A stretch of 64,000 nt of DNA from Daphnia pulex. Its lineage: Eukaryota > Arthropoda > Branchiopoda > Diplostraca > Daphniidae. Shown here piece by piece: positions 1 to 64,000 of this stretch. The notes beneath the pieces were generated by a model. That model saw only the letters and a program-made list of their open reading frames with translations, was not told the DNA's origin and made no database searches. The stretch is from the NCBI RefSeq assembly GCF_021134715.1, contig NC_060024.1, forward strand, positions 11,346,001 through 11,410,000, in the 5' to 3' direction. The first letter of the stretch is position 1. Each line of letters begins with the position of its first letter. The position numbers and the translations under genes were made by a program.

Positions 1-64
1 GGACACTCGATTCACCAAACTCAACCTAAATTATTGAAAAAAAAATTAGGAACAAAATAACATA

Positions 65-1820
65 TTAGAACTTTTCTCGCCATACGTCTTTAAATTGAGG
101 AAATGTCTTGAGTTGAGCTTTTATCTTTTCCAGCGCAATGTCCCCTCGAACTTTCTCTTTCAACTGAACCTGGTTTATTGAAAACATGAGCATCTCAAAT
201 GATGCAAACTGTGTCTCACAATAGGATGGATGGCCAGCTTGTAGAAAATAGTCTTCCATTTCAAGAAGCATCTTATTTGGTACATTAAAAAGAACCAAAT
301 GCTGGCGACCTAAAAGAATTCTCTTTTTCAGTTATTGCGTGGATGTAATAGAAATGGGAAACTTACACAAATTAAAGTCTGACAGCTTCACTTCATTTAC
401 AGGAACTTTGTTGATTGGATCATATAATTGATCTTTGTCAACCAAAAAATGACCACTGTATGCAATCAAATAGTGATCCAGAACACCGAATACCAAACAG
501 CAGAACTTTTCACATTTCTTACTAACTGCCGCAGCATAAAGAAAGAATCCGTCCCGATTGGTATCGAGTCTCAGAGCATATGGCTATTTCAAATACAAAA
601 AAATATATCAAGTTAAGCATTTCAAGTTAGGGAGAAAATTTGCTTACAGCGACAAGACGAACATCTGGGTTGCTGAAATCCAGTTCGTGAAGATTAATTA
701 TATCAGGCTTGCAATTCATCCGTTCATTCAATCCATAGAGATAATCACAATGAACATTCACAGGTGGACTCCTTGTTTTTAGACTTGTATCTTGGGGACC
801 CATTTCCAAAGGATCAGGTTGGCTAACACTTGAAGTATTGAGTGGAGCAGCATCTTCAACATTGTTACTTTGAAAAATAATTGGAGCAGATGCTTCTACC
901 AATCTTGAAGCAGCTGTGGGTAACTCTGCATCATCCTCATTGATACCGTTGCAAGATTCAGTGTGTGATGAAGAATGATCATCAACTGAACTACAAGCTG
1001 CAGAGGTTTTTGGTGGAGTTTCGATCACTACAGACGTGTTTGAATGGAGTGAAGACCCTCTAGACTGATTTGAAAGAGGTTCTGGTACATGAAACAGTCC
1101 AAAACTCTTCAATGCCTCAGAGGGGATAGTTGTTACAAATGATTCACCATTTTTTGAGTGTTTTTCTTTCCTACCATTTCCAACTGACAAATTCTGAGGA
1201 GATACAGAAACTAACCCAGGTGGCTTGATTTTGGTAATTTTCTTCAATTGATGCTTTTGCTTCCTTGGAATGGAACTGACTGTTGCTTTCACAGTGGAAA
1301 CTTTACGTGGCAATTCATTGTCATTTAATCTCTCCACCAGAACAAAACACTCCTTCATTTGGAATTTAGATTGAAGGCAAAGTGTGTCAGATAATGAAAC
1401 TTGTTTGGTGTCAGTATTCCGTTTTGGCTTAGGAGTTGAGGAGTGCTTAGGCGGAACAAACTTGTTACCCACAGGAACCTTGATCATTTCTTCTGAAACA
1501 TGATCATCCTTTTCAGAGGATTCTTGGTTATTTTTCTTGTTAAAAGATATAGAAACTTTCAGTGGCTTGTGTTGCCCCTTTAATGATCGTTTCAGATTGT
1601 GACTTACAACCTTGTTCATTTCTTCCCTGTTGTGGAAAACAAATAATCGATTAGCATATAAACACAATCAAAACATAAATCATTTAATTAAATTACTATA
1701 ATTCATTAAATGTAGAAACTCTACCATGAAAATCTGATACTTTAAAAACACATTTACCCGCGACGAAATCCAGAGAAGAACTAAACTTATTTTTGTTCTG
1801 AGAAGAAAGCGACGTTGCCA
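65..1820 (-). CDS. four-exon gene of unknown function
   Basis: Four exons on the minus strand can be joined. Exon 1 starts at the ATG at 1820 (MATSLSSQNKNKF...) and ends before a GT at about 1756. Exon 2 runs from about 1624 to 648, exon 3 from 583 to 367, and exon 4 from 309 to the stop at 65. Joins 2-3 and 3-4 keep frame with good GT..AG borders; the exon 1-2 join needs a less usual acceptor, so the first exon is less sure. The long second exon encodes a Ser/Thr/Pro/Lys-rich, probably disordered region. The C-terminal ~150 residues look folded, with hydrophobic and aromatic stretches (DGFFLYAAAVSKKCEKFCCL, LVLFNVPNKMLLEMEDYFL). There is no signal peptide or clear membrane span. I do not recognise the family. 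The layout (disordered tail, compact C-terminal domain) would fit a nuclear scaffold-type protein, but that is a guess. Confidence 0.6.
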
Positions 1821-2040
1821 TATGTGCTTCAGTGTCTTGGCTTCATAACGCAGAAACCAGGCAAAAACGACGAAATAATTCAATTTTCTTTTACAGCGCC
1901 AGACAGCGATGTTTGGGAATCCGAAATACAAATTATGACGACAAAAAAAAAAATGTTTTAATTACTTAGCAATTCTGAAATCTTCGTCACGCTTTACAGA
2001 ATATAAATAAATTGGCCAAATAATAACAAATGACCATGGA

Positions 2041-4925
2041 CGTAGAATAAAGAAAATTAAACCCCATGTATCACTGCGTTTCCATTAATTGTTTAACCTT
2101 CATCCAATTTTATTAAAAATAATGGTGATTGTCTTTAAATAACGACATGAGAAAATTAGAACTCATACAATAAAAAAATGAAAATTATAGCGTCTGCGTC
2201 CCTGGCTGGGGTTAGTGACTTAGGGCTCTCTAGTTAATGTGATCGTATATTTAGTTACCCAACCCTATCCTAAAACTGTAACGGTCAAAACGCACGCCTC
2301 AGACTAACTTTTTAAAATTAAAGGAAGGGGAACCAAAAAGGATTATAAAATGTTTACTCTTCCCCTTGAGTTTTCCAAGGTTAGAAGAAGTTTTCTTTTC
2401 CGATGACTGTTTCTCCTTTTGGTCCCAGGGGGATTAGAAGTCATGCAAAATTGAATAGTTTGAGGTGTGGATGGTACTCTGGGGAAAACACCTGCTGGTG
2501 GGGGTGAACTCATTTGTCAATTGTACAAGGTCAAAATGTTGGATGTTGTTGCGGATGTTGTTGCTAACCCAAGACCTTACAGGTTACATTACTCGAGTTC
2601 TAGTGTCGCTATGCCGTCCAAACAAATGTCGCTAGTAAAAAAGTAGCTTCCCGTCGAATCCCCTTATGGGAAATTTAACATGGTCATTGGCAACCATCTT
2701 TCCATACCCCTGGACAAACCCAGCAGATATGCGAATTGCATCAAACGGCACAGCGGTCTTTTTGTAAACATAACCCATAGTCGAGGGATTGGGGATGGCA
2801 ACTTAAAATTTGGGTGTACGAGATTCTGAGATTCTAGAGATTCTGTAAGATTCTATGAAAGGAGAGATATGGAGATTCTGGTCAGGGTGTACGAAGATTC
2901 TAGAAGTTGCCATCCTCATCCTTATTGTTCATTTCGGGGCGGGGTAGAGACGTTCGCGTGAAACAGGCCGTAACGTTGCTGTAGCAGGACTGCGGGAACA
3001 GGTTATATAATATGTAACAGATATGTGTGCTAGATAGAAATGGGGAAAATTGGAGAAATTTGGGAAATATAAGGGGAAAAATCGGGGAAATTTTTCCCTT
3101 GGTTCACTTGAAGAAAGAGTCGGCAACCCCTTGAAGTATCCCGAAAAGGTAAGTATGTATGGAATTATTTTTAATGGGATTTCATATACTAACTTAATTC
3201 TACGATATAAATATATGTTCTTAGAACAAAACTGTCTACAATTGGTTTGGGGTAGACAACCCCCCCCCCTTTTGGGGCCTAAAGCGACCCATACTGACAC
3301 ACACCTGGTCTTAGTCTTGATGGCCTGGGTCCCAACGTGTATGACGACACCTGTCCGGCCTCGTTACACGTTCACTAAATTAATGTTAGCGGTAAATTGA
3401 GAAAGCAGATGGTGTCTGCCATTGATTAAGCCAACAACAAATTCCGCCTGCTCTCGGATTCCACTGGATGTATTTGTGTCAAATGCATTCAACGCCCCAT
3501 TGAGCGAATGGCATTGATTTTTTGGTCGATTGCATGAGCATTGTAAATGTTGTAATATTGTGTGGAAGAATGTGATGTCGGTACCATCATTTGAAGTCCC
3601 GTTGTTTACACTATTGGATTTTTCTGCATGCTCGGATGTGGGAGCAACAGTGCTCACCAGAATTAGTTCTCAAGGTGCCCCGATCATCAAGCGGCGCTCT
3701 GACTCACTCACCCGACTCATAAATGAAACTAAATTTAATATTCAAAGCTAAATTCTCAGTTTGTCTGATCAGAGTCTGATGATAGAAAAGAGAAATAGAT
3801 TTGTTTTCTTTTTGCGGGGAATCTTAATAAAAGCGGTAGGTAGGTGCCATATGGCGCTGTTATTTCGCTTGACGCAGGGTCTTGATATCTTCTATTGTTC
3901 TCCCCATCACCCGCCTTTTTTCTTACCATTCCTTAAAGGAGGATTTGGGGGCGTTTTTAAATCAAATCAAAATCCTTTTTCTCATTAGGTATTTGGCAAA
4001 TCTTGAAAATTCAACACACTGGTTTGTAACAAATTTTTATCAATACTTACCAGGGAGACTTGCTTCTGTGGATAATCTTTTATATTTTCCTAATTTTCGT
4101 TCTTTCTAGTTTCTACAATGGTAAGCTCAATTACAACTAGGGAAAATTGAGAGAATTTCTACGTAGGATTGGTCATATAGATGTTATTCCAATGAAAAAG
4201 TAGTAGGCCCTAACCACTTGCTAATGATTAATGTGTTGGCAGATTTTAGACACAGGCAAACGCATTCTGAAAATTTCACGAGAATTTATATAAACAAAAT
4301 ATGATCAAGAGCTCTTGAAACTGAACACGCAGTCACACACACCCGATAATAAAGGCGAACTGCAGTCAGCTCCCAGTACTGCTATATTTTTACTAAAAAG
4401 TCAATTCAATCTGTTCTCGTTCAAAACTGAATGGATGAAATTTGATCCGGAAATCAACTAGTCCGTCGTTGATTAAATGATTGAACCCGCACTCAACTGG
4501 ATTTTGAACAGGATGCAATGCCACGCTAAAAGGCATCAAATATCTTTAGGCAGAGCTATAAGTGCACTGGATGTGGAAATGTATGTATAGTTGATTTCTG
4601 TAAGCAAACCAAAATAAAAACAAAACCTACTTCTGGCTCTTTGCTTAATTGAAATGAAAGTTCCAGGAAAGTTCCTTAGGTAACCAACCTTTGATTCGGA
4701 TTCCTAGTTGGGCGCATAAGTGATATTCAATTCAAACTAAGGATGATATCGGTCTTTCAGAAACAAGTAAAGATGTTCTTGATGACAAAGCATACACTGG
4801 CGCTGATGGTAAGGGGATAGGACTTTCTTTTGGAGAACCTGAAGGCTGTTCACTACGATATTTTAAAAGAAAATAGTATAAAATTTCATACAATTCAACA
4901 TGGAAATTTTATTTTGTGTTTGATC
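2041..4925. other. gene-poor stretch between unknown gene and tetraspanin
   Basis: No exon chain with consistent coding character was found. The stretch holds one small inverted-repeat element (2793-2915) and a C-run near 3250. A minus-strand open frame at 3364-3657 (97 codons) has no recognisable motif and no clear partner exon. 4110-4870 is ordinary AT-rich DNA in which I see nothing. Confidence 0.5.
2793..2915. repeat. 123-base element with 12-base terminal inverted repeats
   Basis: The ends are perfect inverted copies (GGATGGCAACTT at 2793-2804, AAGTTGCCATCC at 2904-2915). Just inside each end lies GGGTGTACGA in direct orientation, and the interior repeats GATTCT six times. This could be a tiny non-autonomous DNA element or a locally expanded repeat. 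I see no obvious target-site duplication, so classification is open. Confidence 0.45.
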
Positions 4926-6052
4926 TTACTCTGCAATTAGATTTGTTGATTCAGGAGATTTTAAGGATTTAAGTCGAATGAAGTGACCCATTTTGATGAA
5001 GTTGCATATTAGAATCCCGCAAAGGATCATCGCTGCCATTGCAAGTGAAACGACAACCACACCAAACCCGAAAAGACAACCGACGTAATAGTTAATTGCG
5101 TCAATTACTTTGGGTCCGCATCCCTATTTTATTTGTAAAATTGCCTTGGCTATAATTATCAGCATAAATAACATTTTCCAAGTCATACCTCCATGAAAAA
5201 GACGTGCTCAACTGGTGTGTCAAAGTTGCGAATTCCATTCAAATGTGTTACTTCACATAGATCAGATTGCGGATCGATGCAACATGATTTTGGCACTATG
5301 AACTTGTTGGTGGGCCAAGTTCCTTTTGGTGTGTGTCTCTTGCTGTACAAGGAGTTGGACCAACTCGCGTAAGAGTTGAGTCCACAGCATTTCCACTATA
5401 ATTATTTAATCATTTAAATTTGAATAATTGAAAGGTTCAAATGATTATTCATAGTTACGCCTTGCTGGATCAGGTCGATAACAGTGGTGTTTGCAATGTC
5501 GTTGCCATAATGGCGCTGAATAGCCCAGAATATACCAAGATGGACTTTTTCGTGAAATTCGGCCAATTCGTTGTAAGCCACTACACCAAAGGTTACCTCA
5601 ACCACCACAAAAATAATGAGAGAAACGAAGCCCTAGAATATAAATCGTAAAAAAGACGGGCTTCATCTTTTATGTGAGAGAAAACGTTGTACATTTATTC
5701 GAAGCAAGATTACCAAACCGAGCAGACAGGAACTCCCTTTGACTATGCCAGTGCATCCTATGAGACATACGATCATCAGTGATATTCCGGTCACCACCAA
5801 CACGTGCCCAGCAAGATAATTTCCGCTTCCATGGAATAATAAATGGCTGTATTCGTTGTCAAAAAGAATTCTCAAAGAAGCAGCTAATATGACAGCTCCA
5901 ATCACCTAAACATACGAAATCATTGACAGAAAAAGGAAATTAATCGTTTTTAGTACATACCTACAAGAGTATGAAAACAAAAATGTTACCCCGATGATAA
6001 AATTGATGATAAAAGCGCACCATTTTATAACTGCCGTAGTTTTCTCCTGCAT
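4926..6052 (-). CDS. tetraspanin
   Basis: A five-exon tetraspanin gene on the minus strand; tetraspanins are four-span membrane proteins that organise receptors and adhesion molecules into microdomains. Exons lie at about 5950-6052 (start MQEKTTAVIKW, first membrane span), about 5905-5714 (second and third spans), 5632-5459, 5395-5189 and 5123-4926. The large extracellular loop carries the family hallmarks: CCG in exon 4, then PKSCC, then a GC pair at the start of exon 5. Exon 5 encodes the fourth span (VGCLFGFGVVVVSLAMAAMI) and a short cytoplasmic tail ending NLIAE. The joins between exons 2-5 are in frame; the exon 1-2 border is ambiguous. The subfamily cannot be assigned. It stands alone, with no co-oriented close neighbour. 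Confidence 0.88.
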
Positions 6053-7159
6053 TTTGCCCAATGGAAAATTATACGCACGTCTATAAATAGGTTACACACT
6101 TGAGTTGGACCTCTTCACCCAAAGGAGGATGCGCATCAACTGACCCAGCTCCATTGATGATTGTCAGTATTCTGAGCCCTTGAATTGATCGGATCCCGAT
6201 TCTCGTTTTTCTCTTTTTATCAATGAGGCGGCCTACTTGTTTAAAAAGATTATATATTTACTGTAGCTTACCCGTGTAATGGATTGACTGAAGGATATGT
6301 GTCTCAACTTCTCAGGATGAATGTTTCTATATGTATGAACTCCTATATGTATAATATAGAATGGATAATGCATTTAAGTAAAAGGTTTTTGTTTTATTAC
6401 TTTTAATTTGAGTTGCGTCACGATCTTTAATTTTCAATATTTTTGGTAGGCGTGGTCGGGAGTGGTGTGTAGAGGTATAGGGGCAAGTCAAGCGGGAAGG
6501 GGTTGCACTTCTTTAATTTGGTTTTGTCAAATTTTGTGTTTACCTTTTCTTCTTAGAATTTTCTCGACCCTTTCTCTATCGCAAAACATAATTTGAAAAC
6601 AGCATCCAAATTCCAAAGCAATCCAAAGACGCAAAAAGTGGATAAGTGGCTAAAAATAATTGGTCTCGTGTGGGCTGACATCTACACTTAGATGAACGGT
6701 AAGTCGTGATTGATTTAATTAACTAGGATTGAAGTAGAAAACAGAATTGAAATGCTTATCGTCCCACCACATTGTTATGACCAATAGTATTTTTTTTTGC
6801 ATTACTTATTAATATTTCCAATAATCGTTACACGAAGCTGCAATTAAGTGATTTCAATCCTTTAAACCCCATTGTGTATTCAGGTATATTAATCAGGAGG
6901 TTGCAAAACAGTTAATTTTATTTCAATTTTGGCTTTGTTTTCAATGGAACAATGAAGGGTTAACAGTTGTTGATTCTACTGTGCTTGTGGATAGGAGCAA
7001 TAAAAAAATGAACTAGGGTAATGCTGACTAATTGATATTGAAGGAGAAATGGAATTGACGCTTATGTACTAATAATTCTGTCACGACGTGAAGCGGTGCA
7101 AAGTGGTACACAGATATGCCATGACAGGGTTGTACAGATAATGGACGTACGATCGATAT
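6053..7159. other. intergenic, nothing seen
   Basis: AT-rich DNA between the divergently read 5' end of the tetraspanin and the 3' end of the glycine-zipper gene. No exon, RNA gene or repeat could be supported. It presumably holds the tetraspanin promoter, but no motif stands out. Confidence 0.4.
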
Positions 7160-8134
7160 TTATGCTTTCACTTTTTTAATGGTGTTGATAGACCCTTTGA
7201 GTTTCATCCAATCAGGATTGGGTGGATTTGGAGGGTTCTGGTGAGCTAAGCGTACGAATTTGATGTTTATTTCGTTGTTGGATACATTGCACGGCAAATC
7301 CAAATCTCGAAACGCTTTTTCTAGCGATTCATCTTTAGGTAAGTTGAAGATCCATTGGGTTAATCTGTCAAACAGCGCTCCACTCACGAAAGTTGACGCC
7401 ATTCCTCCTCCGACTCCTCCGGCTAACGTGCCAATTCCGGGGGTAATTCTTATTCCGATAAGTTCTCCTCCAAAGCCTCCGGCGACTCCAGGTGCCAGTT
7501 CTGTAAAACTGTCGACGATATTCTTGACGCAACGAACTCCCGATATTTCACTCTTTTCATGGCGTTTCCAGTTTTGAAAAACATCGCATCCGAAATAGAA
7601 AAAGCTTGCAGTGACTTCGTATCGGTCTCCAGACAGTTTTTGAGACATGCTAAGCAGCTCTTTGATATTCAAAAGATTAAAAAGAGGCGAAGTATTGTTA
7701 AATAGAGGAAACATTTTTTGAAGAAACTCTGGGCTTAAAACATCTAGTCTTAACAAGATACTGATGCCCAGACAAATAGCTAACATTTCAAATCGTTTCT
7801 TCTTTTCCAAAATCACTTGAAAATCAAGTCGCTGGCCGCGGACGAAATTAGTTGCATCCGATGGCAGACTGTGATTCAGCCACATTTCGTCCATTACCCT
7901 TTTGTAGGGTGGGTTTCGATTCAACTCATCTACATCTTCTCCCAATCTCTCCACCAATTCTTGAAATGCTTCGTTATTACTTACATAAGCTGATACCAGT
8001 AATTCGATGTATATTTGCTCTCGACCTGTGGTCTTGGATAGAAACCACAAGACTTTTTCCAACTGAGAATGGTTACCTCTTAAAATTGTCACAATTCTAG
8101 CGAACATTTCCCTTTGAATTTCAATTTTTGCCAT
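7160..8134 (-). CDS. glycine-zipper protein with degenerate J-domain-like C-terminus
   Basis: A single uninterrupted frame. The ATG at 8134 (MAKIEIQREMFARIV) is preferred; an in-frame ATG at 8167 would add 11 residues. Visible parts, in order: an all-helical N-terminal segment of about 65 residues (LRGNHSQLEKVLWFLSKTTG...FQELVERL) that is shared with the neighbouring broken relative; a helical middle region; a glycine-zipper stretch at about residues 210-260 (GVAGGFGGELIG, GIGTLAGGVGGGMAS), the kind of sequence that packs or inserts helices in membranes; then a C-terminal segment resembling helices I-III of a DnaJ J-domain (EKAFRDLDLPCNVSNNEINI, KFVRLAHQNPP). The diagnostic HPD tripeptide is replaced by HQN, so it would not stimulate Hsp70 in the usual way. 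No signal peptide. It is intronless, unlike nearly all its neighbours. Function is not known; a membrane-acting stress or immune effector is conceivable only by analogy. Confidence 0.72.
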   Translation of the reverse strand: MAKIEIQREMFARIVTILRGNHSQLEKVLWFLSKTTGREQIYIELLVSAYVSNNEAFQELVERLGEDVDELNRNPPYKRVMDEMWLNHSLPSDATNFVRGQRLDFQVILEKKKRFEMLAICLGISILLRLDVLSPEFLQKMFPLFNNTSPLFNLLNIKELLSMSQKLSGDRYEVTASFFYFGCDVFQNWKRHEKSEISGVRCVKNIVDSFTELAPGVAGGFGGELIGIRITPGIGTLAGGVGGGMASTFVSGALFDRLTQWIFNLPKDESLEKAFRDLDLPCNVSNNEINIKFVRLAHQNPPNPPNPDWMKLKGSINTIKKVKA

Positions 8135-8560
8135 GATGTTAAACTCGTTTTCTGATCTCACCAGCATATGTCCTTACCGACAACGTTTCAGAAAAACACT
8201 GAAAATCCTTTTCGTTTTGATGTGGCATTGAGCAATAATAATCCGAATGATACGAAACGAACTTTCAACTTCCCGAGATAAAATGTGCCGAGCGAATCAG
8301 CAAAATCCGTAGCGACCTCGCACTCAACATTGCGCAAACAATTTTTTATCGTGGCGTGCGGTTTCATGTACAGAGTTGAACAGAGTGGCTATGCGGCCCG
8401 CTCATTTATTTAAAAAAATAGATGATATAAATATTCGTCTGATAAAAGTAATAAAACGAAGGAAAATCCAAGGCACTATTTATCTATGATAAGGTCAAAT
8501 GATGAAAGAATTGAATTACATTTTCTCCCGGGCGAATTGGAAAATTTATTGGGCGACTTG

Positions 8561-9043
8561 TTAAACTTGTCTTGAATCTTCGTTTAACTTGAAAACATTC
8601 CTGCGACGGATGTAGTAAATTTTCCGCCAAGGATTCCTCCGAAAACAGTTCCCAGTAGGCAATAAAGCTGTGCCGATTAGTGCTCCGCCGATTTCCCCAC
8701 CGAGTCTCGTGACTGTTTCTGTGGAGAACCATGATTGGCTAATAACATTTTCAGATTTTCTGCTGCAGTCGGGAACCACAAAATTGATGCCGTCAGCGTT
8801 TCTTGATTGGTCTAAATCACGTTCTTTTTCCGCTTCTGGATTGTTAATTTTTTGTACTAATCTGTCGACAAGTCCTCGGAATACCTCGTCTATGTCAACA
8901 ACGGATTCCAAAATTTGAAGACAATTTGCGTTTTCTTTGTTTTCTAGAAATGTACTAACTTTCTCCAACTCGGTTGAATTTCCCAGTTTTTCTTCGAGTT
9001 TTCCTTTGATTTTCTGAAGCGATGAATGGTTTTGATCGACCAT
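8561..9043 (-). pseudogene. broken relative of the glycine-zipper protein
   Basis: A second minus-strand frame, starting MVDQNHSSLQKIKGK, matches the N-terminal helical domain of its neighbour (pattern: hydrophobic...N-S-x-LEKV...FL...F-x-x-LV-x-RL) and then a glycine-zipper stretch (RLGGEIGGALIGTALL). The coding frame is not continuous through the zipper and no J-domain-like part follows. It therefore looks like a decaying tandem duplicate, with about one break, or a gene with a further exon I could not find. Head-to-tail arrangement and about 400 bases of spacing support local duplication. Confidence 0.6.
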
Positions 9044-9859
9044 TTTCTGACGAAACTATCTAGCGGGAAAGCGTCTGATGAACTGGTTCCAATTTCATTG
9101 GCTGCATCACGCTTTGACAACAGGATTGGGCAATGTTCACTGATAAACATGTGAGACACTATTGCGCAGTGCGCATAACCGCATCCTACTACATAGATTG
9201 GTTAACTACGTAGAAATGATAAAATATTGGGAAAAACTGGCTCTTACCATATTTGAATTCGGTGCATCGACTAACAAGTTAAATTTCTTAACACTTGATT
9301 TCAAATTCAGTTCTGACTTTTTCTCTTAATTGTACAACAAAATTGGATTAACTCGAACCCTTGTGTAACGATCGACTCAGTACAGCACTCTAACGTAATA
9401 CTTCTCCAATCTGGTTATATCGTAATGTTGCAATATTACAGTCAAAGACATTTAAAACTGAGGTTAGTTATGTATTTCAGATTGTAACTGAAAATAAAGA
9501 CGGAGGGGAGAAACGAAACCGACACCATTTTACTGTATAGAAAACTAATGGCATTAATCTGAATATGAATGAAGCTCACAGCAAAACAAAGAGCCCACGT
9601 AAATTGTCAACAACGTCAAGGAAGAAGTATCCGACCGAATGAGTTGGCCATCATAGTTGAACAAAGTTTCCAAGATTCACGGGCTAATTGCGTCGCTATG
9701 AGCTGAAATACGGATGATGGAATGGGCATGGCAGCAAATCTGAATATTAAATCGGCTACATTTGAGAATTAAAGAACGGAAGACTACATTTGTTTCTAAT
9801 TAAACAGGTTTAAGAAGCGAATGCGTACAAGGGAGAGAGAGAAAAAGAGTATCCAAAGT
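9044..9859. other. intergenic, nothing seen
   Basis: Between the broken glycine-zipper copy and the stop of the bZIP gene. It probably includes the 3' untranslated region of the bZIP gene. No motif or repeat was recognised. Confidence 0.4.
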
Positions 9860-11964
9860 TCAGCGCCTTCTGCGGTTGTTAAAAATCTCGCGCATCAATT
9901 TCTTCAGATAACGAACTTCATTGGCCAATTCGTCGTGTTGCATTTGTAGCTGGAGATTACGTTGTTCAAGAGCGGCCTCTTCATCCAGCAAAATATCCAA
10001 CTCAACTTTCTTCTTGATCCGGTATCGAGTAGCTGCTGTTTTGTTCTGTTCCTTCTTGCGGAGACGGCGGTCATCTGATCTCAGACTTTTCTTGCGTGGT
10101 TTGCGAGGCGGCGTAGTAGCAATCGGTTGGCTAGAGTTTGATTTGCGACCCGACGTTCTAGGTGTAGGTATCCATTCGGGATCTTTGCTTTCGGAACTGC
10201 AGATTCGAATGGTTGAGCCAATCGAAGCAGGTGGAATCGACACGATTGGACTGGCAGAAACAGCGCAAAGCTCTATTTTAGGCTTGTTAATCAGCGTCAT
10301 AAACTCAACCAATTCTTCGTTGACTTGTTCTTCAGCAACATGACCTAAAATTTCGAAAAATATAATTGTAAAAATGTGCTCATAATAATTTCTGATTAAA
10401 CTGTAAAAGTTACCATTAATAAGCGACTCAAGTAGAGCTGACGTTATGTCTTCTTCTTCTTGGATAACTTGGGGTTGATCGGATGTCGATTCTACCGCCG
10501 CAATTTCATGCAACAATGATTCCAGCGACTCGAGCAGTTCTTCATTCTCGGCTGGAATGGCAAGAACTGGCACTTCATCCTTGAGTGAAAACAAATCACT
10601 CTAAACAGGAAATGGATTGAAATAAATAATTGCTCCCAACAGTTCAGAACTTGATTCGATATTACCTGGGATGGATACAATTCCTGTGGGCTAGCCGGAT
10701 GGATAGGTGTAGGGGCTTGTGGGGTCAGAGGACTCGACGGACCAGGGGAAAGAGGGAAGTAATCAGTTTCATCACCTAGTGGAATCGCTGGCGACTCTAC
10801 CAGGGACTGTCCAAAAACTTCCAAGTCCATTGGTTCCTCTAGCCATCCGCAACACGGATCTATTAGATAAAAATAAAAGAACGATTTAATAAAAGGTTAT
10901 CAAGATTTTATTAGCGATCAGCCAACCTGCCAAAAGAAGATAACGCATTCTCCCCATCAAAACAAAATGAGTGTGTTCGAACTCGATGGTTAACACTGGG
11001 ATATAATTTAGCCTAATTTGAAACTGGGTACAACTTTAACATCACTTTCTACGAACGAGCTTTTGCGAAGCGATAATCAGTTCTTTTCCCCACAAGACAT
11101 GATAGGCGACGAGAGACATTTCTGTTGTCTTTTGGGATTATTTCAGAGTTCTAAAAAGGATTTTTTACTCTTTTAAAATATTCACGCTTTACCAAACCCA
11201 CGATGCTAAAAACCCAGACCCTTAAGTTCAATCACAAGTTTAAGAAGACGCGAGACGGGGATGTCTTATGAACTGCTGATAGTGACTGGAAACCCCAACA
11301 AGAATGTGCTTCTCTTAGTGATATTGACTAGCCATCAAGTTGCTCTAAATAGACAAGCCATGGGTGGAGTTAACAAATTGAGTACTAAGCCCTTAGAGGG
11401 TATATCACGTGACGAGCACGAGAACGACATGTAAAAACCAATCCAGAGCAGAGACATTTGTCGGCTAGACAAACGGATACAGAAAATAGAAAGTCAACTT
11501 TGACCCAGTATTTAGCACATGGCTGTTGATTATTGATTAGGGAAGGAACCATTCCTCAACCAATTAAATTTCCAATACTATGTTGGTCCAACTTTGTCAA
11601 AACAGCAACAAGTTGCTGTTTAAAATGTACAAGTTTATAACTTATAAGGCTATTGGTTGGAATCACTTACCATAATTTTGTGCTTGGGAGCTCTCCAACT
11701 CCTTGAGCATCTCTGCAGCCAATTTACTTCGGTTCTCAGTGGCATTCTCAGCTATTCCAAAATTACCATCACCTATTTGTTGAGATGATTATTAGAGGAT
11801 ATCATGCGATGGAATCATTATAATTTACCTCGTTCATTCAAAACAAATGTAGAATTGAAACTATCATTCTCAAAAGCTGGTGACCAAAAGGCCCCCAGAC
11901 TGCTGTCCATTTCCCCAAACTCCATATTCATTTTGGGATGAAGGAACTCCATTGATTTTTTCAT
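9860..11964 (-). CDS. ATF4: ATF4/cryptocephal-type bZIP transcription factor
   Basis: ATF4 (crc in Drosophila) is the bZIP effector of the integrated stress response, activating amino-acid and redox genes. The long form joins 11964-11829, 11772-11671, 10859-10666, 10600-10414 and 10344-9860; every junction is GT..AG and in frame, giving 367 aa. The last exon has a basic region (RRLRKKEQNKTAATRYRIKK) and a leucine zipper (LDILLDEEAALEQRNLQLQM...LKKLM) with the NKTAATRYR core typical of ATF4. Earlier, WLEEPMDLEVF resembles the WMLEKMDLKEF motif of vertebrate ATF4, and SPLTPQAPTP is proline-rich. In-frame ATGs at 11964, 11952, 11931 and 11925 could each serve as start. An alternative first coding exon at 10957-10927 (MGRMRYLLLAG) splices to 10859 in the same phase, giving a shorter form. 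Leader uORFs, usual in this family, were not resolved. Confidence 0.92.
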
Positions 11965-12204
11965 ATTTTTCAAAGGGTGTTATAATAAAAGATTTTATTG
12001 TCGTCAGGGCGACTGAAGGGGAAAGTGGGCTAAAAAACCTGGAAAGAAAAAAACAAGTTAATAAACATTTTCAATACGTTATAATGTACATTGTGTGCTG
12101 TCATAGTCCATCATTTGACATATCGAACAGTTCTGTGAACTTTAGATCATTTGAGGCCATTGGCCAAATTGCAGCCCACGCCATTGCAGCCTTTCACATT
12201 TTCA

Positions 12205-12212
12205 TGACGTCA
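12205..12212. promoter_or_regulatory. full CRE palindrome (TGACGTCA)
   Basis: A perfect CREB/ATF site about 240 bases upstream of the long-form ATF4 start. It could sit in the promoter or leader and allow CREB/ATF control of this gene. Only the motif is seen. Confidence 0.45.
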
Positions 12213-15200
12213 ATGGCCTACCACCACCGTCACGAAGGTGATTATGATTGCACAACATGGAAAATGGCGTATGGCAGGCAGGTCTTGAGCGTTGGATTTG
12301 CGACTGTTTCTGACAAACTACGGTATTTATTGATGTAAACAAAAACAAAACTTACTCCATTTTTAATATAGTTGTGCAGGCACACGGGGGTGTGCGTTTT
12401 AACGCAAAAAGCGCTAGTATCCCATCATGATTCACCAATTGGTATGCAGAAATAATTTGTTTAGCACTGTATTCTTTGACTTCATGGAGGAAACTGAACG
12501 AAGAAGCAGACGGAAGTAGAGATGTGCAACGCAAACTGTCGAATTCGAACGCCACCTGGAAGTCGGAAGTAGTCTTTTGGTTTAAATCGTGACAAAACAG
12601 CAGCAATGTTGACGAATTTAATCAACTTTCGGCACTCAAACTCGAAACGTATACTTTCATCTCGAAATAGATGAAATATTTATGATATTTGATGTAATTG
12701 AAAGTTCATTGAGGTTAGTGGTCTTCCCACCAATGGCGCTGTATGCAGTGTTAAACTAGCCTCCTGTCTACTTAGTCTGTAGCGTGATTGCATCAGCCCG
12801 ATTATCAACGCTACCTAGCGGTCGTAAAATCAAGTTAACATTGCCCGTATGGAAATGAGAGATACCCGCACGACTATGTAGATTATTTTCTCACACACAA
12901 ACGAAAAGCCGAAAAGCCAGAGTACTCTGCATCAATATATCAATTTGATTCTCCTTTCCTGCACGCTGCCAAACCGCCAGCAGACTTGTACTACACACAC
13001 ATACGTTGGCCTTCAATGCCAATCGATGTTATTTTCTTCTTTTCCCCCACCTACGTGATATCTTTTCTTGGAATTGTACCGTTCACATAGCTCAGTCTTT
13101 AATGCATTCCTCATTGACGGTCAAAAAATGCCTTTAGGGTTGACTTCATATTATTTTTTTTGCTCGTTCGTTCGTTCGTTCGTTCGCTGGCTGCTGCTGA
13201 TGTCTCTCACCATCTATCTCCGGCTGTTATAAAAAAGACAACTTTTTTATATATTTTCGTGGCCTTTCCCGAACGCCTGTTTTTTTTTTTTTTTTTTTTT
13301 TTTTACCCGCTGAAGGTTAAAAGGGAGAGAATTAAAAATAAACACACTCCCGAAACGAACTAGGAGACTGAACTCGAGTCTGAACCGCTCTGTGTGTGTG
13401 TGTGGGTAACTTTGGGATGAAGATGGCGCCTATCCCATGTTTTTTTGTGTGTGTGTGTGTGTGTTCTTTTTTCGGCGTGACGAACGGCTTTTTCCCTCTC
13501 CCAGCCTCCAGCACTCTTTCAAACTTGCACCAAAAAAAGACATCCGCCCCAGAGTCATCCATCTTGAAGGAGAAGACGAGGGAGTATGGAAAAAATAAAT
13601 AAATAAAAATATAAAAACTATTCCGTAATGACTCTTGTGTGTGTCCTCATTGGAGAGAGCGAATTCCCGGGGCCAGTATACACATGATCTTTCTATAAGT
13701 ATTAATGCAACGAAAATGTGTATAATAAAGAAATGGCGGTGTCGTTCTACTGCGGTTTTCTTATACACGCCGCAGCAAATGAAGAAATCTATCGGCAAAA
13801 ATCGACCGCAGCCGGCGTGAAAGGGAAATTTTATTCGGCCAACATAAAAAAAAAAAAAATTCACGTCAATTGATGCCACCAGTACTGTGCTGCAACAGCC
13901 AACGACACAACATGGAAACAGGTTTTTATATTCATATTTTTGGGTTTAGAGAATCGTCGTTATCAGCTGGACGTTGATGGACATCTAAAGTGACACACCT
14001 ATGGCGCTAGCGAGAGGTGTGTCACTATGTTGTTTCTCTTTGGGATTTTACTCGGAAATGGATCACAATCGGGGCGGCGGTAGAGAGCCGATCAAGGCCA
14101 TAAGCCAAGACGTCGGAGCACACACGTTGATGTGTGTTGCGGGAACCCATCCTTCGGCCGTTCGAGGAAGTCGATAGATGGATGGGGGTGGGTAGGAGGA
14201 GGAGGAGGTTGATGAAAAAGGGGGGGCAGAGAGAACTAGCAGAACAAAAAAAAACTATCTGGGAAAAAGAAGAACGCGCGTCAGTTTCCAAGGCCATGCA
14301 GCAGCAGCAGCCGATCGAAACGTCTAGCCACGGCTCAGGCAACGCCATCTATATCCATTAGCATAATGCAACGTGAGTGCTAAATTCCCTTTCGACGATT
14401 CACGAGAAAAATGGCGATTTTCATATTCATCACATTCGCAACTTGGCAGCGGTGGCGCTAGTTGACCGTTTTCTCATTTTTTGTTACCCCCTCCTTTTCT
14501 TTTTTTAACTTTTTCTTTTTTCCAAGAGGGGGGGGGTAGGGGAAAGAAAATGGGTGGGGCTGAGCGAAGAAAAGAAGGAAACACAGAGGAGGGGCGGCCA
14601 TTGCGGTTCGGTATCCAATCCGAACCTCTTCTTTTCCCAACCAGGGGGATGGGGAAGGCCTGCCCCCTTTTCTCTGTGTGTCTCACTTCTTTTTCTGGTG
14701 GTGCCGGGTCCGCTGCTGCACGCCCGCCCGTGAGTGTGCTGTCTGCTCCTGTGTCTCGTTCGTCGTGCACACAGGACGAGAAGCACCCCTTTTCTTGCTT
14801 GCTCCTTTTTGATTATTAAAAAAAGGGAAAAAAAAAAGATCCGTATGTGTGTGTGTTTCTTTTTTATATTCCCCCCGGCACACAGAGTCACACACACTCA
14901 CACAACTACTCTGCTGACTTGTGTTGTTCTTGTTTGCGAAACATTTCTTTCATTCGACAACACACCACCACCGCAGTGCGAGCGGTTTGTGCCCAGGCCT
15001 GATCGGTCTGGTGAGCCTCACACCAACACACATTTTACTTGCTACACATTATTTTGACGGGGGGATCTTTACTGCTGCTGCTCACTCCATTTTTGTTTCG
15101 CCAAAATAATTCGTCCACCGACTGTTTTGTCATTTCGGCAAGTCGTTATTGAGAGAAAAAAGTGAGTGTGTGTGTGAATGACCAAGTGAGTTTCTTCTTT

Positions 15201-15246
15201 CAGTTTTGCCCATCTATAACGCACACTCTGGCCCCCACTAAAGATC
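12213..15246. other. intergenic region rich in simple repeats
   Basis: Upstream of the zinc-finger gene. Visible items: a TTCG repeat (13164-13187), a run of about 25 T (13280-13304), GT repeats around 13390-13405 and 13445-13465, G-runs near 14220 and 14527, and scattered (CT)/(GA)-rich tracts. The many short open frames here come from low-complexity DNA and show no protein motif. It probably holds the promoter and leader of the zinc-finger gene. Confidence 0.5.
13164..13187. repeat. (TTCG)n microsatellite
   Basis: Tandem TTCG units between the ATF4 and zinc-finger genes. Confidence 0.8.
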
Positions 15247-15329
15247 ATGGAGCCGCTGCTGCTGAGTAAGATTGATCGGATATTCAACTCGCTCAGACCT
15301 CAGAATCATCCAAGCCTCCATCACTCGAC
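15247..15329 (+). other. candidate leader exon of the zinc-finger gene with a short upstream ORF
   Basis: A frame beginning MEPLLLSKIDRIFNSLRPQ ends at a consensus donor (GTAAGT at 15330). It lies about 940 bases upstream of the zinc-finger ATG. Joined to the acceptor near 16128 (CACACAG), the frame stops almost at once. It would then be a spliced leader exon carrying a uORF rather than an N-terminal extension. Confidence 0.35.
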
Positions 15330-16270
15330 GTAAGTTAACCTTTTCCCCAGTTATATCTCGTCGTTTGTTGGCTGTCCCAGTACCACCATCGAAAATTGGG
15401 ACAGCACGTGCAACTTCTACTGTCCTTTTTGTTGTCAAGGGTAAGGTTGACTAGGTTTATCTGTAAAAGGTTTTTCTAAACCATCGTCTTTGGTGGCCCA
15501 GGTCGATCCTTTTTATCGGCCATGGGGTGAAATTGATCTTATTTTATTCGACCCCCAAGAATTGCTGGGAAGAAAAATGGGGAATTGTTAGCCCCCCCGA
15601 CCGACCGATGGCTGAACCACTTTGATGGGTTACTGCAACCCCACAAAGAACCATGCACAACATCGGGTTGCTGCAACCTATTTTAGGCTGCCTTTTTTTG
15701 TGTTTTATTTTTTTCCCCCATTTTTATTTTTTGACCCGCCGACAGAGTATATACCGGGAGGAGGAGGAGGAGGAGGAGGGGGGTCGGGAGTGTGTGTCTT
15801 TACATTTTTCACCGTAGATGTCGCTGACGGCGCTGCGCTACCGCCCGGCGGGATTTTTTTTCCCGCCGTTTTTTTCTCTTCTGTCGGCTTTTATTTTTCT
15901 TTATAACTGCACTACCACACCAGCATTTTCTGCCCAGTATGATCTAACTCTCTGTTCCCGATTTTTATTATTACTTCCCCAGCGTGTCCCGCGGGGTCGT
16001 GAAAACTTTTTTTTTTCATTATCTCTGATCCATCTGAAAGGAATGTATAATGACTTTATTGAAACGTTTATAAAACTTGTTATTTATAATCGATTTTTTT
16101 CCAATATTTTCTTTTTCGTGCACACAGGTTGGAGTGAACTGTTTTTCTTTATTTTTTCTTTTTATTTATTTTCTGGGGGGGTGGGGAATTTCAAATAACT
16201 TTTTCAAAGTACAAATAAGAAAGAAAAGAGTCGGTCGGTCGTCGACGGGGGGTTTTGAACGGATCCTTCC

Positions 16271-17519
16271 ATGATGAATTATCCAGTTTGGCCGGATTCG
16301 GCCGGGGTGGCCGGTTACTCTCGGACATTGCTGGGCCAAGGTGGAGGCGGAATGCGGTCGTCGTTGGCTCCACCGCCACCTCCTCCGCCTGCAGCCGCCT
16401 CAAGTGCCGGGACTGCCGATGAAGGAGGCACCAACAAATGCAACCCGCCGAAATATAACGTCACCAACGGAGGAACGGACCCGACAACTATTCAACGCTC
16501 AGCCAATCACCATTCATCTTCTTCCGCAGCCGGCGGATCCTCGTCGTCCTCGGCGGCCCGTTTGAATAATGGAGACGATTGTGGCAGCAGTGGCGGCGGT
16601 GGTAGCGGCGGAGGAGCTCGAGGCCATCAGCTCCCCTCGGCGGACAAATACGCCCCGCTGTCTTCCTTTACCGACGACGACAGTCTCCTCAAGGTGAACT
16701 CGATTGGGAGTGGTCTTTTACACAGAAATACCTTTTTTTCTTCCATTTTAAATAAAATTAGAATCGAAATTACTGAGAAAAACACCCAACAAAAAAATAT
16801 AACTAACCACTCGCCTCGATTATGATTACCACCATCTGTAAATTATTCCGGAATAATCGGCAATGGAAAAAAAAAGAAAAGGAGAGTTGAGAACGAAACC
16901 TTCACTGGTTTGGGATTTCTAGGAATCCCCTCGGTTCAGGAAGGTCTAACACACACTGGGTATCTTGATGATTGCCGTATAGGGTAGATACTTTTTGTTT
17001 CCATCGAGGTAGAAAAACAAAAAGGAAAAACTCGTTTGTTCTGGGTATAGAAAAACAATCCCAGAATTTAAGAAATGACAATTTGTTAGAGACTCTCGTG
17101 ACATTTCTTTGTTGCTTCGTTTATTTCTATCTCGCGTGTAATCGGCTATTTTTTCCTAGAAATCGAACGCAGTTTATTTTTTCCTAGAATGAACCAGAAT
17201 TCCGCTTAAATAGTCAAGTCCACTGGTTTCACGTTAAAGAGTTAAAAAAAAAATTGACTGATTACCTTTCCGGTTTTGTTTGTTTTAAAGTGTGTAATTT
17301 AAAGTGGAAGTTTTACCTCCTCTTTTTGATTGATTGTGAAAAATAGTAAGAAAAATGGTAATTGAAATAATTTGATTCCGCACACAGGTGGCGACACATT
17401 TTCTCAGCGGTGGAAACGGCCAGGGTCGACACTACATGCCTATTGCCCGCGATTACTCAACATTGAGCTATTCCTCGGGCGTTTCCGTCAGTACAGCCGG
17501 CTCCTATTGTAATCCCGGC

Positions 17520-17560
<41 letters not shown>

Positions 17561-19800
17561 ACAGCAGCAGCAGCAACAACAACAGCAAGTTGCGGCCCTC
17601 TCGTTGGAACGACCGGGGGGTACGGCACGCAATCCTCATACTTCAGATGGTGGTCCGGGAGCCGGAAGCCGGATATCTTCAGCGTCTAGTTCGGATAATG
17701 GAGGACCGAATACGGCCGGCGGCGCGGGCCAACCCAACCCGTTACTCTCTCCGTGCAGCGTCATGGAAGAAGCCTCGAGTCCCGGCTCGACGACCAGTCA
17801 ATTATCCTATTTGGGTGCCCTACAAAGTCCGGCCAATTCCGGCCTGACTCCGCTCGGCTTCCCAGCTCCGTACCTTTTAACCAAAGACGGTGCCGGATTG
17901 GCCGCTGCGGCCGCAGCTGCCGCCGCCCAAGCTGCTCACGTCGCTGCCCAGCAGGTCGGGCACGGTGGTGGGCATGGAGGGCATGGTGGACATGGCGGCG
18001 GCGGAGGACACGGCCACAGTGGACACGGTAGCGGCATAAGCGGACCCAAACAGAAGAAAGAACCTAAACCGGGCAGTGATGTACGTTCATTCGGATGTCA
18101 GGTATTAATACCCTGGTATTCCGCACTCCTTTTTGGCGTTACACAATCTGGGGAAAGGATTTTCAAAACCGGTTTTCCATTTATTATTATTTTTATTTCT
18201 ATTTTCACGGTCACTTTCCCTTTCATTTTTTTTATCCCATCCAACTGGTTTTTTGTTTGTGTCTTGATTAACATTCAGTTAGCATGTCAGTGTCATCACT
18301 TCTCGGAAGGAGATTATATATCTTGTCTAATTTACAATGACCATCTTTGGAAGTTTTTTACAGTATTTCTTTTGAATTTTTTCATATCTACTAACGGACG
18401 GCTTCCTGGAAATGCTTAATATGTATCTACTCTCCTCTTGTATTTCTTGCTCCTTTCAGGTTTGTGGACGTGGATTCAAACAAAAGGCGACGTTGGCTCA
18501 GCACGAAAGGACCCACACGGATGAACGACCGTTCGATTGTCCCGATTGCCACAAACGCTTCCGTCAGCAGTCTCACTTGGTGCAGCATTTACGGATTCAT
18601 TCGGACGAGCGACCCTATGGATGCACCTACTGCGAAAAGGTGCTAATGCCCACAACCATCTAATCCGTCCGTGGATGTTTTGTACTAAATATTTGATTCC
18701 TGATGATGGATTTTTGTGTAGGCGTTCCGTCAGAAGGCGATACTCAACCAGCATATCCGGATCCATACGGGCGAGAAGCCGTACGTTTGCCCACAGTGCA
18801 CTAAATGCTTCCGACAGAAAGCCATACTTAATCAGCACATCCGGACGCACTCGGGCAAACGCCCCTACTCTTGCCCGGACGCCAAGTGCAAGAAGAAATT
18901 TGTCGATCAGGCGTCGATGGAGAAACATTTCAAAAAGCATATCGAGGATGACCAGCAGCAGTTGCTGGCCGAAGCACGAGGCGGACCTGGGATGAGGTCC
19001 ACCAACGCCGGAGGACGCAACAATGCCAAAGGATTGTTGCGGGTCAAATTGAACAATTCTGACCGACCGGCTACAACTTTCAGCCGCGTCTTGGCGCCTG
19101 GCGCCGGCGGGATCTCGACTCAGGACCGGGCCACATCTCCTTTCCCAATCAACATGATGACCCGCCCTGGACAAAACAATAACAACAACAACAATAATAA
19201 TAATGCCGCGTCGGGCGCTCCTACTCCGGCCGGAACTGCTTCCGCTTCTCCTGAACGGATGGCCGACACTCCGGCTGCTAGCCGGATTGAATTAGCCGCC
19301 CACGAAGGATCATCTCAACAAGCACCGCCCACTTACCTGACTCATCACGGGCACCATCACCACCACCAGGCGGCTGCAGCCGCAGCAGCCGCCAGCAATC
19401 CAGCTTCCGGCCCTTACCATTTTGTTCCGTTTCCTCACCGACCCTACCACTATGATCTGCTGAGTCTCGGTTCCATGGGTCAATCCATGTACGGCGGCGG
19501 AGGTAGCAATAACAAGATGGCCGAGCAGCATGCAGCAGCCAAATACCGCTCGGATGCTTTGGGTAACTAATTGAATTCTGGGTAAAACAAATAACTCAAA
19601 ATGGCTCAATCGACGAAAGATTTCCTAATGTTGTCAACTTTTCATCCCCCCCTCCCCCCCACCACTCACGAACAGGCGAGGCTCCTCACAGCCAACAAAT
19701 GGGAGGCGCTATGGATAAGGAGTGCGTCGGAGGTGCCAACAACAATATGGCAACCAACTACACGGTTAATGGAAGCGTCCAAAAGGATAGTGTTCCTTAA
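16271..19800 (+). CDS. C2H2 zinc-finger transcription factor, five fingers
   Basis: Five coding exons: 16271-16693, 17388-18101, 18460-18639, 18722-19562 and 19676-19800. All joins are GT..AG and in frame, 760 aa in total. The N-terminal half is low complexity (poly-P, poly-S, poly-G, a run of about 22 Gln, poly-A, GGHGGHGG), as in many arthropod regulators. The fingers start at FGCQ|VCGRGF, where an intron splits finger 1 inside its Cys pair. Fingers 2-4 are linked by DERP, DERP and GEKP, with repeated helices [14 protein letters not shown] and [14 protein letters not shown]. Finger 5 is a C-x4-C variant ([10 protein letters not shown]). The C-terminus has Asn, His and Ala runs. Adjacent finger helices nearly identical to each other ([10 protein letters not shown] twice) predict a repeated DNA half-site. 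Role: sequence-specific DNA-binding regulator in the nucleus; the exact orthologue was not recognised with confidence. Confidence 0.9.
17521..17586 (+). repeat. CAG/CAA repeat encoding polyglutamine
   Basis: About 22 consecutive Gln codons, mixed CAG and CAA, within exon 2 of the zinc-finger gene. Codon mixing suggests selection or history stabilising the tract rather than a pure CAG expansion. Confidence 0.9.
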
Positions 19801-22800
19801 AGGAAAAGGAGAAGAAAGTTTTGGGGAAATTTAAAACCTACCGACAGCTAGAAATGACGACAACTTTAAAGTATATATCTCTCCTTTTCTTCTTTTACAT
19901 TTTTTCAAAAAATATCAACACATCATTTTGACACATGTATACCCCCCACCCCCACCCCTCCCTTTTTGCTGGCGGCTGATATGCAAAAGAAAAGAGAGAG
20001 AATTCACTTAGAAGGAAGTTTTTTTTTAACGGGAAAAAAAGAATTTCCCTCCGCTTTCAAAAAAGACGGAATTGTTGTGTGCCACCCGGTGAAACGTTTT
20101 GTGCCGCCGTTCTCGCGGCTTAAAAATTAGAAATAAGGTAAAAAACATTTGACAAATGGAGTTCGAGAAAACCAGCCTTCAGGCCATGTTCCTATCAGTT
20201 TAAAAAATTGTTAACCTTTTTCCCCTTTTTATTTTTTAATTATTCATTTGTTTTTAAGTAAATTTACAAAATTCATAGGAAAGGATGCCATTTTACAGGG
20301 GCATACAACTTGTTTCATATGAACTAATTTTCAGAAAAGACAAGAAAAACATTTCTTTTTTAAATCTCTCTCTCTCTCTCTCTCTCTGTCCCATCGTCCG
20401 GGACTTATTTTTTTCTTCTTTGTCTGTTGCGTTCAAAGTATACGAGAAAAAAGTGAAAACAGACAACACACACACAAAGCACACATTAGACGAAAGTTTG
20501 AAGTGATTTTTCAAAAAAATCCGTGTGTCATTGTCAATGTTGTCGTCGTTTTTCCTTTTTTCGTAACCGTTTGCAGGGTGTCTTTTTTCTCTCCTCATTA
20601 TCTCCTTTTTATTATGATAACCGATGGGTTCAAAAAAGGGAAAAAGTGTAGGTTCTTTTTTTTTTTATTTCGTGTCGCATGTTCCTCCTCCTCCACTATA
20701 TTTGAAAATGTCTAGACATTTTTTTTTAACGAGAAATAAAGGAATCAAAGTTAGTAGACGGATCGATCAACTAGGAGGCAGACGGAAGTATCGATCGGAG
20801 TCGGGGACGTGTGTGTCATGCCAAAAGCGAGAGCTCGCCGTTGTTGAATTTCTGTCTTTTTTAGACAACAATTTTGTTTATTTCTTTTGACAAGAAATCG
20901 CTTTCAACTGCAGTTTTATTTTTATTTTCTTTCCTTTTTTAATTTGTCGTCGCTAGGAAATCCGGGGGCGATTAGTTCTTCCTTTATCTCCCTTTTTTGC
21001 AATTAGCTTCAACCCGCCAAATGCAGCTCAAAAGACGCAAAAAGGGGAAAATGGCTTCCAGATCACAGTTTTCTTTTTCATTTTAATTTTTTAAAAGACG
21101 ATGAAAATCTGGCGCTATTTAGTAGCAACTTTATTTTGTTGTTTTATTTCATTTCCTAAGAATGAAAACAACAATTGAGAAAAACAAAATTATCGGGGTG
21201 CCATGTAGGTTTCAATTCTTATTTTATTTTTATTTTTTTCGGAAAAACGGAATGAATGAAAAAATAATTATTTAATTAATTGATTTTTTCTGGTTGATGG
21301 GGGTTTCGGTCGGTGTCTGCTGGATGGAAACCATAAATCTTTCATTGTCGCTTTGTGATACGAAAGAGGTGTAGAGAATGGTTTACTTTTATTTTTGAAT
21401 TTCTCCAACTTTTCTTCTTCTTCGATTAAAAAAATTAATTTTTATTTTTATTCAATTCACTGGGCACGTTGTTAAAAACAGCTGAAACAGGTATGAACCG
21501 TCGTTCAAAATTTTTCGAATTTATAGCCAAGCAAAGAATTTCAAAAAAAACCAAGAAAAATTGGCTGACTAAGATTTTCCCCCCATCTTTTTGGAATATA
21601 TATATAAATAGCGTAGAGAAGGTTTATATATATATTATTATTTTAGTCTATGGCGTGTGTTTTAAACAAAAAACTTCCGATAAGAAATTTTTCAAACTCT
21701 TCCGGTTCCTCCCACCCGAGAAAAAGAAATCTGTTAATTGTCTTTATACCACTTTTATCTCTTTTCCTTTCAAAGTAAAGAAGAAGCAAACACTCCCGAC
21801 TGTGATGTCATCACGTTTGTTACTCGACAGGAAGCTAAAAAAAAAGAAAACTAAATCACGATAATGTTGCTCCCCCCCCCCTCTCATTCATCCTATTTCT
21901 TTTATTCCTGTACACACACCCACCAAAACAATCCACCCCCACAAAACAAGGAAACACACAAACACACCGGTTTTATAGTTGTTCTCCATCATTGAAATTT
22001 CAAACGAAATTTTTGAGTTCTTTTTCGACAGTGTGTGTGTGTGTGTTTGTCTCTCAACAAATCAATTCGTTTTTAATAACTAAATTAGGCCTACATCAGA
22101 CAAATTCTATTATAATAATTTAGCTTTATTTTTTATTATTATTATAATTTGTTTTTATTGTGTTGAGGAAGGGAAAAGAAGGAGAAAGGAGAAGGAGAAG
22201 AAACCGATTTTTTAAAATTAAGAGAAAGAGAAAAATGAATCGCGTCCGCCACACGTGTTTTGTATACGTACACACCTCTGCCTTGAAAAAGAAATTAAAA
22301 CAAGTTAAAAATTAAGAGAATTGCTAAAGAATGATTTGTGAAAGAGATGATAACAAGTTAAAGATGTTGATGATGCGTCTCCCGCTGGTTCGATTGATCT
22401 TACGTGTCTCTTTATAATAATAATTTCGTGCGTGTTACTTTTTATCTCGTTGTTAATTTGGTTGTTCATTTTTTTTATATATATATAAAAATTGATCCTT
22501 GATGACGTGCTTGATTGTATGAATTTTTTCTCCTGAATTTTTCTCGTTTGTTTCAAAAAAAAGTTTTCTTTGTTTTTTAATTAAGATCCCTTCGCCTGCC
22601 CTTATTCTCATCCGCATGGTGTCGCGGAAGTAAAACACACACACCCTCCACAAACAATGTTTTGCAAATATCTTTTTTTCTTAATTTTTATTATTTTTGA
22701 TTTTCCCGAGGTCTACAAGGTACGGATGAGCGGAAAGAAAGGAAAAAAAAACATAAAATGAAAAAATCTAAAACATTAAAAAAATGTAAAATAAAAATCC

Positions 22801-23872
22801 AAAAAAAATGTGAAAGGAAAAAGAAAAGGAAGAAAAAATACCTAGTGCTGTTGCGGATTCACAAATAACACTGCCACGTGGCTTCGAATACACTAGAATG
22901 TGCAAGTCCGAGTGATGTTATTATATATCTTTAGTCTTTTTTTTATCAGGCGAAGCTACCGGTCGACTTTTACAACCGGTGGTTTGCCGTATATGGTGGT
23001 AACATGTTTTTGTTTTTCTTAATGATTGTCTTTCCATCTGGTTTGTTGTTGTGTGTATTTCGGTCTTGTTAAACTTCAATCACATGGAAAAAGTAACATT
23101 TTTGTCCCATTCGTAAAATGTCGTCCCATTATAGGGGGCACAACCTTGTTTTTCTGGTTTCTTATCAACACAAAAAAGTTTTACGGAATAATAATTAGAC
23201 ATGTCGATGACGATAATGATTGCGTGTGTAGTGCATCAGGGGGGGAACATTGAACTCGTTTCGGTGCCAAAAAAATTGATTACGCAATTTTGAATAAGAA
23301 CAGCATGCAAAGAAAAGAAAAGAGCTGAAAAAATGGCGCCTTCGTTATCCAAATAAATTATGACACTCGACGAGAATTTCAAAAAAGAAAAACATTTCTC
23401 AAAAAAGAATTTAAACAAAAGTTATCGTAGTAGTAGTAATACACACTCAACACTGAATGAAATATATTTATAATATATATGTACGGTTTACATGAAATAT
23501 TATATAGTACGTTGACCCGAGGGAAACTTATACAAACATTTTTCAGGGGGAGGGGAGAAAAATTATTACAAATATGGTTTTAATAGGGGAGGTGACGAAA
23601 GAGAAAAAAAAAAATTACCGCTCCCGATCCATAGCGATTTTTTTTTTTTCAAAAGAAAAAAGGTATTTTGTGTGATTTTAAAACACAACAGCAGTAACGA
23701 TCATGTAATAGTGTATGTGTGTGTCACCGTAATGGCGGAACGAGACGTGCGGAAAATAATTTTCCATCTCTTTTTAAAAAAGAGAAAAATGCCATTACAC
23801 CGTTTCAAGTGTGTCTCGAATGTGTGTATATGTGTGTGTCTGTCTGTGTATCGTGTAAATGGTTGTCGAAGC
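19801..23872. other. 3' region of the zinc-finger gene and intergenic DNA
   Basis: T-rich DNA with CT repeats (20367-20388), GT repeats (22030-22046) and poly-T/poly-A runs. It may contain a long 3' untranslated region. Open frames here lack coding features. No RNA gene seen. Confidence 0.45.
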
Positions 23873-26467
<2,595 letters not shown>

Positions 26468-29400
26468 TTTCTCAAATCTATAATGAACGTAAGACAGATA
26501 TTGTTCTAAACTTCCACAACCCAATCATGCGAGTATAGCAAATGGCCGACTGATTTGTTCTCTTATCAACAACACGACGAACAAATATTCGGAGCAGAAC
26601 TAGTGAAGGAAAATGGGGCGACGTCAGCAATCGGCCCACACACAAAAGTCAATTTGACTTCTTTACAACAGGGAAAAAAGTGACAGCTGGATTTAACTCG
26701 GATTCCAAACAATTAGCACTCGTTCAATCCTCTATTGTATAATACTGCAGAATACTCACGACTTAGGCGAGATCAACAACACGAACGACGATGAACTCGA
26801 AGTGCATTATTTGTCTTCGTATATACCCCCCCTTCACTTTTTCAATGTATATGCGATGAAGCAATCAGGTCTCTTTTCTTTATCTCCTGCTCTAGACTGT
26901 CCTTCGTGATCGTGACGCGCAGTGTTGCCAACATGGCGGCAAAACTCTTGACGTTTTTCCTCTCCAATTTTTATTTCTTTTCAGTTATTTCTTTCGAGTT
27001 TTCGGTGACCAGTTTTTACCAGGCCCTCATGTTTTCCCATTGACCAGATAGATATAAGATATATAGCAATATCCGTAGTTTCGTAACAGCAAAGTCAACA
27101 TTGACGTGTCACTTTTATCTAATGAAATTTTATCGATCGTACGGGGGTCTAAAGGTCTACCAACGTCTCGGATGTCAAATACTTTTACAAAACGTTCATT
27201 TTTTTTTCCATATTCCCGCGTGAGCCTTGAAAAGTTGCTTTTTGTTTTGTTTTTCAAAAAACAATCGCATCTTGATGATGACTGCTGCGGGGATATGCAT
27301 TTCACATCTGTCGACTAGTCGGAGGTCTTCGCTCCTTTATTTTCCTTTTAATGGATCGGGAAGATTTCTCACGCAGGTCGGAAGATAGCACTGCTGTTGC
27401 CTTGGCTCGAAGCCAATACTACGATCAGGTAGGTGTTCTCACGACAGCTGAAATTACCCATTGCTTGTTGTGCTTACGTGATGTTCTAACTCCTCCCCCA
27501 ACTCTTATTCGAGCTGTTGAGTTCGTTCGTGAGTCTTTTCGAGTAGATAGTCATTTCCCCCCCTATCAAGTTGCACTTTTCGCTTCGATAGTTTTGTCGG
27601 TTACGATCCGGCGTCGAAAGTATCGAAATATCGGCAAGTGATGATGTGAATCTCCAATCAGATTATAATAACGGCCAATCATTTTTCTCTGAATCTACAC
27701 GCTGATAATTTAATAACGGCGTTCTTAAGCCTCGCCAATCGGCGCTATGTCCAATTGGTACATTCCATCATATTAATAAATCCTATTTGACTTTTTGCTA
27801 GTCAAAGATGGCACACGTGTACACACATATCACCTCTCAAAACGTCAGTCGAATCAAATGGTCAACGATTGATGGATTTTTATCCTTTGGTCGTTGCATG
27901 GGATACTGTGTGTAAAACTTGATTATCCATTTGTTTCGGGAAAAAAAATCAAAATAATAATTCTTTCGGAAAAATGGAAAAATTCGTGACGGCTGTTATT
28001 ATTGCCTGTCTTGTCTGCGAGCGTGCGCGTGTGTGGTTATTTCTTAAAAAAAAGAAACAGGGTCATTTACATTTTCTCCCGTCCGTTTCTTGACTGGATG
28101 GTCCGTATGTGTGTGTGTGTGTGTGTAGGGGAGTGCTAGGGATTTCTTTTATTACTTTTCCATCCAGAATATTATGACGTGTTTGATATTTCTTTTTTAA
28201 AAATATATTTTTCCGAGTATCGAAACTCTTCTTTCCGTCCCGCGTGTACACGATAGTCACGGTAACGGAATGTGCCGCACAACATATGCAAATGACCTTA
28301 TCATCTCCATATTTCATCACGAACAGGAAAGAAAAAAAGATTTCCTTAAAGAAAAACTTCCAAATGTTCATTCTTCTTTATTTGGGTTTGCTGTTTTTAA
28401 AAATATCGGCCGGAATTGAAACAATGCAAACAAAATAAGACGGTCAGCAGTAGCCCGTCTGGTGTGTAGCCAAGCGCTTATTTCACGCTGCTGTTCACAT
28501 GGCGGCCCATTGACCCACTTCCGGCGGTTTATTTTAGAGACAAGCATCGATTGGGATTTTTTGTGTTTTTATTTTCGCAATCGGGACAGACGATCATATA
28601 CCCCAAACGTTCAAACTTCAAATAGCCTAGAGGAGCTTTCTAAAGCAACAAAAAACGAACGGGATATTAAATTATAAATGTTTCTCCGTGATTTTTTTAA
28701 AGAAACAACGCGGGCCGTGAACTTTTGAAAGTTCGTGGTATTATATTATATATAATAATAATCGAACAACAGTCCGTACCGTTGCTTGTATTCAATTAAC
28801 TGTTTTCAACAGGGCGGTGTTTGTCTCTCTCTCTTCTCGTGTCTACAAGAAATTTATTCGGAAATATGTTTCTCTTTTCTCGGCGTTGGGAATATTACCG
28901 AACAACCGCACGCCACATCATCATCTTATACACAAACTGTGTGACGTAGGCAAAAACCCATAGAAATGTAAAGTTTTTTTTAAAACGAAATTTATTCGTT
29001 CCAAAAAAAGAATTTCGATGGAAAAATTTTGTTCTTTTCTTGGTTGACTGGCAACCTGCTATTCAGTCAAGTCTTTTGTTGGAACCAGGTCACCTCCCCT
29101 ATACACAATAAAACACCTGGATTCAAAAAAGAAAAAGGAAAAGTCGCCATTTTCGGTGTGTGTCCCTGTACAAGTTTGTTGTATAGATGCGATTTTTCTT
29201 TTTTTAGTACGACCGTTACAGCACCCAAATATCGACAAAAGGCTCGTTGATGGTTCTTGTAACTATAAATTTTAAATTTATCGCATTCATCGTCGCTTTT
29301 AGGACGTGGAACAAATTCGCCGACGAATTCAAGAAAAGAAAAAAGTTTCTAAAAACGAAGAAGAAAGTATATAACTTAATTGCGTGCAAGAATAATTGGC

Positions 29401-32400
29401 CAATATCCAAAATACTAAATTTGAAACGTTGAGTAAACATTTCAACCATAAATGACAATGTCATTTATGTAATTCAATCAGGTTTTTCTTTAAAAAAAGA
29501 AAAAATGTTTTCGGCTCATTTTTCATCTAAAGCGGCGATCACGTACAGTTTTTCTTGGTGTAATTCCTTTTTTGAAAAACGCGGGCTACCAGTTTCTATA
29601 TTTGTGTTGTCCCAAGGTAATAAAATACGATCGTTTCTCTTGACTTAAAAGTCTGGCTCTATTTAGATTAAATTTACACACACACACATGCGCAATCTTA
29701 ACAACCTAACTGCAATTTCAGCTTATCCTCGTAACTTTTAATGACACTGTAAATACTTGCTGTATATACGGCATGTTTTTGAAGCGAAAATTCTCAAATG
29801 TTGAGACTCTTGACTAGTTGTTACATAGTCACAAAACAAAAAAGTTATGGCATGTTTTTTAACGTTTTATTGCACGACAAGCTCGCCAATTAATTTTACC
29901 GGTTAGCCGTTTCGTTTTTTTTAAACGAAACAAAATTCCTGTTATTCTGATTCGATTTTGAATGTTTTTATACTTGCCATATGCCCGTTTTTTTCAAGTG
30001 GAGTCATTTTCCAACTTTTTTAAAAAAGAAATCCTGGATTTTGTTTTTGTTTTGTTCCAAGTCGTGGTGGAAGGCATTAAAAATAAATCAAACGTCTTCC
30101 TTAATTGTCAATTTCCCCTAATTGGGAGATGTACCCAATCGCTTTTTCTTTTCAAAAATAAATCTCTCCCTCCAACATTTTTTTTTTTCATGTGTTTCTT
30201 GTAACAGGTAGAAAAGAGCAGAGGGGGGAAACTATACAAGAGGTGATGGTTGGCACAGTTGGGGGGCCAACTGTATTTTTTCTATTCCCCTCTCACTCTG
30301 AAAAACCTTGTCTACTTGTCTGTCCTTTTTCGTGTCTAAAAATGGGAGAATCGATGTGATTGTTTTTTACCATTTTCAAAAGGGGGCCCCCCTCTTTTCT
30401 AGTTTTTTACTCTCACAGTGGTTTTTCTTCTTTTCACTTGTTCTGTGAAGGTTATAAACACGAATCAAAGTTGATGGATCGTCAACTTACAGGTAGAGAC
30501 AAGGGGTGAAATTTCACCTATAGAAAAAGAAACCCCTTTTATCTTGTGCTGTGTGTCAAAGAGAGACCCCCCTTTTATCTTTTACGAGGGTTAACTCTCT
30601 GCTAGCTGTGCTTGTTTGTGTTCACTGGTTGAAACGAGTTCAACCGTTTCCTACCAATTGAGTTGGGCTCTGGCAGTCCTATCTTCTTCTTAACGGTTTC
30701 TTATTCTTTCAGTTATACGGTCATAGTTTCTATACGAAAAAAGAGAGAAAGAAACGCTGGATGTAGGTTAATTGTACTCTCGTCCGCTTTTTTCTTCTTT
30801 TCGTTTGTTGTGAATTTTTTAAGGAGCGGGTCAGCCCTTGGTCACGTGACCCGAAAGCGCGCGATAACCAAACATGGTTCTCCCTTTTAGAAGAAATTCC
30901 GACCGAAACTCGGCAACTTTTACATTTTGGTTGTTTTATTTTACCTTGAAAACTAAATAAATACTAGACGCTGACCGCTGGAGAGAAAAAATGTCCACAA
31001 CAAAAGCTAGGATCGATATCGACGTCGTTATATAATAAGCGCCCGGGCAGAGACGCACCTTCTTGGCTCGTAAACAATCCCCGAAAAATAAAGTTTCTGT
31101 ATAGGCTCTGCTTGTGTGTGTCACAAAAGAGAGAATTTGACGTTGATATGGATGTAAAGATGAACATTCTTCCTCCCCCGTTTCTACATCAGAGAGAAAG
31201 ATGCCGACTCTCTTTTGTCCGTTCTCTCTCCCCCTCAAACCAATCAAACATTCCTTAAACTGCTCACGAGATAAGGGACCCGCCCGTTCATCCCCTCCTC
31301 ATCATCAAGAGCTCGTCGTGATTTAAAAAGTCGGCGTTTATAACAAGAGGCGCTTGATTATATAGCTTCATCCCGGCTAGCTGGCTGGCTGGCTGTATAG
31401 ATCTCGAACATGTATAAGATATATATGTACAAAAGCTTGTCGTCAATATCCTACAGTGTCCAGCAAATCACGCGTATCCGTCACGGACACTGACTGGGCC
31501 GTTCTTTCGGTAGAAAAATTCCCGGAGCTGCTCGAATCCAATCAGAAGAGATGGCTGATTATGGTAAAGCCTCTTCTCCTTCTTCCGTCTTGTTTCTTCT
31601 TCACGTTCATCTTAGCGTGAAATAAGCCCGCGGGCAAAAGGGAGAGACCTCAACTTCTTTTTCTCCGTGAAGGGAATTTTCGACAAGAGCCAGAGGGTGT
31701 GTGTGTTGTATAGCCATCCCCGATGCGCTATATGGTTCCGTGCTTTTTTACTCCGGCAAGAGTTCCTTTTTTTCTTTTTTATATTCCGCCCTTTTTGTAT
31801 ACGCATGGCGGATGCGTCTACAAAAAGTACCAAAGACTCCGTGACGAGGGCTTGTTGTGTGTATTATTTTTCTATTGTGCTGTAGAGAGAGAAACAGACA
31901 GTGCTCGAGTCTTTTCTATCGATGAGGCCTCGTTGGTTAAAGAATATAGCCGTCCACAATATATATAATGGGATTGTCGAAATACTACACCGACAGGGAA
32001 AAAAAGATAAGAAAATGAAATTCAAAGCCCCCCTCTCCTTTTTTCTCTTTCTCGAGTCAATAACAACCAAGCCCTAAAAAAGAAGGGGGCAGTTGTTATA
32101 TTATCAGCAGCAGCAGTCAACCTAGTCTAACGATGGTGAAAAGGCGGACTTTTTCTTCTTCTTCCACCCCACCAGCAGCGTATTCGATTTCGTTAACTTC
32201 CAAACATCTACCCCCTCTTCTTCCTGTGTCCGAAGACATAAATACAAACGACGTCACAGATGGTTAGTCACGTGAGTTGCCGAACCCAATTGGAAGGGGT
32301 TTTGTACTAGACACCACAACCCAAAAAGTCTGAAACTTCTTTTTCTCTAAAGTAGACAAAAACAGCTGGTACCAGCTGATATACATACCCGACCGGAAAG

Positions 32401-33417
32401 AGATATTGAAATATCATCGTCTACATGTGTGTGACCTGCATAGTACTGCAGTATGTGCTGCGTGCTAAATTCTTTTCTGTGGAACTAAAAACCCCAGCAA
32501 ATGGCGTATTGTTCGGCCCAGCAAGAGACTTTTCTTTTTAAAAAAAGTATAGAGTTGGAATAAATGAACAAGACAAAAAAGGAGATGAATAGCTCTAGCT
32601 GTGTGTGTGTGTTGTTTAGGACGTGGTAAATCACCGGGACTTCCCGGCTGACACAAGATTCTTTTTTAAAATAACAAGTTGATTGTGCCACCACGATACA
32701 AAAGCTCGAGCTCTGACGTCACTTTAGACTATCAATAGATCCTCAGACTGGATCCAAGGTGAAGTGCCAGAAAAAGAAAAGAGTGCACAGATAGGGAATA
32801 GGGCGGAAGACGAGAGAGTGGGTCGTGAATTCAAATGGGCGTCTGCTTTAATCAGTGAAAAAAAAAAAAAAAAATGGAAAAACTTTTCTCGACCCTATAG
32901 GATGGATATATGCACACGTGTGCAATTAAAATAAATTATGCATCCGACCGTAGTTTACGTCTATAAAAGACAAACACACTGCATCTTCTTTCGTATATCG
33001 TTATCTTATTCATTCTTTTTTTTTTCTCTTTCGTATCACATTGGCTTTTACAACACGCACGCTCACATATATCAACAAACGAACCGAACACACACAAACA
33101 CACACACGAGAGAGGGAGGAAAAAAAACAGAAACTTTTACAATTGTACAAAACCAAAAACAAAAAAGTCCAAAATAATACACGTACACGATTCTTCTTTG
33201 AAGTTGACCGAAAGTGGCGATAAGGGCGCAATGAGCAAAAACAAGAAGAAGAAAAAATAGACGAGATAAAGCAAGAGAGCGGAAAAATAATACCACATTC
33301 CCGTTTTGTTGTTGTTGTATATAGTTATGTCCATGTTATGCTGCCAGGCAACGTCTTTGGTGCGTGAATAAATCCCCTAGAGGTTTCCACAAGAAGAAAA
33401 CAAAAAAAACTTCAATT
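26468..33417. other. long stretch without a supported gene
   Basis: About 6.9 kb of T-rich DNA. Weak candidates only: a 96-codon plus-strand frame at 27351-27641 with a plausible donor (CAGGTAGGT) after its 26th codon, and a possible first exon at 31551-31565 (ATGGCTGATTATG|GTAAAG) preceded at 31357 by a TATA-like TTATATAG and a (GGCT)n run. Neither has a recognisable downstream exon inside the window. GT repeats lie near 28105-28125 and AC repeats near 29679. Confidence 0.4.
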
Positions 33418-34826
33418 TCATTTGGTTGGGATTTTATTCTTATTCCGGTTCATTTTCGAGTGTTTCTTGCGTTTGTGGATCATTTCGTAGAGAATGTCCA
33501 ATCCGTCGTCTAGACCTTCTCCGGTGATGGCGCAAGCCGGTTGGACGTGGTAGAGATGGCCGGTGCCGAGTTCGTGAAGTCCGAGATGTTTTTCAATTTC
33601 TTTGGGATCTCGAGCTCCGGGTAGATCCTGTTTGTTTGCCAGGATCAAAATGGGCACTTGGCTGTTGTCTGGGCTTTTGGCCGTCCGCATCAATTCCATT
33701 TTAGCCTCTTCCATTCGCTCCACATCGACGCTGTCGACGACGAATACGATGGCATCTAATAACGGGCACAAGGTTTTTCCACAAGAGACATTAGCAAACC
33801 TGATTTTATTTATTCACGCAATGTCCCGTTTTCTTTCTTTCTTACCTGTACAACGAGTGTAGGACTTCCACAAAGGTCGTAACTTTTCTTGCCCACCTGC
33901 GCGCCAAGGAATAATAATAATAATAAAGATGAAAAAATATTATTTGAATGGGCTGTCGGAATCGATTTACACTTGCAACATTTTCAGCGAGCAAACAAAA
34001 CGTCGGGAGTTGACGATAAGAAAATGTCCATAAATCATTTACGACTGGCTGGCTTAGACTGGCCCCATAGCGTTCACTATTATTCGACCTCGGTCGCAAA
34101 TTTATTCCACTTTCAACCGAATTTGGAAACTCGACAAATATACATTCAGATGTATCAGCGATACAATCAACTCTCTGGCACAGGCCGATCAATGACTATC
34201 AATCAAACGCTATTATCCCGGTGATAAGTGTGTGTGTTGAAAATGCAAAGGCCCTTTTTTTTAAGTATATTCTATACCTTTCTTGCCTCCCTCGAGTGAC
34301 TTCTTCAGCCTGTCAGTTACACCAAAAAAATTTATTCCGAATCTCTTCAAAGAAAAAGAAGCGACAAACGGACCATCTTCTTGGCCTGAAGTATGCCAGA
34401 CGCTTTTGAAACTTTCTCCCCCACTGAATAATAATAACAATCCTCTTCTTTTAAAAAAGAACTTTCTTCTAGAGTGGCTTTAGATTGCCGTAATATGAAA
34501 TGTTTTCCTTACCTACATCCCAGACTAGAAACTGAGTACCCTTGGCTTTGCCCGACAAGGCGCGGATTTTCTCGCAATTGAAGCCGATGGTGGGCACCTG
34601 TAATAAAATGACAACCGTTTTGGTTATGACTTTGTTTACGTGATTGAAAAAAAGAAATGAAACGAACCGTGTTGACGTATTGATCGAACTTGAGCCGGTA
34701 GAGAGCAGTCGTCTTTCCAGCGCTGTCTAAACCGAGCATGACAATGTGCAGAGTTGGATGAGTCGATGGCAATGTCAGATTCTCCAGGAGGGAGCCGCCA
34801 TTCGTTTTGCCCATATTGGCTCCCAT
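33418..34826 (-). CDS. Arl4: ADP-ribosylation factor-like GTPase 4 (Arl4)
   Basis: Four exons (34826-34668, 34597-34513, 33896-33846, 33755-33418), all in frame, 210 aa. Small GTPase of the Arf family; Arl4 proteins act at the plasma membrane and nucleus and recruit cytohesin/ARNO to control Arf6 and actin. Visible: Gly2 after the initiator Met (myristoylation site, MGANMGK), P-loop GLDSAGKTT (residues 32-40), switch 2 [24 protein letters not shown] (139-142), and an Arl4-type C-terminal basic tail ([15 protein letters not shown]) that serves as a nuclear or membrane-charge signal. [19 protein letters not shown] is nearly the vertebrate Arl4 sequence and separates it from Arf1, Arl5 and Arl8. 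The third exon is a 51-base microexon. The switch-2 Gln is present, so GTP hydrolysis chemistry looks normal. Confidence 0.95.
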
Positions 34827-36113
34827 GGCGTTTACACATAAATCAATTCACTGTCGTTTTTTTTTATTTATTTTATCAGTTTCTTTTCTTTCGTGAAAAA
34901 CAATTGTTTTTCCAGTTAGAGGACCATTTTTGGTCAACAATACGAGACACACAAACAAACACTGACGGATGTCCTTTTTATTTTCCCCCGTCAACCAACT
35001 TGTTTTTCAACTGGTTCAACTGTTTCTTCTTCTTTTCATTTTGCCAATGACTCACACACAAAACGTTGATTTGTCGCCAACTTAGTTTTATTATATTCCT
35101 CTTTTGTGGGGGGTTTTGTCACCAACTTTCGCACGGACGAAGCGTCGACGACACACTTTTTTTTGACAAATGGCGGCAACACAAAAACACTTGATATAAT
35201 TAACACTCGAACGCCAACTCTCTCAACAAAATTTCACAACTCGAAATTGTCGATCAAATGACGGCCGGGAGACTTGGCCGTGAACGTCCGTCCGTCGACT
35301 GGAAATCATGGTGCTCAACTGAAAAAAATATGAACTGAACACTGGAACAAAACCCAGCAGGGCAGGAGAAAACTTCGGCGGTAGCTTCAGGGAAGACTAG
35401 AGAAGTGGTTGAGGCGGTTGTTGTCAGCCCTGCAGCATTTCCCTTCCTCCCTCCCTCCCTCTCCTTTCATTGATTTTTTCAAGCACCATCTAACGGTCGG
35501 ATGACTAAAGCTTTTCAAGTGCTGTGGCCATAGACTTGTCAGCCCTAGCTTCCGGTCCGTTATTATTCTCTTTGTCAAGGTTGCGTGCACATTCGAAAGT
35601 GCACCACAAGAACGTTTGTTACATCCTCACACTTTTTTTACAACTTTCTTTATTCTCGGGGAGGGATTTCTCGTATATTCAAATAATTTGGCTGTGTGTA
35701 GTCTCGGCGGCAGACCCATATGCCCTCTATCAAACAGGTAATTCAACTCGGAATTCGAACTCTTGCGGTCGTCTGCATTGCGGTTCCGAAATCCCACACG
35801 TTGAAGGTTGGGAGATTGAGACGAAAATATACAAAGTTTTCACGAGGAAGTTGTGGTTTCTGTCTTCGGTATTCCCTAAATACCGCAGTTGACTAGCCGA
35901 AAAGACTCGAGTACTTGCTGCTAAATGCTCGCTAACATCCCTGATCAGGGATTCGAGCGAGCAGCCCGTGAGCGTAACACGTGCTCAATGAACGAGTCAT
36001 TGATCCGCAGAGAAGGTAAAAAACAACTCTTAAAAAACAAACGCAATGCTCCGTGTCTCACTGTTTTTTTTTTTATTTGTTTTATAGACTGAACCAAAGT
36101 AAAAGCAGCAAGC
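34827..36113. other. divergent promoter region between Arl4 and the TEFM-like gene
   Basis: About 1.3 kb separating two outward-reading genes. A T-rich leader of Arl4 is likely near 34830-35050. CT-rich repeats lie near 35445-35465. No further exon or RNA gene seen. Confidence 0.4.
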
Positions 36114-37204
36114 ATGATTTCAGCAAGGAAGTTATTATCCAACAGGTTGATGGTTACCTTTAATATCCCATCACAACATCTGGGGACGAAATCAGAGGCT
36201 ACAACCACTAGTACCTCTAAAAAGAAGTTCAATGATAGTGCTCTGAAAAAATGGGCAATAGTGTCACCCCTCGTTGGAGCCAAACAGCTTGTAATAGTCA
36301 TAAAAACGTTCACACAGATTCACTTCAATGATTCAATTTCTAGTTATAGGCATCATCATTTGTAACTGGAATTGAAGTTACACCTACAGCCATTACATGG
36401 GCTGTATTAGACACTCAGTTAAATGAGGTTGTTGATTGTGGATCTTCACCACTGTTTAGTGAAGTTGTTCGTGTCAATTCATCTTCTATACTTGACATGG
36501 TAATAAAAACAAATCTTCATGTACATTTTCTATTTACAATAAGATCATTTTTTATGTTTAGGCTCATCAGGTGAAAGATTTGATACCGAAAAGTGATTTG
36601 TTTGTCCTGGAAGATAAGATGTGGACTAGAGGAGGGATCAAATCTAACATGGATATGGGGACAAATCTCTTGACATTTCAAGTAAATCAGTTTAATAAGT
36701 TTCTTTTTATTTTAGTATTTTTACTCATTTATTGTGATTTCATAACAGGCAATGTTGTATGCACTGCTCAATGAAAACTACATACCTGAAGAGTCTCTAC
36801 CTAAAGTCTTTTACATCCAGACCAAGGCCATATTAAAACTTTTTAATCTGAAAGTAGGAAATGAAAGAGTATCTAGTCAAAACATTGTACATAGGATGAT
36901 AAGAAGGTAAATTGAAATGAAATAGTTTTTCAGACATCCCATTTTATGTTTTTAATTTTATTTCAGGTCTGATGTTGGATACATGTTGGACAACAGTTGG
37001 GAAAATATGGGCAGTTTAGAAGTAACCAAAGACGATTATGGTAGGATCGGTTGGTCTGATCCAGAAATGGTCAAAAAGATTTGGACTCGTGACGAGCTTT
37101 GGAGAGAGAATATTTCAAATGCCATTCTAACCGCGCATGCCTTCACAGATCTCTGTCTTAAAGAAGACGGTGAAGCTCTGCGTTTATTGTGGAAGCGCAA
37201 TTAA
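36114..37204 (+). CDS. TEFM: mitochondrial transcription elongation factor-like (TEFM)
   Basis: Five exons: 36114-36290, 36350-36499, 36562-36681, 36749-36906 and 36967-37204; in frame, 280 aa. The first ~25 residues are basic and hydroxylated without acids (MISARKLLSNRLMVTFNIPS), a typical mitochondrial presequence. Exon 2 starts a RNase H/RuvC-like fold (FVTGIEVTPTAITWAVLD), followed by DLIPKSDLFVLE, YALLNENYIPEESLP and a C-terminal DLCLKEDGEALRLLWKRN. This order matches TEFM, which binds mitochondrial RNA polymerase and makes it processive; TEFM keeps the fold but not nuclease residues. Protein length is shorter than human TEFM (360 aa), mostly because the N-terminal helix-hairpin part is short or absent. 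The call rests on pattern, not on a database match. Confidence 0.6.
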
Positions 37205-38846
37205 ACTGATAACTCGAATTGTTGCAAATATAGTTGTGTAAGTAAATTTTATATCAAGTTTTTTTTAAGCGATAATGTTTAAAAAAAATAGAAATTTTTT
37301 CATTTTTATTTTCTTTTCATTACCCGAATTCTAACTCTTGTTATTTTTGCTTTCTCAAAAAACATTAGTGCCATCTGTGGAGTTGAGTTGATAGCTGTGT
37401 AGACTCGCGAGCGATGATTTACTTGGCTGAGAATCAACAAGGGATCGATTTTCCATTAATTTGAATTATTAATCGAGGGGTTATACGAGTTCGTAAAATT
37501 GGCCGCAGTCATGTTTACGTGAACGATGACGTCAGAGCAAGTATACTGTATCTCGTGAATCGTTACTCAATAGACTCATCCAAACACTTGAGAGAGGTGG
37601 CGCCTCAATCAATAATACTCAATGGTTATAAACAGAAGAAGTCTGTCATTTAACTGCTGCTGCTGCTGGTTGTAAAAAGTTTGTTGCCCTCACAGTTGAA
37701 GGCACCATCTGCTTCCTATTAATCAGCTATGGCTTATAGACGACGCCGATGTTATTAAAAACGACTCCCGCTTGTTCACTAAGCAACGTGAGGGGAGGGT
37801 TATTCAGTATTCCCTCACGACTCGTCAAGTTGGATAAGCGAATTTATCCAGTTTCATCAGCCAATGATTCAGGATCAATTTCCCCGAGATCGTTGCGGTC
37901 GAGCAGTATATAGTGGACGACCCGGTAGTGGTCTATTGACGTCACCAAGCATATTGCACTATACAAGCGTGTTCAGGTCGTATCCGGCTGAAATTAGTAT
38001 ACATTTTTTCTTGTAACTTTTTATTTTTTTTATTTTATTTTTTTTTGTTATTTTTCGCGCCTAATGCAGACAAGATTTTTGGTCAGGAGTTCTCTCCTCT
38101 CTATGGCGAACGTGGGGGCGTTCTAATGTTCTATACACGTCCAACCTTCAGTTACCTTCGGAGCGTCGGCCAGAGCAGAAGCTTTTTCTACACACTAGTG
38201 TGTTTCGTATGGAATCGTCGTGAGCACGCGTTGTCCCACAAATAACTTTCCTGCTGTACAGCTTTCTATTTTGTTCCGACATCCAGTGTTCGTTCATTAG
38301 CCAACTCGTCGCCAGGAGGTATGTAACTGTAAACTTTTCTTCACATTTATTTGTAACAATACGGCCCTTGCTCCACGCTATACAAATGTGTAACTAGGGG
38401 TAAAAAGTGAAATTGAGAAAGTTTTTTTTTTTCATTTCTTATCTTAGTACAACTCGAGGATCGTTGTGAGTTTAAAATCCTTTTCTGACTAAGAAATTAA
38501 AACGTTTAAGATAAACACGCTATTTGTCGTTCAGTAATTAAACAAAGTGTGTCGCTAGTCAAACTGAATTTTGCGTCTGCTTGGATAATCGCCACAGATG
38601 GGGTCTGCGTGCGAGACCTTGGGACGCATTAATGTCCAACTTTATTTCAGCACCTGTCGCGAATGTTTTTCACGCCCAAGGCTATTTTTCTAATACCCCG
38701 TGGATTATTTATTTGCCTGTCGTCAACGAAATTTATTCATTTTTCTGCTTAATTGACGCCAACGTCTCGAGAGAGTTTAACTGCATAATAAAGATGTTGT
38801 CGATGAGTGGTGAAAACAATCATGTGGTTTCTGATTTGATTTTTAG
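37205..38846. other. intergenic and promoter region with two CREs
   Basis: No exon chain supported. Two perfect TGACGTCA sites (37527-37534 and 37937-37944) lie 0.9-1.3 kb upstream of the PPxY membrane-protein gene, and 38299-38322 has a possible leader donor (GGAGGTATGT). A leader intron ending at the acceptor just before 38847 is likely. Confidence 0.4.
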
Positions 38847-39584
38847 ATGATCACAATCGGCGATATGGTCCATCCATCGGCCCAACGAAGTGAAACGGTT
38901 CAACAAAGAGAACAAGAAGATTTTGTTTTCACTCCGCAACACAGACCTAGTCCACCTTCTCCGACGAACGGCCGTTCACACTATCAGCGAGTTCAGTTCC
39001 GAAGAATGTACCGTTACGGATTGTCACTGCTGCTGGTCGGGGCCCTTTGCAACTGGATCGGTTTCGCCCAACATTATTTCGCTCCAGTTCGGTATTTAGG
39101 CGTCGGATGCGTCGTTGCTGGTGCACTTTGCATCTGCATTGCGCTTTGTCGGTGGCTAACGATTCGTGATAGATGCAGCGATCCATCCACCAATCAGGTT
39201 GGTAATATTTTCTTATTTTTTGCAATGATTGGCCTAGTCTATAACGAGCTGTCAACATGGATCATTGATTTTCTGTCTCTTTTCAAATCCCCATTGCAGG
39301 AGGTCTCCTGTGGTGCAGAACCCAATATTCATGTCATAACCGTCTCGGTTCAGAATGGCGATTCATTCCAGCAACCAGCCAGCATCCTCACCAAACCGCC
39401 TGATTACGAGACGGCCGTCGGGTGTAAACCTCCGTCTTACGAAGAAGCAGTCAGAATCTCTCCAGCTGTATTTTTGCATCAAAATTCTTATCCAGTATCG
39501 GTTACTTTACCCGATTCGGCAGCGCCTGTCAGCACTCCTGCTCCTCCCAGTCGACCGATCGATGGGCAGCACTTCACAAACTGA
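38847..39584 (+). CDS. small two-span membrane protein with two PPxY motifs
   Basis: Two exons are proposed, 38847-39197 and 39300-39584, giving 211 aa. The N-terminus is polar (QREQEDFVFTPQHRPSPPSP). Two membrane spans follow (GLSLLLVGALCNWIGF and LGVGCVVAGALCICIALCRW), and then a cytoplasmic tail with PPDYETAV and PPSYEEAV. PPxY motifs bind WW domains, classically of Nedd4-family ubiquitin ligases, so this may be an adaptor for sorting or ubiquitylation. The 102-base intron has canonical borders but no in-frame stop, so reading through it would insert a hydrophobic segment. The start lies directly after an acceptor-like TTTTTAG, so the true start could be in an upstream exon. Family not named. 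Confidence 0.72.
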   Translation: MITIGDMVHPSAQRSETVQQREQEDFVFTPQHRPSPPSPTNGRSHYQRVQFRRMYRYGLSLLLVGALCNWIGFAQHYFAPVRYLGVGCVVAGALCICIALCRWLTIRDRCSDPSTNQVGNIFLFFAMIGLVYNELSTWIIDFLSLFKSPLQEVSCGAEPNIHVITVSVQNGDSFQQPASILTKPPDYETAVGCKPPSYEEAVRISPAVFLHQNSYPVSVTLPDSAAPVSTPAPPSRPIDGQHFTN

Positions 39585-41345
39585 TGGTGGATGTAATAGT
39601 ATAGACTGAGTACATGTGCACAAACCGGGCTCTCCTCTGCTGCAGAGGGTATGCTCCGCACAAAAACAATATCTTTCATGAACCGGCTTGATTCAACTCC
39701 GGCTCGTTTTTCCTCCGAACTTCAATCCGTAAAATGAACCCGTATGGTAATTCTACGGCCAGAAGTCTTGAGAGAAGTTTATAATGTTCATTATACCGTG
39801 TCGGATAACGGTGAAATTGATTGAACAATGACCAATTGAAACATGTTGCAATTGGTTTTATTGTTCTTTTTTACGTAATTGTGAAATTGTGTCTTACTGA
39901 AAGCAATTGTAAATAACGCTGCATTTTAAAAATTAGATTTGTGTTTGAAAAATGCAAAGGGACCATGTGAAAAGTTTTCTCGTAACTAAAGATCTTCAAT
40001 GCGATTTCTTCTTTTTACTCTTTACCAGAATTGTTATAACTATCGTAGATTGATGGACGTAAACTTTTGAGTCTCTAGTCAAGGTTCAAATGTCGTCAAT
40101 GATTGCGAATTATGTTTCAAATGCCATGTCTGCTCGTTGACACTCCGTCCTTGCACATTGTAGTATCTCCTTTAATGCGCGATACATCAAATAAAATATG
40201 TTTTTTGTTGTGTTGAAATCTATTTTTAAAACTCTATATTTACTGCAGAAGAAGGGCTGTACAATTGAATACACTCTTCTCATTTCCATATTTTAGAAGG
40301 GCTAGGAGAAATAAAATCTTTTGGATGGGCCTTTGTGCTTGTTCGAATGCTAGAATCTGTATGTGTACCGTTGATCGATGCAACGTCCTTGTCGCTGTCG
40401 CCTAGCCAACCCCGACAGACTGTGGTATCCTTTGAATATTTCATCACCCGGGAAACATGGAAAAGTAAAAAAAAAAAATTTATGTCACAGACCTTTTTTA
40501 TTTTATTTTGTGGAATGGAGATAATCAAAATACCATAGTGAAGATTTTGTGTGCTACCAGCAGTAGTTTATTCTCTTATTGTGTGTGTTGTTGACACTCT
40601 TTGAATGTCAAGCAGCTGCCGTTGACGTCAATCGGGAATTGCAAACTGGTCTGCAATCTTGATAGCTAAATTTTACGATCACTTCCGTTCATCCTTATTG
40701 GTTGAATTTCCCATGATTCACAAGCGAGTGAAGCTGCTGCTGTTGTAAATAAAATATAATTCGATTCTTTTGCAGGAAATTTGGGTTACATTTTGGATAC
40801 AATTACTGCGTGAGCAGTGAGCTAGTAGTTTCAAGCCTGTATGATATCAAATTTATTTGTTATCTTTAAACTTTTTTGAAAAAATTTGGATCAGACTCAT
40901 GTGTGTCTACTCTATCTGGCAATCAACACAGTGTGATCCTAAATGAGGGGCTATTCATAAAATGTTACGTAGTACGTTTATAGGGTAGGGTGAGTTGGGG
41001 TCCGATCCCCAAATTAGGGGGGGGGGGTCTCAAAATTAATACGTAGTGTACAACTGTTTCCTCCGATTTTCCTAGTTGATGTTAACTGTGAACGAATTTA
41101 ATTTCTGAACATTGGATAGCCCCTGAACACCAAGGAATACTTGTATTGATTTGTTTGTTGATGTGAACTCTAACACATTCCTCAACCTAAATACAGAAGC
41201 AGCCAGATAGGCAGAAGCAGAAGTGATGATTCAACGCCCTTTTCCCAACGTGGAAAACTTTATTTATTGGTTTTCATGTAGCGTAAAACATTCAAGACTT
41301 TTTACAGTGATGAATAAGTTGCTTAAAAATTATGATTTGGTATGT
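39585..41345. other. intergenic between PPxY gene and first tRNA
   Basis: Mostly AT-rich. A likely polyadenylation signal for the PPxY gene lies near 40189 (AATAAA). A TGACGTCA site is at 40623-40630. A G-rich stretch at 40979-41030 contains a run of nine or ten G. No coding exon found. Confidence 0.4.
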
Positions 41346-41427
41346 GCAGTTGTGGCCGAGTGGTTAAGGCGATTGACTAGAAATCAATTCCTCTCTGAGG
41401 GCGTAGGTTCGAATCCTACCAACTGCG
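41346..41427 (+). tRNA. tRNA-Ser (anticodon AGA), copy 1
   Basis: 82 bases. The acceptor stem GCAGTTG pairs with CAACTGC and the discriminator base is G, as for serine. The D-arm contains TGGCCGAGTGGTTAAGGC, the anticodon loop reads CTAGAAA (anticodon AGA), a long variable arm follows as in class II tRNAs, and the T-arm is GTTCGAATC. The sequence is identical to the copy at 44664-44745. Internal A and B boxes are intact, and no intron is present. Confidence 0.97.
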
Positions 41428-41798
41428 AATCTTTTTTCATAATGATTCATTTCTCAAGATTAACAGAAGATTCTTGCTTTCAAAACCATTTAATAATTAA
41501 GTTCTCTATTAATGTAACACTTTTACTTAAATACCTTACAATCGAATGTTAGGATAGCGCTAGTCCGGTAGGTAGCTATAAAACTTAGGCTTCGAAGGAT
41601 TTCAAAATTATACATTTTCAATTGTTCATGTATCACTCAAACAGTAATTGGGTATATTAGAGAATTAGAGCCCTTAATATTTAATGCTGCCGACTGCCGA
41701 GTAAAACTTTATAAATAAGAATATTCGCCTATTCGGAAGCTGACGCAATAATTTTTGTATCGACTCAATTCCCGCCGGCAATGTTTTTGTTTGTATTA

Positions 41799-41822
41799 TT
41801 GACGTCTGCTAGCAGACGTCAA
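41799..41822. promoter_or_regulatory. 24-base perfect palindrome containing two CRE-like half sites
   Basis: Half-site TTGACGTCTGCT is followed directly by its exact reverse complement. It lies about 270 bases before the Dgk-epsilon start codon. It could be a dimeric bZIP site or a cruciform-prone sequence. Only the symmetry is seen. Confidence 0.6.
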
Positions 41823-42091
41823 TCTAGTTTATCTATGGCTTCGTTTCTTTCAGACTTGTCCGTTGAAGTCTTGACGTTAGCCGGCCGATATAAAATTTGT
41901 GTACTTCATTTTGTGGGCGAAGCCATTCACGGGCATGCTTCATCTTACATCCTCAATCTTGAAAGGTCTAAAAATATCCGAGCACTGAGTGTTAGCAAAC
42001 ACGGTTTCATTTTCGTTTACTTTATAATCTTTGGTGTAGGAAATCGACATCTGCTGGATTGTTCATCTAATCCGTCAACTGTGGCCAGCAA

Positions 42092-44020
42092 ATGTGGCCT
42101 CTCCTGCTACTATGGGACATGGGGCTTTCTGGTATTATCATAGAGGTGATCCTCGGTCTCATCGGTTTTGATTTGCTCTTTAGAGTATGGAGAAGAAAAG
42201 TTTACTATGTCAAAGTCCATGATTTCAGTAAAGGACACTCCTGGTGCAGTGTTAGTGATGTAGAACTGGTAACAATAATGCAGTATTTCACCATTTGAGA
42301 TAATTAATATAAGTGTATGATGGTTTTCTAGGCTGTTCATTGCAGTGTGTGTGAACATGTCCTGCTTGGTGGTGGTATGCGATGTGATTCATGTGGTGTG
42401 TGTGCTGATGAGGGCTGCATGCGCAAAGCAGATAAAAGGTTGAAATGCAAGCAAGTTTCCATTGATACAATATCCATGAAGCATCAATGGGTAAAAGGTA
42501 AAGAAACTATTACTTTAAATATAATTCATCCCTTAATAATACAAAGTGTTTGAATTGGGTTTACAGGCAATCTACCCCCTGAATCCATTTGTCATGTTTG
42601 TGAAGAGGACTGTGACACAGAGAGACATTTTTCAGACTTTCGTTGCTGTTGGTGTCAATGGACAGTACATGAGAAATGTCTTGCCAATCTTGCTGACCTG
42701 TGTAATCTTGGAATGTATCGAAATTTCATCATACCGCCCAACTGCATAACCCTTCGACGCAGTCCCAGAGGTCGCTTGCGTTCACAATGTCTTGTTGCCA
42801 GTATTAAAGAGCCTCAGTGGGGACCTCAATGGAAACCCCTGATAGTTATTGGTATGTCCTGATTGTAGTTATTTGAGTTATCATATCCCACCTCAAGATT
42901 TTTATCTAGGAAATGGCAAATCTGGCAGTAATGAAGCCTGTCACATCCTTTCATCAGCTCGCAAAGTTTTAAATGCAGTGCAGGCGATCGATTTGTCAGA
43001 TCAAGAGCCTAAAATAGCACTTCAACTATGTGCATTGTTAAAAGAGACCCAATGTAGGCTTCTGATTGCTGGGGGTGATGGAACCATCGCCTGGGTCCTT
43101 AATGCTGTACAGAACCTTGATGTCAAGGTATATTTGTTTTACGAAATTCAAAAATATCGGTAATAATTTCTGTTACACTGACTGATTTTATCTGTATTAT
43201 AGCATTTACCAGAAACAGCCGTTCTGCCGTTGGGCACAGGGAATGACTTGTCTCGTGCTTTGGGTTGGGGTCCGCACATCGATGGCGCTGTTGATTTTCA
43301 CAGTATTTTGAAGAAAATAGAAAACAGTTCAAGTGCTTTGCTTGATCGTTGGCTTGTTGAACTGCGGCCCAGCCGACATTTGGGTATTCGTTTTCCGTCG
43401 CGTTCAGTTCGCTTCAACAACTATTTCAGCATCGGCGTCGACGCCCGTGTTGCCCTTAACTTTCATTTAACGAGGCAGTCTCCTATGTATCTGTTCAGCC
43501 ATAGACTTATCAACAAACTTATTTATTTTACTTACGGCACGAAAGACGTGGTAGAGCAGAGTTGCGAAGGGTTAGAACATCAGATTCAGCTATTTATTGA
43601 CGACAAACAAATTGAATTGCCTTCCGTTCAAGCTCTCGTCTTCCTTAATGTTGATTCTTGGGGTGCAGGAATAAAACCATGGAATATGGGTCAAGGTGAG
43701 GAAACCAAATAACAGTACTACCGACATCAATTACAAGAAAAATGTGCTAATCAAAATTTGTGTTCATAGAAGGTGTATTTATGCCCAAGTGTTTGTTTGG
43801 TGATGGTATAATGGAGGTGATTGGAATATCCTCTTCGTTTCACATCGCACAGATGCAAGTTGGCATGTCGGAGCCTTTGCGTATAGGGAGAGGCAAACAT
43901 TTCCGGCTTCGCCTATTTGGCAAGCAACCCGTTCAAGCTGATGGGGAGCCCTGGGAACAAGGAGACAGCGAAATCGTAATTGAAAACTGTGGCCAAGTTC
44001 CTGTTCTCACCGTCTCTTAG
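42092..44020 (+). CDS. Dgke: diacylglycerol kinase epsilon
   Basis: Phosphorylates diacylglycerol to phosphatidic acid, ending DAG signalling and feeding the phosphatidylinositol cycle at membranes. Six exons: 42092-42268, 42332-42497, 42567-42851, 42910-43127, 43203-43695 and 43770-44020; all in frame, 529 aa (human 567). An N-terminal hydrophobic anchor (GIIIEVILGLIGFDLLF) is characteristic of the epsilon type. Two C1 domains follow: CSVCEHVLLGGGMRCDSCGV and then CHVCEEDCD...CCWCQWTVHEKC. The catalytic domain has GGDGT at residues 264-268, PLGTGNDLSRALGWG, NNYFSIGVDARVALNFH and QADGEPWEQG. The LRKADKR-like stretch (MRKADKRLKCKQ) also matches DGKE. No ankyrin, PH or EF-hand domains, as expected. 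Flanked on both sides by identical tRNA-Ser genes. Confidence 0.96.
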
Positions 44021-44663
44021 TCACTCTATTCGCAAATATCACATTTTTGTTTATATTTTTGTCAATTCATCACGTTTACACTGTTTTATCTATTATGTAT
44101 TATTTGCCATTCAACTTCTTGTGCTACGAGTCGTTATTAATATACCGGTGTCTTCTCCGTTCAGGCGCAGCCTACCTTCATTATACTGTGAAGTGCTAGA
44201 ACAAACTGAAATTCTATGCGTTAAAACGATTTCTTTCTTCTGTTACCGTTGGTGATTTGCCGCTTGCCCCTCCACTCGCCCCCCTCCCCTAAAAAAAAAG
44301 TCGATTCCCTCTATTCTATTCGCAGTTTAGATTTTGGCTACTAGAAGAAGGAAACGGAAAGGATGGCGTAACTGAGCATCAATAGCCATTAAATCCGCAT
44401 TAAATACGGTGTTAATTATTTTTAGTATTTAATCAGTTAATTGCCGCCATCGAATTATTATAATTATAGTAGACCATCCTCAGCATTCGGGCCAACTTCT
44501 ATAAATTATTCAAACTCTAGTTGATGTTGATGCTGGCCGTGTAAGCTCTTTTGACAAATTCCTCTTTGACTCTTATTTATTTTTTTTAAATCGCTAAAAG
44601 TTTCTGCCGGATTGATTTATCTTCTAAAATAATTTTATCAGTCAAAATTAATTTGATTACAGG

Positions 44664-44745
44664 GCAGTTGTGGCCGAGTGGTTAAGGCGATTGACTAGAA
44701 ATCAATTCCTCTCTGAGGGCGTAGGTTCGAATCCTACCAACTGCG
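44664..44745 (+). tRNA. tRNA-Ser (anticodon AGA), copy 2
   Basis: All 82 bases match copy 1 at 41346-41427, including the acceptor stem, CTAGAAA anticodon loop, long variable arm and T-arm. Flanking sequences differ, so identity is limited to the gene itself, as expected under functional constraint or conversion. Confidence 0.97.
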
Positions 44746-45129
44746 TTTGTTTTTGCCTAAGATTCGCTTTAATTTATTTTTTATTTTGCTACATCGAAAG
44801 ATTCAAATTCTACTTCCTTATTCGCATTTTAGTTGGTACTAGAAGAATGTCGTAACTCGTAACTGAGCACCATTAGCCAATAAGCCATTATATACGTAAC
44901 CAGTCAACACGAGTGTTGTTAATATTTTTAGTATTTAATTATTAGTTAATCGCCGTCACCGAATTATTCTATTGTTTGATAGACCATCATCAGTAAGTTG
45001 GGTCAAGTTCTATAAATTATTCAAACTCTTGTTTTTGATGCTGAACATGTTAGCTCCGTTGTCAAATTACTATTTTAAAAACTAGCGTATTGAGTCATAA
45101 CTTCTAATTTAGATCATGACCAAGAACAG

Positions 45130-45195
45130 GCTCTGCCAAGAATGTGCAGCCGGGTTGATTTCTCTTGGTAGGTTCGAATCCTTCTAACTTCGAGT
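45130..45195 (+). pseudogene. decayed tRNA-Ser copy
   Basis: At the position where the second tandem unit should carry the tRNA, only the 3' part is recognisable (GGTAGGTTCGAATCC, then TTCTAACTTCG in place of TACCAACTGCG). The T-arm survives, and the acceptor, D and anticodon arms are lost or scrambled. Expected to be inactive. Confidence 0.6.
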
Positions 45196-46159
45196 GTTTT
45201 TCTATAAATTGATTTGTTAGCGATGTTAATCCCAATCTGATGATGATCCAGATGGAAATCAGCTACCAGGGAGGCGCAGTACGGGCATGACCAAATCACT
45301 GTATTCACTGAACAACCGTGTAACAAGAGTTCTTACTTCATAACGAATTGAAGTGAAATGTAGGATTTTCTATCTCAAGTGTTCTTCGTATCTCAAGATT
45401 GTTTTGTTTTTGCTTTGACATACCGTTCACTCGGGTCAACTTAATGCGAGCCGCTTGTGGCCTACTTCGCAGTCAATGAAGTAAGAGCGTGTACTCAGGT
45501 CACTACTCATGTATGTCACTACGTCAGTCCCCATCCCAATCTTCCCTTTTGCTTATTTCAATAAATTTTCTTTAACAGCTCTGAACAGCCAACATTCCAT
45601 TCCATACCAACAAGCCATAGAATTTGGATAAGAACAAACACTTTATAAATGTTACCATACGTTGGCAACGTTGATAACGTCAGGAAAATTGAGACGTTTG
45701 TTTACTTTATTAGACATTAATACTGTTTTTTATATAATAATTTTTTAAGTTCAACAAGAGTAAAATAGAAAAATGTTGTAATTAATTCGTTTTCAAGTTC
45801 TTTTAGCAGAGCAGCTTTTAGCAATATCTTAGTTTTCGTAGGTATTGTTGGCAACCTCGGTTTCGAGCCCTTTAACTAGGGCTCGCGTTGCAAGCGTTGG
45901 CCTTCGGCTAAGTCACAGAGCTATCTTGGAAGAATTCTGGAATTAGGCAGTGATGTGATGTGATGTGATAGGGGGTAGGTGCGTCTGCATAGATCCGGCG
46001 AAAATTCTATTAGTAGGCGAAAATTCTATTGCACCGTCAGGCTGATAGGGGCGCTCTGACGGCTGGGGTAAACGGCTTGAGCAGAATTGTTCCTCGCCAA
46101 CGACTGACGGGCAAAAATTTTAAAAATGGTAAATATGGTGACTTTGTAAAAATTAATGG

Positions 46160-47560
46160 TTTAACCTTACATCATAAATGCCATCGATTTTATTCAAAAC
46201 GTGTTCAAAACAAGACATAAAGAGATCAAAACGCTCTTGTTTTACTCTTTCAAATGCCTGTTGAGCTTTCTTGGTTTTGGCGCGAACCTTTTCAAACTCT
46301 GTGTTGGTCCATTGTAGCTTTTCTCCTGCCAAGTCAAATTTTTTCCACAGCCTAAAGATGAACATAACAAGAAGTTGATCACGGAAAAATGTAAGAAAAA
46401 ACAACGTACCCGCATATTAGGGGCTTTATTATGCTGAACTGTATGGCTCAACTCGTTCACGCGACGTTCTAGGAGATCACCTTCACGGCGTATTTCATCC
46501 GATACAAGAAGATTTTTATACTTGTCAGGTAGATTAGAATAGTCGACAACAATTCTAAATAAGATAAAAAACAAAGAGAATAAAGCGGAAATTACACCCG
46601 AATGTTGTGCAGGCAACTTACCTTTCTTCTCTCATATATCTCTTGAGAGTTTTGAGGAATGCTAACTGAATCGCTACCACTGGTTGTGACAGACTCGCTA
46701 TTCATACTTCCGGTAGCATATTACTATCTTGCCCAATGTCTTCCATGTTACCAAGCGACATCGGAATAACGATATCTTCCTTCTATTTGGGCAACAAAAA
46801 TAATTAAAGAAACTGAATAAGATCAATTAAAAGAAATTAAATGGTTACCTTTGATTTATTTAAAATGCTGTGCCTTTCACTTCTTTTTTTTCAATATTCG
46901 CTTCTAAACTAGTTATAGACTTCTGAATGTTCAGCAGGTCTTTTGTTACTGCTCCCATATCTTGTCGAGCCTTGATATTAAAAATACAAATAATGTTGTG
47001 ACATAACATTTTTTAATTAACAGACAGAACGGATTATACCAAGGCCATGCCTTCATTCATATTGTCTTCTTACTTTTCCAATATTTGCTTCTAAACTAGT
47101 TATAGACTTCTGAATGTTCAGCAGGTCTTTTGTTACTGCTCCCATATCTCGTCAAGCCTTGATATTAAGAATACAAATAATGTTGTGACATAACATTTTT
47201 AAATTAACAGACAGAACGGATTATACCAAGGCCATGCCTTCATCCATATTGTCTAGGTCGTTCTTTTGACACATTCACATCGATTTCATTTCTTCCACCT
47301 TCTTAATTTCTTTACCAATTTCACTCAATCGTTTTTCTTCTGCCTGTTTGGCTCTTTTTAATTCTCACAGACCTTTCCCACCGTTCCACAATGGCTGCAG
47401 AAAATACAGTCGAAATAGAATTTTAAGCCACTAAAAATTATTATTAAATCAATACCTTGTGTGTTGTTGTTTTCCAGTAAACTGTCCAGGTCTTTCCTGC
47501 TACTAGCATACCATTGAACTCCTTCCTCCTCAATGGGGTTTCAGCCATGCAAAGGAGGTT
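46160..47560 (-). pseudogene. Smc1: truncated, frame-broken partial copy of cohesin gene Smc1
   Basis: Minus-strand blocks match, in order, the second coiled coil and hinge-distal region of SMC1, the ATPase rod protein of cohesin. They are AKQAEEKRLSEIGKEIKKVE (near 47300-47360), DMGAVTKDLLNIQKSITSLE with RSERHSIL in another frame (near 46880-46970), EDIVIPMSLGNMEDIGQD (near 46740-46785), VDYSNLPDKYKNLL, NKAPNMR and AKKAQQAFERVKQERFDLF-like ERVKQERFDLFMSCFEHV (46160-46400). Intron-like gaps with GT..AG borders remain, so it arose from DNA, not from a processed transcript. Frames shift between blocks and a stop follows DSNMLPEV. The C-terminal ATP-binding head (signature motif, Walker B) is absent downstream of the donor at about 46169. 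It cannot make a working SMC1. One exon is tandemly duplicated. Confidence 0.8.
46893..47255. repeat. tandem duplication, 187-base unit, inside the Smc1 relic
   Basis: The unit beginning AATATTCGCTTCTAAACTAG (46893) recurs at 47080 as AATATTTGCTTCTAAACTAG. It spans one Smc1 exon plus its flanking intron up to CATATTGTC. The two copies differ at only a few bases, so the duplication is younger than the loss of function. Confidence 0.85.
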
Positions 47561-48194
47561 GAAAACTAGTCACAATAACAATGGTGTAAACAATAGGGCT
47601 TTCGAGGAAGTTCACAATTCGAGAATCCTTTCGATTCATGGTCTCTAGAGCAAATTTCGTAAAATTAGAATGAAAACTGCTTTATTATTACCAACTTACA
47701 ACATGAACACAACGCAGAGACAGTTACAATAATAACATAACAGTAACACCCCGAAGTCACAGTCGCAGTGTAGTGGTATACCACGTAATTCCATTTTCAG
47801 GTTTCGGCGAAGACTGAGAAGTCTGGGACCGTGGGTTGAAAATCGCGTTGCAGGGAGTATAGGCTTCACTGAATTTCCGATTTTATATCGATCGGTAAAT
47901 CGAGACGGGAGCCAATAGCAAGGCCAGATTTCGGTCACGTGGGGGTAGTTTTTCTCTCTAAGCTCCGCCTTTTCCCATTTCCTTCCAGGGAGACTTTTGA
48001 GCTCTACGGGAACCCTGTTAAGGCCCTCGGCAGGCTAAAGCCTTAGCCTCAGGGACTTGCTAGTTGCTTCTTGCTTGCATTCTGATCTGAAGACTCATTC
48101 GTCCACGTGTGTTCACTGTTGTTGATCCCCAGACTAACTATCCACCAGATTCAAATATTTTATCTAATTTATATACTATTTGGTGGATTTAGAA

Positions 48195-51171
48195 ATGTTT
48201 TATGATATTGACATTCTCAATCGTCGTGGTGGAAAGTTTGGTATAATTTGGCTCGCTGCTAACAAAAAATTGCGGCTTAAAGGAAAGGGCTCAAAGAATG
48301 ACTTGCGACTCTTGCTCCAAGTGCGAGTGGACCGGATTTGGTAGGAAGAAAGTTTCAGATTTAAAACTTTTTTTTCAGTCTTGACTTGAATTCATTCCCT
48401 GTTGGCAGTCAAGAAATTGTTCGATATGTAAGAACGATAAATCCAGGAACTGAAGGATCAAGCCCAAGGTTTTCCCTCTACCTCTCTGCTATGCTGACTC
48501 ATGGTGCCATTATTGCTCATCACAAACAAGTGTCCCATACTCTTGGTAAGCTTATTAACTTAAAAACTTGCAGTAATGATAAACATGTTACATTCTCTTG
48601 ATATTATTCCCCAGCTAATGTCAGGCTGACTTTTCAGCAAAGAGCGACAGAGAAGAAACTAAAAGAGTCCAATATCAGCTGTGATGTGTAAGTTGAACAG
48701 CATTTCAAGCAATTATTCATGTGTTTAATTCATTGTACGTAATTTTTCATCTAATCCAGACTAGACTTGTCTGACGCTGTGATTGGAGCTGGGAAATTCT
48801 TGTTGAGCGATGGTTGTAGTTTGGAGGATAGTGAGTTTGGGCGCTTGGTTGCTGTGGTTGATGCTCTCAAGATCCAGTCTATTTATCCTATTGCCAATGA
48901 AACTCGACAAGGTAGGCTGCTATATTGTTTTACAAATTCTTGATTTTATGTGTTGATTAATATATTTTATTATGAAGCCACACTTTGTGAAGTACAACTG
49001 AATTGCCCGGCATCTCCAGGTGAAATTGAAAGATTGTTTGCTGAAATGGAAGTACCCTCTGGGTTTCATGAATTTAATATGAACAGTTCTGGAATATATG
49101 TATCACCAAGTGAAATCACAATGAAAGAAACAGATGAACCCCTCTTGACTATTGCAGATTTGCCACCGGTATTTGATTTTTACCTCAAGCTGTCTATGTG
49201 CACTATGGTTTCTGATTCCATTTGTCTTTCTGTGTTCATGTCATGGTTAGATTGATGAAAGTTTTATTGGCGATGACAAGTTTGGGAGTGCATTTGGTAC
49301 TTTAGAAGTGCTATCCTCATGGAACGAAAGTAATGTTGAGGAGATACCAGTTCAAGGTATGAGAACTTTCTCATTATTAAATATGTGTTTGCCTTTTTTT
49401 ATGAAGATGTTACTTTTCAAACAGGTCCGTCTAATCTAAGACGTAGTAATTCAAAGCGAGTAATCCACGATGATAGTAATGCAGCTCAAGATGTTCCAAT
49501 CAAGCAAAGCCGCACTGAGCCAGCCGGGTATTGTTAACAATTTTCTCGTTTCGTGTATTGCCGCATTTGAAATAACCATTTATTTTATGTTCCATAGAGA
49601 AGAGGCTCCTACCACAATCACGGCCATGCAATCTCCTGATGTATGTAACTGTTATTGTATTTATCTGTGAAGTATGAAATAATCATGAACCACACAATTT
49701 AGATGGTATTGGAATCGCTTGACGTATTACCTGTACAACCCCGTGGAGGAGGACGGCGTCGATTGATTATTGATAAGGAAATTATCATCCCTGCTGAATT
49801 GTTCAGAGCTCAACTGTACGATTGTAAAGATTTGTTGCGGGTTAGTACTTATTATGATGGACGTTTTCGTTTAAATGTTTAAAAATGTATATTTTTGTTT
49901 CTTTAGATGCCGAATGAAGATGTGGTAAGGACTGAATATGCAGAGTGTACCGTTCACCACATATTCCGCCGTCCGTCAGTCGAAACACATCAAAATCCTT
50001 TGATTAGAGAGCTGATAACTAGGAACTTGGTGACTGTTGAAGAAGTCCAAACTGAGAATAGCGTAAATATCGTCAATCTGCCTTTTTCGATTTAAGATTT
50101 TTCTAATTATTTTCATTGATTGATTGTATTTATCAATTAGGATATGTTTAATGTAAACAACTACCTGGAGTCTTCCCAAATGAAAGTCAATGAGCCCAAC
50201 CACCAAGAGGATGGCCCAATGATAATCGCTGAGCCCAACCCCCCAGAGGATGCCCCAATGATAATCGCTGAGCCCAACCCCCCAGAGGATGACCCAATGA
50301 TAGTCGTTGAGCCCAACCACGAGGCTGCTCTGGCAATTGTTTTCGATGAGCCCGAGAGAGCTCGTAACCTGCAACCCAATGAAATTTCTATTGCACGTTC
50401 TGCAAACTTAAGCAACTTGACAGTCAGGTAACTGTTTTAACAATTGATATTTTTTAGTTTGGTCTTTACTGAGCCGACAAAATAAATTTCTGTAGTAATG
50501 TTTCGGGATATGCATCACCACGTCAAGCAGAAAAACATCTTCCTAATATGCAGTCTATCAAGGAGGTGGCATCCGAATCGACTGCATCAACTCAAAATAC
50601 TGGGTAAAAAACGTGAGATTACAGTTCATTAGATTTAGCGAAGCTCCAAACCAAATTCATTTTTACTCAAGGTTGTCGATCTGATTTTCAAATTGAAAAT
50701 TTTTCTAGAAACGTCGGTGATTTACCACCAGTCGGAGTGTCTGCCCGTGCAAATTTTGGAGCTTGCTCCCCTGTCAACAATCAACCTTCTCTTTCGACAT
50801 CTCAGCGAAATGACACATTCTCAGAAGTTAAAGTTCCTGAACCCCAGGCTTTATTGGACACGATTGATGAAATGGTATTTAATCCTGATTAACGCTATAC
50901 CATAATAAATTTTGACGAAATTTTTTTGTAGAGCGATCAAGTATCACGCCTTACTTTTCGTCAACTTGTTCCTCCGACGAAGTACAGCAAACTGGAAGCG
51001 GCTAAGATTTTCCAAACTTTGCTTGGTAATTGGAAAAATTTGATGTTTTGTGGGCTTAATGAATTAAACTATGTTGGATGTATTTTAGGATTGGCAAAGG
51101 ATCGCAGAATCTCCATGAGTCAGGACAAAAACAAGCCATTTTCTGACATTTTCATTACATTGGATCGCTAG
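48195..51171 (+). CDS. Rec8: REC8 meiotic cohesin kleisin (left copy)
   Basis: The kleisin that closes the meiotic cohesin ring on SMC1/SMC3 and is cut by separase. Fifteen exons: 48195-48340, 48379-48545, 48615-48687, 48760-48911, 48978-49168, 49251-49356, 49425-49527, 49598-49640, 49703-49840, 49907-50062, 50141-50427, 50496-50603, 50709-50874, 50932-51025 and 51089-51171. All are in frame; 670 aa. The N-terminal kleisin domain MFYDIDILNRRGGKFGIIWL and PRFSLYLSAMLTHGAIIAHH are closer to REC8 than to RAD21. The C-terminal winged helix (SRLTFRQLVPPTKYSKLEAA, FQTLLGLAKDRR) would bind the SMC1 head. The middle is disordered, with a 13-residue acidic repeat (EPNPPEDAPMIIA-like units from residues 443, 456, 469 and 482) and a possible separase-type EPER at 495-498. 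Length exceeds human REC8 (547). No break seen. The upstream 250 bases lack an obvious TATA box. Confidence 0.94.
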
Positions 51172-51762
51172 GACCATAGCGATAACGGCTATCTTAATGT
51201 TTTTAACAAAAGTTTTCCCCTTATTTCTTGTTGACGACAAGTCATTAGTTTTAAAACCCCATTTTATTTTTATGAACAGTTTTATTTCAAAGAGACGTAC
51301 AATCGTAAAAGAGGAAAAAGATTTTTTTATCACAAGTTCTTTTTTTTTTTATAGAAGGAACTAATTCTATGAAATAGCAGAACATTTCCAGATTCTTAAA
51401 AGATATTTTCTGATACCAATTACTTTTGAAGTGTTTTAAGATAATGTTTTATGAAAGTAATACAAATGTCTTCAGGCACGAAGTGTGTCAACATGGAATA
51501 TTTTGAATTGTTGACATGCCTTTCTGTTACTTAAGTTCTCAGAAAAGGTTTCAAACTTCTCATTATTATTGTCTATCACCAAAGTTGGCAAACATGCAGC
51601 TGTTGTGAGACAGGATAGTGTGGAAAGGTCTTTTTCATCTTCACCTTTTGCGATTGACTTAACAGTTAACATTTGCAGTTACCTCGTAGAAAACCAAAAT
51701 GAATAGAAAAATATTCTGAACAACAGGCAGGTTTATCTTACCAACACGTATTTTTTTATCAG

Positions 51763-53471
51763 CAATCCACTGTCCAAGTGCTGTTGCTCGGGTGCTAAAA
51801 CGGGTGAATCACTTACAGATGCCATAAACGAATGTCAAAAAGAGCTCTTCCTTCTCCTCACTGTAGAAGTTGGACTGACGTCCATTATCACCTTGGGGAT
51901 TTCGTCTCTTGTTTTGTGTGGTGCTGCGGTGGTGGCTTTTTTGGTGAAGACGAGATACAAATTTGGAGGGGAGAATATTACGTGAGTATCAAATATATTT
52001 GCCTTTGTTTGTTGGATCTTTCAATTAAGTGTTAACTGATAACGAGCTAGAGCGGATATTGCTTTTAAGTTTTATGTTTCTTTTAAACGTTTCTTCTTTC
52101 TGACGCTGCATAGCCTTTGATCATTTTCCACCATAATAAGAAGCATCAGTTTAGTTACGTTTATGCAGTCCACTGTAAGAAGCATCAGTTTAGTTACGTT
52201 TACTTTGCACATCTCTGAAGAAATTTCTCGCTTCCACTATAACGAAATTTTGGGTGATAACTGCCAGTTTCTGTTTCAGCAACAAAGCTCACTTGTTAGA
52301 TTTTGAATAATGTGTTTTTTTTTCTACTTCCGGTTTTCTCATTTCTGTCAGTAGTTTAGTAAATATTCATCTGAGGCACAAAAGAACCACATATTCGTGA
52401 TCCTCGTCAAATTTGTGGTAAAGTTCATGTTTTTTTTTGTACGTACGCGTACTTCCGGTTTCGAGAATTATCCTGAACTATATAGTTCAGGAAAAATCTC
52501 GATTTTGGCCAAATTCTGGATTTCCTTTAAACTACACCTAATCGACCCCAAATTTCACGTAGATCACGAATTTCTGGTTTATCTTGTCGACAGCTCAATG
52601 GTTAAGGAGCTATCGCTTACTTCCGGTATACTTCCGGAAAATTTGCATGAAACTAACAAGTGAGCTTTGTTCTCTGTAGAATTCTAAAGATTCCATGCTA
52701 AGCATTTCGCAAAGAGTAATGGTCTTTTTGATTACTTTTATGACTTGTGACTATTTAAGGCCAGTCCTTTAGATATTGAGTTTTGAACGTGACAAATAGA
52801 TGGCGCGAAAAAATGTTGTTTGTTGTGTCACATATGGGCTAATGGCGGTTCGTTGTCAAAAGTTCAGCTACAGCTATCTTCTTCGAAAATTACCAATGAA
52901 TTCGTTGGTAAATTGACTATATTTCCTGTGCAATTTGTTTGGCATGTGTTCTTTACCGAATATGTGTATAATAACATCATTATTTCTACTCCATTTCCAG
53001 GAAAAAATGTGAAAGGTGCATGAAGCCAGTACCGTCAACTATTGTGTTAAAAATCCTGGTATCCTACAGAATATGTCATCCAAATGACAGAGTGGTAACA
53101 ACCAATGCTAGCTTTAGTAAAGTATTGCTGGAACATAGTCTTCTCATCTTTTATTAGGATTCATCACTATTATCGGCTGAATCATTCTATGGGACTTGCC
53201 AGATCGCCAACCCAAGCATGGACCAATTTCTCATTCCATCTTCTAGAGAACCTTACATAACCGATTGGTGGTTTAGCGTGTAAGTTTACTTGTCATGTCG
53301 CTGAACTTATTTTGTTGCAGTCTTATATGTATTTAAAGTATTGTTCTGCACTTAAGTCTATCTAATTTTTAAGTTTAATTATTCTTTTAGATCATAGACA
53401 TCAAGCACATTGATGCCACAAATGATAGACAAGGTTACTTTATTTTTTATTTACAGGTTTTAGGTTTCTAA
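51763..53471 (+). CDS. partial single-span membrane protein gene (left copy)
   Basis: Three or four exons downstream of REC8 on the same strand: 51763-51981 (NPLSKCCCSGAKTGESLTDA, then a membrane span GLTSIITLGISSLVLCGAAV), 53001-53094 (KKCERCMKPVPSTIVLKILV) and 53158-about 53276 (SAESFYGTCQIANPSMDQFL, then ITDWWFS). A possible last exon from about 53394 (IIDIKHIDATNDRQG) ends at TAA 53471. The first two joins are in frame with good borders (AC|GTGAGT). No upstream exon or start codon is convincing, so the 5' end is missing or the gene is a fragment. The span plus a short Arg/Lys-containing stop-transfer (VKTRYK) resembles the end of a receptor or tetraspanin-like protein, but no family is recognised. 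The first intron hosts a transposon-like element. Confidence 0.42.
52138..52202. repeat. 26-base direct repeat, two copies (left arm)
   Basis: AAGAAGCATCAGTTTAGTTA... occurs at 52138-52163 and again at 52177-52202, separated by 13 bases. The mirror copy is in the right arm near 59941-60005. Confidence 0.8.
52281..52671. mobile_element. ~391-base non-autonomous DNA element with inverted ends (left copy)
   Basis: Ends are inverted copies of about 19 bases (AACAAAGCTCACTTGTTAG at 52281 and its reverse complement ending at 52671). The interior carries several CTTCCGG motifs and an internal palindrome (CCTGAACTATATAGTTCAGG). It has no coding capacity, and sits in the first visible intron of the membrane-protein gene. 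Its size, inverted ends and non-coding interior suggest a MITE. Target-site duplications are not clear, so no superfamily is assigned. Confidence 0.7.
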
Positions 53472-54364
53472 TGTAGCATGGTAGACTTTATGAGAAGTCA
53501 TGTTGTTTGAAGAAAAAGGACTATACAGTCGACAAGGTTCTTTGCTAACCTGTTGGCTGCTACCCTTGAATCTCCCTGTTTACTTCCTTACACTGGTCCT
53601 CTTGATTAAGGGTACTGCTTTCTGTTGCTACAACCTTGTTTGAATATTATCCAAATAAATGTTCATTTTGCTTACAGGGTAATCCTTCGCTACTGATCAT
53701 ACACCCACTTGTGAAAACCGACGAGAGAATGCTGTAATTCAAGACTGATACATTGTGTAGTTGTTAGATAAATGACAAGTGCATATCTGGGCTCCCTTCT
53801 TTTCTGTGGCCCCGTTTCCCTAACTAACCACTAACCAACGCCCGCCGGTGGTCACTCACCCGCTGTGAAACCAGGAGGAGGGGAGGGCTCTGGTCGAACG
53901 GGGACTTGGAAGGCGCATGATCCGATGAAAACTTTTGGAGGGTCATGAGTCTAACCCGGAAGCCTAGTATGACTACATCTCCCCGGAAAAACTTGCCTCG
54001 TACTTCTCTCTTCTTCTCGGTCCAGATACTTATCTCTGGGGGCCGTAGACATGTCCTATAACAGCATGTGCGATTTAAACAATGCAACCCACTACCCAAT
54101 GAAACAAATAGCCATGGTTTATGTTTTGTGGAAATCTCCGTCAGTCAAGTTACAAAGACGATGCAGATTTCCGCAAAACTAAAACATCGCTTTTTGTCTC
54201 ATTGCCGCAGCGGTGGTGGCGGGTTGCGTTTAAACTCGTGCAGAAGAAAATCGTGTTGAACCGGACGCTCTGTTTATTGAATTTTTTGAACATTTTAAAA
54301 AGAAAATAAAAATTACTTCATGTAGTGTATTTTTTTATTTATTACAGATGTTTCATGGTTAAGG

Positions 54365-54520
54365 TTTAACATTGGTTTATAGGGTTGAGGGTATAGATTT
54401 AAGGGTTGGTATGGTAGGTTGGTATGGTAGGTTTTCGGGGTTTGAAGGATTGGAAGGTATATGTTTGTGGGGTTTGGAGATTAATTGGTAGGGATACATT
54501 TGTAGGGTTATAGATTAACT
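54365..54520. repeat. degenerate GGTTGGTATGGTA-type low-complexity tract (left arm)
   Basis: Strand-biased G/T-rich tract of short irregular repeats (GGTTGGTATGGTAGG and similar). This is where the two arms differ in length: the left has an extra partial unit, a typical slippage change. Confidence 0.7.
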
Positions 54521-55219
54521 GAATTTTTATCCAAACTTGAAATATCCTCCAACATCCACCACTTTCCCTTCCCAACCCCCAAAACATGTTTATTATTTGA
54601 TTGACATAAACATCCCATATTTGTTTTTGTTGCTTCTGAACTTATAAACGGTAAACTGCAATAGTCACGATGACAATTTAACAAAATATGATGCAACTTC
54701 GGTAACACAACATCAGCACCAAGGAACGGTCAATTGAACTTGATGTAGAAAGATCTTTCACCAGCATAGGCTTCAACAACGTGCCACATCGGACAGCAAC
54801 TACGCGAACATAAAACACTCAACCTGCTATAACCAAAATGAAGTGAATTAATCTAGATGAATAAATGTCACTTTACGTTATTTACAAGAGTTAAAGCCCT
54901 CAGCTGGCTGCATCAAATCCATATGTACGTTGGGCAGCAACAAAGAAGCTCATACTTTTACCAGACTGATAATCCTATTTATAAAAAAAAAAAACTCAAT
55001 TACTATCAACTATCAAGGAAAAAATGTCTTAAATTACAAAAACAAAAATTACAGAAGTCAAAGTAAACTATGCAAACACAATCCTTCAGAATAAAAGTTG
55101 CAAAAGAACCTACAGCTAGCATACATTTACAAGGTAGGCAACTGAAAATTCTACAACAAATAAGTTAGGAGATAGTCACCGACTAACTAAGTCTGTAGTC
55201 TCACAGTTAGTTGAACATA

Positions 55220-55880
55220 TTTACCTGAATAGTTCTGAAGTGTTTCTTAAAAAATGTACAGCCGGTACAGAAAAAAGAGGAATTTATCCTTGGCATGGTT
55301 GTCCAATTTCAAAGAGCTCAATTTCACCTACATGAGGGAAGAAAATAGTTACTTATAACAGGAAATCAAATGCGGTTTTTTTTTCTTCTTTTCAGACCTG
55401 GAGTGTTACAATTCTGGCTCGGGCATCACTCAATGAGGGGAAAGAATTGAGGTAATCACTAGTTGTGATTGTGATGGGTAAATGATTGTCAATCTTTTCG
55501 TTGTTATCCAACTCTTACGGCACTCTGTGCAGAACTCTACAAACAAATAATGGTTAAAGCTTTATTAAAATATCTATTATACTACAGGGTTCTCACTTTT
55601 CAATGCTTGGCAATGTCTCTCAATAGTAAGTGGTGTCAAGTGAAGAAAGTTGGGGATCTTCATCAACTCTGCATTGGCAAATTTACTGGGTGGTGTTGCC
55701 CCCGGAACAACCCAGCCCTGATGCAAGGGCAGCAGGACACTAGCTGGATGGAAAGACCTGGCAACTGGCCTGACTGAGGGCCAGTCATACACTTTTAGAA
55801 TTTCTTCATTTTTGCGAAAGGATGTGGGATAATTAGAAATGGGACTCGTTGACACAAACTGCTGAGTGAGATTACGGAAA
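55220..55880 (-). pseudogene. mRpS35: mitochondrial ribosomal protein S35 pseudogene (left copy)
   Basis: The exon at about 55870-55600 encodes YDWPSVRPVARSFHPASVLL and ELMKIPNFLHLTPLTIERHC, clearly mRpS35 (small-subunit protein of the mitochondrial ribosome). A second exon (about 55518-55400) encodes LDNNEKIDNHLPITITTSDY and SDARARIVTLQ, but out of frame with its own start (KFCTE). A third (about 55327) gives VKLSSLKLDNHAKDKF and then degenerates. There is also a frame change near the N-terminus (PRVFRNLTQQ lacks an in-frame ATG). Remaining intron borders are recognisable, so it is a DNA-level copy. Expected to be non-functional; the working gene must lie elsewhere. Confidence 0.75.
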
Positions 55881-55973
55881 ACACGAGGTTGACAATTGCA
55901 GACATTTTATTTGACTGTTTTTTAGCAGACTAAAATACAAGAATCGCGCCATCTATGATTCACATTTACAACT

Positions 55974-56178
55974 GCGGCGGATTAAAAGTACCCGACAGTA
56001 GAACTCCATAATGCCCGACAGTAGAACTCCAATTTAAAAAATTGTTGGAGTTCTATTGTCGCGTAGTTCTACTGTCGGAAAAAGAACTCCGATTTTAAAA
56101 ATTATCTATTGTCGCGTAGTGGAGTTCAACTGTCGGGCATTGGAGTTCTATTGTCGGGTACTTTTAATCCGCCGCAGT
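55974..56178. repeat. fold-back repeat cluster at the palindrome axis
   Basis: The motif CCGACAGTAGAACTCC or its complement (GGAGTTCTATTGTCGGG) occurs about six times within 205 bases: twice in one orientation on the left, then several times in the other. The outermost sequences (GCGGCGGATTAAAAGTACCC and its complement) are part of the arms. True arm symmetry ends near 56032 and resumes near 56115, leaving a spacer of about 82 bases that itself contains copies of the motif. Confidence 0.85.
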
Positions 56179-56268
56179 TGTAAATGTGAATCATAGATGG
56201 CGCGATTCTTGTATTTTAGTCTGCTAAAAAACAGTCAAATAAAATGTCTGCAATTGTCAACCTCGTGT

Positions 56269-56929
56269 TTTCCGTAATCTCACTCAGCAGTTTGTGTCAA
56301 CGAGTCCCATTTCTAATTATCCCACATCCTTTCGCAAAAATGAAGAAATTCTAAAAGTGTATGACTGGCCCTCAGTCAGGCCAGTTGCCAGGTCTTTCCA
56401 TCCAGCTAGTGTCCTGCTGCCCTTGCATCAGGGCTGGGTTGTTCCGGGGGCAACACCACCCAGTAAATTTGCCAATGCAGAGTTGATGAAGATCCCCAAC
56501 TTTCTTCACTTGACACCACTTACTATTGAGAGACATTGCCAAGCATTGAAAAGTGAGAACCCTGTAGTATAATAGATATTTTAATAAAGCTTTAACCATT
56601 ATTTGTTTGTAGAGTTCTGCACAGAGTGCCGTAAGAGTTGGATAACAACGAAAAGATTGACAATCATTTACCCATCACAATCACAACTAGTGATTACCTC
56701 AATTCTTTCCCCTCATTGAGTGATGCCCGAGCCAGAATTGTAACACTCCAGGTCTGAAAAGAAGAAAAAAAAACCGCATTTGATTTCCTGTTATAAGTAA
56801 CTATTTTCTTCCCTCATGTAGGTGAAATTGAGCTCTTTGAAATTGGACAACCATGCCAAGGATAAATTCCTCTTTTTTCTGTACCGGCTGTACATTTTTT
56901 AAGAAACACTTCAGAACTATTCAGGTAAA
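56269..56929 (+). pseudogene. mRpS35: mitochondrial ribosomal protein S35 pseudogene (right copy)
   Basis: Mirror of the left copy. It shows the same recognisable stretches (ELMKIPNFLHLTPLTIERHC, SDARARIVTLQ) and the same frame problems in the same places. The gene copy was therefore already broken before the arms became two. Confidence 0.75.
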
Positions 56930-58671
56930 TATGTTCAACTAACTGTGAGACTACAGACTTAGTTAGTCGGTGACTATCTCCTAACTTATTTGTTGTAGAA
57001 TTTTCAGTTGCCTACCTTGTAAATGTATGCTAGCTGTAGGTTCTTTTGCAACTTTTATTCTGAAGGATTGTGTTTGCATAGTTTACTTTGACTTCTGTAA
57101 TTTTTGTTTTTGTAATTTAAGACATTTTTTCCTTGATAGTTGATAGTAATTGAGTTTTTTTTTTTTATAAATAGGATTATCAGTCTGGTAAAAGTATGAG
57201 CTTCTTTGTTGCTGCCCAACGTACATATGGATTTGATGCAGCCAGCTGAGGGCTTTAACTCTTGTAAATAACGTAAAGTGACATTTATTCATCTAGATTA
57301 ATTCACTTCATTTTGGTTATAGCAGGTTGAGTGTTTTATGTTCGCGTAGTTGCTGTCCGATGTGGCACGTTGTTGAAGCCTATGCTGGTGAAAGATCTTT
57401 CTACATCAAGTTCAATTGACCGTTCCTTGGTACTGATGTTGTGTTACCGAAGTTGCATCATATTTTGTTAAATTGTCATCGTGACTATTGCAGTTTACCG
57501 TTTATAAGTTCAGAAGCAACAAAAACAAATATGGGATGTTTATGTCAATCAAATAATAAACATGTTTTGGGGGTTGGGAAGGGAAAGTGGTGGATGTTGG
57601 AGGATATTTCAAGTTTGGATAAAAATTCAGTTAATCTATAACCCTACAAATGTATCCCTACCAATTAATCTCCAAACCCCACAAACATATACCTTCCAAT
57701 CCTTCAAACCCCGAAAACATACACCTACCATACCAACCCTTAAATCTATACCCTCAACCCTATAAACCAATGTTAAACCTTAACCATGAAACATCTGTAA
57801 TAAATAAAAAAAATACACTACATGAAGTAATTTTTATTTTCTTTTTAAAATGTTCAAAAAATTCAATAAACAGAGCGTCCGGTTCAACACGATTTTCTTC
57901 TGCACGAGTTTAAACGCAACCCGCCACCACCGCTGCGGCAATGAGACAAAAAGCGATGTTTTAGTTTTGCGGAAATCTGCATCGTCTTTGTAACTTGACT
58001 GACGGAGATTTCCACAAAACATAAACCATGGCTATTTGTTTCATTGGGTAGTGGGTTGCATTGTTTAAATCGCACATGCTGTTATAGGACATGTCTACGG
58101 CCCCCAGAGATAAGTATCTGGACCGAGAAGAAGAGAGAAGTACGAGGCAAGTTTTTCCGGGGAGATGTAGTCATACTAGGCTTCCGGGTTAGACTCATGA
58201 CCCTCCAAAAGTTTTCATCGGATCATGCGCCTTCCAAGTCCCCGTTCGACCAGAGCCCTCCCCTCCTCCTGGTTTCACAGCGGGTGAGTGACCACCGGCG
58301 GGCGTTGGTTAGTGGTTAGTTAGGGAAACGGGGCCACAGAAAAGAAGGGAGCCCAGATATGCACTTGTCATTTATCTAACAACTACACAATGTATCAGTC
58401 TTGAATTACAGCATTCTCTCGTCGGTTTTCACAAGTGGGTGTATGATCAGTAGCGAAGGATTACCCTGTAAGCAAAATGAACATTTATTTGGATAATATT
58501 CAAACAAGGTTGTAGCAACAGAAAGCAGTACCCTTAATCAAGAGGACCAGTGTAAGGAAGTAAACAGGGAGATTCAAGGGTAGCAGCCAACAGGTTAGCA
58601 AAGAACCTTGTCGACTGTATAGTCCTTTTTCTTCAAACAACATGACTTCTCATAAAGTCTACCATGCTACA

Positions 58672-60380
58672 TTAGAAACCTAAAACCTGTAAATAAAAAA
58701 TAAAGTAACCTTGTCTATCATTTGTGGCATCAATGTGCTTGATGTCTATGATCTAAAAGAATAATTAAACTTAAAAATTAGATAGACTTAAGTGCAGAAC
58801 AATACTTTAAATACATATAAGACTGCAACAAAATAAGTTCAGCGACATGACAAGTAAACTTACACGCTAAACCACCAATCGGTTATGTAAGGTTCTCTAG
58901 AAGATGGAATGAGAAATTGGTCCATGCTTGGGTTGGCGATCTGGCAAGTCCCATAGAATGATTCAGCCGATAATAGTGATGAATCCTAATAAAAGATGAG
59001 AAGACTATGTTCCAGCAATACTTTACTAAAGCTAGCATTGGTTGTTACCACTCTGTCATTTGGATGACATATTCTGTAGGATACCAGGATTTTTAACACA
59101 ATAGTTGACGGTACTGGCTTCATGCACCTTTCACATTTTTTCCTGGAAATGGAGTAGAAATAATGATGTTATTATACACATATTCGGTAAAGAACACATG
59201 CCAAACAAATTGCACAGGAAATATAGTCAATTTACCAACGAATTCATTGGTAATTTTCGAAGAAGATAGCTGTAGCTGAACTTTTGACAACGAACCGCCA
59301 TTAGCCCATATGTGACACAACAAACAACATTTTTTCGCGCCATCTATTTGTCACGTTCAAAACTCAATATCTAAAGGACTGGCCTTAAATAGTCACAAGT
59401 CATAAAAGTAATCAAAAAGACCATTACTCTTTGCGAAATGCTTAGCATGGAATCTTTAGAATTCTACAGAGAACAAAGCTCACTTGTTAGTTTCATGCAA
59501 ATTTTCCGGAAGTATACCGGAAGTAAGCGATAGCTCCTTAACCATTGAGCTGTCGACAAGATAAACCAGAAATTCGTGATCTACGTGAAATTTGGGGTCG
59601 ATTAGGTGTAGTTTAAAGGAAATCCAGAATTTGGCCAAAATCGAGATTTTTCCTGAACTATATAGTTCAGGATAATTCTCGAAACCGGAAGTACGCGTAC
59701 GTACAAAAAAAAACATGAACTTTACCACAAATTTGACGAGGATCACGAATATGTGGTTCTTTTGTGCCTCAGATGAATATTTACTAAACTACTGACAGAA
59801 ATGAGAAAACCGGAAGTAGAAAAAAAAACACATTATTCAAAATCTAACAAGTGAGCTTTGTTGCTGAAACAGAAACTGGCAGTTATCACCCAAAATTTCG
59901 TTATAGTGGAAGCGAGAAATTTCTTCAGAGATGTGCAAAGTAAACGTAACTAAACTGATGCTTCTTACAGTGGACTGCATAAACGTAACTAAACTGATGC
60001 TTCTTATTATGGTGGAAAATGATCAAAGGCTATGCAGCGTCAGAAAGAAGAAACGTTTAAAAGAAACATAAAACTTAAAAGCAATATCCGCTCTAGCTCG
60101 TTATCAGTTAACACTTAATTGAAAGATCCAACAAACAAAGGCAAATATATTTGATACTCACGTAATATTCTCCCCTCCAAATTTGTATCTCGTCTTCACC
60201 AAAAAAGCCACCACCGCAGCACCACACAAAACAAGAGACGAAATCCCCAAGGTGATAATGGACGTCAGTCCAACTTCTACAGTGAGGAGAAGGAAGAGCT
60301 CTTTTTGACATTCGTTTATGGCATCTGTAAGTGATTCACCCGTTTTAGCACCCGAGCAACAGCACTTGGACAGTGGATTG
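58672..60380 (-). CDS. partial single-span membrane protein gene (right copy)
   Basis: Mirror of 51763-53471, with the same exons, borders and membrane span (GLTSIITLGISSLVLCGAAV) and the same lack of a convincing 5' end. It follows the right REC8 copy on the same strand. Confidence 0.42.
59472..59862. mobile_element. ~391-base non-autonomous DNA element (right copy)
   Basis: Mirror of 52281-52671, with identical inverted ends (AACAAAGCTCACTTGTTAG). Its presence at the same place in both arms means it inserted before the duplication. Confidence 0.7.
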
Positions 60381-60971
60381 CTGATAAAAAAATACGTGTT
60401 GGTAAGATAAACCTGCCTGTTGTTCAGAATATTTTTCTATTCATTTTGGTTTTCTACGAGGTAACTGCAAATGTTAACTGTTAAGTCAATCGCAAAAGGT
60501 GAAGATGAAAAAGACCTTTCCACACTATCCTGTCTCACAACAGCTGCATGTTTGCCAACTTTGGTGATAGACAATAATAATGAGAAGTTTGAAACCTTTT
60601 CTGAGAACTTAAGTAACAGAAAGGCATGTCAACAATTCAAAATATTCCATGTTGACACACTTCGTGCCTGAAGACATTTGTATTACTTTCATAAAACATT
60701 ATCTTAAAACACTTCAAAAGTAATTGGTATCAGAAAATATCTTTTAAGAATCTGGAAATGTTCTGCTATTTCATAGAATTAGTTCCTTCTATAAAAAAAA
60801 AAAGAACTTGTGATAAAAAAATCTTTTTCCTCTTTTACGATTGTACGTCTCTTTGAAATAAAACTGTTCATAAAAATAAAATGGGGTTTTAAAACTAATG
60901 ACTTGTCGTCAACAAGAAATAAGGGGAAAACTTTTGTTAAAAACATTAAGATAGCCGTTATCGCTATGGTC

Positions 60972-63948
60972 CTAGCGATCCAATGTAATGAAAATGTCAG
61001 AAAATGGCTTGTTTTTGTCCTGACTCATGGAGATTCTGCGATCCTTTGCCAATCCTAAAATACATCCAACATAGTTTAATTCATTAAGCCCACAAAACAT
61101 CAAATTTTTCCAATTACCAAGCAAAGTTTGGAAAATCTTAGCCGCTTCCAGTTTGCTGTACTTCGTCGGAGGAACAAGTTGACGAAAAGTAAGGCGTGAT
61201 ACTTGATCGCTCTACAAAAAAATTTCGTCAAAATTTATTATGGTATAGCGTTAATCAGGATTAAATACCATTTCATCAATCGTGTCCAATAAAGCCTGGG
61301 GTTCAGGAACTTTAACTTCTGAGAATGTGTCATTTCGCTGAGATGTCGAAAGAGAAGGTTGATTGTTGACAGGGGAGCAAGCTCCAAAATTTGCACGGGC
61401 AGACACTCCGACTGGTGGTAAATCACCGACGTTTCTAGAAAAATTTTCAATTTGAAAATCAGATCGACAACCTTGAGTAAAAATGAATTTGGTTTGGAGC
61501 TTCGCTAAATCTAATGAACTGTAATCTCACGTTTTTTACCCAGTATTTTGAGTTGATGCAGTCGATTCGGATGCCACCTCCTTGATAGACTGCATATTAG
61601 GAAGATGTTTTTCTGCTTGACGTGGTGATGCATATCCCGAAACATTACTACAGAAATTTATTTTGTCGGCTCAGTAAAGACCAAACTAAAAAATATCAAT
61701 TGTTAAAACAGTTACCTGACTGTCAAGTTGCTTAAGTTTGCAGAACGTGCAATAGAAATTTCATTGGGTTGCAGGTTACGAGCTCTCTCGGGCTCATCGA
61801 AAACAATTGCCAGAGCAGCCTCGTGGTTGGGCTCAACGACTATCATTGGGTCATCCTCTGGGGGGTTGGGCTCAGCGATTATCATTGGGGCATCCTCTGG
61901 GGGGTTGGGCTCAGCGATTATCATTGGGCCATCCTCTTGGTGGTTGGGCTCATTGACTTTCATTTGGGAAGACTCCAGGTAGTTGTTTACATTAAACATA
62001 TCCTAATTGATAAATACAATCAATCAATGAAAATAATTAGAAAAATCTTAAATCGAAAAAGGCAGATTGACGATATTTACGCTATTCTCAGTTTGGACTT
62101 CTTCAACAGTCACCAAGTTCCTAGTTATCAGCTCTCTAATCAAAGGATTTTGATGTGTTTCGACTGACGGACGGCGGAATATGTGGTGAACGGTACACTC
62201 TGCATATTCAGTCCTTACCACATCTTCATTCGGCATCTAAAGAAACAAAAATATACATTTTTAAACATTTAAACGAAAACGTCCATCATAATAAGTACTA
62301 ACCCGCAACAAATCTTTACAATCGTACAGTTGAGCTCTGAACAATTCAGCAGGGATGATAATTTCCTTATCAATAATCAATCGACGCCGTCCTCCTCCAC
62401 GGGGTTGTACAGGTAATACGTCAAGCGATTCCAATACCATCTAAATTGTGTGGTTCATGATTATTTCATACTTCACAGATAAATACAATAACAGTTACAT
62501 ACATCAGGAGATTGCATGGCCGTGATTGTGGTAGGAGCCTCTTCTCTATGGAACATAAAATAAATGGTTATTTCAAATGCGGCAATACACGAAACGAGAA
62601 AATTGTTAACAATACCCGGCTGGCTCAGTGCGGCTTTGCTTGATTGGAACATCTTGAGCTGCATTACTATCATCGTGGATTACTCGCTTTGAATTACTAC
62701 GTCTTAGATTAGACGGACCTGTTTGAAAAGTAACATCTTCATAAAAAAAGGCAAACACATATTTAATAATGAGAAAGTTCTCATACCTTGAACTGGTATC
62801 TCCTCAACATTACTTTCGTTCCATGAGGATAGCACTTCTAAAGTACCAAATGCACTCCCAAACTTGTCATCGCCAATAAAACTTTCATCAATCTAACCAT
62901 GACATGAACACAGAAAGACAAATGGAATCAGAAACCATAGTGCACATAGACAGCTTGAGGTAAAAATCAAATACCGGTGGCAAATCTGCAATAGTCAAGA
63001 GGGGTTCATCTGTTTCTTTCATTGTGATTTCACTTGGTGATACATATATTCCAGAACTGTTCATATTAAATTCATGAAACCCAGAGGGTACTTCCATTTC
63101 AGCAAACAATCTTTCAATTTCACCTGGAGATGCCGGGCAATTCAGTTGTACTTCACAAAGTGTGGCTTCATAATAAAATATATTAATCAACACATAAAAT
63201 CAAGAATTTGTAAAACAATATAGCAGCCTACCTTGTCGAGTTTCATTGGCAATAGGATAAATAGACTGGATCTTGAGAGCATCAACCACAGCAACCAAGC
63301 GCCCAAACTCACTATCCTCCAAACTACAACCATCGCTCAACAAGAATTTCCCAGCTCCAATCACAGCGTCAGACAAGTCTAGTCTGGATTAGATGAAAAA
63401 TTACGTACAATGAATTAAACACATGAATAATTGCTTGAAATGCTGTTCAACTTACACATCACAGCTGATATTGGACTCTTTTAGTTTCTTCTCTGTCGCT
63501 CTTTGCTGAAAAGTCAGCCTGACATTAGCTGGGGAATAATATCAAGAGAATGTAACATGTTTATCATTACTGCAAGTTTTTAAGTTAATAAGCTTACCAA
63601 GAGTATGGGACACTTGTTTGTGATGAGCAATAATGGCACCATGAGTCAGCATAGCAGAGAGGTAGAGGGAAAACCTTGGGCTTGATCCTTCAGTTCCTGG
63701 ATTTATCGTTCTTACATATCGAACAATTTCTTGACTGCCAACAGGGAATGAATTCAAGTCAAGACTGAAAAAAAAGTTTTAAATCTGAAACTTTCTTCCT
63801 ACCAAATCCGGTCCACTCGCACTTGGAGCAAGAGTCGCAAGTCATTCTTTGAGCCCTTTCCTTTAAGCCGCAATTTTTTGTTAGCAGCGAGCCAAATTAT
63901 ACCAAACTTTCCACCACGACGATTGAGAATGTCAGTATCATAAAACAT
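60972..63948 (-). CDS. Rec8: REC8 meiotic cohesin kleisin (right copy)
   Basis: Complete mirror of the left REC8 gene. The start codon at 63948 (MFYDIDILNRRGG) lies only 52 bases from the window end, and the stop is at 60972. All 15 exons, splice borders, the acidic 13-residue repeat and the C-terminal winged helix are present, and the frames I compared are identical. Both copies therefore appear able to make the same 670-residue protein. Its promoter lies mostly outside the window, so whether the two copies share upstream regulatory sequence cannot be judged here. Confidence 0.94.
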
Positions 63949-64000
63949 TTCTAAATCCACCAAATAGTATATAAATTAGATAAAATATTTGAATCTGGTG

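Follow-up and report, generated by a model that had tools for sequence, protein, structure and literature searches.

Daphnia pulex has been reported to carry three copies of REC8, two of which, REC8B and REC8C, form an inverted pair of 15-exon genes that encode 671 amino acids, are more than 98% identical including their introns, and lie ~12 kb apart (PMC2680839). The expression of the three copies was detected by RT-PCR in ovaries and males and not in female soma, and nine SMC1 fragments of 50 to 306 amino acids are scattered in the same genome (PMC2680839). According to earlier work described in PMC9175491, obligate asexuality in D. pulex is linked to the insertion of a transposon at REC8. 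Yeast cells deficient in Sae2 or in the Mre11 nuclease form inverted duplications through fold-back at naturally occurring inverted repeats (3 to 15 bp), for which a model with hairpin-capped chromosomes has been proposed (PMC10622511). Here, we describe a stretch of 64,000 nucleotides (the window, numbered from its first letter) in which two REC8-like genes lie in the arms of a palindrome centered on a hairpin-forming element. We consider it likely, with a probability of roughly two in three, that the locus is a genuine genomic inverted duplication of a segment with REC8 and a broken mS35-like gene that was seeded by fold-back at the hairpin and is either young or maintained by gene conversion.

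Results

Minus-strand self-blastn of the 64-kb window returned one long self-match, in which positions 48143 to 64000 align with their own reverse complement; the remaining four minus-strand rows, of 105 bp each, come from a tandem repeat within REC8. By formula, the inverted match expected by chance in 64 kb is ~16 bp. Within the window the arms measure 7,848 bp (left) and 7,842 bp (right), and both values are lower bounds (at least 7.84 kb), since it is the edge of the window that cuts the match off at 64000; the partner of position 48142 would be 64001. The arms show five differences outside the axis in ~7.85 kb (99.9% identical), two of which are plain substitutions, and the longest unbroken identical tract spans ~6.12 kb, from 48208 to 54329 (Table 1). 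The self-match and the five arm differences bear out the large, near-perfect inverted repeat claimed in an earlier note on this DNA. As read in the window, the locus has the form of a large, near-identical palindromic gene duplication, with inverted multikilobase arms on one sequence, more than 99% identity, and a short center of 168 bp. The ~82-base spacer given in the same note is merely the poorly paired middle of this 168-bp element. The left arm also contains, mirrored in the right, a second short element-like stretch at 52281-52671, whose 22-nt inverted ends (95%) are separated by 347 bp and enclose additional inverted repeats.

Table 1. Coordinates of the palindrome, its genes, its axis, and the differences between its arms
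Feature	Position	Strand	Bases (left/right)	Basis	Remarks
SMC1 gene fragment	46029..46416	-		Matches residues 1030-1098 of full-length SMC1A	Next to the palindrome, beyond the left arm
Left palindrome arm	48143..55990	+		Self-blastn and arm alignment	Inner end is the axis element; reaches at least 48143
REC8-like kleisin	48195..51171	+		Hand-placed exon model; Pfam	Intact; 660 aa from 15 exons; Ile at codon 5
39-nt (13-residue) tandem repeat	50191..50320	+			3.3 copies, in REC8 exon 11
mS35 (MRPS35)-like gene, partial	55280..55906	-		phmmer; ends read by hand	Directed away from axis; frame break near 55515-55522
Axis element, MITE-like, 168 bp	55991..56158			Repeat search and folding	Terminal inverted repeats CCCGACARTAGAACTCC; TA on either side
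Mirror mS35-like copy	56243..56869	+		By arm identity	Frame break near 56627-56634; ORF 56243-56572
Right palindrome arm, inverted copy	56159..64000	-		Self-blastn and arm alignment	Runs past the window edge
Second REC8-like gene	60972..63948	-		Hand-placed exon model	Intact; 660 aa from 15 exons; Thr at codon 5
Arm difference 1	48208/63935		T/C		Plain substitution
Arm difference 2	54329				One T in a homopolymer
Arm difference 3	54420-54426				7-bp unit
Arm difference 4	54430		G/T		Substitution inside a short tandem repeat
Arm difference 5	54717/57432		C/T		Plain substitution

Exon boundaries of both REC8-like genes were assigned manually, using GT-AG sites. All 14 introns of each copy run from GT to AG and are 57 to 105 nt long, compared to median values of 63 and 77 for the D. 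pulex genome (PMC5427498); the GC content of the window is 39.6%, compared to 40.9% for D. obtusa (PMC12926508). Both frames are open for 660 codons plus a stop and differ at a single residue (I5T). Splicing of both copies thus upholds the intact 15-exon REC8 that had been claimed for each arm. Judged from the reading frames, each arm would encode a full REC8, and the plain consequence would be one extra REC8 copy. The genes are convergent (tail-to-tail), with their stop codons 9.8 kb apart. Two kleisin domains scored above the curated Pfam cutoff, PF04825 (Rad21_Rec8_N) at 1.4e-07 and PF04824 (Rad21_Rec8) at 4.3e-06, and a PDB search with the protein gave four weak matches, all to RAD21-derived chains (best E value, 0.34). 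The choice of the name REC8 over RAD21 leans on a REC8 motif in the protein. It also leans on the exon count, which is that of Daphnia REC8 (PMC2680839). Among prokaryote genome contigs, 15 pattern matches yielded no confirmed REC8 relative, and scans of viral and prokaryote collections with REC8 and axis patterns found none. The 39-nt repeat of exon 11 preserves the frame and may vary in length among isolates.

Each REC8 is separated from the axis by an mS35-like gene (phmmer E value, 1.2e-19; 5.6e-43 with the pieces joined). The possibility of an ordinary mS35 gene was rejected, given that the frame shifts between FCTE and ELDNN and we found no intron of usual size to account for the shift. 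The position of the break is common to the two arms, which are identical there, and the break either predates the duplication, was spread by conversion, or is a common consensus error. If the gene is essential, a working copy must be elsewhere.

Outside the left arm, the SMC1 fragment matched an SMC1A construct with an E value of 1.7e-15 and a 1,233-residue full-length chain with an E value of 1.4e-14; weaker SMC1 pieces, assigned by eye, extend upstream to about 47540. A six-frame pattern search of the window detected no SMC ATPase motifs, with the proviso that an intron could hide one. Beside the fragment, at 46880-47254, two tandem copies of an exon-sized, 187-bp unit are 95% identical. Scans of the window with Rfam at the gathering threshold and for tRNAs found nothing beyond two tRNA-Ser (AGA) genes at 41345-41428 and 44664-44745, which point in the same direction and share 94% identity over 103 bp; near the second of them is a pair of diverged repeats (79%), 44410-44567 and 44917-45075. 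Farther away, 17376-19570 is a probable C2H2 zinc-finger gene, with fingers at 18722-19570 (Pfam) and a CAG/glutamine run at 17520-17587.

The axis element has the terminal inverted repeats of a MITE, and more repeats of the terminal motif CCCGACARTAGAACTCC lie inside it. The TA at both ends may be a target-site duplication, although it would be seen in any case, the flanks being mirror images. The element is present in a single copy in the window; its best other match is 16 bases with two mismatches (2593-2608), and no inverted pair of at least 14 nt was detected around that match, in 2400-2800. We found no counterpart of the element in the available text of a Daphnia transposon paper. A sequencing adapter at the axis was considered and set aside, given that the axis is a repeat-rich hairpin element with no adapter apparent by eye.

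As single-stranded DNA, the element with two flanking bases per side (55989-56160) folds into one long hairpin, almost end to end. The predicted energy is -51.9 kcal/mol, compared to -14.5 ± 2.6 in 200 shuffles, none of which was as stable. None of the 2,787 windows of 172 nt taken from 1-55900 at steps of 20 was as stable either (mean, -14.5; standard deviation, 4.9). The runner-up in that region (-43.3, at 17861) is in a GC-rich part, and the best fold near the locus (-39.5, at 54061) is within the arm. Hairpin-forming potential as such is not rare in the window: weaker inverted repeats number 15 pairs of at least 18 nt within 400 bp across 1-55990, three of which, with arms of at least 22 nt, are at 52281-52671. 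A stricter control (repeats of at least 26 nt within 600 bp) returned one AT-rich pair, a criterion too strict for a fair comparison. We therefore argue that the hairpin is exceptional from the folding scan and not from counts of inverted repeats.

The first mismatch between the two sides of the palindrome is at 55998/56151, 7 bp into the axis element. The outermost 40 bp of the element contain three differences (55998/56151; 56008-56009, 2 bp; and 56023), compared to five in 7.85 kb of arm. Given this density beside nearly identical arms, the differences would represent an older asymmetry of the element itself.

Discussion

The axis of the palindrome coincides with the most stable hairpin that we scanned, and the join between the arms lies near its tip. 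This is the arrangement that fold-back predicts, and we infer an origin of that kind. A strand that terminated at the outer tip of the axis element would fold back, its terminal repeat would pair with the opposite terminal repeat, and the strand would then be extended by copying the neighboring arm. Replication of the hairpin-capped product would give the arm, the element, and the inverted arm, and the duplicate would either be young or have since been kept alike by gene conversion. Conceivably, the element was instead inserted later, at the exact central TA of an older palindrome without a spacer (...AAAAG-TA-CTTTT...), although insertion at the exact center requires an additional coincidence.

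Based on its folding, the same hairpin would also prime fold-back in vitro, with an indistinguishable product. It is unlikely that the palindrome is an assembly or library artifact, in which a fold-back chimera at the axis hairpin, or haplotypes joined head-on, would show one real arm twice. Long reads obtained after whole-genome amplification are known to contain artificial palindromes (PMC6218980), and misassemblies may figure among published palindrome lists (PMC7953838). The arms differ by merely two plain substitutions and have the mS35 frame break in common, as would be expected of an artifact. However, a combination of substitutions, a homopolymer change, and repeat changes is hard to obtain from one self-copied molecule, even though read errors or allele mixing could yield it. 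An inverted, near-identical REC8 pair was, moreover, reported from an earlier D. pulex assembly (PMC2680839), which makes misassembly less likely and the find itself less surprising if the window is Daphnia DNA. That report lowers the risk of an artifact without removing it, since the window is probably but not certainly from Daphnia and the orientation of the pair differs from the one printed.

The pair in the window resembles REC8B and REC8C in its 15 exons, similar length, inverted arrangement, near identity including introns (>98%), and spacing of roughly 10 kb. Repetitive DNA between the copies was reported for that pair and dispersed SMC1 fragments for the D. pulex genome; the window likewise has a repeat-rich element between its copies and one SMC1 fragment beside the palindrome. 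The proteins differ in length (671 amino acids for REC8B/REC8C versus 660 here), and REC8B and REC8C are printed as head-to-head and ~12 kb apart, whereas the genes in the window are tail-to-tail with stop codons 9.8 kb apart; the wording of the paper may be loose on this point. The axis element and the mS35-like copies are features of the window that the available text of PMC2680839 does not mention for REC8B/REC8C. The window pair is probably equivalent to REC8B/REC8C, and we do not file it as that pair; most likely, REC8 duplications like this one have previously been described in water fleas. The window itself is most likely Daphnia DNA: the 15-exon REC8 pair and the SMC1 fragment point indirectly to this genus, and intron size and GC content are in keeping with it. 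Folsomia candida, which has palindromes and a GC content of 37.5%, was considered as the source and set aside, given that Daphnia accounts for the REC8 pair and the SMC1 fragment at once. Among the titles and abstracts listed in our literature search, no description of a REC8 palindrome appeared beyond PMC2680839, and Eads 2012 possibly contains one; a D. magna meiosis paper, in the part available, names Rec8 solely in its reference list. The earlier note had interpreted the locus as a large palindrome of uniform arms, each with an intact REC8, that would be either recent or maintained by conversion. That much agrees with our analysis; what it overlooked were the hairpin element in the center, the mS35-like genes with their broken frames, the SMC1 fragment, and the published D. 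pulex precedent.

At Daphnia mutation rates of 9e-9 to 2.3e-9, the two substitutions would correspond to about 14,000 to 55,000 generations (95% limits, about 1,700 to 200,000). Arm similarity is nevertheless unable to date the duplication, because conversion, which can far outpace mutation, would void an age based on divergence. In D. obtusa, allelic conversion proceeds at 2.62e-5 and base mutation at 2.23e-9, a difference of ~10,000-fold (PMC12926508), although this rate is allelic and not one between the arms of a palindrome. Tentatively, the palindrome may be older and not a recent copy, with continuing gene conversion between the arms maintaining their identity, as in palindromes of the primate Y chromosome; this possibility overlaps with our preferred explanation, given that recent origin and conversion are mutually compatible and our confidences in the two are not exclusive. 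The differences between the arms are bunched, with four of the five within 389 bp beside the 6.1-kb clean tract (P = 0.002 if uniform), as conversion could produce. The bunching carries little weight, since three of these four differences sit in slippage-prone repeats, and the two plain substitutions alone make no pattern.

We considered that transcription of the convergent genes on near-perfect inverted arms could continue past the axis and yield double-stranded or antisense REC8 RNA, which would reduce REC8 activity and shift reproduction in the direction of asexuality. We regard this as very unlikely. The coding strand has no AATAAA or ATTAAA for the first 2.48 kb past the REC8 stop (the first is at 53654), and a piRNA silencing model has been proposed for the REC8 paralogues of D. 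pulex (PMC9175491). That model, in the text available, involves a transposon insertion and not a palindrome; six AATAAA/ATTAAA signals, the only two forms scanned, lie between 53654 and the axis; and the two REC8 genes have open frames, a property that silencing alone does not require. Even more improbable, in our view, is a natural hairpin-RNA locus in which read-through REC8 double-stranded RNA would lower all ovarian REC8 copies, arm identity would be selected for target matching, and a fold-back duplication at a MITE would be tied to parthenogenesis.

If the window pair is REC8B/REC8C, its palindromic form would let the copies convert each other, short-read variant calls assigned to "REC8B" and "REC8C" would be ambiguous, and the locus would show that gene duplication can be seeded by a hairpin element. 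A comparison of isolates at this locus would allow a clean separation of recent origin from arm-to-arm conversion.

The locus shares features with several known systems. As in the yeast fold-back events (PMC10622511), an inverted duplication is centered on a natural inverted repeat; the yeast events were described mainly in Sae2- or Mre11 nuclease-deficient cells and involve dicentric chromosomes, whereas this is an animal locus whose outer ends are beyond view. Primate Y-chromosome palindromes likewise have near-identical, gene-bearing arms that may undergo gene conversion, whereas nothing in the window points to sex linkage. The palindromes of the parthenogenetic Adineta vaga and Folsomia candida likewise consist of inverted duplicated gene blocks on one chromosome. 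As described, those are collinear blocks at the gene level (with a wide range of synonymous divergence in F. candida), whereas the arms described here are 99.9% identical in DNA and meet at a hairpin element.
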